Positions 1 to 43,606 of a DNA stretch of 43,606 nt are shown here, one piece after another. How positions within the stretch are numbered: position 1 is the first letter of the stretch; every line of letters begins with the position of its first letter. A program made the translations under genes and the position numbers. The DNA comes from a virus. Where the stretch lies: IMG/VR virus record IMGVR_UViG_3300033154_000517, positions 1-43,606 of that record; one strand, given 5' to 3'. The notes under the pieces were generated by a model, which was not told where the DNA came from, made no database searches, and worked only from the letters and a program-made list of their open reading frames with translations.

Positions 1-225
1 TGGAGAGTAAGAAAAGGTGATGTTGGTAGACAATTGGTCAATCCTGATTATGCCAAAGATCTTGAAAAAAAGATAGAATATTTAAAAGAAAAGCTCAGAA
101 TCGCGCCTGAAGTTGAAATAACTTGGGAAAAAGGGGCCACTCTTTTAAACGATGATTTACAAGTATCCGATATAGTGGGCAAAAAATATAAATTATGGGA
201 GATAACCGATGGGGAACAAGCTTGA
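1..225 (+). CDS. Small basic/coiled-coil protein, 3' part of a gene that spans the circular junction
   Basis: The frame is open from base 1, and the last 71 bases of the window (from 43536) supply its start, so on the circle it encodes an 81-residue protein. The N-terminus is basic and Trp-rich (MARNKQWWRVRKG), followed by a short charged helix (DLEKKIEYLKEKLR) that may be a coiled coil, and a C-terminal segment without a recognisable motif. The TTG at 34 could serve as a start but has no good ribosome binding site, so the ATG at 43536 is preferred. It overlaps the next gene by 17 bases. I do not recognise the family; its place directly before the endolysin may only reflect operon packing. 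Confidence 0.7.
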   Translation, partial: WRVRKGDVGRQLVNPDYAKDLEKKIEYLKEKLRIAPEVEITWEKGATLLNDDLQVSDIVGKKYKLWEITDGEQA

Positions 226-661
226 TTTAGCATTAAAAATAGCATGGAAACATTATGGGCGATTTTATCTTTGGGGTGGCGATGATCCATCTGGTTTCGA
301 TTGTTCCGGTTTTGTTCTTGAAATCTTGCAATCCGTGGGCGTAATTAGTTCAACACATGATTTAACTGCAGATGATATGTATCGAGAATGGTATGATCTT
401 TATAAGATAAATAACCCCTTTTCTGGATGTTTAGCTTTTCGTGTTAACACTAATAATAAAGCATATCATGTTGGTTTTATGATTGATTCTCAACATGTAA
501 TGCATGCTGGCGGAGGAGGATCTTATATCAAAACAGTTTCTGATGCCATTAAACATAATGCATTTATTAAAGTTCGACCCATATGGAGATCTGCACTTTT
601 TATTAATTTGTTTAATTCATCTCACACAGAAAACCATAGAATACCATATGAGGGATGTTAA
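209..661 (+). CDS. NlpC/P60-family endolysin (peptidoglycan cysteine peptidase)
   Basis: A 150-residue protein with the NlpC/P60 signature: YLWGGDDPSGFDCSGFV around the catalytic Cys32, His87 in the YHVGFM strand, and a second His99 in VMHAGG. Enzymes of this family cut amide bonds in the peptide part of peptidoglycan, commonly between D-Glu and the diamino acid. The length fits a single catalytic domain with no separate wall-binding domain and no signal peptide, so export would need a holin. The start is supported by a GGGAG-like site about ten bases upstream. It sits upstream of the replication and nucleotide genes rather than beside the small membrane proteins at 8.8-10 kb. A role in lysis is the best inference; a virion-associated or defence role is possible. 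Confidence 0.85.
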   Translation: MGNKLDLALKIAWKHYGRFYLWGGDDPSGFDCSGFVLEILQSVGVISSTHDLTADDMYREWYDLYKINNPFSGCLAFRVNTNNKAYHVGFMIDSQHVMHAGGGGSYIKTVSDAIKHNAFIKVRPIWRSALFINLFNSSHTENHRIPYEGC

Positions 662-877
662 ATGACTGATTTCGATTATAAAGAATTATCAAACCAAGAT
701 ATGCAAATAGCTGTAGCAAGGATGAAAAAGGAATTACCTATGATTCTTGAATTTGTTAAGATTATGGCACAACTCAGAAAAGCCGGATATGATGCTTTAA
801 TAAAAGAAGGATTTAATGAACAACAAGCATTATGCTTATGCGAAAATTTAACACAAAATCCTGGGGGGTTAGAATGA
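662..877 (+). CDS. Small phage protein of unknown function (71 aa)
   Basis: A 71-residue, mostly helical acidic protein whose ATG directly follows the endolysin stop codon. Its second half (YDALIKEGFNEQQALCLCE) has the pattern of small phage proteins in which an 'Ala-Leu-x-x-x-Gly-Phe-x-x-x-Gln-Ala' helix follows a long helix. No catalytic motif is visible. The stop overlaps the ATG of the next gene (ATGA), which implies translational coupling. Function unknown. Confidence 0.75.
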   Translation: MTDFDYKELSNQDMQIAVARMKKELPMILEFVKIMAQLRKAGYDALIKEGFNEQQALCLCENLTQNPGGLE

Positions 878-1104
878 AATTATCAAAAAGAAAAGTAGTT
901 GAAGTTGATGGATGCGATTTTTGTGGGAAAGAGGTTATAAAACCCGCAAAAGTAACGATTTCAGCCGATTCGTTTTTTATCGATGGCAAAGAAGTTTGTG
1001 GTTTTCGTGAAGTGTTACTTGTTTGTTCAGATTGTATGGTAAAGAAATTCAAACCAATGCTACATAAAAATACACCGGCCCAACTGAAATATCTTGACCG
1101 ATGA
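874..1104 (+). CDS. Small zinc-ribbon protein (CxxC...CxxC)
   Basis: A 76-residue protein with CDFC near residue 14 and CSDC about 40 residues later, a plausible four-cysteine zinc ribbon. I chose ATG 874 rather than the upstream in-frame ATG at 832 because it overlaps the previous stop as ATGA and follows a GGGGGG-rich ribosome binding site. Its own stop overlaps the polymerase start (ATGA). Zinc ribbons this small in phages usually bind nucleic acid or protein partners. Its position just ahead of the polymerase suggests a replication accessory, but this is inference. Confidence 0.7.
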   Translation: MKLSKRKVVEVDGCDFCGKEVIKPAKVTISADSFFIDGKEVCGFREVLLVCSDCMVKKFKPMLHKNTPAQLKYLDR

Positions 1105-2834
1105 TAATTGATGATCAAGGGAAAAAGTATGATAGTCTGTCTCAACCGATTGGACACGATGTTATAGTTATAGATACTGAAACAACCGGGTTAAATTATA
1201 TGACAGATTATCCTTTTGGTTGTTCCGTGGTATCTCTATCTCGACCAATTAAATTATATGTAACTATGCCAGAACATAATGAATGGTTAAGAGCATCGAT
1301 GTTTCATTCCAAACGTATTATTATGCAAAATGCAAAATTTGATCTTCATATGTTGTTACAAGCCGGGGTTATCCAAACAGATGAATTATATAAATTAAAA
1401 ATATATGATACATTTATCGCAGAAGCTTTAATTGATGAACATCTTAAATCATATAAATTAGACTCATTAGCTAAAAAATATGATGTGCCAGGAAAATTAT
1501 TTAATATAAAAGATTTGATTAAAGAGGGCAAAACTTTACTGGATTTAACAACTGAAGATATTGCCAAATATGCGATTCAAGATGCGGTAGCTACAGCAGA
1601 AATATTTAAACGACAAAACCTTAATGGATTAAAAAATATAACCCAGCTTGAATTTAAAGTGATAAAAACCTTGGTTGAACTTGAAAGAACTGGTATACGA
1701 ATTGATATACAAAATATAGAAAAAATAAAGGTGAACCAGAAAATTTACGTCGACCAATTGCAATCAAAATTAGAAAAAATGATTGGATTTGAACTTAATG
1801 TCTCTAGTAATAAACAAATGCAAGAGGCGTGGAAAAGATTAAAACTACCGGAAAGAACATCATTTACTAAAGATTTCTTAAAAATCCATCCACACCCATT
1901 TTGTAAAGTAGTACTAAATTTAAGATCAGCCAGAAAATTATATGAGACTTTTATGGTCTCAGTTCCAGAAAAAAATATTAATGGTAGAATATATACTAAT
2001 TTTAATCAAATGAGGGGAGATGATTATGGTACAAAAACTGGGAGACTCTCATCAAGTGGCCCAAACATGCAGCAAATCCCAAATCCCAAACGAGCAGATG
2101 ATAGTGACAAGCGCAAAGCTTGTAAAATTATTCGAAGCCTATTCATTCCCGATAATGAAAGACATAATTGGATATCAGCAGATTGGGAACAGTTCGAATT
2201 TAGAATTTTCGCCCACTTTGCTGACGACGAAGAAATTAAATACCGATATCAGCAAAACCCAAAGCTTGACTACCATCAAGTTGTGTCCGATCTTACTGGT
2301 GTTAGTCGATGGAAGGCAAAACAAATCAATCTCGGACTCATCTTTGGTATGGGCAATACTGCTTTGGCAAAAGAACTCAATCTACCGACCATACAAACTC
2401 CAGTTGGTGAAAGAGCGGGTGCAGAAGCCATGGTATTATTCAATCAGTATCACCGGAACCTCCCCTCTTCTAAAGCTCTTCTTAAAAGAGCGTCTGGAGT
2501 CGCAAGAAACCGGGGGTATATAAAAAGTTTATTGGGTAGATATATAAGATTTCCCGACCGATCAAAAGTATATAAAGCGGGGGGATTATTATTTCAATCT
2601 TCAGCAGCTGATTTAATGAAGAAAAAGCTAGTTGAATTAAACAGAGAGGCCAAAAACTACGGGGCTAAAATGAACTTAACTGTTCACGATGAATTTAATT
2701 TTAGCTGTCCTAAGGAAACAACGAATGATTTTAAACGAAAGATTAAGATTATTATGGAAAATATTCCGGAACTTACTATACCAATTTTGGCTGATGTGGG
2801 ATCTGGTAAAAATTGGCATAAAGCTGGTAGTTAA
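1101..2834 (+). CDS. dpoZ: Family A DNA polymerase with 3'-5' exonuclease, DpoZ candidate
   Basis: A 577-residue PolA-type polymerase without a 5' nuclease domain. The proofreading domain shows ExoI DTETTG (Asp25, Glu27), ExoII NAKFDLHML and ExoIII YAIQDAVAT. The polymerase domain shows motif A ADWEQFEFR near residue 361, motif B RWKAKQINLGLIFGMG near residues 402-418, and motif C VHDEFNF near residue 530. Motif A is diverged from the common DYSQIELR. Polymerases of this type encoded next to purZ are called DpoZ and favour 2-aminoadenine over adenine, partly through exonuclease selection. Preference here is inferred from the neighbouring purZ, datZ and mazZ genes. The start overlaps the previous stop (ATGA). 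The 5' part is AT-rich, while 2000-2520 is less so. Confidence 0.88.
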   Translation: MIIDDQGKKYDSLSQPIGHDVIVIDTETTGLNYMTDYPFGCSVVSLSRPIKLYVTMPEHNEWLRASMFHSKRIIMQNAKFDLHMLLQAGVIQTDELYKLKIYDTFIAEALIDEHLKSYKLDSLAKKYDVPGKLFNIKDLIKEGKTLLDLTTEDIAKYAIQDAVATAEIFKRQNLNGLKNITQLEFKVIKTLVELERTGIRIDIQNIEKIKVNQKIYVDQLQSKLEKMIGFELNVSSNKQMQEAWKRLKLPERTSFTKDFLKIHPHPFCKVVLNLRSARKLYETFMVSVPEKNINGRIYTNFNQMRGDDYGTKTGRLSSSGPNMQQIPNPKRADDSDKRKACKIIRSLFIPDNERHNWISADWEQFEFRIFAHFADDEEIKYRYQQNPKLDYHQVVSDLTGVSRWKAKQINLGLIFGMGNTALAKELNLPTIQTPVGERAGAEAMVLFNQYHRNLPSSKALLKRASGVARNRGYIKSLLGRYIRFPDRSKVYKAGGLLFQSSAADLMKKKLVELNREAKNYGAKMNLTVHDEFNFSCPKETTNDFKRKIKIIMENIPELTIPILADVGSGKNWHKAGS

Positions 2835-2845
2835 GAGAAAATAAT

Positions 2846-3136
2846 ATGTGTAAAGAAATTGAAAATGCTGAAATCATTATATTAGAAGAAAAACTGAGAG
2901 ACACCAGATTCCAACTTCAAAAATATATAGTGTATGACAAAGTAAATAATACAATACGATCACTTGAAAGAGCGAAAACATACTTAATAGCAATAGCTGT
3001 TACTCAGCATGAAGATACGGAATTAGCAAATAAAATTATTAGTATATTAACAAGTCCCATATCAGAAAACATACTTAATAGTATACAAGATTTAAAACAA
3101 ACTATTCCAGATATCTTGAAAGGAAGGATTAAATGA
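2846..3136 (+). CDS. Hypothetical helical protein between polymerase and purZ
   Basis: A 96-residue protein predicted to be almost all helix: a charged N-terminal segment (LEEKLRDTRFQLQKY), then alternating hydrophobic helices. No cysteines or catalytic motif stand out and I do not recognise it. It starts 11 bases after the polymerase stop and its stop overlaps the purZ start (ATGA), so it is probably made together with PurZ. Confidence 0.65.
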   Translation: MCKEIENAEIIILEEKLRDTRFQLQKYIVYDKVNNTIRSLERAKTYLIAIAVTQHEDTELANKIISILTSPISENILNSIQDLKQTIPDILKGRIK

Positions 3137-4182
3137 AGAAAGCTTATATGATTATTGATGGCCAATGGGGGAGCACAGGAAAAGGGTTGTTGTGCGGATA
3201 TCTTGTTGATAAATATAAACCAGATACGTTGGTATGTAATTTTGGCCCCAATGCTGGTCATACTGTTATCACCGATGATGGAAGAAAAGTAGTTACATGT
3301 CAGCTTCCGACCGGTATAATTGGAGATTCAGTCAAAAATGTTATGATCGGACCAGGAGCCATAATCGATCCTGAAAAATTAACCCAAGAACTTGCCGAAT
3401 ATTGGGATTTAATGGAAAATAAGAATCTTTTCATCCACGAACGAGCAGCGATTGTATTACCAGAGCATCGCAAGAAAGAAGAAGAGCTTCTCACGTGTAT
3501 CTCATCGACTTGTAAGGGGACAGGGGCAGCAGTGGTCGACAAGATCCTCAGAACCGGGGGCGTGGCACGAGATGATTATAATCTTTGTGACAGTACTGTA
3601 GATCATGCAACATGGCAACTTTTATTAAATGAAGCTACTAAAATCCAAATTGAATCAGCCCAAGGATTTGAACTCGGGATAAATACCGGTTCCCATTACC
3701 CACATTGTACGTCACGTGATATTACACCAGCTCAAGTATTATCTGACTGCGCTATTCCAATTTCATACTTGGATTTAGTTATAGCAGTTTGCAGAACATA
3801 TCCGATCAGAGTCGGTAATGCGTATGATAAAAATGGAAAAATGATTGGTTATAGCGGTGACGTATATAATGATCAAGTAGAGTTAAGCTGGGAAGGTTTT
3901 AAGAAATTTGGAGTCGAACCAGAAACTACTACTGTTACGGGCAAAATTCGAAGAATATTTTCGTGGTCATCATCAGGATTTCTCAAAATGTTAAGAACCA
4001 TCGAACCTGATTGGATATTTCTTAACTTCATGAATTATCTTGAAGGACCGCAAATGAAAGATCTTATAGCCACAATGCACAGAGATATAAAAACAGTGGG
4101 ATCAGAAAACGGTCAAGTAACCATTCTAAAATGGTTTGGATATGGCCCCAAACCGAAAGATATAATTAGCTTTATACCGTAG
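3133..4182 (+). CDS. purZ: PurZ: 2-aminodeoxyadenylosuccinate (dSMP) synthetase
   Basis: A 349-residue member of the adenylosuccinate synthetase family, short compared with bacterial PurA (about 430). Seen in order: P-loop region DGQWGSTGKG (residues 9-18), GPNAGHT (38-44), STCKGTGAA (125-133), the nucleotide-binding segment GINTGSHYPHCTSRD, and RTYPIRVGN (221-229). In PurA the P-loop reads QWGDEGKGK and its first Asp is the catalytic base. Here Asp-Glu is replaced by Ser14-Thr15, the kind of change reported for phage PurZ, which condenses dGMP with aspartate instead of IMP. Host PurB would then release fumarate to give dZMP. Its place between a PolA polymerase and DatZ/MazZ-like genes supports PurZ over a stolen PurA. 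Coupled to the preceding gene by ATGA. Confidence 0.9.
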   Translation: MKKAYMIIDGQWGSTGKGLLCGYLVDKYKPDTLVCNFGPNAGHTVITDDGRKVVTCQLPTGIIGDSVKNVMIGPGAIIDPEKLTQELAEYWDLMENKNLFIHERAAIVLPEHRKKEEELLTCISSTCKGTGAAVVDKILRTGGVARDDYNLCDSTVDHATWQLLLNEATKIQIESAQGFELGINTGSHYPHCTSRDITPAQVLSDCAIPISYLDLVIAVCRTYPIRVGNAYDKNGKMIGYSGDVYNDQVELSWEGFKKFGVEPETTTVTGKIRRIFSWSSSGFLKMLRTIEPDWIFLNFMNYLEGPQMKDLIATMHRDIKTVGSENGQVTILKWFGYGPKPKDIISFIP

Positions 4183-4190
4183 GAGTAAAT

Positions 4191-4778
4191 ATGGAAGATT
4201 TTGCTAAACATGTAAGAAGTGTGTTAGATAAAACATCTCAATCATTAAGTATTCTTGTCTTTGGGATAGCAGCATCAGGTAAAACAACTTTTTGTGACCA
4301 TGCGACTGGGTTATTACAAGCACGACATATGGACGCTCATAATGTTAAAATTGGACAAGCTATAAGAAACATGTCACCTAATGTTGAACTCGGACAAGAT
4401 AACCCAAAACGATTTAACCAATTAGTATTTCAGATAATCAAAACTGTTGTTGTTGATTCACCAACCCAATTTGTTTATCTTATAGATGGAGTCCCAAGAG
4501 ATAAAGAACAACTTGCCTACGTTACATTAATGTCTGAAAGATATGGCAATCCATATATGTTGGTTTTTATAAACAGCACAATAGATAGGGCAAAAAGAAT
4601 GGCACACAATGATTTAACTAGAAGTCGAATATCAAAAAAGACTTGTGGTGAATATGAATTTTTATACAACTATATAACAATGAGCATCAAAGGTGGATCA
4701 TTAAAAAATTGTGCAGGTGTTTATAAAGTAACACCTTTACCCGAAAATGAATACTACATAACAAGGAAAAAACCATGA
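4191..4778 (+). CDS. Adenylate-kinase-like P-loop nucleoside monophosphate kinase
   Basis: A 195-residue P-loop protein. Walker A is GIAASGKTT (residues 25-33) and the segment LIDGVPRDKEQ (98-107) matches the Asp-Gly-Phe-Pro-Arg phosphate-transfer motif of adenylate/UMP-CMP kinases, with Val for Phe. The length is that of a short, lidless adenylate kinase. It starts nine bases after purZ with a GGAG site and overlaps the HD-domain gene (ATGA). The inferred substrate is therefore dZMP, the product of PurZ and host PurB, which would otherwise depend on a host kinase. Alternatives are a general dNMP kinase or a polynucleotide kinase. Fold assignment is fairly sure, substrate is inference. Confidence 0.75.
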   Translation: MEDFAKHVRSVLDKTSQSLSILVFGIAASGKTTFCDHATGLLQARHMDAHNVKIGQAIRNMSPNVELGQDNPKRFNQLVFQIIKTVVVDSPTQFVYLIDGVPRDKEQLAYVTLMSERYGNPYMLVFINSTIDRAKRMAHNDLTRSRISKKTCGEYEFLYNYITMSIKGGSLKNCAGVYKVTPLPENEYYITRKKP

Positions 4779-5332
4779 AACTGTTAAAAGAGTGTCTTTA
4801 TTTGCACTCAATTCCCAGGTGGGGAATTATCGATGTATCACGACCACAAAATGTAGCAGAACACACATACCGAACAATGGCTATAGCCAAGCATCTTGTC
4901 GAAAGAATATATCGCAAAGATGACGACCAAAAGAAAAATTTAACTGTAATTTGGCAATACCTTTTTTATCATGATTTACCGGAAGTTTTAACCGGTGATA
5001 TTCCATCCACAATAAAAGACGAGTGTTTTAAGCCATGCCCAAAAGAATTACAAGAGGATGATTGGCACGAATACAGATATTTATGTAAATATCTTAGTAA
5101 AACACGATTAAATGAATTAATATGCAAACTTGCTGATCTTTCAGAAGCTGCAGTATATCTTAGTAGATATGGTATTGGTAGTAAATCTATAAAAGCAATT
5201 AGATATCTTAAAGATAAGATAATGAAACTTGAAAAAGAGTTTGAATTGCTTTCAAAAGAACGTAATGACATAAACACATTTATAAATCTTCCTGGTTTAA
5301 CTATGAGCATACTAGATATGTGGAGTATATGA
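4775..5332 (+). CDS. datZ: DatZ: HD-domain dATP triphosphohydrolase
   Basis: A 185-residue HD-domain hydrolase. Metal ligands fit His30 in NVAEHT, His66-Asp67 in FYHDLPE and Asp121 in KLADLSE, with a GDIPSTIK segment after the HD pair. It resembles YfbR-type nucleotidases and has the size and RWGIID N-terminal segment seen in phage DatZ. DatZ removes dATP (to deoxyadenosine and triphosphate) so that the polymerase meets dZTP instead. A dNMP phosphatase of YfbR type cannot be excluded from motifs alone; linkage to purZ and a MazG gene makes DatZ the best call. Its start overlaps the kinase stop and its stop overlaps the primase start, both as ATGA. Confidence 0.85.
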   Translation: MKLLKECLYLHSIPRWGIIDVSRPQNVAEHTYRTMAIAKHLVERIYRKDDDQKKNLTVIWQYLFYHDLPEVLTGDIPSTIKDECFKPCPKELQEDDWHEYRYLCKYLSKTRLNELICKLADLSEAAVYLSRYGIGSKSIKAIRYLKDKIMKLEKEFELLSKERNDINTFINLPGLTMSILDMWSI

Positions 5333-6798
5333 ACGATAAGACACTAATACGATTTGTAAAATTGTTTAAAGGGAATGATACCCAGTATGGTTATTTTGAC
5401 CCCCAAAAAGGTCACGCAACTATAAATGGTAAGCCCCCCAAAAAAGCATGGACTCGTCATTTGAATGGGAATATTGGAATAGGGATTATACCCATAACAA
5501 AACAGAGTCGGTGCTTTTTTGGGGTTATTGATATTGATGATCATCATAAAAGAGACAAACCATTAACTATAGCTGAATGGAGAAAAATATTAAAGGAAAC
5601 ACAAAATTTACCTTTAGTAGCATGTAGAAGTAAAAGTGGGGGTGCCCATCTATATACTTTTTCAAAAGATTCGACAACAGCCAGGGAAATGAGAATTAGA
5701 CTATTTAAATGGTCTCAAATGCTTAGTTTTAGATCGAAAGAAATTTATCCGAAAAAGGACAAAGTATTAGAGTCAGATCCAACCTCCGCATGGATAAATC
5801 TTCCTTATTTTGGCGACCAGCGATACGCAATAAATAAAAAAGGAAAATTGGAATTAAGTGAATTTTTGGATAGAGCAGAATCCATATCAAAATCAGTATA
5901 CAAAGTAGCTATATCGGATAGTGAAATGCCACCGTGTCTGACTATCCTTGTTACCAGTAAAATTTCAGAATTCAGAAATATAGCATTATTTAACATCGGT
6001 GTATTTTTAAAAAAGAAATATCCAGATAGATGGGAAGATAAGTTATTTAAAATAAATTACAAATTGTGTGATCCACCTCTTCAACACGGCGAAGTCGGTA
6101 ATATATTAAATATGTTGAGGAAAAAAGATTATTGGTACAAATGCAAAGAAGACCCAATTCAAAAACTTTGTGATCCGATTGAATGTAAAAAATGTAAATA
6201 TGGTATAGACACGATGGATACCCAAGAATTTATGTTGGGACCACTGCATAAAATACAAACTGATCCACCCAGATGGGTAATAGAAGTAAAAGGAAAAAAG
6301 ATTGAATGTGCGACAGAAGATTTATTTGACTATAGAAGAATGAGAATGTTATGTATGGATAGATTGACTATTGTTCTTCCATTAATAAAAAATGAATCAT
6401 GGTTAAATATGATTAGAGAAAAATCTGAAACCGTGGTTCTGGTTGATGCCCCTGAAGATGCAAGTCCAAAAGGACAAATATTTTGCGCATTAGAAGATTT
6501 TATAAAAACAGCTGCACCTACTGAATCAAAATCATCACTTATGTTTGCACCCATAATAGTAAAAGAAGATGGAAAAAAGATGATAATGTTTAGATCTTCG
6601 ATATTCGCTACATTTCTACGCCATCAAAAAATTCAAATACCTAAAATATCTGATCTATGGACTATATTAAGAAATATTTGTAGGCACAAAAAAGTAAGAT
6701 CAGGTGCAAAAGTAATACAAGTTTGGTATCTTGAGGTTCCAGAGGGAGGACTCGATACTATTAAAATAGAACCAAAGGAACCAGAAAATCCATTTTAA
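5329..6798 (+). CDS. Archaeo-eukaryotic primase (AEP/PrimPol-like) with Cys cluster
   Basis: A 489-residue protein whose N-terminal third has the AEP core: the metal-binding GVIDIDDH (Asp68, Asp70) and the CRSKSGGAHLYTF strand with Ser103 and His107. A Cys cluster near residues 280-290 (LCDPIECKKC) suggests a zinc site between the primase core and the C-terminal half, which has no recognised motif. Start at ATG 5329 overlaps the DatZ stop; a GTG nine bases upstream is in frame. AEP enzymes of phages prime and sometimes copy DNA. Cyanophage S-2L, the original Z phage, also uses a PrimPol-type enzyme. Here it accompanies a separate PolA polymerase, so its job is probably priming. Confidence 0.8.
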   Translation: MNDKTLIRFVKLFKGNDTQYGYFDPQKGHATINGKPPKKAWTRHLNGNIGIGIIPITKQSRCFFGVIDIDDHHKRDKPLTIAEWRKILKETQNLPLVACRSKSGGAHLYTFSKDSTTAREMRIRLFKWSQMLSFRSKEIYPKKDKVLESDPTSAWINLPYFGDQRYAINKKGKLELSEFLDRAESISKSVYKVAISDSEMPPCLTILVTSKISEFRNIALFNIGVFLKKKYPDRWEDKLFKINYKLCDPPLQHGEVGNILNMLRKKDYWYKCKEDPIQKLCDPIECKKCKYGIDTMDTQEFMLGPLHKIQTDPPRWVIEVKGKKIECATEDLFDYRRMRMLCMDRLTIVLPLIKNESWLNMIREKSETVVLVDAPEDASPKGQIFCALEDFIKTAAPTESKSSLMFAPIIVKEDGKKMIMFRSSIFATFLRHQKIQIPKISDLWTILRNICRHKKVRSGAKVIQVWYLEVPEGGLDTIKIEPKEPENPF

Positions 6799-6809
6799 GG
6801 AGGTAAAAT

Positions 6810-7130
6810 ATGGACATTAAAACAATAGCAAGAGAAATAATGATTAATAGAATCGAAAAAGGATTCCATACCCCACAAGAAATTGATTCAAGTCCGAGTA
6901 AAACTGAAATGCTGGCAAAACTTTGTCTTGTTCATTCTGAAGTATCAGAGGCTGCTGAGGCTGTTAGAAAAGGGGATTTTGAAAATTTTTCAGAAGAAAT
7001 AGCAGATATAATTATTAGAATTCTTGATATCGCAGCAACAACAGGTATGAATCTTGAAGCAGAAATAATGAATAAGATGTTTACAAATAAAAATAGACCA
7101 TTTAGACATGGCAAGAAATGTGATGTGTAA
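6810..7130 (+). CDS. mazZ: MazZ: MazG-fold dGTP pyrophosphohydrolase
   Basis: A 106-residue all-alpha NTP pyrophosphatase with the MazG metal motif ExxE (Glu44, Glu47 in HSEVSEAAE) followed by ExxD (Glu63, Asp66 in SEEIADIIIR). A very strong ribosome binding site, AAGGAGG, lies just upstream. In the Z pathway MazZ converts dGTP to dGMP, the substrate of PurZ. MazG proteins elsewhere are broad house-cleaning enzymes or degrade ppGpp-related nucleotides, so the specific name depends on the purZ/datZ context. Confidence 0.82.
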   Translation: MDIKTIAREIMINRIEKGFHTPQEIDSSPSKTEMLAKLCLVHSEVSEAAEAVRKGDFENFSEEIADIIIRILDIAATTGMNLEAEIMNKMFTNKNRPFRHGKKCDV

Positions 7131-7131
7131 T

Positions 7132-7377
7132 ATGCCAAAAGCAGAAATTTATATAAAGATAGACACACGATTGTTACAAGAAAGTCTTAAGACATTGGCT
7201 AAGTCCATTGAAGAAACCATGGAAGTATTTGATGCCGCATTAGAAACATGTGGAATTATTCGAGATAGATTAAAGGAGATAGATAATGAAGAAATTGACG
7301 TTATTCAACCCACTAAAAGCTCGGACACAGAGAAAATGCCCTCACACCCGGTGGAAGACAGTTCAAAAAGTAAATGA
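7132..7377 (+). CDS. Small helical protein after mazZ
   Basis: An 81-residue protein starting one base after the mazZ stop (TAATATG). The first 50 residues form a probable helix or coiled coil (LLQESLKTLAKSIEETME); the last 25 are Ser/Pro/Lys-rich and likely disordered. An in-frame ATG 24 bases upstream inside mazZ is possible, but neither has a clear ribosome binding site, so coupling to mazZ is likely. Its last 92 bases are shared with another small gene in a different frame. Function unknown. Confidence 0.6.
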   Translation: MPKAEIYIKIDTRLLQESLKTLAKSIEETMEVFDAALETCGIIRDRLKEIDNEEIDVIQPTKSSDTEKMPSHPVEDSSKSK

Positions 7378-7429
7378 TATAAGACTAAAAGTAAAATGTC
7401 GGGAGTGTGAGTTAACCAAATACCTATAG
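7286..7429 (+). CDS. Small Cys/His protein in an overlapping frame (47 aa)
   Basis: A 47-residue reading frame beginning MKKLTLFNPL, preceded by a textbook ribosome binding site (AAGGAGATAGATAATG) lying inside the upstream gene. It is very basic and carries Cys-Pro-His near residue 18 and CREC near residues 38-41, a possible zinc knuckle. It overlaps the preceding gene by 92 bases in another frame and ends at a TAG that forms part of the next gene's TAGGAG site. The strong site and the tight fit argue for a real gene. Function unknown. Confidence 0.6.
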   Translation: MKKLTLFNPLKARTQRKCPHTRWKTVQKVNDIRLKVKCRECELTKYL

Positions 7430-7439
7430 GAGTTGTAAA

Positions 7440-7877
7440 ATGAAACCAGTATTCCAAACAGACTTCACAAAAATATCAGGAAATTGCTATCCTGCATGTT
7501 TAGCATCTATTCTAGAGATTCCGTTAAAAAATGTCCCGATCTTTCATGGAGATAATTGGTGTCATAATTATGATGATTGGTTAAGAGATTATTCTAAAGG
7601 AAATTTGGGGTTATCAGATGTCTCATTATTGAGTGGTGAAGTACCCTATATCCCAGACGGATTTTATGCAATTGCAGCAATTCCATCATCTAATTTTAAA
7701 GGAATACTCCATGCGGTTGTGGTTCAGGGACAAAGAAAAGACAACCATTATCTTCTAGTTGTTCATGATCCTAATGGAAATAATCCAAAAATGATTGAAA
7801 CACCTGATTTTATAGGGATTTCAATAATAGTTAACTTAAAACAGGAGATAAATAATGGATATGACAAAACATCTTGA
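7440..7877 (+). CDS. Papain-like-fold phage protein (Cys/His/Asp triad)
   Basis: A 145-residue protein opening MKPVFQTDFTKISGNCYPAC, a start shared by a family of small phage proteins with a papain/C39-peptidase-like fold. Candidate catalytic residues are Cys16 in GNCYPAC, His91 in LHAVVV and Asp110 in VHDPNG. A GGAG site lies upstream. Whether members are active peptidases, transferases or inactive binders is not known to me. It overlaps the following nuclease gene by 23 bases. Placement in the nucleotide block suggests action on a host or replication protein, which is inference. Confidence 0.65.
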   Translation: MKPVFQTDFTKISGNCYPACLASILEIPLKNVPIFHGDNWCHNYDDWLRDYSKGNLGLSDVSLLSGEVPYIPDGFYAIAAIPSSNFKGILHAVVVQGQRKDNHYLLVVHDPNGNNPKMIETPDFIGISIIVNLKQEINNGYDKTS

Positions 7878-8619
7878 TAAATTAGATCAAGAATTAAATA
7901 CTTTTGTTATGGTTGGCTGCGATCCAGAATGCGCCAAACCGGCCTTTTGTATTTGGGTTAGTGAAGGAGAAAATAAAAGGCTGGTTGATTGGTGGAGAGA
8001 TAAAGGGGCCAATAAACAAGCGTTCTGGTTGGATTTAAACATGAGAATAAAAGATATAATGCGAGATTATCCGGCTGGATTACATATTTTCGCTTGTGAA
8101 GGACAGTATATTGCCTCCCCAAAATCAAGATACAAAAAATGCCCAATTTGCAAGAATTCTGGATTTGAAATAATTAAAGAGTTTGAATTAGAAGGTGAAG
8201 TAGCAAAAACCCCGTATGATATATATAAACTAATGGCTAAACATGGTATTATCGACAACACTGATGCTTATATTAAAAAATGCGAACAATGTAAAGGAAC
8301 TGGGTTTTATGACCCAGGAAAAACCGCACAAGATAACTATCGATCGATACTGGCTTTAACCAGAATGCATGGGCGACTTCAACACGCATTTTTTATGAAC
8401 AGATGGCTTATTTATCACAGTGACGGAATTAACCCGTTGAACTGGATGAAAAAGACGCTTAATCTGAAATCATTTCCAAATTCAACTATTATACGAAACA
8501 AAAGTATCGTAGTGGCATCAAAATTAGCAGATCAAAAAATTCATGATCACAATATTGCAGCGGCCATTTTAATCGGTAAGTATGCTGTCGATAACTGGCC
8601 TATTCATAGAAAGGGGTGA
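7855..8619 (+). CDS. RuvC-like nuclease/resolvase with inserted zinc-binding cysteines
   Basis: A 254-residue protein with an RNase H/RuvC-like acidic set: Asp23 in VGCDPE at the end of the first strand, Glu82 in FACEGQYI, and Asp231 in KIHDHNIAAAIL near the C-terminus. Between the second and third acidic residues lie two Cys pairs, CPIC (96-99) and CEQCKGTG (143-148). The second has the CxxCxGxG pattern of DnaJ-type zinc sites. It is likely a Holliday-junction or branch resolvase acting on replicated phage DNA before packaging. A GGAGATAAATA site supports ATG 7855. It is the last gene of the rightward operon, before the terminators. Confidence 0.68.
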   Translation: MDMTKHLDKLDQELNTFVMVGCDPECAKPAFCIWVSEGENKRLVDWWRDKGANKQAFWLDLNMRIKDIMRDYPAGLHIFACEGQYIASPKSRYKKCPICKNSGFEIIKEFELEGEVAKTPYDIYKLMAKHGIIDNTDAYIKKCEQCKGTGFYDPGKTAQDNYRSILALTRMHGRLQHAFFMNRWLIYHSDGINPLNWMKKTLNLKSFPNSTIIRNKSIVVASKLADQKIHDHNIAAAILIGKYAVDNWPIHRKG

Positions 8620-8673
8620 TTATTATGGGCGTAAGTTATTAAATTGCCTAAAAATTAAACACGTTGAGATAAG

Positions 8674-8709
8674 CCCCGGCAAAAACAGCCAGTGATTGTC
8701 GGGGTTTTT
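8674..8709 (+). terminator. Intrinsic terminator of the rightward operon
   Basis: CCCCGGC (8674-8680) pairs with GTCGGGG (8698-8704), seven pairs including one G-U, and is followed directly by TTTTT. It lies 55 bases after the RuvC-like gene. Together with the next element it fills the short gap between converging operons. The 8710-8818 remainder contains no gene I can support. Confidence 0.8.
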
Positions 8710-8714
8710 ATATG

Positions 8715-8742
8715 AAAATGCCCCCGATGGTCAGTCGGGGGC
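8715..8742 (-). terminator. Probable intrinsic terminator of the leftward virion operon
   Basis: GCCCCCGA (8720-8727) and TCGGGGGC (8735-8742) form a perfect eight-pair hairpin with a seven-base loop. On the minus strand it is followed by ATTTTC, a weak U-tract, so it is read as the terminator for genes arriving from the right. It lies 77 bases past the last minus-strand stop codon. Confidence 0.55.
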
Positions 8743-8818
8743 GAATGGGGGGAGAAGAAAGAAGAGTTTTTTACTTTAGCCTTATGGCCTTAGTAGGGAG
8801 ACTCTAACCCCAATTATA

Positions 8819-9673
8819 TTACCGTTGACAGCTTGTTGGACTTCCTTCCTGATAACAGGTCCAGCCTTCCCGCGAGTAATCACAAGTTGAAAACCATTCT
8901 GTAGACCAGCAATCAACATCACGGGTAATCTTATTAGTAACAGCCATGTTATTATCTAACCATAATATCTGAACATCACCAGTTCCCATATGCTTTACCT
9001 TCACCATATTTTCTTCCCATTGAATACGAAATACTGCTGTTGTACCGGGTAATGGATCGGAATCAAAAATATGCCATTCTTTTACACATGGACATTTACC
9101 GGCTTCAACTCTCCAGGTAGGCCACCATTCGCCATATGGATATCCGGGTTGAAGATACCGATGAAATATTGCAATCATACACGACCCATCTTTGCTCTCA
9201 AAATTAAAGAACATCGACTTATTAATCTCGTCTTTATTCGCTTCGGTCATAATGGGTATATTTTCAAGTTTCACGAAAGCAACCCCTTTGCGACAATCAT
9301 CCATAGAATAAATTGGCTGGTTAAATATTGGGTTGGGTTGAAATTTCTTTCCCCCAGAATCTAATTCAGTCATATTTTGACTTGGAAGATTAATGGTTTT
9401 GCCAGTAATCGCCTCATATCCCTCTTTCAACAACTCTAAGTCTTCTAAATCGATGTTCCCAGATCGCAAATCATTAATTTTTTCTCCTGTTTTAATAATA
9501 TCATTCAAGCTGAGTTCTGATTTGCCATCCATTAATTTTCCGAGAGAAGCACAACCCGCAAATGCTATCAGAAAAATAAAACATCCAAATACAATAAATA
9601 AGACACTAATTTGACCAAGCGATAAGCCAGTATCATCATTAGGACTTCTTAAGAAAATTGGGAATTTACTCAT
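8819..9673 (-). CDS. Membrane-anchored or lipoprotein-like protein with Cys-rich C-terminal domain
   Basis: A 284-residue protein if started at the ATG at 9673 (MSKFPIFLRS), which follows an AAGGGG site; an upstream alternative start adds 16 residues. Residues 20-45 form one hydrophobic segment ending in LIAFAGCASLG, which resembles a lipobox. The rest is soluble, with many Trp and about ten Cys, including CPC and several Cys in the final 35 residues. Last gene of the virion operon, adjacent to a two-TM protein. Possibilities are a host-envelope or superinfection protein, a lysis accessory, or a virion protein. I do not recognise the family. Confidence 0.6.
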   Translation of the reverse strand: MSKFPIFLRSPNDDTGLSLGQISVLFIVFGCFIFLIAFAGCASLGKLMDGKSELSLNDIIKTGEKINDLRSGNIDLEDLELLKEGYEAITGKTINLPSQNMTELDSGGKKFQPNPIFNQPIYSMDDCRKGVAFVKLENIPIMTEANKDEINKSMFFNFESKDGSCMIAIFHRYLQPGYPYGEWWPTWRVEAGKCPCVKEWHIFDSDPLPGTTAVFRIQWEENMVKVKHMGTGDVQILWLDNNMAVTNKITRDVDCWSTEWFSTCDYSREGWTCYQEGSPTSCQR

Positions 9674-9677
9674 AATA

Positions 9678-10022
9678 TTACCCCTTCGGTGATTTAAGAG
9701 AAGTAAAAACGGAGTCGCCAAAAAGAAAGGCAGCTGCTCCGTATGTCAAATAATTAATAGAAACTGGAACAGCTGTCATAAATACCATAGCTGCCATTCC
9801 AACTAATACAACTCCGCATGACATTGACATTCTGATATACGCGGGATTTAATTTCTTCCGTTCTTCAATTCTCTGAATACGATCCTTCAGTCCTTCGTTT
9901 CCATTTCCGCGAACTGCAAGATCAATTTTCAATATTGCACCATGAACCTCTCGCCATTCTTTCCAGAACTCAGATTGTGGATCAATAAATTGACATTCTG
10001 GTTTGCATTCGTTATCTGCCAT
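9678..10022 (-). CDS. Two-TM small membrane protein, holin candidate
   Basis: A 114-residue protein. A hydrophilic N-terminal half with a helix (DRIQRIEERKKLN) precedes two hydrophobic segments, roughly residues 65-85 (CGVVLVGMAAMVFM) and 90-105 (YLTYGAAAFLFG), then a short basic tail. This matches the layout of small two-TM phage holins and of XhlA-like proteins, with a cytoplasmic helix before the membrane part. A strong AAAAGGAG site precedes the ATG. The endolysin is in the opposite operon, so holin is inference from topology and length. Confidence 0.55.
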   Translation of the reverse strand: MADNECKPECQFIDPQSEFWKEWREVHGAILKIDLAVRGNGNEGLKDRIQRIEERKKLNPAYIRMSMSCGVVLVGMAAMVFMTAVPVSINYLTYGAAAFLFGDSVFTSLKSPKG

Positions 10023-10065
10023 TAGATTCTCCTTTTAATTATCAAATTATATTTTCTTTACCATT

Positions 10066-12459
10066 TTACGGTCCGACCTCATACCAATTCGTACCATTGC
10101 ATGCCAGAACCCACCCACCAAAAGTGCTTGTAATTGTTTGATCGGCAGATCCATTTAAATATATTTTCTGGTTGCCGTGAGCTTCACCATATTCCAATAT
10201 GGCAGAAGTCATCATACCAGTATTACTGATAGCAATACATAAGACTTGACCATCGATTCCCCCGACAAAACCACCAATTGTTACGTTATTCATCATACAA
10301 TTTAAAAACAGAACATTAATTCCCGTTACATCATAATTGTCTGTTGGTCCTGCTGCAGCTAAGGTTGCAGTTTCAAAATCCACGGCATCCCCGAAAGTTC
10401 CACTTCCGGATGTAGAAAAATCGTGAGATTCAGAAGTCCAATCATAATGTTCCGCAGCAACAAAATTTGCCAAAGCATCATGAGACAATGTGGATTCTAT
10501 TGTCGCGAAAGTGGCTTTGTCATGATCCCCTGCTGCCCCATCAGCGTCACTATAACCAAACCAATCACCAGGTGAAACAGCCCGAGAATCCAAAGATGAG
10601 ATATCCAACGAAACGATATCCCCCGTGACATCTATTCCCGGACCCTCAGTCAAATTAGTATCATCCCCAATATCGATATTAGATAATGATGCTCCGGTAT
10701 GGTCGTGTAAAGCATCTGCATTCGACGTATCGGTTAATGTTTCCATTTCTGAACCCAGAATATTAGTTGCTGATCCGTTAAACGAATTTATTCCAGAAAT
10801 CGCTCCTCCAACTAAACTTGCAGTTCCATCAGAAATAGTTCCATCAGAAGTAATGCTTCCCAAGAAATGACGCGGACCAGAATGTACGAATTCGCCAGGG
10901 GAATCATCCCACATATCATACTGACCAGTAGGAGATGATCCATCATACCAATAATGATATTGATCACCATCTGCCCCATCCCAATTTTGATATAAATTAT
11001 TGCCATTAAACGCAAAGGAATGGCTTGAACGATGAAATGATTCTGAATCATCCCACATAACATATGCACCTGTACTACTGGCATTCTCAAAATTATAATA
11101 ATAAGAATCCCAATCTAAAGCTGATCCATAATATGCATATACATCTTCTTTTGCTCGAAGATTAGTATTAGACATAATATAATTTGCATTTGTGCTAATC
11201 GTGCCTGCGGACAAAGATGAATTTACCTTTAGACTTCCACTAAATAAATGCTGATTTAAAAAATTATCCCACGCCAAATATACTCCTGTAGGTGAACTAC
11301 CTTCGTGCCAATAATGATACGAGGTTCCATCTGGTCCATCATAATTTGTATAAGTATTTCCGTCAGCACGAATATCAGCAGCAGTGATATTAAAAGCTCC
11401 TGCGTCCCAATGACCTGATAATCCTCTGGTTCCATCGATAGTTAACGCCCAAGCATGATCGACCTGATCTCCAAGTCCCCCAAGGCCACCGTGATCTCCT
11501 CCAGTTCCCATGATAGTAAAATCCGTTCCGAGATCATCTAATAAATGGTAAGTCTGATCATCTTTTCCATAGATAACGAAATATCCTGATGGTGGTGTGT
11601 CTGGGGCAGATGCTTGTTCTACTCCATAAAACATATTACCCCACAAAGATGGGTGTTCAGTAGAACATTCTGTAATCGCTCGACTATTTGTCCAGTGTCG
11701 ATTAAACCCTCTTTGAATATTTTCAATCTTATACGGTCCAAAAGGAACTTGATACCGATCACTATTATATCGCCAAACTTTACAGGGACTATCTGTCGGA
11801 GTATTTGTAGGTGTTGGGGTCAAAGATGGTGTCGGGGTGTTGGTTGGTGTATATGTAGATGCTCCTGTTGGAGTAGAGGTTTGTGTATTTGTAGGTGTTG
11901 GGGTGAGAGTTGGTGTATCAGTCGGTGTCATAGTAACTAAAATCATTTGATCTAATCTCAGATAATGAGCTGTCGATCCGTTAAATGGTAAATAAATTCG
12001 AACTCGCATTTCATCATTTCCACTAATATAAGCCGATCTAGGAACAGGTGCTTCAAATTCATAATCCTGGTCTTCTGTCTCTAAGGCAATATCATGAAGA
12101 GTATCATTACAATCATACCAACTACGATCATTCCAGTTAAAAAATTGAACTTCATAATAGTGACCTGCTGATCCATCATAATACCCATTGATTGAAACTA
12201 AAGAATTATAGTTAGTTACACCAGTCCAAATATAAACAAAATCTGATCCTGGCGTTGTAGTTCCCGGAACTGGAGTTGAACCGGTTTCTTGGATAACTAA
12301 TCGAGTTGCATTATCCGTCCGCAAATCAGCAACATCACCTGAATCTACAGAACCGGCAACCGGGGTAAAGGCATATGGTTGATACCAAAGAGGTGTTGCT
12401 GTTTGGGAAAAAACCGGGATAGTGTATAACAATATTAATAATACAAAAACTTTTTTCAT
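10066..12459 (-). CDS. Tail fibre-like protein with signal peptide-like N-terminus and Thr-Pro linker
   Basis: A 797-residue protein. Residues 1-18 (MKKVFVLLILLYTIPVFS) look like a Sec signal peptide, which is unusual for a virion protein. A beta-rich domain follows, then a Thr-Pro linker (TPTPTNT type, about 50 residues, bases 11791-11935). The rest is typical of phage fibres: Gly/Ser/Asp-rich, with three copies of a module like YHYW-GSSPTGxYxxWDD, then a region with NADALHDHTGASL resembling trimeric fibre shafts. It lies at the tail end of the virion operon, directly downstream of the tip protein (ATGA overlap), where receptor-binding proteins belong. A role in host attachment is likely; the exported alternative is a protein displayed on the host. 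Confidence 0.7.
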   Translation of the reverse strand: MKKVFVLLILLYTIPVFSQTATPLWYQPYAFTPVAGSVDSGDVADLRTDNATRLVIQETGSTPVPGTTTPGSDFVYIWTGVTNYNSLVSINGYYDGSAGHYYEVQFFNWNDRSWYDCNDTLHDIALETEDQDYEFEAPVPRSAYISGNDEMRVRIYLPFNGSTAHYLRLDQMILVTMTPTDTPTLTPTPTNTQTSTPTGASTYTPTNTPTPSLTPTPTNTPTDSPCKVWRYNSDRYQVPFGPYKIENIQRGFNRHWTNSRAITECSTEHPSLWGNMFYGVEQASAPDTPPSGYFVIYGKDDQTYHLLDDLGTDFTIMGTGGDHGGLGGLGDQVDHAWALTIDGTRGLSGHWDAGAFNITAADIRADGNTYTNYDGPDGTSYHYWHEGSSPTGVYLAWDNFLNQHLFSGSLKVNSSLSAGTISTNANYIMSNTNLRAKEDVYAYYGSALDWDSYYYNFENASSTGAYVMWDDSESFHRSSHSFAFNGNNLYQNWDGADGDQYHYWYDGSSPTGQYDMWDDSPGEFVHSGPRHFLGSITSDGTISDGTASLVGGAISGINSFNGSATNILGSEMETLTDTSNADALHDHTGASLSNIDIGDDTNLTEGPGIDVTGDIVSLDISSLDSRAVSPGDWFGYSDADGAAGDHDKATFATIESTLSHDALANFVAAEHYDWTSESHDFSTSGSGTFGDAVDFETATLAAAGPTDNYDVTGINVLFLNCMMNNVTIGGFVGGIDGQVLCIAISNTGMMTSAILEYGEAHGNQKIYLNGSADQTITSTFGGWVLACNGTNWYEVGP
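11791..11935 (-). repeat. Thr-Pro dipeptide repeat linker in the fibre gene
   Basis: Low-complexity coding repeat that reads as TPTPTNT-type units on the minus strand. It joins the N-terminal beta domain to the fibre shaft. The same repeat style recurs in the gene at 26576-27868. Confidence 0.8.
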
Positions 12460-15400
12460 GCTTTTAATACCTCTAGTTCAACTGCTCGTCTTGTAGAACT
12501 AACTGGTTTAATACTTAATATGACACATTTTACTTTAAAATAGTGACCACCAGGATAAGTTCCAGCAACTTGACACAAGCCAGGGATTCTTGGTATATAA
12601 GGATGAGCAACCCATACTACATCATATTTTGATAGTAATTCACCGGGAATGGGCCTAAGATGACAACCAAACTGCCATCTTTGTGTTGCGAATCGAGGGA
12701 TTTTATTCGCTATTAATGCGCGGGCTGTTTCAGCATCAAAAACAAAATCATAAGTAAATGCTCTTTTAAACCATCGTTCATTGTAGCCGAGAAAAGATGC
12801 ATATGCCAAATCCCAATATGGTCCCCAATCATTTCCTTCAACATCAGGACCAGTCATGTCTTCGATATCTAACGTATTTTTCCACTGCTTTTGAAGTTTT
12901 TCATCAGTGTATGAGAGATTAAAAGGATTTGGCCATTGTTTTTGAATTAAAGGTAATTGTTCAAGATGAGTAGTAAAAATAATGGTTTTATTTCGATCCG
13001 AATTATAATATTTCGGGGCATAATGAGCTATAGGAAAATTACAAACTTCTTCCATACCAGTTCTTTTGCGCCTAAATGTATCCGGGATAATGTTTGATAA
13101 ATCTAATATAGCAACTGCATCATCATTTAAAGATGGAAATGCTTTTGGTGTTAATTTACCCTTATCATCGATAACAATAAAATTAAATTCATCACGAAAT
13201 TTCTTCAACCAAAGATCAGCTTGTTCTACGGTATGAATAACCCCCGCTGCTTTTGCCCTGCCAACACAAAGGTTATTAAAATGAGTAACCAATGTATCAA
13301 ATGCGGGTAAATTTAATTTTTCTATTGACATTTGTTTTATTTCTAACAACATTAATTTATATACATAAGCTGGATTTTGTATTAAATCCCCACCATATTC
13401 ACCCCACCATTCATCTGGCGTTCCTTTAAAATCTAAAACAACAGGGGTTGACATTGGGTCAATGTGAGATGATCCAGTAACAATGTCCCAAGAAAGTTCG
13501 AATATTTTCATTTGTTGACCATCATCGCCAGTAAACTTTAAATAAATTGAAAGATTAGTAAAATCAATCCATTCCCAACTATCTGGCCCAGGTCCATCAG
13601 ACGAACTCGTAACATCTATATAGGCAGTATAAACACCTGAATACGGGAGCGTGTACCAAGTATCAACATCTATATGGTTTCCACCGGCTACTTCTATTCC
13701 GATTTTTGTATCAACAGACATGATACCTTGTGTTTTAATTTTAATTCGAACTTTTACTATTGAATCAGGAGAAGATATTGGTGAATTATTATTAAATTCT
13801 GCATAATCAGTTGCTCCTGTTGCTGCAAAATATGAAGCAAAAGTTGATGAATTCCCATCATAAGCTTTGCCTAAATCTGACCACTCCCCAGATGCACCCA
13901 TATGTAATACCATTTTTGCTTCATATACTTTACCATCATTAGATGCATCTAATTTCTGAACTCGAAATTCTTTTTTTGTATCATCTACATGTTGTAATGG
14001 GCCAGCCAAAGTATTTAAAATTTGCCATCCTTGACCCCCAGTGATAGTATCCTCAATCTCAAGATCCCCACCTTCATCATAAGTCAACCTCCAGACTCCT
14101 TCAGATAGATAAACATGATGTCTTAGAAATTCAACATGTTCAAGATTATTAATTGGATCATCACCATTAGCAAACATTAATTTCGAAGTACCATCCGCAC
14201 GTTCGATATATAGTACAATATCATTCATACCGAATGCTTTTTCCCAATCGTTTATTATACTTGGAGCATGAAAATCTATTTTAATAGGATCACCCCAATC
14301 ATAATATAAAGCTGCGTTTCTAAAATAATCTGCCATCTCGACATTGATTCCACCATGAAAATCGAAAATAACTCGAGTAACCCATTGCATTGATGGAACT
14401 TGAATTAAAATTTCTTCAATCCCGTTATACCGAAGCCACACCGCTGCCCCTGGCATAGCTGGCATTAACCATGTAGCTATTGTAGCAACCGTAACTTTAG
14501 TAATATTTGCTGCATTTCCTACAGTATGATACCTAAAATAATTCATCAGTTCACAATAATTAGGGAAACCAGGTGCTTGAGCAGCAGCGTAAATTCTCGC
14601 CCAAGTATCAACATCACCATCTGATGCATTTAAAGGATTTGTTGCCCAAAAAGGCGACCCGTATGGTGGACTAATAAAACCAGATGTAATTCTGGTTTGT
14701 CCTCCTTGAAACAATGTAGGTTCAGTTGATAGTCCTTCATGTTTAGCAAATGTTTCTGGAATATCTCCTTCCATGGGATCAACCGTAATTTCATCTATTG
14801 CTAATGGTGCATCTGACCATTGATTAAAATCATCATCTTCTATTGTTACAGGTTCATTCATATTAAGCAATTCATAACCTATTGTTCCTGGAGTAGAATG
14901 ATTATTTATTGCTACAGCATTTGCTCCATATACAGAAAAAACGGTTATTGTCCCAACTCGATGGCCAGGTTCAATATTTGGATTATTATCATCAACTTCA
15001 ATATCCCCAAATGGATTTTGAACTAAAGCATCAACTCCACTAAGATAAAATTTTACATCACTAACTCGAAGACTATTATTTAATAAACGACGACTTGATA
15101 TTAACCACCGATAAACCGGCATGAATTCTCTTACTAAAGCTCCAGCATAATGTGGTTGTGGTGGTTTATTAATACCTCCAAGGATATCAAACAACCCATC
15201 TCCATTTGCATGTTTATATAAAAGAATCTCATCATCAATTTGAATTACACCAACAACAATTATTATAGCATTATTTGGAAAATCGGATGGTTCATGAAAA
15301 TACCCATTTTGGATTATAGAACGATATATAGGATCCAACCAATTACCACCTGTTTGATTCGCATCCATTACTTTGATTAATTCATAAACAGGATCGCCTT

Positions 15401-16178
15401 CATCCTCTTTTTTAAGTACGGCATATCCAGTTCCTTCATCTTGAATATAATGGGTCGGGGGACTATTAATTTTCGCGTATGTTTGTGCTGCAGTTAGCTC
15501 TTCAGCCAAATTACCCTGTTTTAAATTTTGAACAGAAAAAGTTTGACCGCGATAACCATCTATTGGAATTGCTCCACTAAATTCCCTTGAATCGAAAGCA
15601 ACCATGTCCTGTGCCAGATACCCCCAACCACCTGCTTTAATTAATGGGGGAGTCCAACCTTTTACATATCCTAGACCAAGTGGAATAGCATTGCCAATAA
15701 GATGTTCTGGTAATTGCAAGTATTGATTTAAAGAAATCTCAAATCTTCGATCAGGAACTTCACCTTCAATTGCTAATGAAAGATTACTAACAACTTTGTA
15801 ATAAAACTCATTGACATTTTCAGTAGTATCTTGGTTAGACCAAACATAACCAACCCGTGTTAATTGACGCTGTTCCCAAGATGCTCTATACCTATAAATT
15901 CTACAGATATGATTCTCAAGAGGTTCATTCATTACTCGAATTTCAGCTTTTCTGACTAATATAAAATCGATTGTGTTTGATTGATCTTCACCATCGGTAA
16001 GATTTTCAATTCGTTTTAACCATGGACGTACATCTGAATCACCGATTTTAGATTCTTGACCAGGAAAACATAACTTCAATGTTCCGAGTTGATTTGAATC
16101 TATTTCAAGATACCAATTTTCTTTAGATATAAAACTTTTATTTATTTCAGCTAAAAGTCCTTGGGTTATACTTTCCAT
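12456..16178 (-). CDS. Large tail tip/central fibre protein (1240 aa)
   Basis: A very large beta-rich protein downstream of the distal tail gene, in the position of the tip-attachment or central fibre protein of siphoviruses. The first 300 residues (ENWYLEIDSNQLGTLKLCF onward) look like a tail-hub domain. The middle contains jelly-roll-like segments with many Trp and Asp (for example around EMADYFRNAALYYDWGD), possibly carbohydrate-binding. The C-terminal 250 residues (HTVEQADLWLKKFRDEF onward) resemble baseplate hub domains. Its stop overlaps the fibre start (ATGA) and its start overlaps the previous stop (TAATG). Assignment rests on size, position and composition rather than a diagnostic motif. 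Confidence 0.68.
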   Translation of the reverse strand: MESITQGLLAEINKSFISKENWYLEIDSNQLGTLKLCFPGQESKIGDSDVRPWLKRIENLTDGEDQSNTIDFILVRKAEIRVMNEPLENHICRIYRYRASWEQRQLTRVGYVWSNQDTTENVNEFYYKVVSNLSLAIEGEVPDRRFEISLNQYLQLPEHLIGNAIPLGLGYVKGWTPPLIKAGGWGYLAQDMVAFDSREFSGAIPIDGYRGQTFSVQNLKQGNLAEELTAAQTYAKINSPPTHYIQDEGTGYAVLKKEDEGDPVYELIKVMDANQTGGNWLDPIYRSIIQNGYFHEPSDFPNNAIIIVVGVIQIDDEILLYKHANGDGLFDILGGINKPPQPHYAGALVREFMPVYRWLISSRRLLNNSLRVSDVKFYLSGVDALVQNPFGDIEVDDNNPNIEPGHRVGTITVFSVYGANAVAINNHSTPGTIGYELLNMNEPVTIEDDDFNQWSDAPLAIDEITVDPMEGDIPETFAKHEGLSTEPTLFQGGQTRITSGFISPPYGSPFWATNPLNASDGDVDTWARIYAAAQAPGFPNYCELMNYFRYHTVGNAANITKVTVATIATWLMPAMPGAAVWLRYNGIEEILIQVPSMQWVTRVIFDFHGGINVEMADYFRNAALYYDWGDPIKIDFHAPSIINDWEKAFGMNDIVLYIERADGTSKLMFANGDDPINNLEHVEFLRHHVYLSEGVWRLTYDEGGDLEIEDTITGGQGWQILNTLAGPLQHVDDTKKEFRVQKLDASNDGKVYEAKMVLHMGASGEWSDLGKAYDGNSSTFASYFAATGATDYAEFNNNSPISSPDSIVKVRIKIKTQGIMSVDTKIGIEVAGGNHIDVDTWYTLPYSGVYTAYIDVTSSSDGPGPDSWEWIDFTNLSIYLKFTGDDGQQMKIFELSWDIVTGSSHIDPMSTPVVLDFKGTPDEWWGEYGGDLIQNPAYVYKLMLLEIKQMSIEKLNLPAFDTLVTHFNNLCVGRAKAAGVIHTVEQADLWLKKFRDEFNFIVIDDKGKLTPKAFPSLNDDAVAILDLSNIIPDTFRRKRTGMEEVCNFPIAHYAPKYYNSDRNKTIIFTTHLEQLPLIQKQWPNPFNLSYTDEKLQKQWKNTLDIEDMTGPDVEGNDWGPYWDLAYASFLGYNERWFKRAFTYDFVFDAETARALIANKIPRFATQRWQFGCHLRPIPGELLSKYDVVWVAHPYIPRIPGLCQVAGTYPGGHYFKVKCVILSIKPVSSTRRAVELEVLKA

Positions 16179-17194
16179 TAAGCCCCTTCTGTTATGTACC
16201 TATATTCAAGAGGTATTATAACCACATAAACACCAGTATCTTTTGATGTAGGTGGATTAGGACATGACCCACGCCAAATTACGTCTGTTTCAATACTGTC
16301 TTCATCAACATATATAAACGGAAGATGACGAACCTTTGCATGAAATCTTCGTAATTGTCGAATCGCTGCTTTTGAGTATAATCTTGTCTTAATAGTCATA
16401 TCTTGGAGTGGGTACCGTTTTAATTCAGATACTAATTCCCCATCTTCTGACCGTTCAATTAAAGAGGGATCATCGCCCCCTTGAAATTTAGAACCAAGTA
16501 ATGGTGCTTCTTCATCGAAAGTAAATGTCTCAATATCATCATTATAAAGTTGATTAAATTCATCCCAATCAACAATATCATTTGGATTATATGTTGTTAG
16601 GATAACTCCATCAATATACATAACTGTTGTTGGTGCAACAGTTTCAAGACTAACCATAACTTTTACACAATCAATATGAAAATCAGATGGATTAATAACT
16701 AAATTTGCTTGGGTATAGGATCCTGCAGTATTTAGTTCGAGAAGAATATCTGCTCCTGATATATAAACATCACTTGAATCATATTGACGAATATAAGCAA
16801 GCGCACTTACCGTTGTCTTATAATACATTGATAATGTATATTGCAGATTTCGATTAATCACCATAAGGTCGGTTGTTCTAAGAAAAATCTCTGCTGGCCA
16901 GCCCCATAAATCAAACTTTGCCGCATGATCACCAAAATATGAATCAGCATCTTGAGATAATGTTCCATTTCCATTTATAGTTTTTGTCCAATGGGCGAAA
17001 TCGCCAGCATCATATTCTTCAAAACTACCATTTGGTATATATAATCGTCTAAGCCATTCAAGAATATACCAACCATCATGTTGCAATTCCGTTCCCGCAT
17101 GATCAAAACAAATAGAATGTATTGGTAGTTTAAGATATGGGTTAGGCATAATATAACTTCCTGCTAAAATTAAAAAATAAATTAACCATTTCAT
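16178..17194 (-). CDS. Distal tail-like protein with carbohydrate-binding-like insert
   Basis: A 338-residue protein. The start at 17194 follows a strong GGGAGAAG site and gives a hydrophobic N-terminus (MKWLIYFLILAGSYI); a start at 17149 (MPNPYLK) would remove it and has a weaker site. Residues 50-200 (NGSFEEYDAGDFAHWT, then MYIDGVIL) follow the pattern of a CBM4/9-like jelly roll. The C-terminal 130 residues (SELKRYPLQDMTIKTRLY onward) look like the tube-interacting part of a distal tail protein. Position between tape measure and tip protein fits that role. Confidence 0.6.
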   Translation of the reverse strand: MKWLIYFLILAGSYIMPNPYLKLPIHSICFDHAGTELQHDGWYILEWLRRLYIPNGSFEEYDAGDFAHWTKTINGNGTLSQDADSYFGDHAAKFDLWGWPAEIFLRTTDLMVINRNLQYTLSMYYKTTVSALAYIRQYDSSDVYISGADILLELNTAGSYTQANLVINPSDFHIDCVKVMVSLETVAPTTVMYIDGVILTTYNPNDIVDWDEFNQLYNDDIETFTFDEEAPLLGSKFQGGDDPSLIERSEDGELVSELKRYPLQDMTIKTRLYSKAAIRQLRRFHAKVRHLPFIYVDEDSIETDVIWRGSCPNPPTSKDTGVYVVIIPLEYRYITEGA

Positions 17195-17213
17195 TTCTTC
17201 TCCCTTTCATAAT

Positions 17214-17600
17214 TTATTTTCCTACCACAAGAATGTGAACTAATGTAGAGTCGTCTAAGTTTCCATTTTTTGTGATATGGATACGACATTGGGTTTTATA
17301 ATCCCCAACTGTTTCTTGGTGAAAAACCCAATCCCCATTATTATTGTCAACCACGCTTCCCAAGACAACAGGATCAACAGTAAACGCTCCGTCATAATTT
17401 AATGTATAATCACCCTCTGCATTTCGGGTGATAACATCAGTAAATCCATTGTTATCAGTAATGGTTGGTGATACACCAGGTGTTAGAATTGCTGTTTTAA
17501 ATATTGGTAATAGAAATGCATCATCTGATGAGCACAACAATCTCGGAAGACCCGTTTCTATTTTTTCTGAATCTGTAAACACATGTCCGTCTGCCGCCAT
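17214..17600 (-). CDS. Small beta-rich tail protein
   Basis: A 128-residue protein with a clear GGAGGTAATA site before the ATG. It is beta-rich and Asp/Asn-rich (SVVDNNNGDWVFHQET), with no TM segment or catalytic motif. It sits between the tape measure and the distal tail gene, so it is probably a minor tail or tail-completion protein. Family not recognised. Confidence 0.6.
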   Translation of the reverse strand: MAADGHVFTDSEKIETGLPRLLCSSDDAFLLPIFKTAILTPGVSPTITDNNGFTDVITRNAEGDYTLNYDGAFTVDPVVLGSVVDNNNGDWVFHQETVGDYKTQCRIHITKNGNLDDSTLVHILVVGK

Positions 17601-17609
17601 TATTACCTC

Positions 17610-19754
17610 CTATATAGCATTTGTTTGCCACATTTCTTGAAATTTTCTCATTAACATTTTAGCTTGTTCATCTGTGGTACCTCTTGGAAGTATAATACTA
17701 TTATTAAATATATTATTACCGCCACCAGAACTTCTATCTTGACCACCACCACCAAAAATCATTGGTGGAGGAATATACCCACCTTGGGATTCTTGACCTC
17801 CGCCACCAGGAGGACCATCACCACCAGGTAATCCACCACCTCTAAATTTTTCAAATTCTTCACGCCATTTAGAACCAAAACCAGACCACCAATCCGGAAA
17901 ATCACCACTACCACCAAAAAATTCCCACATAGCCTGTGTAAATTCTGTATAAAAAGCCTTAGCTGCCATAAAACCTAAATCAACAAAAAGAGGAATCATA
18001 ATCATCCCTAAATATTCTACTAATTTTGTCATTATAGGAACAAAAGTATCTTTCCACCAAATACCTAGTCGAAGCAACAGTTCATCAAACTTTATTAATA
18101 CCAGTTCTTTAACGTCTTCCCACGCCTTTTCCCAATCACCCTGTATAAATGTATCGAGTATATCTCCAATCACTCCTAATAAACCAGTTTCACCTTCTAG
18201 ATATTCAAGTATACCTAAATATAAATCACTCCACCATTTCATAGCAATACTATAAAGACTGCCATGGGCTGCTTCCCATTCATCAACCAACCAGAGTATT
18301 GTATCAATTATCTTCGGAATCCATTCTTCCCACCATTTCTTTATAGCATCATATATAATTATAGCCCATGCCGTAACAGTTTGCCACATAGTAGTAAATG
18401 TCCAGACCCAACTTTCCCTAAAAACACCGATTTCTTCTAAAAGTACTCGAAAACCAATCCCTAAAAACACCAAACCAGCAATGATGGCCGCTATAGCAGG
18501 CATAAAAGCAAATATAGCAATAGCTAACATTGGAAAAAATCCAATAAATGTTAATATAGCACCACCAACTAAACTAAAAACAGTTGCAATAACTGTTCCC
18601 CAAGCTATCATATCAGCACGATAATTCAACCAATCGGCTATTTTTAAAACTAATTCAGTTAACCAATCCAAAACAGCTTTAATTGAAGGAGCCAATTCAT
18701 TAAATATAGTGATAGCAACTTCTTTTAATGCTGATATAAATAATAACCAACCGCCATAAACAGTATTAATTTGAATTTCCATCATTTCAGCGGCTTTACT
18801 TGTTCCAGTAATATCAGCAGCTAATGTATTAAGAGCATGACCCCCAATTCTTGCTAGAGCTAACATCGATGGTGCAGCACGAATGCCAAACATTTTAAAT
18901 GCATCATCCGCCTGCATGCCTGATTGAGCTAATCGATCAACGATATCACTAAAACTATTGGTAACTGGACTTAAATCTTCTAAAGTAAGACCTAATGCAG
19001 CCATAGCCTCGGTATTTTGTCTACTGGGTTTTAATAATCGAACTAGTGCCGAACGTAACATAGTTCCTGCCATTTCACCACGAATACCAGCGTCATTTAA
19101 TTTACCTAACACAGCCGTAGTGTATTCTAATGACCACCCTAAACTATGGGCAACCGGGGCAACATACTTCAAACCAAAAGTCAATCGTTCAAGGGTTAAC
19201 TGACTCTTAGATATAGCTGCTGCAAAAGCATTTGCTATACGTGCAGAATCGTCAGCACCCATACCGAATTGTACAATGGCCGCAGTTACAGTTCCTGCTG
19301 TAAAAGATAAATCGGACATGGTTGCACCAGCTAAAAGTATTGTTCCTTTTAATGCACCAATTGTTTCTTCGACATCAAAACCGGCACTAGCAAGATAATA
19401 CATAGCTTTAGCTGATTCAGTAGCAGAAAAAATAGTTACTTTACCCCATTCCCTTGCCACATCTGACATACTCTCTAAAGCACCACCAGCTTCACCAGTA
19501 ACACTAACAACATTTGCCATAGACTGTTGAAAGTCAACACCAACAGCGACAGCAGCACCAAGAGAAGCAACGCCAACAGCACCCATGGTTTCAAGTGCCA
19601 TACCAGTTATTTTAGCGGCACCAGTAACAGCATCAAAGGCTAATTCTAATGGAGTAAGAATCATCCCGATACCACCAAGAGAATTTACTACCTTGGTTAT
19701 TACATCACTGGCATCATCAACGGCCTCAATTACGATTTTAATCGGTTTAGCCAC
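17610..19754 (-). CDS. Tape measure protein (TP901-type core)
   Basis: A 714-residue protein with the conserved phage tape-measure core in residues 60-310: VDFQQSMANVVSVTGE, then WGKVTIFSATESAKAMYYLA, GIRGEMAGTMLRSALVRL and MFGIRAAPSMLAL. Long hydrophobic helices follow (around residues 370-440), then Trp-rich helices and a Gly-rich tail (PGGDGPPGGGG). The short length predicts a short tail, very roughly 100 nm by the usual rule of about 0.15 nm per residue. The start codon is GTG at 19754 with a weak site, 17 bases after the chaperone stop, consistent with coupled translation. Confidence 0.9.
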   Translation of the reverse strand: MAKPIKIVIEAVDDASDVITKVVNSLGGIGMILTPLELAFDAVTGAAKITGMALETMGAVGVASLGAAVAVGVDFQQSMANVVSVTGEAGGALESMSDVAREWGKVTIFSATESAKAMYYLASAGFDVEETIGALKGTILLAGATMSDLSFTAGTVTAAIVQFGMGADDSARIANAFAAAISKSQLTLERLTFGLKYVAPVAHSLGWSLEYTTAVLGKLNDAGIRGEMAGTMLRSALVRLLKPSRQNTEAMAALGLTLEDLSPVTNSFSDIVDRLAQSGMQADDAFKMFGIRAAPSMLALARIGGHALNTLAADITGTSKAAEMMEIQINTVYGGWLLFISALKEVAITIFNELAPSIKAVLDWLTELVLKIADWLNYRADMIAWGTVIATVFSLVGGAILTFIGFFPMLAIAIFAFMPAIAAIIAGLVFLGIGFRVLLEEIGVFRESWVWTFTTMWQTVTAWAIIIYDAIKKWWEEWIPKIIDTILWLVDEWEAAHGSLYSIAMKWWSDLYLGILEYLEGETGLLGVIGDILDTFIQGDWEKAWEDVKELVLIKFDELLLRLGIWWKDTFVPIMTKLVEYLGMIMIPLFVDLGFMAAKAFYTEFTQAMWEFFGGSGDFPDWWSGFGSKWREEFEKFRGGGLPGGDGPPGGGGQESQGGYIPPPMIFGGGGQDRSSGGGNNIFNNSIILPRGTTDEQAKMLMRKFQEMWQTNAI

Positions 19755-19771
19755 TACTTAACATGTTTCTT

Positions 19772-20086
19772 CTACCTCTTTTTGTTTTGTTGTTGCTGTT
19801 CAAAAGCTTTTTTCTCACAATGAAAAATATATAACGATTCAAGTTCAACTAATCCAGCACCAAACCTCCATGGGTCTATTCCTAATGTTCCGTACCAATA
19901 TTCTTTTTTAGCCAAAAGTGCAACTCCTTCATCATCACTTTTTGGGTTATCCGGACATCTGGCACATGATGATTGGGGCCAACCGGGTGCTCCTCTTCGC
20001 ATCTTTACTCTTGCACATTTTTCAATTCCTGGGCAGCGGGATCGTCCTACTTGACTTTGAAAAAACGACCGAACCCGCTCATCTAG
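19772..20086 (-). CDS. Tail assembly chaperone, frameshift extension (gpT-like)
   Basis: This frame has no stop from the slippery site at 20092-20086 to 19772, so it encodes 104 residues that can only be joined to the upstream chaperone by a -1 shift. After the shift it reads LDERVRSFFQSQ, then a Cys-rich part (CPGIEKC, CARCPDNP), then an aromatic helix ending in QQQQNKKR. The ATG at 20002 within it lies in the middle of this continuous frame and is probably not a real start. The fused product is about 233 residues. In lambda-like phages the GT fusion binds the tape measure protein during tail assembly; this gene lies immediately before it. The four cysteines might bind zinc. Confidence 0.8.
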   Translation of the reverse strand, partial: LDERVRSFFQSQVGRSRCPGIEKCARVKMRRGAPGWPQSSCARCPDNPKSDDEGVALLAKKEYWYGTLGIDPWRFGAGLVELESLYIFHCEKKAFEQQQQNKKR

Positions 20087-20472
20087 TTTTTTAACGATTC
20101 CAGTATTGCGGTTCTTTCCTTCAATACTGCTGTAATAGCAACAAGCTTATGTGCAGCCGGGACTAATTCTCTTATACTTCGTTTAGATCCCTTTTTCAAT
20201 ACATAACCTTCAATTTTTATACACGACTTATCCCAAAAATCAAGAGTTTGGCTTGCCGCAATTTTTTCTGCTTCAAGTGTGTATATTTCTTGCCTTTCTT
20301 CTCTTGATTTTCCTTTCATGTCTTTGGAACAAGCATTAACAACAGATGCCCTTTGATTGACTATAGCAGCATCAATGACCACAACATCAAAAACATGCAT
20401 CATTGTATGCCCACTATCTTCAATCTCAACTTCACGGGTTTCACCTACTTCAAAACCTTTTGTTTCAACCAT
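20083..20472 (-). CDS. Tail assembly chaperone (gpG-like)
   Basis: A 129-residue acidic-to-neutral helical protein lying between tail tube and tape measure, the standard place for the G chaperone. The ATG at 20472 (MVETKGF) has a GGAGAAG site; the in-frame upstream start at 20544 would run through the structured leader and is rejected. It ends LESLKN, where the codons TTA AAA AAC TAG place an A AAA AAC heptamer directly before the stop. Most product is expected to stop here, with a minority shifting into the extension. Confidence 0.78.
   Translation of the reverse strand: MVETKGFEVGETREVEIEDSGHTMMHVFDVVVIDAAIVNQRASVVNACSKDMKGKSREERQEIYTLEAEKIAASQTLDFWDKSCIKIEGYVLKKGSKRSIRELVPAAHKLVAITAVLKERTAILESLKN
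20086..20092 (-). other. Slippery heptamer A AAA AAC for -1 ribosomal frameshifting
   Basis: The heptamer is in the correct phase (TT-A AAA AAC-TAG) and touches the zero-frame stop. Slipping by one base gives the open frame to 19772 that encodes the extension. No strong downstream pseudoknot is obvious, so the stop itself and the slip run may be enough. The arrangement and position match the G/GT shifts of siphoviruses. Confidence 0.78.
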
Positions 20473-20501
20473 TTTTCTTCTCCGATTGCCTCTTATAAAT
20501 A

Positions 20502-20558
20502 AGGCGGATGCTATGTCGAGAGGTAACGACAAGCGGGATCGCACCGCCGCACCCGCCT
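20502..20558 (-). ncRNA. Structured leader of the tail chaperone mRNA with T-loop hairpin
   Basis: On the minus strand, AGGCGGGTGC (20558-20549) pairs with GCATCCGCCT (20511-20502), ten pairs with one G-U. Inside are a hairpin GGCGG/CCGCT with a seven-base T-loop-like TGCGATC, directly followed by TGTCG/CGACA with an eight-base loop. This is a compact three-way junction 29 bases upstream of the ATG. It is the only long leader inside the virion operon (20473-20601, 129 bases). It resembles the elements at 34-36 kb but lacks their linker. Function unknown; regulation of chaperone dosage is a guess. Confidence 0.5.
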
Positions 20559-20601
20559 ATAAAACTTGTCACACGAGATATAACCACCATCCTTACAAGC
20601 C

Positions 20602-22116
20602 TTATGCTAATGGGTTACTGGTATTTCTACCAATTTGAATCCATCTGATATCTTCCGTGTCAAAATCAGCATCCAAAAGATCATCATCTGGCACTGTAAA
20701 TCCATCCGGTGGGTTGGCTCCATATCCAGCCATTAAAGCACCGGTTAATTCTTTGCTATTATCTTCTAATGCAACCTCTTCATCAGGTGGCGAAAAAACC
20801 ATTTCCGGCATAAGTAAAATATGAGCATATGGAACTGTATCATATACTATATTTGACCCCGCATCAAGCTCAAGCTCATCAGCTAAATCATCGTCAGGAA
20901 CTGTTGGAACAGTACAAGTAAGATTTACAAGATCTTCGGTCGCAATCCATAATGCGTACTGATCTTCAACGGTATCATCCCAATTACAAATGAAATTATC
21001 ATATAATCTTTGGAACCTAACATCTGTTGCGGTTGACGCTCGAACCGCTGCTTGGATTGCTGCAGAAATCAAATCCCCAGTATTAAGAAGAGCAACCGAT
21101 AATGCGATTTCCAATACCTCGGTAACACTTACATCGTTTGGATAATCGGTAAACAATTCAAATGTGAATTCTAACGCCGTATTATTACTCCCCGATATAT
21201 CTTCACTTGGAGAACCAACAGATGCAATTAAACCAGGAACACCATTATCCGATTGATACCGAGCTTTCATTTTTAATTTATTTTTTGATCGTAACAATGA
21301 AAGAAATACTTCTGTTGCTGTATCATCCCTTAAAAATGTAAGATTAATCTTTCCCATTGTTCGACCAATATCAGAAGGAACCATACCATCTTTAGTGGAA
21401 TTATTCTTTTCAGCATCATCCGAAATACCCGATTCAAGCTCAAGTTTCAATTTCGAGGCGTCAATCTCATTATTAGCAAAACTAAAATTTGATTGATCCT
21501 GCTGGGCCAAAGCAATATCCAGGTGCTCAAAAACGCCAATATTACCGGGGTAAATAACGTCTGCGATCGTGATGTTTCCAGCCGTTGATGGTGTGTTGGT
21601 GGTAGAATCATATTTAGTTCCTTTCGCACAAAGTAACCATTCCAATTCACATCGTTCAAGATTATCTTGAGAAACAGATAATGATTTTACCCGACAACCA
21701 CGTAATTCAGTCATACGGACAATATCTGCTACTTGATCACCTTCACCCAAACTATTAACATAACTCATAGCACTGGCAAGAGTTGTTCGAACAAATTTCG
21801 TAATTTTAACCTGTGGATGAGCATCTGGATGAGCATAAGGTACACCCGAACCACCAAAAAGAATAGCCAAAAGTAGTTCAAGACCTCGGTAATTAAGATC
21901 CGTTTTTGGGCCACTTTTTGATTGTTCGATCGAGCTGTAACTTTGTGTTGGGTGTGGCCGTAATATATCATCATTTACCTTCATGGTAAATTGACGACCC
22001 ACACCCGAACCATCTTTAATTTCAATACCATTACCAGCGCCAACAGCAACAGCAGTTCCGTTAACTGATTCTAATTTGGCCCCCGCTATGGTATGCCTTC
22101 CAAGAATTTCTGCCAT
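20602..22116 (-). CDS. Major tail tube protein, large form
   Basis: A 504-residue protein whose N-terminus (MAEILGRHTIAGAKLESVNG) and beta-rich composition fit a tail tube subunit, upstream of the chaperone and tape measure. The length is well above the 150-350 residues of most tube proteins. The C-terminal 150 residues (from about TATDVRFQRLYDNF) contain acidic runs such as PDDDLADELELD and PDDDLLDADFDTED and may be an extra surface domain. A strong AGGAGG-like site precedes the ATG. Confidence 0.72.
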   Translation of the reverse strand: MAEILGRHTIAGAKLESVNGTAVAVGAGNGIEIKDGSGVGRQFTMKVNDDILRPHPTQSYSSIEQSKSGPKTDLNYRGLELLLAILFGGSGVPYAHPDAHPQVKITKFVRTTLASAMSYVNSLGEGDQVADIVRMTELRGCRVKSLSVSQDNLERCELEWLLCAKGTKYDSTTNTPSTAGNITIADVIYPGNIGVFEHLDIALAQQDQSNFSFANNEIDASKLKLELESGISDDAEKNNSTKDGMVPSDIGRTMGKINLTFLRDDTATEVFLSLLRSKNKLKMKARYQSDNGVPGLIASVGSPSEDISGSNNTALEFTFELFTDYPNDVSVTEVLEIALSVALLNTGDLISAAIQAAVRASTATDVRFQRLYDNFICNWDDTVEDQYALWIATEDLVNLTCTVPTVPDDDLADELELDAGSNIVYDTVPYAHILLMPEMVFSPPDEEVALEDNSKELTGALMAGYGANPPDGFTVPDDDLLDADFDTEDIRWIQIGRNTSNPLA

Positions 22117-22126
22117 GACAATCCTC

Positions 22127-22621
22127 CTATCTTAGTTGTCTAAGCTTGTATTTTATTGATACCGCACCCATTTTATAATTAGACGATTGAGGATCAGCAT
22201 ATAATTCCTCAAGAATCGTAAAAGCGGGGGGTAACGTGATCACTCTTGCTTGTATAATCCAGATAAAACCGGGAACACTGTATACAGAAGTATTGTTTTT
22301 CAATAATCCCCTGGTATTATCTTCAATTTCACTAATGCTTAATAACGCAGAATTTCTTTTCCAAGCTGTATTTGGAGCAACATGTAAAATAGAAACATTA
22401 TTATCCCAAATTTCAGACATTGTGCCCTCTGTATCGAAATCTGCACCATCATCAAGAACACCTATAAAACAACCATTGGCCCTTGTATTTAATCGTAATG
22501 TTTTCATTGTTGGTGATTCATCTAATACACTAATAATATTTGCCCAAGATGAATGAGCTGGGTTTGAAGAAAGAGCAGCTGCTATTCCAGCCAAAAGATC
22601 TGTTTTAACATAATCAGCCAT
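22127..22621 (-). CDS. Tail terminator/completion-like protein
   Basis: A 164-residue alpha/beta protein just before the tail tube gene, in the usual place of the tail terminator. Visible segments are a helical start (KTDLLAGIAAALSSN) and a C-terminal strand (MGAVSIKYKLRQLR). No diagnostic motif. The ATG shares a base with the previous stop (TAATG), showing coupling to the upstream connector gene. Confidence 0.55.
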   Translation of the reverse strand: MADYVKTDLLAGIAAALSSNPAHSSWANIISVLDESPTMKTLRLNTRANGCFIGVLDDGADFDTEGTMSEIWDNNVSILHVAPNTAWKRNSALLSISEIEDNTRGLLKNNTSVYSVPGFIWIIQARVITLPPAFTILEELYADPQSSNYKMGAVSIKYKLRQLR

Positions 22622-23301
22622 TAGTATAAACCTAACTTATCTATTTGAACAGATGTTTCTTTATCCATATCACCGATAATATCATTCATTTCACCAGGTT
22701 TTATATCATTGTTATCAGGAGTAACCTGTCGTCTTGGTTTTGTAAAATTTTTTCCGTCTGCTTTAATCATTTGATTTTTTAAAAAATAATAATCACTATT
22801 ATGTTCCCCACCAGAAGTTTTTGCCATATTTTGATTAAAAGTCTTTTGTCTTTTTGCATCAAATTTAAATTTACTGGTTCTGGGGCCACTTCTTTCTTGA
22901 TCATGGGTAATAAAATAAGGTAACGTAGAACCGACTTCCCCACCCTTATTAGTAACTTTAAATAAATTGTTTCTCGACCCCCTACCAGGAATTAAAGAAT
23001 TACGTCCAGTTCCTATAGCAACAAGTATTGGTATTTGTGCACTTTCTATTTCTTCCATAGAAGTAAATGTTCTACCAAGATTGGGACGTAATACTTTAGT
23101 CCAAACATGTAAATCGGGCCAGTTGAATCGTGCACCTTTTTCTTTAAATATATTATAAAAAATCTTTGAAGCAGCCATTAAACCAGCTGCCCACACTTTT
23201 TTTAATATACCGGATTCACCCCTAACAGCATAACGCAATATATCAAGATTTTTTATATAGAATTCATCATTTTGAACAATTATTTTAAGTTTACCAATCA
23301 T
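22621..23301 (-). CDS. Virion morphogenesis/neck protein (Mu gpG- or HK97 gp10-like)
   Basis: A 226-residue basic protein between the head-tail connector and tail terminator. The core AAGLMAASKIFYNIFKEKG followed by ARFNWPDLHVWT and a Gly/Arg-rich loop (IPGRGSRNNLFK) resembles the phage virion-morphogenesis family, which joins the neck of the tail to the capsid connector. Both ends overlap neighbours by one base (TAATG). Medium confidence from position and composition. Confidence 0.55.
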   Translation of the reverse strand: MIGKLKIIVQNDEFYIKNLDILRYAVRGESGILKKVWAAGLMAASKIFYNIFKEKGARFNWPDLHVWTKVLRPNLGRTFTSMEEIESAQIPILVAIGTGRNSLIPGRGSRNNLFKVTNKGGEVGSTLPYFITHDQERSGPRTSKFKFDAKRQKTFNQNMAKTSGGEHNSDYYFLKNQMIKADGKNFTKPRRQVTPDNNDIKPGEMNDIIGDMDKETSVQIDKLGLY

Positions 23302-23753
23302 TAAAAATCATGCTCCGTTCTCTCAGTATGCCATTCTTCAATAGTCTCATTATCATGTGGCGAATGATGTAATTCAATAAACGATGCTGAATCAGCTTCT
23401 GTCCAACCAAAAACAGTCATATGACCTTTTGCAATTAATTTAAGATCATCTTCTGCAGCATCAATTCGTTTAGATAAATCCAAATCCATCGCCACACCAT
23501 CACGCCTATTAAAAAGGGATCGAACAACCAAACAGAGTTCAATTTCTTTTATCATATCACTCGCTGTTTCGGCAGTAACATCACTTGGATAAAATCCCTC
23601 TAATTTTGATTTAATTCTAGAAGTTTGCAATGCTATAGCGGCATCCAATATATCACTATCAATAGCAACTGGATTTGCTGTATCAGCAGCCAAATCAATC
23701 ATCAGCCTTTCTGAAAAAGCGCTTATGTAATCTGCCTCAATTGTCCATGCCAT
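23301..23753 (-). CDS. Head-tail connector, DUF1320/Mu gp36-like
   Basis: A 150-residue acidic helical protein starting MAWTIEADYISAFSERLM at 23753, after a TTGGAG site; an upstream in-frame start at 23792 lies within the terminator hairpin and is rejected. The layout, with a short beta start then helices with regularly spaced aromatic and acidic residues, matches the Mu gp36 (DUF1320) connector family, which follows the major capsid gene in Mu-like head modules. First gene after the capsid terminator. Confidence 0.65.
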   Translation of the reverse strand: MAWTIEADYISAFSERLMIDLAADTANPVAIDSDILDAAIALQTSRIKSKLEGFYPSDVTAETASDMIKEIELCLVVRSLFNRRDGVAMDLDLSKRIDAAEDDLKLIAKGHMTVFGWTEADSASFIELHHSPHDNETIEEWHTERTEHDF

Positions 23754-23763
23754 TTCGAACTCC

Positions 23764-23790
23764 AAAAAGGAGCGGGGGTTAACCCGCTCC
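23764..23790 (-). terminator. Intrinsic terminator directly after the major capsid gene
   Basis: On the minus strand GGAGCGGG (23790-23783) and CCCGCTCC (23776-23769) form a perfect eight-pair hairpin with a six-base loop followed by TTTTT. It lies 20 bases past the capsid stop and just before the connector gene, so partial termination would give more capsid than connector mRNA, a familiar phage arrangement. Confidence 0.82.
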
Positions 23791-23809
23791 AAAATCTCAA
23801 AATACCCGG

Positions 23810-24796
23810 TTAAGCTGTAGCAAGTTGAACTTTGACGCTATATGGCCAGAGGAAATAACCGAGGTTATAACGGCCTTTACCCCAAAATTTTACCTTGCCT
23901 GTGTTTACAACTTCAGAATCATCAAGACGAACATTGCCAGTCCGGAACCTTTGTCCGAAGACCTTTTCCCATTGCATGAGCAATGCGCTAACAAAGTCAT
24001 CTGTCTTGAAGATATAAAAAGCATCAGTAGCACTGAATCTGGGTTCAGTATGAAGACCAGCCGCACCTTCAAGCCTGTTTTCCAAAGCAGCGCCTTTACC
24101 ATCAACATCAACCATACGTCTATTCTGAAGCATGACTTCAAAAAATTTCATATGATTAACAGGATGCCAAACTACGAGACCAGATTTTGGACTATCATGC
24201 CAAATCTCGCCTTGATCATCCTTAAACAACATAAGCGCATCACGACCCACATCAAATGCAGCGTTCATTTCTGCTTGAGTGGGATCATCTTTATCAACAA
24301 TGGAATGAGTAATTAGATTACTCTGACTTGTGGTGTATTCACTTTTGTTCCAGCTATGGGTAGTGGAATAAAAATTTTGACCATCAAAACCGGTCCCATA
24401 AGTTGAACCATTACCGGCTTCAATTAAAGCGACAGAATAAGATCGGAGATGTCTTTGGGGAGCATTTGCCATTTGACGAATTTTTGTGCGCAGAACGCCC
24501 TTATTCGCTTTGGCATCTCTCGAAAGATCAATCTCTGGGATATTTACTGCAGTTCCCCACGCTTTATTCTTGATGTTCCAATCATACTCGGCAAACGATT
24601 TTGCAACCAATTCGCTACGAGTAAGATCCAACATTGTTGGAAGTTCACCAAGAAATCCGTAATTTTGGGAACCATCACCTTCGACATCATATAACAAACC
24701 TTTCAGGTGAGTGTTTGTTATAGCTTGCACCCTTTTTGCCATCATTGCCTGAATGGTCTGGTGCAATAGCCTAAATTGTCCACCTATTTGTGGCAT
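23810..24796 (-). CDS. Major capsid protein, Mu gpT-like
   Basis: A 328-residue HK97-fold capsid subunit of the Mu gpT type. Recognisable segments include the N-terminal QFRLLHQTIQAMM, YGFLGELPTMLDLTRSEL, the GFDGQNFYSTTHSW strand and the Trp-rich C-terminus (YNLGYFLWPYSVKVQLATA). It lacks its own long scaffold region; the upstream I-like gene supplies protease and scaffold. The following terminator suggests high expression. In the usual Mu order it comes after the protease and a small decoration gene, as here. Confidence 0.88.
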   Translation of the reverse strand: MPQIGGQFRLLHQTIQAMMAKRVQAITNTHLKGLLYDVEGDGSQNYGFLGELPTMLDLTRSELVAKSFAEYDWNIKNKAWGTAVNIPEIDLSRDAKANKGVLRTKIRQMANAPQRHLRSYSVALIEAGNGSTYGTGFDGQNFYSTTHSWNKSEYTTSQSNLITHSIVDKDDPTQAEMNAAFDVGRDALMLFKDDQGEIWHDSPKSGLVVWHPVNHMKFFEVMLQNRRMVDVDGKGAALENRLEGAAGLHTEPRFSATDAFYIFKTDDFVSALLMQWEKVFGQRFRTGNVRLDDSEVVNTGKVKFWGKGRYNLGYFLWPYSVKVQLATA

Positions 24797-24819
24797 ATTA
24801 AACTCCTTTCACCATACCA

Positions 24820-25239
24820 TTAAGCTGCGAAAGCGCAGGAAGGATCGAGTAACACTTCATCTGAAGATATTACTTGAATTATTTTACCCACAAGAACATC
24901 GTTGGTTGCAGTACCCTCATTGGTAACTACAGAATCATCCGATACATATCGCTTTTCGCCAAGAGTCGCTACACTCTCGGAGATATTCGATTTAAACCGG
25001 AAAGGACCACGATATACCTCAATAACCTCATCCCCAGCAGACCCACCTGAATTATCGGTATCATCGGAAACGCATAATCCCCAAAATACCTCACTTGCGG
25101 TATCAGAGGCTGGTGCCCCATACCCAGAAGTATTTAAGTTAATAAGCGTTCCTTTATACGCGATATCTACAGCAAGCCCAACAGAGATATACTTTCCATC
25201 CTGAAACCCCAGGAATGGAATGCTTTTATCTGCTGCCAT
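24820..25239 (-). CDS. Capsid decoration/stabilisation protein (DUF2190-like)
   Basis: A 139-residue beta-rich protein with Gly/Ser/Asp-rich turns (SDDTDNSGGSAGDEVIEVY) directly upstream of the capsid gene, where many phages encode a capsid-stabilising protein of the DUF2190 or gpD kind. The short N-terminal strand (ADKSIPFLGFQDGKYI) and the internal VGLAVDIAYKG segment fit this. No catalytic motif. AAGGATAAATT precedes the ATG. Confidence 0.6.
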   Translation of the reverse strand: MAADKSIPFLGFQDGKYISVGLAVDIAYKGTLINLNTSGYGAPASDTASEVFWGLCVSDDTDNSGGSAGDEVIEVYRGPFRFKSNISESVATLGEKRYVSDDSVVTNEGTATNDVLVGKIIQVISSDEVLLDPSCAFAA

Positions 25240-25284
25240 AATTTATCCTTTCATTAAAAGCAGCGGGTAAATTTAAATGGAAAA

Positions 25285-26574
25285 TCACTCTGAGAGGAAT
25301 TCGACATATTCCTCTATGGTCATATCTCCATCAATCATACCCTGTTTTTTGGATTCCGCAAAATCAGCCTTAAGCTTCAATGTACTGGAATCATCATTCG
25401 GGTCGATGTTTCCGCCCACAATTTTTTCGCTCATGTCAACCATGCCAAGATCACATGCATCTTTAACAAGATCAACCAAGGCTTTTCCAAGAGGGACATC
25501 ATCTTTACCTGACTCACTGAATTGGATTTCACCCGAACCAATCGGCAAAGATTGAACAATTTTCTCAAGACGGTCGATAACGGCAGGAGGAAAACACTGG
25601 TCTTCCTTCTTGAAATTCCGTAATTCCGAAAACTGAGATTCAACAGAAGATTTATTGGCCGCAACTTGGCGGTCTTTTTCTTCTCGAATCAGTTTGTCGT
25701 AATCTTCCTTCTTGACATAATTTTCAAGTTTAATCTTTGTCTGAGATTCAGAAAAAGCCAAAACATCAGCCTCGGTTTTTAAGATAACCTCCTTGTTATC
25801 AACAATAACCTTAATAGGTTCCATATCAATACTCCTATCTGATTGAATTGGTTTATTATCCTTCTTCAATTTTGAAGAGGACGTGATAGTTAAAACTTCC
25901 TTAAAACTAACTGCATCTTTGACAGCAGCTTTAAGTTCATTGAACTTACCAGGAAATTTTTCAGATAGCTCAACAATTTTATTATGAAAAGTATCCTCTT
26001 CCTGGTCATCTTTATATTTATAATATTTTACAACAGCAACTGCATCGGCACCATTTGATTCAAAATGGACAATATCTTCATCGACTTTTTCGTATTCAGA
26101 AAAACTTCGTGCCAATTGTAATATTGCAGGACGTTGCATACCCAACATCGAAAGCCCACCAAAAACTGCGCCGATATTACTATTAGAACCATCAGTAACG
26201 CTTTGTAATATTGAAGCACTGTGATTGCCAAAACTGTTTTTCAAAGTAGAAACCGCACCTTCAGGAACATCTTCAATATCACCCCATAATGAAATAGACC
26301 CATTCTCATTATAAACAAGCCGTTTTGGGGTAGGATATCCAAGAGCAGGCAAACCATCTGCTGGAAAATCGATTTTGGTCTGTTTCTTCAATGATTCCCG
26401 GAATTCTTTTTGCTGAGCATGTCCAAGGCTTAGGGGAGGTTTAAAACCCAACTTCTGAGAATTCGAAAACATAGTTTCAATATCTTCATTAGTAACCCCC
26501 ACCTTTTTACCTTTAGAATCAATCCATATTCCAGATTTTACAAATTCAAGATCCGGTAAAATCGCTGTTTTCAT
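25285..26574 (-). CDS. Mu I-like head maturation protease with scaffold C-terminus
   Basis: A 429-residue protein starting MKTAILPDLEFVKSGIWIDS at 26574 after an AGGAGATGAT site. The first 170 residues match the phage I-like protease family: LSLGHAQQ near residue 50, ALGYPTPKRL, then the LGMQRPAIL segment. The rest is charged and helical (for example LENYVKKEDYDKLIREEK), as expected for an internal scaffold released by self-cleavage. In Mu the I protein is protease and scaffold in one. It is encoded two genes upstream of the gpT-like capsid. Confidence 0.8.
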   Translation of the reverse strand: MKTAILPDLEFVKSGIWIDSKGKKVGVTNEDIETMFSNSQKLGFKPPLSLGHAQQKEFRESLKKQTKIDFPADGLPALGYPTPKRLVYNENGSISLWGDIEDVPEGAVSTLKNSFGNHSASILQSVTDGSNSNIGAVFGGLSMLGMQRPAILQLARSFSEYEKVDEDIVHFESNGADAVAVVKYYKYKDDQEEDTFHNKIVELSEKFPGKFNELKAAVKDAVSFKEVLTITSSSKLKKDNKPIQSDRSIDMEPIKVIVDNKEVILKTEADVLAFSESQTKIKLENYVKKEDYDKLIREEKDRQVAANKSSVESQFSELRNFKKEDQCFPPAVIDRLEKIVQSLPIGSGEIQFSESGKDDVPLGKALVDLVKDACDLGMVDMSEKIVGGNIDPNDDSSTLKLKADFAESKKQGMIDGDMTIEEYVEFLSE

Positions 26575-26575
26575 A

Positions 26576-27868
26576 TCATCTCCTAACAAAGATAGCTATA
26601 TTTTTGGTTCCAGATGCACATATAAAATAAAATTTGGATTTAGGCACATTTGGTGAAATCCATCTTTTATATTCATTCGGTTGGATTACAATTCCAGTAT
26701 TTAATACCGCTGGACCATCTCCAATATGAACTGTTATATCTTCATCCGCAATGTTTTCAAGAAACAATTCCAGTACCGTATCAAAATGTGTAGTATCTAA
26801 TCCGAAAGTAGAAATTGCCCCAACGCTGACTACATCATGACAGGGTAATTCAGTACAGACTTGAGTGGGTGTCGGGGTAGGTGTATTGGTGGGTGTTGGG
26901 GTATTTGTGGGAGTATCTGTAGGTGTCATAGTGGGGGTGTCTGTAGGAGTGTTTGTAGGAGTATTAGTTTGAGTGTTTGTAGTAGTGGGTGTTTTAGTAG
27001 GAGTATCCGTGGGAGTATTTGTAGGAGTGTTAGAAGCTGTAGGAGTACTAGTAATATTTGTAGGAGTATTTGTAGGGGTATCCGTTGGTGTGTTAGTGGG
27101 GGTATTGGTTGGTGTATCTGTGGTAGTAGGAGTTAATGTTGGTGTATTTGTTGGGGTGGTGGTAGGAGTGTCTGTTGGGGTAGGAGTGTCTGTTGGAACA
27201 GCCGTATCAGCCGGTGTTGGGGTGTCATCAGGAGTATTTGTGACAGTTGGGGTGGGGTTAGATTCGTCAATTAACATGAGGTCATCTAAACATATTGTAT
27301 CCACACCGGTAGTCACAATTTTTATTTTAATGCATAATACCGAACCAGTAACAGATTGAGAATTCATGAATGTTTTTAACTGCCATGTATCATTTGCTGA
27401 AGGCATAATACTAGTAGAATTTTCGGTGGCACCAACACAAGTATTGCAAGTACCATCACCCCACCTACCAGTTAATGTGTTTACATCTTTATCACCGACA
27501 TAAACCCAAATTTTCGCAGTATAAGTATTTCCTGGAATAACACGATAAGATTTTTTAATCCAACCAGTGGCCCCTGCGTCATATGCCGTATACTTTACAC
27601 CATAGGTTCCATTTTTTCTACATGATACTGATTGTCCAGCAATATTTAAATTTATATCACTATCGAATTCAGTCCAACCAGAGGTGGAAAGTTTGTCTTC
27701 AAAATCTTCAGTGTATACTCCTCCTGGAATTGCAGTTGCTGTTGCTAATGGAGTACAAGTAGGAGTTGCTGTGGGAGTATTTGTTGGTGTCTGAGTAGGA
27801 GTGTCTACTGCGAACCCCACCGCACAAAATAATAATAAAATCGGTAAAAAAATCAAAAACTTGTTCAT
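26576..27868 (-). CDS. Secreted-looking Thr-Pro-repeat protein with CBM-like and C-terminal beta domains, between portal and protease
   Basis: A 430-residue protein. Start [20 protein letters not shown] at 27868 overlaps the portal stop (ATGA) and is a clear Sec signal peptide. A short Thr-Pro stretch is followed by a jelly-roll-like domain ([20 protein letters not shown] to [12 protein letters not shown]) in the style of CBM4/9. About 130 residues of Thr-Pro repeat then lead to a C-terminal 85-residue beta domain ([20 protein letters not shown] to KNIAIFVRR) resembling phage fibre-base domains. The location inside the head module suggests a head fibre that binds carbohydrate. The signal peptide instead suggests export from the infected cell, and the two do not easily fit together. 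Confidence 0.7.
26862..27262 (-). repeat. Long Thr-Pro coding repeat
   Basis: About 400 bases of degenerate tandem repeat coding [11 protein letters not shown]-type units on the minus strand. Codons vary, so selection is at the protein level. Such a stretch is likely an extended, possibly glycosylated linker. It also yields misleading open frames on the opposite strand. Confidence 0.85.
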
Positions 27869-30237
27869 ATAACCAATCTCCCAAAACCTTCCTGCGGTTG
27901 TAAATTTGTTTCTATAGGAAATGAGTCCCATCTTATATTATAGGATTCAAAAGCAAAAATAAATTCCATTATGGAATTACAATCTGTATGATTTGGTGGC
28001 CAAAAAAGATCTAATTCTGGATCTGACTCAGAAAATTTCATGTAACTAAGAAAATTACAAATTCCGGCAGAATCATTACCAATATATTCGCCACCAATTA
28101 TTATGTCAGATTCCCTAAATACCTTAAAACGAATGGAATTAAATATTATAGAATTAACATTACGTAATCCCATATTTAAAAAAGTCCAAGATTCTTTGTC
28201 ATTGCTCCCACCAAAGGGTACGAAAAAGTCAATTATATTATTAATGATTTTATCTTTAGGATAATTATCATCAAACCCATTGTATAATAAAATTTGAATA
28301 CCTTCTTTTAAAGCAGAATGAAATGAATTAAACCAGTATTCACTGATAGTGCTAATTAGATCAGATGAAATTTGTTCAATTAAAACATTAAGAGATTCTT
28401 CTGAAAAACCTAATGATTTATAATGAACATTTGCCATTAATAATTGTTGTTTTGTAACACTAATACTAACACTTTCTGACTCAATGGCAGTTTGTTTAAA
28501 CATTGTTTTTATACGGGATATATAAGGAATTTGAAGACCATTAATTTCATTACGAGATTCTGTCCGCCAACGATCAAAATTAATATGAATGCTTTTTATT
28601 AAACGATCACGAGACGATCTAATAATCGAAGAAACCAGGGCACTATACTGGGACACTAGATCATCATTTAATCTATACACAGAGCCTATCGAAAGTTTCC
28701 ATGGTTTTCTGGTTGGTGGTTTAATTTTTGGATCTTGCTTTGGTTGTCGGGGGATAGATACCAATTCTCCGGTTTCGGGATTAATTTGGCCTTCTGACAA
28801 AGTGGCAATGGGGGTTCCAGTTCCAACGAAATCTGGAAGTTGGGCTGCAACAGTTTCACCACGACCACCAGCGCCTTGCATAAGCTGATCTTGAAACGCC
28901 GCCATTTGTTGTAATTGAACAAAATCCTCTCCTTCATCAATAGCTGTTCGAACACCAGTCAATCGGGTATATTCAGCTGCGGGAATGGGTAAGTTCATGT
29001 TGTATCCGATAGCGAGAACTTTAGAATTCGCTGATACATCAATTTTTTTACGGGGTCGGAAAAGAATTTTTGGATAAAATCGCTGCCCTGAAGACCAGTT
29101 TACATTAATTATGGGTTCTGAAAATTGTCTTTCTAATATAGAAACAACGTTCTCGGCAATAAGATTCAAGAATGGTTGTTTAACAGAACTATCACGGGAA
29201 TCTTGTCCCGCTGCGTCACCGGCCTTGGCTGGTTCTGCTGTAGTAACCAAACCCACCAAGGCCCGTCTTACTTTACGATTTAATAATTCAGCAAAATTAA
29301 TAAAAATATTTCCTTCAATAACAGTGGCACGTTCGACATCAACTTTCATACCCTCTGGCATAATTAAAGCACCAGTTGAAGAGGCTACTTTGATAACACG
29401 TTCTAACATAGCTTTTTGGCGAAGATCCTTGCGCTTATAGGTTCCCATCCAAACACCAGAGGCGCGTTTTTCGATAAATTGACCAGCCATTTTAAGAACA
29501 ACTTTGCTAAGCCAATAACAATCATATATTTGGCGAAATTCCGATTCACCATACCAGTTAAAATAAGTGCTTAACCAGGGGAATATGATTAATTTTTGTG
29601 GGTTAACTGAAAATTCATCCGCATTAACTGTAAAATCAACAGAAATTAAATTACCATAAGAATCAGGACGAAATTCGTAATCAGCTTGAGGTTTGCCTTT
29701 AAGATTTGCATAACATATACGATCTTTGTAACCTTTATAATCTTTATGAACTAAAACTTTTTCCCAAACACCATTTCCCATAGAAAGAGCTTGTAACATA
29801 AAGTCATAAAGGAATGCTTGTTTTGGCTGAACAGTTAACTTATTGTTGAGAACACCACCGAGATTATCTAAATTCCATGCGACAAAATCGGCTTGTTCCA
29901 TTGCAATTTTATTTTTACGATCGGTAGGTTCTATTTCAAGAGGAGAAGACAAAACACCTGTGAAAAGTTCACGAAGAGATGCTTTAATTTCAGAGTCATG
30001 CAACATTTTTTGGTATATTTCGACTCCAAATTTCCCAACAAGGTCATCCGGGTTGGTATAAGCATCAATATTAAAATATTCAAATATAGAAGATTTAATG
30101 ACTTCTTCTATTTCACGATCTGAAATATCATATGGCAAAGGATTAATGATGGAATCTTTTATCCCAATAGCTGTGTCAATAACACCGGCTGCTATATCAA
30201 CTATTTTTTCAGAGAAATTGTGAATATTCTGGTTCAT
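27865..30237 (-). CDS. Portal protein (Mu gp29/DUF935-like) fused to a MuF-type domain
   Basis: A 790-residue protein. Residues 40-450 follow the Mu-type portal pattern: VEIYQKMLHDSEIKASLREL, FLYDFMLQALSMGNGVWEKV, FPWLSTYFNWYGESEFRQIY, and the loop VTTAEPAKAGDAAGQDSR. From about residue 560 a helical region leads to a C-terminal MuF-like module containing GNDSAGICNFLSYMKF and FWPPNHTDCNSI, which matches the Cys and Pro-Pro-x-His-x-x-Cys ending of head-morphogenesis proteins. In most phages these are two adjacent genes, so this is a fusion. It overlaps the terminase gene by 29 bases. Confidence 0.83.
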   Translation of the reverse strand: MNQNIHNFSEKIVDIAAGVIDTAIGIKDSIINPLPYDISDREIEEVIKSSIFEYFNIDAYTNPDDLVGKFGVEIYQKMLHDSEIKASLRELFTGVLSSPLEIEPTDRKNKIAMEQADFVAWNLDNLGGVLNNKLTVQPKQAFLYDFMLQALSMGNGVWEKVLVHKDYKGYKDRICYANLKGKPQADYEFRPDSYGNLISVDFTVNADEFSVNPQKLIIFPWLSTYFNWYGESEFRQIYDCYWLSKVVLKMAGQFIEKRASGVWMGTYKRKDLRQKAMLERVIKVASSTGALIMPEGMKVDVERATVIEGNIFINFAELLNRKVRRALVGLVTTAEPAKAGDAAGQDSRDSSVKQPFLNLIAENVVSILERQFSEPIINVNWSSGQRFYPKILFRPRKKIDVSANSKVLAIGYNMNLPIPAAEYTRLTGVRTAIDEGEDFVQLQQMAAFQDQLMQGAGGRGETVAAQLPDFVGTGTPIATLSEGQINPETGELVSIPRQPKQDPKIKPPTRKPWKLSIGSVYRLNDDLVSQYSALVSSIIRSSRDRLIKSIHINFDRWRTESRNEINGLQIPYISRIKTMFKQTAIESESVSISVTKQQLLMANVHYKSLGFSEESLNVLIEQISSDLISTISEYWFNSFHSALKEGIQILLYNGFDDNYPKDKIINNIIDFFVPFGGSNDKESWTFLNMGLRNVNSIIFNSIRFKVFRESDIIIGGEYIGNDSAGICNFLSYMKFSESDPELDLFWPPNHTDCNSIMEFIFAFESYNIRWDSFPIETNLQPQEGFGRLVI

Positions 30238-31681
30238 CTATATCATACTCCGAACAAAGACTACGCCCAAATGCAAAATCTTCAAATGAAGCTTCTTGTA
30301 CCCTGTCATCATTATAGTCATGGCCTCCGATCGCTAACATTAAAGCATCAGAATCATCAGTCGAACACTTTCGTTTGGTTCTAAGAAATTCTTTGCTTTT
30401 TAAACGAATTTTGCTTTTAAACATTTCATATTCCAAAACTCTTAAATCCTTTATCAATTCAGGTTCATTTGGAAGACAACCAGTTTTTCTAACCCACGTT
30501 CTCATTACCCATGACATTTCGGATCTCGCATCTACGAAATGTTCGGTATCTTTAGCCTTCCAACTGAAATTAACAGGATTACAAGGATAACCACTATCAA
30601 GTAACATATCTGTAACAGCTCCACCAATACCAGTATCATCGACTGCGAGTTCATAACCATCGTCGATAATTTGCTTAGCTATTTCTGCAGAGCGGGTTAA
30701 ACGGGTTTTGTTTTCTTGAATTAATTTAGAGGCAATATTATTATGAATACCATAAGCGACTGTGGGATCTTCACCTTCACGCCCAATATCAATACCTGCA
30801 CGTTTGGATCCCTGGTCTGTACGCCCCCAACGAAGACCGGGAGTTCGAACTGGTGCCCATTCTAAAGCACGTTGAATCCAAATATCGGGTATGAGGATAT
30901 CAGCGCCTTCGGTTGGGAATTCTGCGTGTACTTTAGAACGAATTATTGGGGAATCTTCCCCGAAACGCTCGATCATTTCTTTTACCCACTTGCGACCAAC
31001 AAGGGCTTTAGATAATTGTTTAGGAACTTTTTCTCCAGTAAAATTAGGGGAATCATAGGCTGAAATAGTAAAAGTTTCCCAAAGATCAGAATCAAAACAA
31101 TGCATAAAGAATGGGTTACGAATATCAGGATTGCCTATTAAAATAACAATATCTTCGTCTGCGGCTGCAAGTGAAAGGATTGAGGGACCAAATTCTTCAT
31201 CAATAGTGCAAGCTTCATCTCCAATTATAAGAATTCTGCCAAGACCCTCATGAAGACCTTGAAGGTTTAGGGGGTTATCGGAAGAAGCGCCAAAGGCCCA
31301 TGTGTCTGGACGAATTGTCCATTCGGGGGTTCCAGAGAGTGGGGCTTTAGGTGCTAATTTAAACTTTGCCTTAATATAATTATTACGAATTTCTTTCCAA
31401 ATAACCTTATTAATTTGGCGATATGTTGGGGCTGTAGTAAAAGTCATTGAGGGGGTATGGCAAACTACGTTATGAGTTGCAAGAAAACCACAGGTATGTG
31501 ATTTAGAAACATCATGAGCTGCTTTAATAGCTATACGAGTACATCCGCTCATGATGAGTTCAAATATATGACGTTGAGCAGACCAAAAATGATAACCGAA
31601 AAGATCATCATTAAAAGCAAATATATCCTTTTGCCACTTCTTAGCGCGTTGTGTGTGTTCTTCTAACAATGCTAAAGGCAT
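30209..31681 (-). CDS. terL: Terminase large subunit
   Basis: A 490-residue packaging ATPase and nuclease. Walker A appears as the variant AAHDVSKS (residues 54-61), with Ser59 where Gly is usual, Walker B is ILIIGDEA (Asp155, Glu156), and a coupling segment is VILIGNPDIRNP. The RNase H-like nuclease carries GIDIGREGEDP (Asp298), ELAVDDTG (near 348) and TDDSDALMLAI near residue 457. The length is typical of Mu/P22-like TerL. It lies between the small subunit and portal genes as expected. Confidence 0.88.
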   Translation of the reverse strand: MPLALLEEHTQRAKKWQKDIFAFNDDLFGYHFWSAQRHIFELIMSGCTRIAIKAAHDVSKSHTCGFLATHNVVCHTPSMTFTTAPTYRQINKVIWKEIRNNYIKAKFKLAPKAPLSGTPEWTIRPDTWAFGASSDNPLNLQGLHEGLGRILIIGDEACTIDEEFGPSILSLAAADEDIVILIGNPDIRNPFFMHCFDSDLWETFTISAYDSPNFTGEKVPKQLSKALVGRKWVKEMIERFGEDSPIIRSKVHAEFPTEGADILIPDIWIQRALEWAPVRTPGLRWGRTDQGSKRAGIDIGREGEDPTVAYGIHNNIASKLIQENKTRLTRSAEIAKQIIDDGYELAVDDTGIGGAVTDMLLDSGYPCNPVNFSWKAKDTEHFVDARSEMSWVMRTWVRKTGCLPNEPELIKDLRVLEYEMFKSKIRLKSKEFLRTKRKCSTDDSDALMLAIGGHDYNDDRVQEASFEDFAFGRSLCSEYDIDEPEYSQFL

Positions 31682-31700
31682 GAAATACTATTACTCCTAG

Positions 31701-32660
31701 TTATTCCTGGTTAGTGGTTCGGTCATTGTCTTTGCTCGTTAAAGCGTTGATAAAATCAGAAACAGATTCAACAGAGAGTTTAGAAGAGTCCGTGTGCATT
31801 TCAGCAGCAAGACGCTGTAATTTGGAGGCTGCTTCAAGACAACGGACAGCAAGATTACCGTCTAAGGCTAATTTAACATCGCGTTGAATAGTGCCATCTT
31901 GTAAAACTTTTTCAGATACTGTACGTTTAATAAAATCAGGACCACGCTCAAGAATTAATGTTGCAAGATCCCGAAGAGCATTGCCCTGGTCAAAGTCTAA
32001 GTCACGGATTTTAAGTTGGCGATTAACCCATTTTGTGATTTCCAATTGATTAACATGGGCATCAAAGGCTGTAACACGTTGTCTCCATGTTTTGGCACCT
32101 TCAATAATGATACCACTGTGAGTACGGGCATTTGCCCAACGCGTCCATTGTTGGGGGGTACTGGGGGTGTTACCGTTTATGGTAATATCTGATGCAGCTG
32201 AAGAATGCTCTCTACGCCACGCAAAATATGCTGTTTTGAGAGAACGGGGTGGTGGCTGGGATAAATAATATTTATTAAAACAATAAAATGATTTGTCGGT
32301 GTCGTGTGGTTGGCGTTCCCAAAGATCAGGTGTCATATCCCAAAGTATATCCTTCTTAGTGTCAGATAGATGTTTCTCCTCTAGAAGAGGTATGGTTCCG
32401 CACGGGGGGTGTTTGTCTGAACAAGAGGGGTGGGGGGTTTGGGTAGGCACATCGCTGCTAACGGCAGGAGCAGAGGCTTGGTCGCTGCTGCTGGGCTTGG
32501 TCATCGTCGCTGGGTCGTCTTTGTGGTGCCCCCCCGCCGCGAGGTCGGGTAACTTGGGTGGCTTGGCTTTGGCTTCTTTGGCACGACTCTTGCCGGGGGG
32601 CTGAGGGCTGCGGGGTGGCTTTCCCCTAGTCCCGCCTTCTTTGTCTTTGCTGCTGCTCAC
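31701..32660 (-). CDS. Terminase small subunit-like protein with disordered N-terminus
   Basis: A 319-residue protein starting at GTG 32660, supported by AAGGAGACAAAGGCA just upstream and a promoter 88 bases before. The first 105 residues are Pro/Ser/Lys-rich and disordered. From WDMTPDLWERQPHDTDKSF there is a helix-turn-helix-like part (AKTWRQRVTAFDAHVNQLE) and helices ending in KLSVESVSDFINALTS, as in small terminase subunits. The N-terminal third is GC-rich while the rest is AT-rich, so the leader domain may have been added from, or drifted with, the neighbouring GC-rich region. First gene of the virion operon. Confidence 0.65.
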   Translation of the reverse strand: MSSSKDKEGGTRGKPPRSPQPPGKSRAKEAKAKPPKLPDLAAGGHHKDDPATMTKPSSSDQASAPAVSSDVPTQTPHPSCSDKHPPCGTIPLLEEKHLSDTKKDILWDMTPDLWERQPHDTDKSFYCFNKYYLSQPPPRSLKTAYFAWRREHSSAASDITINGNTPSTPQQWTRWANARTHSGIIIEGAKTWRQRVTAFDAHVNQLEITKWVNRQLKIRDLDFDQGNALRDLATLILERGPDFIKRTVSEKVLQDGTIQRDVKLALDGNLAVRCLEAASKLQRLAAEMHTDSSKLSVESVSDFINALTSKDNDRTTNQE

Positions 32661-32747
32661 TGCCTTTGTCTCCTTGCCGTGTCCTTGGTGTTCCCTTTGC
32701 TGCCCCCTGGCGTTCGTCTACAGGTCCGGGGGGTGTCTCCTAACCCC

Positions 32748-32777
32748 ATTAAAACACACGGCAGGGGTGTCTGTCAA
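32748..32777 (-). promoter_or_regulatory. Sigma-70-type promoter for the virion operon
   Basis: On the minus strand TTGACA (32777-32772), an 18-base spacer and TTTAAT (32753-32748) precede the terminase start by about 90 bases. The box layout, spacer length and GG directly after the -10 match the plus-strand promoter at 37537. A leader of about 80 bases follows, with an imperfect GC-rich hairpin around 32701-32735. Confidence 0.7.
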
Positions 32778-32956
32778 GTCTCGAAACGAGGCTACTCGTG
32801 TTTGCTCCGAACCCCCCGCGTGTCACCCCTACTTCTTCAGCACGAACCGCCTACTCTTCCTGCTACACGAACCACCACGACAACCAGAGGCACACCAGAC
32901 CCTCCCCCCGCGTCTCCCGGTCACTCGCGTCACCGAACTTCTCCTCTTTCGCTCTC

Positions 32957-33185
32957 TGGTGCTACGCAGTGCTACACAGCCCGGCAAGCGTCAGCCCCCG
33001 GAGGACGGGCACTCACACACACTCTCCTCCTCTCTGTAGCAGTAGCATCCCCCCGTGAGAATATGGCCCGCTCTCTTTTCTTTCCGGGAAGCCGCTGCTA
33101 CTGCTACAGCGCCACCCTCACAGCCCTCCGGCCCCCGGTCCCCGGTCACTCGCGCCCCCCGCCGCTGTAGCACTGCGTAGCACCA
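32957..33185. repeat. 20-bp inverted repeat pair (32957-32976 and 33166-33185)
   Basis: TGGTGCTACGCAGTGCTACA at 32957 is the exact reverse complement of 33166-33185. The arms are separated by 189 bases, and the smaller inverted repeat at 33035-33108 lies inside them, giving a nested arrangement. Confidence 0.85.
33035..33108. repeat. 13-bp inverted repeat (33035-33047 and 33096-33108)
   Basis: TGTAGCAGTAGCA and TGCTACTGCTACA are exact reverse complements 48 bases apart. Nested within the 20-bp pair. Confidence 0.8.
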
Positions 33186-33198
33186 CTGCCTCTTTGCA

Positions 33199-33538
33199 TG
33201 CAAGATCCGTGCCAAATTCCCCGCTATCGCAAACTTCTGCGACTCCCAGCCTCATCACCCCCAAACATGCAAGATTCGTGCCATCTTGCCCATACGCAAG
33301 ATTCGTGCCAAAAACGACCTCGCGACCCCTCCTCTCGCAAATAACCTCGTCATGACGCACCGCATCACTGCAAATCTCGTGCCAGCCTCCTAATACGCAA
33401 GAATCGTGCCAACTCCGGCCTCGTTTGCCCCTCAGTTCCTAATAGCCGCGTATGACGCAATGCGTTATCATGATGCGGTGCGTCAGACTCAGCCATTACC
33501 CAGTATGACACAATGCGTCATCTGCAAGATTCGTGCCA
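33199..33538 (+). repeat. Six copies of a 16-bp motif, consensus YGCAAGATTCGTGCCA
   Basis: Copies start at 33199, 33268, 33295, 33369, 33396 and 33523, all in the same direction, with zero to two differences from the consensus. Two pairs are 27 bases apart, near 2.5 helical turns. The motif has dyad character (GCAnGAnTCnTGC), as expected for a dimeric DNA-binding protein. These may be iterons bound by a replication initiator or operators. Confidence 0.85.
33353..33520. repeat. Four copies of a 15-bp palindrome, consensus TGACGCAnTGCGTCA
   Basis: Copies at 33353-33367, 33453-33467, 33471-33485 and 33506-33520. The first and third are exact reverse complements of each other. They interleave with the 16-bp motif copies and probably form a second protein-binding family. 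Confidence 0.82.
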
Positions 33539-33582
33539 TCTTTGTCTCCCAGCCCCTGTCTGCGAGGTCGCAACTCTCTGCG

Positions 33583-33733
33583 ATCGCCACATCGCTAGGC
33601 TCTTATCGCCCCAGCGCTAGTCTTGCCGGTCGCAAATCTTCGCGAACGTTCTCCCGACAAGCTCTTATCGCCAGAACGACAATCCCGCCCTCCTTATCGC
33701 CACATCGCTAGGCTCTTATCGCCAGAACGACAA
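33583..33733 (+). repeat. Longer direct repeats around CTTATCGCC
   Basis: A 28-base unit is duplicated exactly (33583-33610 and 33696-33723), and a 22-base unit beginning GCTCTTATCGCCAGAACG is duplicated at 33661-33682 and 33712-33733. The core CTTATCGCC occurs four times. Located just upstream of the rightward promoter candidate. Confidence 0.85.
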
Positions 33734-33769
33734 AAACGCGGCCTCCTGCCATCCCTGTGCTACGGGGGA

Positions 33770-33798
33770 TTGTGTCGCGGCCTTCCCTATGATAAGAT
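33770..33798 (+). promoter_or_regulatory. Possible promoter for the rightward small-gene operon
   Basis: TTGTGT (33770-33775), a 17-base spacer and TAAGAT (33793-33798) lie 64 bases before the first rightward gene. Both boxes differ from consensus by two bases, so this is tentative; the divergent layout requires a promoter somewhere here. Confidence 0.35.
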
Positions 33799-33820
33799 GG
33801 TAGTAGTAGGAGAGAAGAAA

Positions 33821-33889
33821 CAAGAGAAGAAACAACAACAGCAACCAAGAGGAGACAAGCAATGACAAGAGAAGAAACAACAACAGCAA
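33821..33889 (+). repeat. 24-bp exact duplication spanning leader and first codons
   Basis: A 24-base unit beginning CAAGAGAAGAAACAACAAC occurs at 33821-33844 in the leader and again at 33866-33889, where it encodes residues 2-10 of the following protein. The ribosome binding site and ATG lie between the copies. Confidence 0.85.
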
Positions 33890-34143
33890 TCGCTCGCCAC
33901 CAGGCAGCAGCGATGGCACACAAGGCAGCGGCATGGTGCGCACACTCCGCGATACTGAGTATGGGCACAAGCCAGGATCACGACCCGATCATCCTCGCGC
34001 TTACGACTATTGCCGATCTGGCATACCAAGCATCCGAGATCGCGGGCACCTCCGTTACCAGAGCAACGTACCCGCAAGAATCAGCCACTTGCCACGAAGC
34101 AGCAGTGATCGGCCACAATCAGGCCATCGCCCAATTATCCTAA
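33862..34143 (+). CDS. Ala-rich small protein, first gene of the rightward operon
   Basis: A 93-residue protein with a good GAGGAGA site. It is Ala/Thr/His-rich and likely helical (ARHQAAAMAHKAAAWCAH, then HEAAVIGHNQAIAQLS). Codon use is GC-rich, unlike most of the genome. Three His/Cys-containing helices could bind a metal, but no family is recognised. Being the first gene after the divergent region, it might be an early or regulatory protein. Confidence 0.62.
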   Translation: MTREETTTAIARHQAAAMAHKAAAWCAHSAILSMGTSQDHDPIILALTTIADLAYQASEIAGTSVTRATYPQESATCHEAAVIGHNQAIAQLS

Positions 34144-34148
34144 TCCCC

Positions 34149-34211
34149 GCTGCTCCTGCCCGGGTCCGACTCCCGGGCGGGCACTAGCTCTCGCCACGGT
34201 GGCGGAGCAGC
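34149..34211 (+). ncRNA. T-loop three-way-junction RNA element, copy A
   Basis: P1 GCTGCTC/GAGCAGC (34149-34155 with 34205-34211). P2 CTGCCCGGG/CCCGGGCGG with the seven-base loop TCCGACT. A linker containing CACTAG. P3 CGCC/GGCG with the five-base loop ACGGT. No unpaired base separates P1 from P2 or P3 from P1. It lies 19 bases upstream of the next ATG. Stem sequences differ from copies B-D while pairing is kept, which supports a selected RNA fold. Confidence 0.72.
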
Positions 34212-34229
34212 AACAAAAGGAGACAGACG

Positions 34230-34565
34230 ATGAGAGAAACAGACCACCCAGCACGAATAAGAAAAGAAAAAGCCGAAGCAAGAGCAGCAGCAATCGCCGC
34301 TCAGCCCCAAAACCGTAATCGTTGGCTTGCCATCACCACAGGCGAACTCAGCGATGGCATCAGCCAAGACACGATCACTGCCCCAGCAGACGCAACAGGA
34401 ACAGTCCTCAGTCGCGCCTTGTCGCTCGCCACAGGTGAGGCCGAAGACCACGATAACGAGCGCTGGTCGCTTGCCGACGAAGCGAACCCTCAGCCAGGAG
34501 TCGTAACGGTGCTTTGCTACGACGAGTACGGACACAACAGCGCAACAACGTTCGTCCGCCAGTAG
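34230..34565 (+). CDS. Hypothetical GC-rich gene, 111 aa
   Basis: A 111-residue protein after an AAAGGAGACAGACG site. The N-terminal 30 residues are basic and helical (RIRKEKAEARAAAIAAQ). The rest is Thr/Asp/Glu-rich and beta-like, ending YDEYGHNSATTFVRQ. No motif is recognised. It lies between RNA elements A and B, each gene here having its own structured leader. Confidence 0.62.
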   Translation: MRETDHPARIRKEKAEARAAAIAAQPQNRNRWLAITTGELSDGISQDTITAPADATGTVLSRALSLATGEAEDHDNERWSLADEANPQPGVVTVLCYDEYGHNSATTFVRQ

Positions 34566-34590
34566 TCACCAGTAGCCACCAGTAGCCACC
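34561..34590 (+). repeat. Three tandem 10-bp repeats at a stop codon
   Basis: AGTAGYCACC is repeated three times in a row. The first copy contains the TAG stop of the preceding gene, and the last abuts RNA element B. Confidence 0.85.
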
Positions 34591-34648
34591 GCTCCTGTGG
34601 GGAGTTCGCCTCTCCCCTCAGCACTAGTTCTGGTAGGTAACCAGGAGC
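34591..34648 (+). ncRNA. T-loop three-way-junction RNA element, copy B
   Basis: P1 GCTC/GAGC (34591-34594 with 34645-34648). P2 CTG-T-GGGGAG/CTCCCC-T-CAG with one T-T mismatch and the seven-base loop TTCGCCT. Linker CACTAGTT. P3 CTGGT/ACCAG with the five-base loop AGGTA. Thirty-nine bases upstream of the next ATG; a small GGCC/GGCC hairpin follows before the ribosome binding site. Confidence 0.72.
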
Positions 34649-34686
34649 AAAACACAACCGGCCTTACGGCCAAAGGAGAAGAAACA

Positions 34687-35778
34687 ATGAGAAAGTTACC
34701 CAAAGCCAAAGGGAAAGCCAAAGCCAAAGGGAAACCTGCACCGATTAAAGACCAACCTGCACCGATCGAGTCCGCCAAAGTCGCTGCCATCAACGAAGTC
34801 ACCAAGGAAGCCTTTGCACTCGCGAAATCCGCCTGCACCGATAGCCAGTCAGTAGCGACCAAGTTAAGCATTTTGAACGAAAACCTCGTCGCAATCGCTC
34901 CGACCGAATCCCAGGAGCAAAATTACAACCAAAGCCAGCTCTGCCACACTTTAACCAAGGCAATCTGGGAAGAAGCCGCACTCGTAATCACCAGCCGAAA
35001 TGCCCTCTTTGTAGCAAGAGCAAATCTGAACCGGCTGAAAACCACACCGAATCCCGATCTCGAAATCGCTATCACTTCAACCATCGTGGCCTGTGATGTT
35101 GCTTTAGCCTCAGCGCTGGAAGCCACGACCAACACCAACGAACTCGCCAAGATCACTGCGCCTTTCGTCGCAGCGATGGTGCAGTCGATCACAAAAGAGT
35201 ACAAAACCGCTTTCGAAGGCAAAATCACCAAGAAAATCATCAACAAGGCAAACCGTATCGCCACCCATCACGACAACACCTCCCGCCGCCTCCCCACCGA
35301 AGCCAAACTCAATCCCGATCACTCCCGGTACACGAAATATCCCGACCAGAAGACCACCTCCGGCAAAGCCAAGTACGACATCAACGACGATGTTGCCACC
35401 TCCCTCCGGGACAAAACCCATGACGAGATCATCGCCTTTGCAGTCGATTACGTCAACGCGGATCCCAAGACCAAAATCCCGGTTACCCTCTCCTCTCTTA
35501 CCGAACGCTGGGCGCACCTCAACCCAGGTATGCAGCGGATGAACGCCGGTAATGTCATTCGTGGCTCAATCCGTCGCCAAGGGATCGCCAAAGTCCGTAA
35601 AGCTGCTGCCGAAGCCAAAGCCGCCATCAAAGCCGAAGCGAAAGCCGAAGCTGACAAGATCAAAGCCGCTGAAAAAGCCGAGAAGAAAGCCGTCGCCAAG
35701 GCTGCTGCCGAGAAAAAAGCCAAAGCCGCTCTCGCTGCCAAAGCAGCCAAGGAAGCTAAAGCCTCCAAAAACAAATAA
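34687..35778 (+). CDS. HLNPG-domain protein, long form, with Lys/Ala-rich ends
   Basis: A 363-residue protein; ATG 34687 follows AAAGGAGAAGAAACA. It has a Lys/Ala/Gly/Pro N-terminus (PKAKGKAKAKGKPAP), a helical middle, and a domain at about residues 218-295 with SGKAKYDINDDVATSLRDK, WAHLNPGMQRMNAGN and IRGSIRRQG. A long Ala/Lys/Glu helix ends the protein. The HLNPG domain recurs in the gene at 37593, so the phage carries two paralogues. The basic tails and Arg-rich domain end suggest nucleic-acid binding. Family function is not known to me. The base composition is GC-rich, whereas its paralogue is AT-rich. Confidence 0.72.
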   Translation: MRKLPKAKGKAKAKGKPAPIKDQPAPIESAKVAAINEVTKEAFALAKSACTDSQSVATKLSILNENLVAIAPTESQEQNYNQSQLCHTLTKAIWEEAALVITSRNALFVARANLNRLKTTPNPDLEIAITSTIVACDVALASALEATTNTNELAKITAPFVAAMVQSITKEYKTAFEGKITKKIINKANRIATHHDNTSRRLPTEAKLNPDHSRYTKYPDQKTTSGKAKYDINDDVATSLRDKTHDEIIAFAVDYVNADPKTKIPVTLSSLTERWAHLNPGMQRMNAGNVIRGSIRRQGIAKVRKAAAEAKAAIKAEAKAEADKIKAAEKAEKKAVAKAAAEKKAKAALAAKAAKEAKASKNK

Positions 35779-35781
35779 CCA

Positions 35782-35844
35782 CTCGTCCTGTGGGGGTGCG
35801 ATTCCCCCACAGATCATTAGTCGCTGGTAAAGTACCAGGACGAG
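35782..35844 (+). ncRNA. T-loop three-way-junction RNA element, copy C
   Basis: P1 CTCGTC/GACGAG (35782-35787 with 35839-35844). P2 CTGTGGGGG/CCCCCACAG, nine perfect pairs, with the loop TGCGATT. Linker ATCATTAGTCG. P3 CTGGT/ACCAG with the loop AAAGT. Starts four bases after the stop codon of the HLNPG gene and ends 28 bases before an ATG at 35872. Confidence 0.74.
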
Positions 35845-35893
35845 ACAAACGAAGACAAGAGAGGACAAGCCATGAAGGCAAAGGAATCAAACC

Positions 35894-36040
35894 ATGAAAA
35901 AAGTAACAAAGATCAAAGGAATCAAAAAAGCATCACCACCAAAAAATCGTCTAAATCACAAACAGTATCTCAGACTTGCACCTATACGTTCGGGTGTGCG
36001 GTCGTTTGAAGTATTGCTGCTTACAAACTGCGACTATTAA
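35894..36040 (+). CDS. Possible small basic protein (48 aa)
   Basis: The frame starting at 35894 (MKKVTKIKGIKKASPPKNR) follows AAGGAATCAAACC and encodes a basic 48-residue peptide. A competing frame starts at 35872 (MKAKESNHEK, 45 residues, ending 36009) after AGGACAAGCC, and either or neither may be used. The ATG at 35872 is at the same distance from element C as other starts are from their elements, so the two may be translated in sequence. The window 35872-36041 holds no larger gene. Confidence 0.4.
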   Translation: MKKVTKIKGIKKASPPKNRLNHKQYLRLAPIRSGVRSFEVLLLTNCDY

Positions 36041-36041
36041 T

Positions 36042-36104
36042 CTTGACTTGTGGCGGGTTCAAGTCCCGCCTCAACCATAGACTTTGGCAGGGAGCCAAGT
36101 CAAG
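36042..36104 (+). ncRNA. T-loop three-way-junction RNA element, copy D
   Basis: P1 CTTGAC/GTCAAG (36042-36047 with 36099-36104). P2 TTG-T-GGCGGG/CCCGCC-T-CAA with a T-T mismatch at the same place as copy B and the loop TTCAAGT, a perfect tRNA T-loop. Linker CCATAGACT. P3 TTGGC/GCCAA with the loop AGGGA. Twenty-eight bases upstream of ATG 36132. It looks like a tRNA T-arm, but no acceptor or anticodon arm can be built. Confidence 0.74.
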
Positions 36105-36131
36105 ACAACCAACAATAAAAGGAGACAAACC

Positions 36132-36506
36132 ATGAAGCACATAACCTGGAGGAAAAAGGTAGCCTTACTCGCAATCGCTTGCAGTATTGCTACTCCCGTT
36201 TTGGGTGGAGTGCCAATCCCAGGCCACATGTCCTCCCCCAAGGAACACAGAGCAGCTCTTAAGGTGGCCGAAGATCAAGCTATCCTACAAACTGCTCTTT
36301 TCTCAGCCGATCGCGTTGTCATCAGGAGAGTCCTAACTATTGAATCACACCCAGGTGGCGTGATGTTGACCTTCATCGAAGACAACGAGCGAAAACAGCG
36401 TCTCATACCAGCAGCTTTCAGCGTCCGCATAATACGCGATCCCGCCGGAACCTTCGGTGCGGTCATTACGACCAAAGAAAAAAGCTATATCGCAACACCT
36501 AATTAA
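36132..36506 (+). CDS. Small secreted protein with signal peptide
   Basis: A 124-residue protein starting at 36132 after GGAGACAAACC. Residues 1-25 (WRKKVALLAIACSIATPVLG) are a typical Sec signal peptide with a likely cut after VLG. The mature part contains ALKVAEDQAILQTALF, strands (GGVMLTFIEDNERKQRLIP) and a basic middle. No enzyme motif. It would be exported to the envelope or periplasm during infection, for instance for superinfection exclusion, but that is a guess. Confidence 0.68.
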   Translation: MKHITWRKKVALLAIACSIATPVLGGVPIPGHMSSPKEHRAALKVAEDQAILQTALFSADRVVIRRVLTIESHPGGVMLTFIEDNERKQRLIPAAFSVRIIRDPAGTFGAVITTKEKSYIATPN

Positions 36507-36533
36507 CCAATCAACCGATAAAGGAAACAAACC

Positions 36534-36860
36534 ATGGAACAAAGCAAGTATTCTAAAGATGCAATTTCCGCTTGTGAAACTCCCTATGATGCAGTTAAAG
36601 TAGAACTCAACTTTTATATCGAACGTCTTATTCAAGATGAAGACTATGAAATTTTCGAATTTACCTTAACCGATGATATAGTTGATGACTTTATACTTTG
36701 GTTGACCGATTCAACTGATTCGATGATGGTCTTTATTTTAATCGACCAATTTAACCCAGATACCAACCCAATGATTGAACATGAAATATCAAACTTAATA
36801 TTTGAATTTTTACAATTTTATGGCCTTGCATTTTATACCACTAAATGGAATCAATCATGA
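36534..36860 (+). CDS. Acidic hypothetical protein, 108 aa
   Basis: A very acidic 108-residue helical protein after AAAGGAAACAAACC. Rich in Asp, Glu, Ile and Phe (QDEDYEIFEFTLTDDIVDD), with no cysteine pair or catalytic motif. Strong acidity and small size resemble DNA-mimic or anti-host proteins, but there is no family match I can name. Composition returns to AT-rich here. Its stop overlaps the next start (ATGA). Confidence 0.6.
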   Translation: MEQSKYSKDAISACETPYDAVKVELNFYIERLIQDEDYEIFEFTLTDDIVDDFILWLTDSTDSMMVFILIDQFNPDTNPMIEHEISNLIFEFLQFYGLAFYTTKWNQS

Positions 36861-37159
36861 GTCCGGCAGGAGATAGAGGTGGTTCAGGTCGATCGGGTTC
36901 AAAATTTCGCGGATTTAAATCCAAACCAATATCCAATAATACCATATTAAAAATACTCGTTCCTACTGGCACAAGAGTTCAGTATAGAATAAGACGTTTT
37001 TTCTTTTGGATAATAATCATAGTTTGGCTGTTATCCTCATGTAAAAATTGCTTGGGCCAAACTTCAACTCATAAAAATCCAGAATACCAAACTCATTCAG
37101 CCCATGTAATTACTTATCTTCACCATAAACTTATAACCCAAACTCAAGAAATGGAGTAA
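36857..37159 (+). CDS. Single-TM basic membrane protein with lipobox-like Cys
   Basis: A 100-residue protein from ATG 36857 (ATGA overlap). A basic Gly/Ser/Arg-rich N-terminus (GDRGGSGRSGSKFRGFKSK) is followed at about residues 50-66 by a hydrophobic run FFFWIIIIVWLLSSC, where LSSC resembles a lipobox, and a polar His/Thr/Gln-rich tail. The long basic leader is unusual for a lipoprotein, so a single-pass inner-membrane protein is as likely. Function unknown. Confidence 0.55.
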   Translation: MSPAGDRGGSGRSGSKFRGFKSKPISNNTILKILVPTGTRVQYRIRRFFFWIIIIVWLLSSCKNCLGQTSTHKNPEYQTHSAHVITYLHHKLITQTQEME

Positions 37160-37163
37160 ACTA

Positions 37164-37337
37164 ATGACAAACACAGAGAAATTCTCAATCGATGATGTAA
37201 CAGAGGAATTTTGTCCTTGTGGAAGTGTTTTGACATTAACCCATGACAATTGGTGTTGTCACCATTGCGGACATGTCGAACCTTCCAATCTTGATGATGA
37301 TGCTGCTCTTGACCGATGGTTATGGCAAAGAGCATAA
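37164..37337 (+). CDS. Small zinc-ribbon protein (57 aa)
   Basis: A 57-residue frame with a GGAG site, MTNTEKFSIDDVTEEFCPCG. Four metal-binding cysteines can be formed by CPCG (residues 17-20) and CCHHCG (31-36), with flanking acidic sequence and a Trp-rich end (RWLWQRA). Probably a zinc ribbon that binds protein or nucleic acid. Too short for most gene callers. Confidence 0.6.
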   Translation: MTNTEKFSIDDVTEEFCPCGSVLTLTHDNWCCHHCGHVEPSNLDDDAALDRWLWQRA

Positions 37338-37341
37338 ACCT

Positions 37342-37488
37342 ATGAAAAATCTATTAACAAAAATCTATTGCTTTTTATTCGGCCACAACATGTATTCAGT
37401 ATTTATGGTTAATAGTTTTCCATCAGAATGGGGACAAAATAAATGTTCTCGTTGTGGTTATACTGAAGATTGGTCTTGGGATTATTAA
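37342..37488 (+). CDS. Small Cys-pair protein of a common phage type (48 aa)
   Basis: A 48-residue frame, MKNLLTKIYCFLFGHNM then KCSRCGYTEDWSWDY. The pattern of a Cys and 'FGHxM' near the start and a CxRCG pair later is common in very small phage proteins and may form a one-zinc site. The ribosome binding site is weak (AAAGAG), and it starts four bases after the previous stop. Confidence 0.55.
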   Translation: MKNLLTKIYCFLFGHNMYSVFMVNSFPSEWGQNKCSRCGYTEDWSWDY

Positions 37489-37536
37489 AAATTATGCTCC
37501 CTATCAACCTTGACGAGACAGCATATCACGGAGGGG

Positions 37537-37566
37537 TTGACAGGGATATATCACCTGTGGTATAAT
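37537..37566 (+). promoter_or_regulatory. Consensus sigma-70 promoter
   Basis: TTGACA (37537-37542), 18 bases, TATAAT (37561-37566): both hexamers are perfect. It lies about 25 bases before the ATG at 37593 and serves the recombination/replication genes. CATATCAC at 37522 and ATATATCAC in the spacer form a short direct repeat that could be an operator overlapping the promoter. Confidence 0.85.
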
Positions 37567-37592
37567 GGAGGTAGAATGGGAGAGAACCTGAG

Positions 37593-38210
37593 ATGGAACT
37601 GGAAACAAACAAAGAATTAAAATTCGCTAGAACCAACGATGGAGCAACCCATATAATTGTATTAAATCTATATCCACTATGCCAATTATTCCAAAAAGAA
37701 CGACAGCCAATAGCTTATTTTGTTGAAGTGGAACAACCATTTCAAATAACCTGCACCGATTGTAAAAAACGAATACACGAAAAATATGAAACATACCTTG
37801 ACACAAAAGGAAATTTTCCAATTATCAAAACATTACTTAACCTATTTAGCACACACAACTTCGACCGATGGCTTAACCTTAGTTCACAAAGAGGAAATAA
37901 AACTATAACTTTAACCAAACGTCAGCGTAGAAAATATCATCATGGTTCAGTTACCAAAACCCCTTCAGGCAGACATACATTTGATATTAATGATTGTATT
38001 GCTAAAACCCTTCGAGGTCGACCGATTGATATTGTACGTGAAATGGCATCACCTTACCTCAAATCATCAACCCAAGAATTAGAAGATAAGTATTGTCATT
38101 TAAACCCAGGATTACAAAGAATGAGTATAGGCAATAGATTACGCGCTATACTAAGAAATAATAAACAATTAGAAGACAAATGGAGACAAGATTATGAACA
38201 ACAAAATTGA
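37593..38210 (+). CDS. HLNPG-domain protein, short form, with Cys pair
   Basis: A 205-residue protein directly after the consensus promoter. The N-terminal half carries CTDCKKR near residue 54, a possible half zinc site. A basic stretch (LTKRQRRKYHHGS) leads to the C-terminal domain (about residues 121-195) with SGRHTFDINDCIAKTLRG, CHLNPGLQRMSIGNRLRAI. This domain is clearly related to residues 218-295 of the gene at 34687. Being first behind a strong promoter, it may be an autoregulator or replication accessory. Its last 17 bases overlap the next gene. Confidence 0.72.
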   Translation: MELETNKELKFARTNDGATHIIVLNLYPLCQLFQKERQPIAYFVEVEQPFQITCTDCKKRIHEKYETYLDTKGNFPIIKTLLNLFSTHNFDRWLNLSSQRGNKTITLTKRQRRKYHHGSVTKTPSGRHTFDINDCIAKTLRGRPIDIVREMASPYLKSSTQELEDKYCHLNPGLQRMSIGNRLRAILRNNKQLEDKWRQDYEQQN

Positions 38211-39267
38211 AAAGCATCTAGCAGAACTGGATGCACTGGCATCTGAAGATAAAATCAGTGTCCAGGAAAATGCATTCAAAAAAATGGTTCCACGCAGGTA
38301 TAAACTCGCGGTTCCATTATCAAAAATCGGAAACTGGGTACCAAATTCAAATCTAACCCCACTTACAATGTCAAAAATACTCTCATTTTGGAAATGCCCC
38401 AAATCATACCAACTCCGATATGAGGAATGCCTTGCACCCAAAGCCCCTCCTGAATATCTCTATTTTGGTACAGCATTTCACCGGGCATTAGAAATGCATT
38501 ATAAAGGTAAGGAACTATCCCTCATCATCGATTGGATTAAAACCCATACCGATACCCGTGAAAGTATTACTCTCCAGGGTATGTTAATTGGGTATCTCAA
38601 AAAATACCAATCCGAATCGATTAAACCAATTGCAACCGAAAAAGAATTCATGGGACCATTAAAAAATCCATTGACCGGTCGTAGTTCACGTCTTTTCTAT
38701 TTAGCTGGTAAAATCGACCTTATTTATGATAGTGCAGATCACCACGGATCCAAGTGGATCATGGATCACAAAACCACCCAAACTTTAAACCAAAACTATA
38801 CCGATTCCCTCTGGGCTGATATTCAAAATACCATCTACGTGATTGCAGCCAGGGAATTTTTAGGTATTCCAGTTTGGGGTTCTATTCAGAATGTTATTGT
38901 TAAAGCCCAAATCAAACAAGGTCAAAAAGAAACAGAAGATGAATTTCTTGCCCGTATGGTAACCAAGTATGAAAATCCAGAGCTTATGACACACGGGCTT
39001 TTTCACAGAATACCCATTTTAATGGAGAAACCTCAAGTAGAACTTGCCAAAAGGGAAATATGGAACGTCGCACATAAAATACGTGAATGCCAACGATGTG
39101 GGGAATATGGAAGACAAACATCAAACTGTCATACCCCCGGACGATCCTGCAAGTTCTACAGAATTTGTTCCACTTTCGAAAATCCCGAAGTCATCAGGAA
39201 AGAATTCGTATACAAACCACCAACAGAGGAATTAAGCAATGGCAAAAACAACGATAACAACGCCTAG
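38194..39267 (+). CDS. PD-(D/E)XK nuclease, Cas4/AddB-like with Fe-S cysteines
   Basis: A 357-residue RecB-family nuclease. Motifs: SKILSFWKCPKSYQL with Cys68, GTAFHRALE (His96), LAGKIDLIYD (Asp175) and WIMDHKTT (Asp191, Lys193). Three C-terminal cysteines (NC, then SCKFYRIC) join Cys68 to give the four-cysteine 4Fe-4S pattern of Cas4 and AddB. It probably resects DNA ends to make single strands for the adjacent Sak4-like protein. The start overlaps the previous gene and has a GGAGAC site. It overlaps the next gene by 29 bases. Confidence 0.82.
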   Translation: MNNKIEKHLAELDALASEDKISVQENAFKKMVPRRYKLAVPLSKIGNWVPNSNLTPLTMSKILSFWKCPKSYQLRYEECLAPKAPPEYLYFGTAFHRALEMHYKGKELSLIIDWIKTHTDTRESITLQGMLIGYLKKYQSESIKPIATEKEFMGPLKNPLTGRSSRLFYLAGKIDLIYDSADHHGSKWIMDHKTTQTLNQNYTDSLWADIQNTIYVIAAREFLGIPVWGSIQNVIVKAQIKQGQKETEDEFLARMVTKYENPELMTHGLFHRIPILMEKPQVELAKREIWNVAHKIRECQRCGEYGRQTSNCHTPGRSCKFYRICSTFENPEVIRKEFVYKPPTEELSNGKNNDNNA

Positions 39268-39988
39268 AATCGTATTACCGACCAAGAAAACCAAACCCAA
39301 TTTCAATATAAGTGAAATATCGGTTATGGTATATGGTGAGGAAAAGATCGGTAAATCGTTGTGGTGTTCCGGTGCTCCGAATGCCCTATACCTTGCGACC
39401 GAACCGGCATACCGTCATCTTGAAGTATACGCCATGGATGTTCGCGGGTGGGCTGAATTCTGTAAAATTGTCGATACTTTCTTGATCGGTAAGCATGATT
39501 TCAAATCTCTTATTATCGATACAGTTGATGACTTATATAAAATAGCAGCAGCGTATCTCATTAAAAAACACAATGTTGAAGATCTTGCTGATTTTGATTA
39601 TGGCAAAGGATTCAATCTTGTATACGGTGCTATTTATGCCAAACTTCGTCAAATCGTACAGTCAAAATACGGCCTATACCTAGTGTCTCATATGGCTGAA
39701 AAAGAGATAAAAACACGTGTTCGAACCTATACTAAAATCACACCTGCCATGACCGAAAAATTTTGTACTTTGGTAACTGGTCTTGTTGATATCATTTTTT
39801 ATTGTGATTATCATATTTCCAAAAAGGGAGACAAGAGAACAGTAACCAGGGTATTACGTTGTGATAAGAATCCAGGGTATGTAGCAGGAGATAGATTCGG
39901 TGTATTACCGATCATGCTGCCTCTTAACAAAGGACATCTCATATCTAGCTGGGACATATTTGCAAAGGCATTTAATAAAGGAAGGTAA
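39239..39988 (+). CDS. Sak4-like RecA-fold ATPase (single-strand annealing/recombination)
   Basis: A 249-residue P-loop protein. Walker A GEEKIGKS (residues 33-40), Walker B SLIIDTVDDL (90-99), and the ISHMAEKE-like segment LVSHMAEKEIK match the phage Sak4/AAA_24 family, which anneals single strands together with a phage SSB. The neighbours, a Cas4-like nuclease and a DUF669-type protein, are the usual partners. The C-terminal part has RTVTRVLRCDKNPGYVAGDR, as in the family. Confidence 0.84.
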   Translation: MAKTTITTPRIVLPTKKTKPNFNISEISVMVYGEEKIGKSLWCSGAPNALYLATEPAYRHLEVYAMDVRGWAEFCKIVDTFLIGKHDFKSLIIDTVDDLYKIAAAYLIKKHNVEDLADFDYGKGFNLVYGAIYAKLRQIVQSKYGLYLVSHMAEKEIKTRVRTYTKITPAMTEKFCTLVTGLVDIIFYCDYHISKKGDKRTVTRVLRCDKNPGYVAGDRFGVLPIMLPLNKGHLISSWDIFAKAFNKGR

Positions 39989-39990
39989 TT

Positions 39991-40362
39991 ATGTTAGTTG
40001 ACCTCAAAGCAATTTTCGCAGAACATAAGATACGAATAACGCAATATAACGGCGGTTGGTTAAAACGGATAACCGGATTAAATATTGCCAGAACCGACCT
40101 ATACAGTATTTTAGGTTCATACATTAAAGGTGAAACCGGAACAAACCGTGAATTCACCTACGATATTACGCCTGGGCTATATTTATATTGTGACATTCAA
40201 GGATCGAGAAGACAAACCTACAGAAATTACATCCTATTTATATTTTCCAGGTCACAAAAGATTATTGTTCAATCGCACATATTTGGTATAAAAACAAACA
40301 ATATATCAGAATTTCATGCTATAATAGATGAATTATTGTGTGGTTCAAGTATTAAGAAGTAA
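39991..40362 (+). CDS. Hypothetical protein, 123 aa
   Basis: A 123-residue protein starting two bases after the Sak4-like gene, with GGAAGG upstream. It is alpha/beta with aromatic strands (YNILFIF-like, in RNYILFIFSRSQKIIVQ) and a C-terminal helix (SEFHAIIDELLCG). No motif is recognised. Probably a recombination-module accessory by position. Confidence 0.62.
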   Translation: MLVDLKAIFAEHKIRITQYNGGWLKRITGLNIARTDLYSILGSYIKGETGTNREFTYDITPGLYLYCDIQGSRRQTYRNYILFIFSRSQKIIVQSHIFGIKTNNISEFHAIIDELLCGSSIKK

Positions 40363-40367
40363 TTTTA

Positions 40368-40436
40368 TGGGGGGTGTGTGCGCACCATCGACGTTAATGA
40401 CGTGAAGTAGGGCTTGAGTCCTAGCCCCCCACTTTT
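40368..40436 (+). ncRNA. Structured leader ending in a U-tract, element E
   Basis: TGGGGGG (40368-40374) pairs with CCCCCCA (40425-40431), followed by CTTTTT. Inside are GGTGT/GCACC, ACGT/ACGT and TAGGGC/GTCCTA hairpins. The closing stem plus T-run looks like a terminator or attenuator placed just before the ribosome binding site of the next gene. The 3' end (CCCACTTTTTC, then a GGAG site) is shared with element F. Confidence 0.55.
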
Positions 40437-40459
40437 TCAATTAACGAGAGGAGAAGAAA

Positions 40460-40651
40460 ATGGCTGAAAATCAGGTAAAAAACATTGAAATGATTGTTGA
40501 TGATGGTATTTTAACCATTACAGTTGATTTGAAACAGGATTTTGGTCGGAGTAAATCCGGCAAAACAATCATCATTGCTTCAACCGGTAGTGGAGTAAAA
40601 GTTCCCGGCAACCCAGATATTACTGTAGGTGTGAACGTTTACAAAAGATAA
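40460..40651 (+). CDS. Conserved small phage protein (MAENQVKNIEM type)
   Basis: A 63-residue protein after a GAGAGGAGAAGAAA site. Its sequence, with ILTITVDLKQDFGRSKSGKT and IIIASTGSGVKVPG, is of a type I recognise as widely spread among phages and prophages without a known function. It is beta-rich. It sits between recombination genes and has structured leaders on both sides, so dosage may be controlled. Confidence 0.72.
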   Translation: MAENQVKNIEMIVDDGILTITVDLKQDFGRSKSGKTIIIASTGSGVKVPGNPDITVGVNVYKR

Positions 40652-40676
40652 ATATCGACCTGCACCGATTAATTTT

Positions 40677-40733
40677 GTGGGGAACCATAAATTAGTTATA
40701 AAAGGGTCGGCCACCCCGGTTTCCCACTTTTTT
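40677..40733 (+). ncRNA. Structured leader ending in a U-tract, element F
   Basis: GTGGGGAACC (40677-40686) pairs with GGTTTCCCAC (40718-40727), ten pairs with one G-U, followed by TTTTTT. Inside is an AT-rich stretch with ATTAGT and a GGGT/ACCC hairpin with a five-base loop CGGCC. It could terminate transcription, or act as an attenuator before the DUF669-type gene. The inner ATTAGT and five-base loop recall the linker and P3 of copies A-D. Confidence 0.58.
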
Positions 40734-40753
40734 CATCAATGAAAGGAGATAAC

Positions 40754-41443
40754 GTGGAAAGAGCGACAAAGAAAATGAACAAGACTGAATTATTTCAAAT
40801 GGCAAACAAATTAGAACTTGAAGTGTCGGAAGACACAAAAAAGATTGATTTGTACACATTGATAAATGAAACAGTCGACAAAACGGAAGAAAAGGAATCA
40901 AAACCGGTAGAATTCGAAATCCCAAACGCCGAAGATGACAGTGAAGAGTATGAAGGCGACACTGAACTTTTTGGTTCGGAGGAAAAAGAGGAAGTTGTTG
41001 AAGAATCAGACTTTACTGGTATACTGGAAGAGTTTGATGATGCTTTCGATGATGCTGAGGTAACGAACATGGACGATTTGCCGGATGGTAAATACCAAGT
41101 TTCTGTTGAATCAGTTCAGTTGAAGGAATCCCAGCGTTCCGGGAATCCAATGTTAGAGTGGGCATTACGAATCTTAACTGGTGATTTCAAAGGTCGGATG
41201 ATTTGGAGGAACAACATGTTGTTGAATCCAGAAAATATTCGGTTTTTGAAACAAGATTTGTACACATGTGGAATGGTTGATCTTCAAAAATTGAGCCATT
41301 TACCGGCGCGATTGGAAGAACTGATCAATATTCAGTTGGAGATTACCAAAAAAACGACTGCGAAAGACGACGAAACCTATGAAAACTACTATTTCAACAA
41401 AAAAATTGAGATAGAGTTGGAAGAAGACGACATACCGATTTAA
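40754..41443 (+). CDS. DUF669-type protein, probable ssDNA-binding partner of Sak4
   Basis: A 229-residue protein from GTG 40754, which has AAAGGAGATAAC upstream; the ATG at 40739 has none. The N-terminal 35 residues (KTELFQMANKLELEVSED) look like a small SAP/HeH-type helix pair, then an acidic linker (EEKEEVVEESD). The C-terminal half, LPDGKYQVSVESVQLKESQ, MLEWALRILTGDFKGRMIW and NIRFLKQDLYTCGM, matches the DUF669 phage family, often encoded with Sak-type proteins. The acidic C-terminus (ELEEDDIPI) resembles SSB tails. Confidence 0.8.
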   Translation: MERATKKMNKTELFQMANKLELEVSEDTKKIDLYTLINETVDKTEEKESKPVEFEIPNAEDDSEEYEGDTELFGSEEKEEVVEESDFTGILEEFDDAFDDAEVTNMDDLPDGKYQVSVESVQLKESQRSGNPMLEWALRILTGDFKGRMIWRNNMLLNPENIRFLKQDLYTCGMVDLQKLSHLPARLEELINIQLEITKKTTAKDDETYENYYFNKKIEIELEEDDIPI

Positions 41444-41445
41444 TT

Positions 41446-42792
41446 ATGACACTTTTTAACAATAACGAATTTTGTATAGAAGACGGGAGGGTCGTAGTCA
41501 TTTACGGTCCTCCTGGCACTGGTAAAACTACCACACTTGTTAAAGTGGTGGAATCAGTTAAAAAAGGTAAAACATGTGGTATTCTTTCATTTTCACGTGC
41601 AGCGGCAAAAGAAATTGCTGGTCGAACCAAAAAAGCCTCTTATGTGGGAACTATACATTCTTTGTGTTTTAATTTAGGAGGTTACCATCATAATCAGGTT
41701 GTTGACAGGGATGATTTTATTAATTGGTTAAAATTAGATGAAGAAATGATTAATGCAGTATTAGGATTGTATGAGTATGCCAGAAATTGTTTAGTTGAAA
41801 TAGAAAAAATATCCGAAATAAAGCATCAAGTTGGGGACGGAACAGTATTATCTGTTCCAGAAGAAACATTTGTTTATATAATAGAATCTTATGCTAAATG
41901 GAAAGATAATTACGGATATATTGATTTTACCGACATGCTAATAAACCATCAAGAAGATTATTATTTTGATGTTTTAATTATAGATGAAGCGCAGGATCTC
42001 TCGCCTTTACAATGGAAGATCATCAAATCTCTAGAATACAAAACTTTAGTCATAGCCGGAGATGATGATCAGGCTATTTATGAATGGATGGGTGCTTCAC
42101 CCAAAGAAATGTATAGTTTGGGGACAGAAGATCATGTATTAAATCAAAGTTATCGTCTACCAAAAAAGGTTCATAAATTTGCATGCGCCTTGGCCGATTA
42201 TATTAAAGTAAGAAAAGAAAAGAAATATCTTCCGACCGATAAAGAAGGAGATCTAATTATTAGTGAAATGTTGCCACCTTGGATAGAAAAAGATTCTATT
42301 ATTTTAGTTCGTGACAATTACACTGCTGAATTAATCCAAGGTATATTAACCAACATGGGTGTTCCACATAAACCAGGAATATTAACTAGTAAATGGCGCA
42401 AGGTAATTAACAATTATAGAGATAAAAAATTTGACAAGATCGATGACAATTATTTTTTAGATGGTGTTAACCCAGATCAGGTGCCATGGAATGTTGGTTT
42501 AAAAGTTCCTCTTTATGTGTCCGCTTTCTTTATGTTTCTTGAGGAAAAATTTGGTTTTATACCCAAACCAATGGTAGAAGTTTCAACTATTCATAAATCA
42601 AAAGGCAAAGAATGGAATTATGTATATCTATATGGTCGCTTAATCGGCAAATCAGAGGAAAATTTAGCCAGGGATCTCGATGCCGAACTTAGGGTATGGT
42701 ATGTGGGGGCAACCAGGGCACTAAATACGTTACATATAGTTGCACCGAACCAATTATTATTAGCAGCAATTAACGATTACCAAAAGGAATAA
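41446..42792 (+). CDS. UvrD/Rep-like SF1 DNA helicase
   Basis: A 448-residue SF1 helicase, compact compared with UvrD (about 720). Motif I GPPGTGKTTT, motif Ia SFSRAAAKEI, motif II IIDEAQD near residue 178, motif III GDDDQAIYEWMGA, motif IV region LNQSYRLPKKV, motif V STIHKSKGKEWNYVYL, and motif VI VGATRALNTLHIV are all visible. It unwinds DNA with 3'-5' polarity in relatives. No DnaB-type helicase is apparent in the window, so this may be the replicative helicase. Starts two bases after the DUF669-type gene. Confidence 0.88.
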   Translation: MTLFNNNEFCIEDGRVVVIYGPPGTGKTTTLVKVVESVKKGKTCGILSFSRAAAKEIAGRTKKASYVGTIHSLCFNLGGYHHNQVVDRDDFINWLKLDEEMINAVLGLYEYARNCLVEIEKISEIKHQVGDGTVLSVPEETFVYIIESYAKWKDNYGYIDFTDMLINHQEDYYFDVLIIDEAQDLSPLQWKIIKSLEYKTLVIAGDDDQAIYEWMGASPKEMYSLGTEDHVLNQSYRLPKKVHKFACALADYIKVRKEKKYLPTDKEGDLIISEMLPPWIEKDSIILVRDNYTAELIQGILTNMGVPHKPGILTSKWRKVINNYRDKKFDKIDDNYFLDGVNPDQVPWNVGLKVPLYVSAFFMFLEEKFGFIPKPMVEVSTIHKSKGKEWNYVYLYGRLIGKSEENLARDLDAELRVWYVGATRALNTLHIVAPNQLLLAAINDYQKE

Positions 42793-42794
42793 TA

Positions 42795-42998
42795 ATGAAG
42801 ATTGAAATAAATGAAGAAGATGCAATTTTAATATTGCCAAAATATTGTGGAAGGGTTGTAATTCGCGATTGTACAAAAAAAGGTGTAATGTTAAAATGTG
42901 AAAAATGTGGGGAAACACAAGGCCGATTTCCATCTTCTTGTGATGCGATGATTGCATGGTATACAAAATGGACAGAATGGGGTAATTTAAGAAAATGA
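42795..42998 (+). CDS. Small zinc-ribbon-like protein (67 aa)
   Basis: A 67-residue protein two bases after the helicase, with AAGGAATA upstream. CEKCGE near residue 35 and additional Cys at about 18, 26 and 49 could form a metal site. A Trp-rich helix (MIAWYTKWTEWG) ends it. Its stop overlaps the next start (ATGA). Function unknown. Confidence 0.65.
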   Translation: MKIEINEEDAILILPKYCGRVVIRDCTKKGVMLKCEKCGETQGRFPSSCDAMIAWYTKWTEWGNLRK

Positions 42999-43375
42999 AA
43001 TTTACACCAATTAGAGGTTTTTTAGCCAAAAAATATATAGAAGGATTTAAAAAAGAGTTTAAGAAAAACAGCGCCGTTCCTGTTTGGCCTATGAGACATA
43101 ATGGAATTCCAGTTGTTATTGTATCCCAAGAAGATTGGGAAAAAATAAATCAAAATTTAGAAAAATATCGAAACTCATTTGAAACCATTACTGGTTATTT
43201 TTCTATTACTGCTGAAGAAGCAGCAAAAGTTGGTGAAAGATTTAGAAAAAAATTAATAAAACTAATTGAACGAAAGAAAAAAGTCCAAAATTTAAAATGC
43301 ACATGTCCGCCAATATATGCTAAAGAAGATGCGGTATTATGTGAATTTTGTCCAATTCATGGGAGTAAAATATGA
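42995..43375 (+). CDS. Hypothetical protein with Phd-like segment and Cys-rich tail
   Basis: A 126-residue basic protein. The segment NGIPVVIVSQEDWEKINQNLE has the strand-helix pattern of Phd/YefM-type antitoxin N-termini, but without a linked toxin this is weak. The C-terminal part CTCPP, then CEFCPIH, gives four cysteines and a His as a possible zinc site. Coupled at both ends by ATGA overlaps. Function unknown. Confidence 0.62.
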   Translation: MKFTPIRGFLAKKYIEGFKKEFKKNSAVPVWPMRHNGIPVVIVSQEDWEKINQNLEKYRNSFETITGYFSITAEEAAKVGERFRKKLIKLIERKKKVQNLKCTCPPIYAKEDAVLCEFCPIHGSKI

Positions 43376-43536
43376 GAAAAAGCCGACACCAGAATAAATT
43401 TACTAAAAAGGTCAAAAAATATCAAAAGGATCGAGATAAACAACATAAACCTAAAAATAACCGGAAGAAACCACGAGCCAGGATTGAAAGATCTATGAAA
43501 GATTGGCAGAAAGGACTGTTAAAGCTAATAAAATAA
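43372..43536 (+). CDS. Very basic small protein (54 aa)
   Basis: A 54-residue frame, MRKSRHQNKFTKKVKKYQK onward, with about 24 Lys/Arg. The ATG overlaps the previous stop (ATGA), and its TAA overlaps the ATG of the junction-spanning gene (TAATG), so it fits the operon exactly. GGGAG lies a few bases upstream. A nucleic-acid-binding peptide is likely from charge alone. Confidence 0.62.
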   Translation: MRKSRHQNKFTKKVKKYQKDRDKQHKPKNNRKKPRARIERSMKDWQKGLLKLIK

Positions 43537-43606
43537 TGGCCAGAAACAAACAATGGTGGAGAGTAAGAAAAGGTGATGGTGGTAGACAATCGGTCAATCC
43601 TGATTA
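43536..43606 (+). CDS. 5' part of the junction-spanning small gene
   Basis: ATG 43536 opens MARNKQWWRVRKGDGGRQS and runs off the end of the window. Joined to base 51 onward it completes the 81-residue protein described at 1-225. The two versions of the overlap differ at two codons (Gly/Val and Ser/Leu). Confidence 0.75.
   Translation, partial: MARNKQWWRVRKGDGGRQSVNPD
43557..43606 (+). repeat. Copy of the first 50 bases of the window (circular overlap)
   Basis: Bases 43557-43606 match bases 1-50 at 48 of 50 positions, differing at window positions 23 and 35. Read as the overlap from closing a circular or terminally redundant genome, with minor population variation or uncorrected read errors. 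Confidence 0.88.

Follow-up and report, generated by a model that had tools for sequence, protein, structure and literature searches.

The analyzed window covers all 43,606 nucleotides of the IMG/VR virus record IMGVR_UViG_3300033154_000517. Between positions 1101 and 7130 it contains six genes on the plus strand, namely those encoding a family A DNA polymerase, a PurA-family protein, a P-loop kinase, an HD-domain phosphohydrolase, a primase and a MazG protein. All six frames of this cluster, which an earlier note had read as a set of genes for DNA with 2-aminoadenine (Z) in place of adenine, were open at the coordinates given below. The translational coupling described there was also seen, with 4-nt ATGA overlaps at 1101, 3133, 4775 and 5329 and gaps of 8–11 nt at the remaining junctions. 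In addition to the six named genes, the cluster includes an unnamed ORF of 96 aa. A strong Shine–Dalgarno sequence (aaggagg) is located 5' of the MazG gene, and GGAG is located 5' of the kinase gene. The replication module of the same phage contains a UvrD/Dda-like helicase gene (41,446–42,792, plus strand; phrog_1967, E = 1.5e-76); in isolated Z siphophages, a UvrD-like helicase is encoded just upstream of dpoZ.

The polymerase (577 aa; 1101–2834, plus strand) contains exonuclease and polymerase domains. It matched the NCBIfam DpoZ model NF038380 (E = 2e-124) with 416 bits against a curated cut-off of 500, and its best solved structure was PDB 7pbk (E = 5e-68). The DpoZ signature L455/F459/G548 is kept as L411/F415/G495 and insertion 1 is also kept (GDDY); insertion 2 (helix O) is absent, and the E1/E2 exonuclease helices and insertion 3 are shortened. 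The polymerases of the sister loci L015, L017 and L021 are also devoid of insertion 2. Because insertion 2 and long E1/E2 helices were not found and the score lies below the cut-off, the enzyme is called DpoZ-type and not a strict phiVC8-like DpoZ. To judge from its sequence, this is a variant of DpoZ that does not have insertion 2, and this narrows the DpoZ features that may be required for Z. The 96-aa ORF between dpoZ and purZ (2846–3136, plus strand) has an ATGA overlap with purZ. It gave no match in Pfam, NCBIfam or PHROG and no homologue in 393 PurZ loci; in isolated Z siphophages the same slot is occupied by an ORF of 99–113 aa annotated as "DNA-binding" or hypothetical.

The PurA-family protein (349 aa; 3133–4182, plus strand) was assigned to PurZ, succino-amino-deoxyadenylate synthase, using the NF038379 model, solved structures, diagnostic residues and a tree. 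It scored 278 bits on NF038379 (NCBIfam; E = 7e-83; curated cut-off 300), compared with 153 bits on the best PurA model, and the PurZ of the sister locus L016 scored 268 bits on NF038379. The best solved structures were phiVC8 PurZ (1.5e-61) and also S-2L PurZ. As the earlier note had observed, the P-loop is changed, reading GSTGKG instead of the GDEGKG of PurA, and Ser14 of this motif occupies the position of the catalytic Asp of E. coli PurA. The TTVT loop is present at residues 266–269 (T273–T276 of S-2L), and the equivalents of the S-2L dGMP-pocket residues G22, S23, N49, T132, Q190, V241 and R280 were invariant in the alignment, the window included. The phylogenetic check proposed in the note was performed, and the protein did not group with IMP-using PurA. 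In a FastTree tree of 265 rows with a long outgroup branch, it was placed in a set of 121 rows with the PurZ proteins of S-2L, phiVC8 and SH-Ab 15497, and this set included neither PurZ0 nor E. coli PurA. The PDB entries 6fm1, 7odx, 6zpa and 7pbk are phiVC8 and S-2L proteins.

DatZ, an HD-domain dATP triphosphohydrolase of 185 aa (4775–5332, plus strand; phrog_7076, E = 7e-23), has S-2L DatZ (PDB 6zpa) as its best solved structure. The HD ligands H30, H66, D67 and D121 are present. A comparison with the specificity residues of S-2L DatZ (PMC8065100) revealed that the equivalents of R19, W20, I22, Q29, A32, E70, G74, D75, K81 and K116 are conserved, among them R15, W16, I18, E70, D75, K81 and the Lys preceding D121 in window numbering, and that P79 is replaced by Thr (T79). 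The next gene (5320–6798, plus strand) encodes an AEP (PrimPol-like) primase of 492 aa (phrog_21866, E = 1e-83; PF22548 AEP-TOTE, E = 2e-9); an alternative ATG at 5329 creates the ATGA overlap with datZ. The same primase family was found in about 50 of the 393 PurZ loci. The last gene (6810–7130, plus strand) encodes a MazZ-1-like MazG dGTP pyrophosphohydrolase of 106 aa (PF03819; phrog_3301, E = 6e-23) with the expected ExxE/ExxD set (E44/E47, E63/D66). The S-2L MazZ residues E35, E38, E50, D53, I56, D60 and R83 correspond to E44, E47, E63, D66, I69, D73 and R96, so that the guanine residues I56 and D60 are kept. Among the PurZ loci, the nearest MazG homologues are located close to purZ.

Homology and diagnostic residues thus make it very probable that the window encodes the core of the Z pathway (MazZ, PurZ, DatZ and DpoZ), and we infer virion DNA in which Z would replace A (ZTGC). 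The reading of the locus as a Z-genome cluster is upheld by the model match and tree placement of PurZ and by the specificity residues of DatZ and MazZ, which are mostly kept.

A comparison with known systems indicated that the Z-cluster of S-2L (purZ, mazZ and datZ; PMC8342488) shares homologues of PurZ, MazZ-1 and DatZ with the window, with conserved specificity residues, and an AEP-type primase is also encoded in the S-2L genome. However, the window has a DpoZ-type PolA and an added kinase, and mazZ is separated from purZ by the kinase gene, datZ and the primase gene. Like the window, the phages SH-Ab 15497 (Acinetobacter), PMBT28 (Salmonella) and phiVC8 (Vibrio) carry DpoZ, PurZ, DatZ and MazG-type/MazZ-2 genes in one operon, and in the siphophages of this group a small ORF also separates dpoZ from purZ. 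In contrast to the window, these three phages have DpoZ insertion 2 and no adenylate-kinase-like gene. The MazG of the siphophages is fused to dGTP_diPhyd_N, and the idea that the N-terminal part of this MazZ fusion is a kinase was rejected. The Gordonia phage Ghobes and the Arthrobacter phage Wayne (PMC12884076) also follow a PurA-paralogue route to dZTP, but with PurZ0, DutZ, DmtZ and DUF5664 in place of PurZ, DatZ and MazZ. Four purZ0 genes were checked for a kinase directly downstream, and none was seen; on inspection, the candidate ORF had no P-loop.

The gene located 8 nt after purZ (4191–4778, plus strand) encodes an adenylate-kinase-like P-loop kinase of 195 aa, which is proposed here to act on dZMP. 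Its characteristic residues are the P-loop GIAASGKT (K31), G55, R59, D99, P102, R103 and Q107. An HMM made from 20 purZ-linked kinases, not including that of the window, matched it with 51.8 bits (E = 1.2e-13, Z = 30000). Curated models gave only weak P-loop/AAA_17 and adk matches, and because the adk score was 21 bits against a cut-off of 168, the protein is named only "adenylate-kinase-like". Its AlphaFold2 model (pLDDT 88) was best matched by PFKFB and APS kinases (TM 0.5–0.6) and not by Adk. It is the most divergent member of the family, with a top identity of 23% and an unsupported tree placement. Single-sequence pattern scans with the window kinase and with PurZ revealed no close relatives of either, and a search of 50,697 phage records with this kinase and two family members gave two weak matches and no clear homologue.

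The survey covered 391 PurZ loci, drawn from part of the 561 in IMG/VR, from phage records and from the window. The kinase HMM matched 35 of 253 PurZ lineages, always beside purZ (34 directly downstream and one upstream), and no match was found away from purZ in about 3.4 Mb. The downstream genes have the same orientation as purZ and mostly either overlap it, by between a few and 60 nt, or follow a gap of less than 20 nt. An HMM of eight cellular Adks alone matched 21 lineages, each directly downstream of purZ, and the choice of seed is therefore not the cause of the linkage. Both surveys led us to reject a chance neighbour of purZ. Of the five loci returned by a scan for kinase relatives away from purZ, four were already known as neighbours of purZ, and one, L397, had no purZ. 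The kinase is not incidental but a member of a purZ-linked family, a point missed in the earlier note. The linkage counts are not independent, as 33 of 34 kinase rows fall in one PurZ clade of the tree. In phages of this clade DatZ was not detected, and Dut-like or all-alpha pyrophosphatases are present. In the window the kinase co-occurs with DatZ, MazZ and DpoZ; in almost all other kinase carriers DatZ was not detected. Most Z phages, including the isolated ones examined, do not have the kinase, and it therefore cannot be essential.

Among 32 members, the P-loop GK, P102, R103 and Q107 are invariant and R59 and D99 nearly so; the Adk-type P-R-x3-Q motif is kept in every aligned member. R59, R103 and Q107 correspond to Arg36, Arg88 and Gln92 of the Adk AMP site. 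Adk/AK1 and UMP-CMP kinases share with the family the P-loop NMP kinase fold, the Arg of the STGD..R element and P-R-x3-Q, and UMP/CMP kinases share much of the Adk-type signature. Unlike Adk, the family has GKS/T instead of GKG and lies beside purZ, and the STGD Thr, which is Thr or Ser in the aligned cellular Adks, is replaced in 19 of 21 purZ-linked members; this loss is consistent with a changed base pocket. The family profile matched adenylate kinase 1 in the PDB (E = 3e-15), and adenylate kinases were the top folds for the model of another member, L097. In eight lineages the kinase is fused to an all-alpha NTP-pyrophosphatase, dUTPase_2 or (weakly) PRA-PH. A triple fusion (L159) shows an LAGP..SAGAHAE motif by eye, an unconfirmed sign that it ends in a DmtZ domain.

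In the proposed pathway, MazZ would convert dGTP to dGMP, PurZ would form dSMP from dGMP and aspartate, and host PurB would convert dSMP to dZMP. The phage kinase encoded beside purZ would then produce dZDP, and host Ndk would produce dZTP. DatZ would destroy dATP, and genome replication with Z placed opposite T would be carried out by the AEP primase together with the DpoZ-type polymerase. The steps assigned to host PurB and Ndk are well known from other Z phages. This pathway as a whole, including a phage dZMP kinase, appears rather likely. For the kinase step taken separately, genomic linkage, pyrophosphatase fusion and Adk-type NMP-site residues suggest an about even chance. Sleiman et al. 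reportedly found in 2021 that host GMP kinase and Ndk were enough in vitro for phiVC8. This finding, the divergence of the window kinase, the fold matches of its model and the signature shared with UMP/CMP kinases count against the dZMP reading. Two open-access PMC papers on the Z pathway assign dZMP phosphorylation to host enzymes without the word "kinase", and the conversion of dZMP to dZTP was left to host enzymes in NAR 2026; the host enzymes that complete the pathway are described as unspecific.

It is possible, but rather unlikely, that the Z pathway is real and that the kinase, present in the nucleotide operon by chance, is one of the general dNMP kinases of phages (for dTMP, dCMP or mixed substrates) and would raise the other dNTPs. 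Such kinases are common among phages, and the predicted window model fits generic P-loop kinases. In addition, a T4-type DNMK-like kinase is located directly before purZ in two other PurZ lineages, and the purZ–datZ slot of relatives holds other nucleotide enzymes (a dUTPase-domain protein in L021 and a MazG-like ORF in L398). However, the sequence is of the Adk type and not of the DNMK or Tmk type, with an invariant Gln at the adenine-recognition position, and the linkage to purZ without matches elsewhere in the flanks and the fusions to dNTP pyrophosphatases also argue against this explanation. A kinase acting on dAMP or dGMP, or in reverse, and balancing dGMP and dAMP around PurZ and MazZ seems improbable. 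The Adk-like site and the reversibility of NMP kinases favor it, and in the clade without detectable DatZ, pyrophosphohydrolysis by the Dut-like or all-alpha enzymes could be a source of dAMP and dGMP; against it, the STGD Thr is lost and rephosphorylation would oppose the hydrolases of the same operon. Because such a kinase would undo the action of DatZ and MazZ, this point was counted toward dZMP as the proposed substrate.

An assignment of the PurA-like, HD and MazG proteins to ordinary purine metabolism, with normal A-DNA in the virion, is very improbable. The PurZ and DpoZ scores are indeed under the curated cut-offs and some DpoZ signatures also occur in non-Z phage polymerases (PMC8599892), but the PurZ-specific residues and tree position, R19/W20/I22 of DatZ and the presence of all four Z-pathway families within 6 kb speak against it. 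A mixed genome, with Z for only part of A, is quite improbable. It would fit a less Z-selective polymerase without insertion 2, as in the window, L015, L017 and L021, and the shorter E1/E2 of the window; however, DatZ is intact here, and in S-2L all of the A is replaced although the PrimPol is not selective, since DatZ removes dATP (PMC8065100).

The proposal that the undescribed Adk-derived family beside purZ, present in at least 35 lineages, consists of dedicated dZMP kinases, and that together with DatZ, MazZ and DpoZ it would free the phage from the specificity of host NMP kinases, is evenly balanced. With the three-gene set of S-2L, only about 4–23% of A was replaced in E. coli (PMC8342488); a phage dZMP kinase would supply a component that has been lacking for the production of Z-DNA in cells. 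It would also explain the formation of dZTP in hosts whose kinases handle dZMP poorly and, if this is true, the phage itself may carry out a step that has until now been ascribed to its host.

The 43,606-base IMG/VR virus record carries tailed-phage genes. Its minus strand encodes the terminase, the portal, the major head protein and the tape measure; its plus strand encodes an exonuclease, a Sak4-like annealing protein, an SSB and a helicase. The compact cluster of 2-aminoadenine (Z) genes proposed in the earlier note was found complete on the plus strand (1101-7130), in the order dpoZ-type polA, 96-aa ORF, purZ, kinase, datZ, AEP primase and mazG. ATGA overlaps occur at four junctions, namely preceding ORF/polA, 96-aa ORF/purZ, kinase/datZ and datZ/primase. 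Elsewhere, a block with 45-63% G+C (32001-36500; ~35-38% genome-wide) and a partly strong AT skew lies where the structural and early modules meet; it may be inserted foreign DNA or a join made in assembly. A C-terminal stretch (..DIND..LRxK..HLNPGxQRMxxGNxxRxxxR) is apparently common to the otherwise unrelated proteins at 34597-35778 and 37593-38210; one matches PHROG 8941 (unknown function) and neither has a Pfam match. Two probable surface proteins (10066-12459 and 26576-27931) contain long TPTNTPT-type Thr-Pro repeats.

The window PurZ scored 278 bits with the NCBIfam PurZ model versus 153 bits with the best PurA model, and its closest solved structures are PurZ of phiVC8 and S-2L. The substrate residues described for S-2L PurZ (PMC8342488) are invariant in the alignment, including the window protein. 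In a 265-row tree, it fell inside a 121-row set with the known Z phages S-2L, phiVC8 and SH-Ab, with PurZ0 and E. coli PurA outside, and the suggested phylogenetic check thus places it with PurZ. The nearest rows (a starred 8-row set) include the uncultivated phages L015, L016, L017 and L021 and the MAG contig L398. L398, which has the gene order polA..purZ, MazG-like ORF, datZ, primase at 2438-6508, encodes the PurZ nearest to that of the window (56% over 306 columns); the contig was binned as Gaiellales (SURF_19), a hint to host or habitat. In the bacterial MAG contigs L402 (994 kb) and L404, PurZ-like genes directly follow a cytidylate-kinase-like gene, the L402 protein having GSTGKG; these may be prophage genes or a cellular PurZ relative.

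As the earlier note had read from the sequence, the DatZ metal ligands and the MazG acids (ExxE/ExxD) are kept. DatZ also retains R19, W20, I22, K81 and K116, with Thr at the P79 position, and MazG retains the guanine-reading I56 and D60 of MazZ-1. The polymerase shares insertion 1 and the L/F/G signature with phiVC8-like DpoZ but lacks most of the E1/E2 exonuclease extension and insertion 2, the latter being absent from its sister polymerases too.

In the open-access literature, no phage kinase is part of the pathway in described Z phages: host enzymes convert dSMP to dZMP and then to dZTP (NAR 2026, PMC12884076), and the word "kinase" was not found in PMC12884076 or PMC8342488. The 391 PurZ loci collected, which came from IMG/VR, from phage records and from the window itself, form 253 clusters at 95% PurZ identity. 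A scan for ORFs of 100-300 aa that contain a P-loop and lie no more than 3.5 kb from purZ revealed many kinases of a single kind immediately 3' of it. Their profile matches 35 clusters including the window, all adjoining purZ (34 downstream, one upstream, L251), with no further match in the ~3.4 Mb searched. An independent profile of eight cellular Adks recovered 21 of the 35, always directly downstream of purZ. The window kinase (4191-4778, plus strand, 195 aa) reached 51.8 bits (E 1.2e-13) with a profile of 20 members built without it, and at most 26 bits with Pfam and NCBIfam models. In eight clusters the kinase is extended by an all-alpha NTP-pyrophosphatase domain, identified by search in L094, L119, L121, L123, L124 and L159, from an alignment in L125 and through a weak match to PRA-PH in L152. 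The L159 protein (9122-10675, 517 aa, after purZ) has a further domain at its C-terminus, whose LAGP..SAGAHAE motif resembles that of deoxyribosyltransferases; searches did not confirm this. A different, DNMK-like (T4-type) kinase gene lies directly upstream of purZ and overlaps it in L066 (5565-6158) and L244 (7349-7939).

The conserved P-loop GK, R59, D99, P102, R103 and Q107 correspond to the Adk NMP-site residues. The Gln of Adk recognises adenine at N1 and N6, a face that is the same in Z but not in G. Of the 21 members aligned, 19 have another residue in place of the STGD Thr. The model of the family member L097 has an adenylate-kinase fold (pLDDT 92); the more divergent window kinase also gives a good predicted model (pLDDT 88), with generic P-loop kinases as best fold matches. 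With dATP and dGTP hydrolases in the operon, dZMP would be the only NMP that the phage needs to phosphorylate upward. We therefore propose, at about even chances, that the window protein is a dZMP kinase.

The kinase clusters are not phylogenetically independent: 33 of the 35 lie in one PurZ clade of 34 rows (33/34 with kinase), the window and L251 being outside. In place of datZ, several of the clade members examined carry a gene for a Dut-like protein or an all-alpha pyrophosphatase close to purZ; some contigs stop too soon for this to be judged. In L095, L096 and L139, of this mostly DatZ-less clade, the kinase or a DUF5664-like gene 3' of purZ is followed by a Dut-like gene of the trimeric dUTPase type, perhaps representing DutZ outside PurZ0 phages. 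The contents of the purZ-datZ slot vary among the window's relatives. With the DatZ profile used here, datZ was found nearby in 174 of 218 kinase-free clusters but in only two of the 35 kinase clusters, the window and L251. The window therefore joins the DatZ/MazZ/DpoZ set with the kinase.
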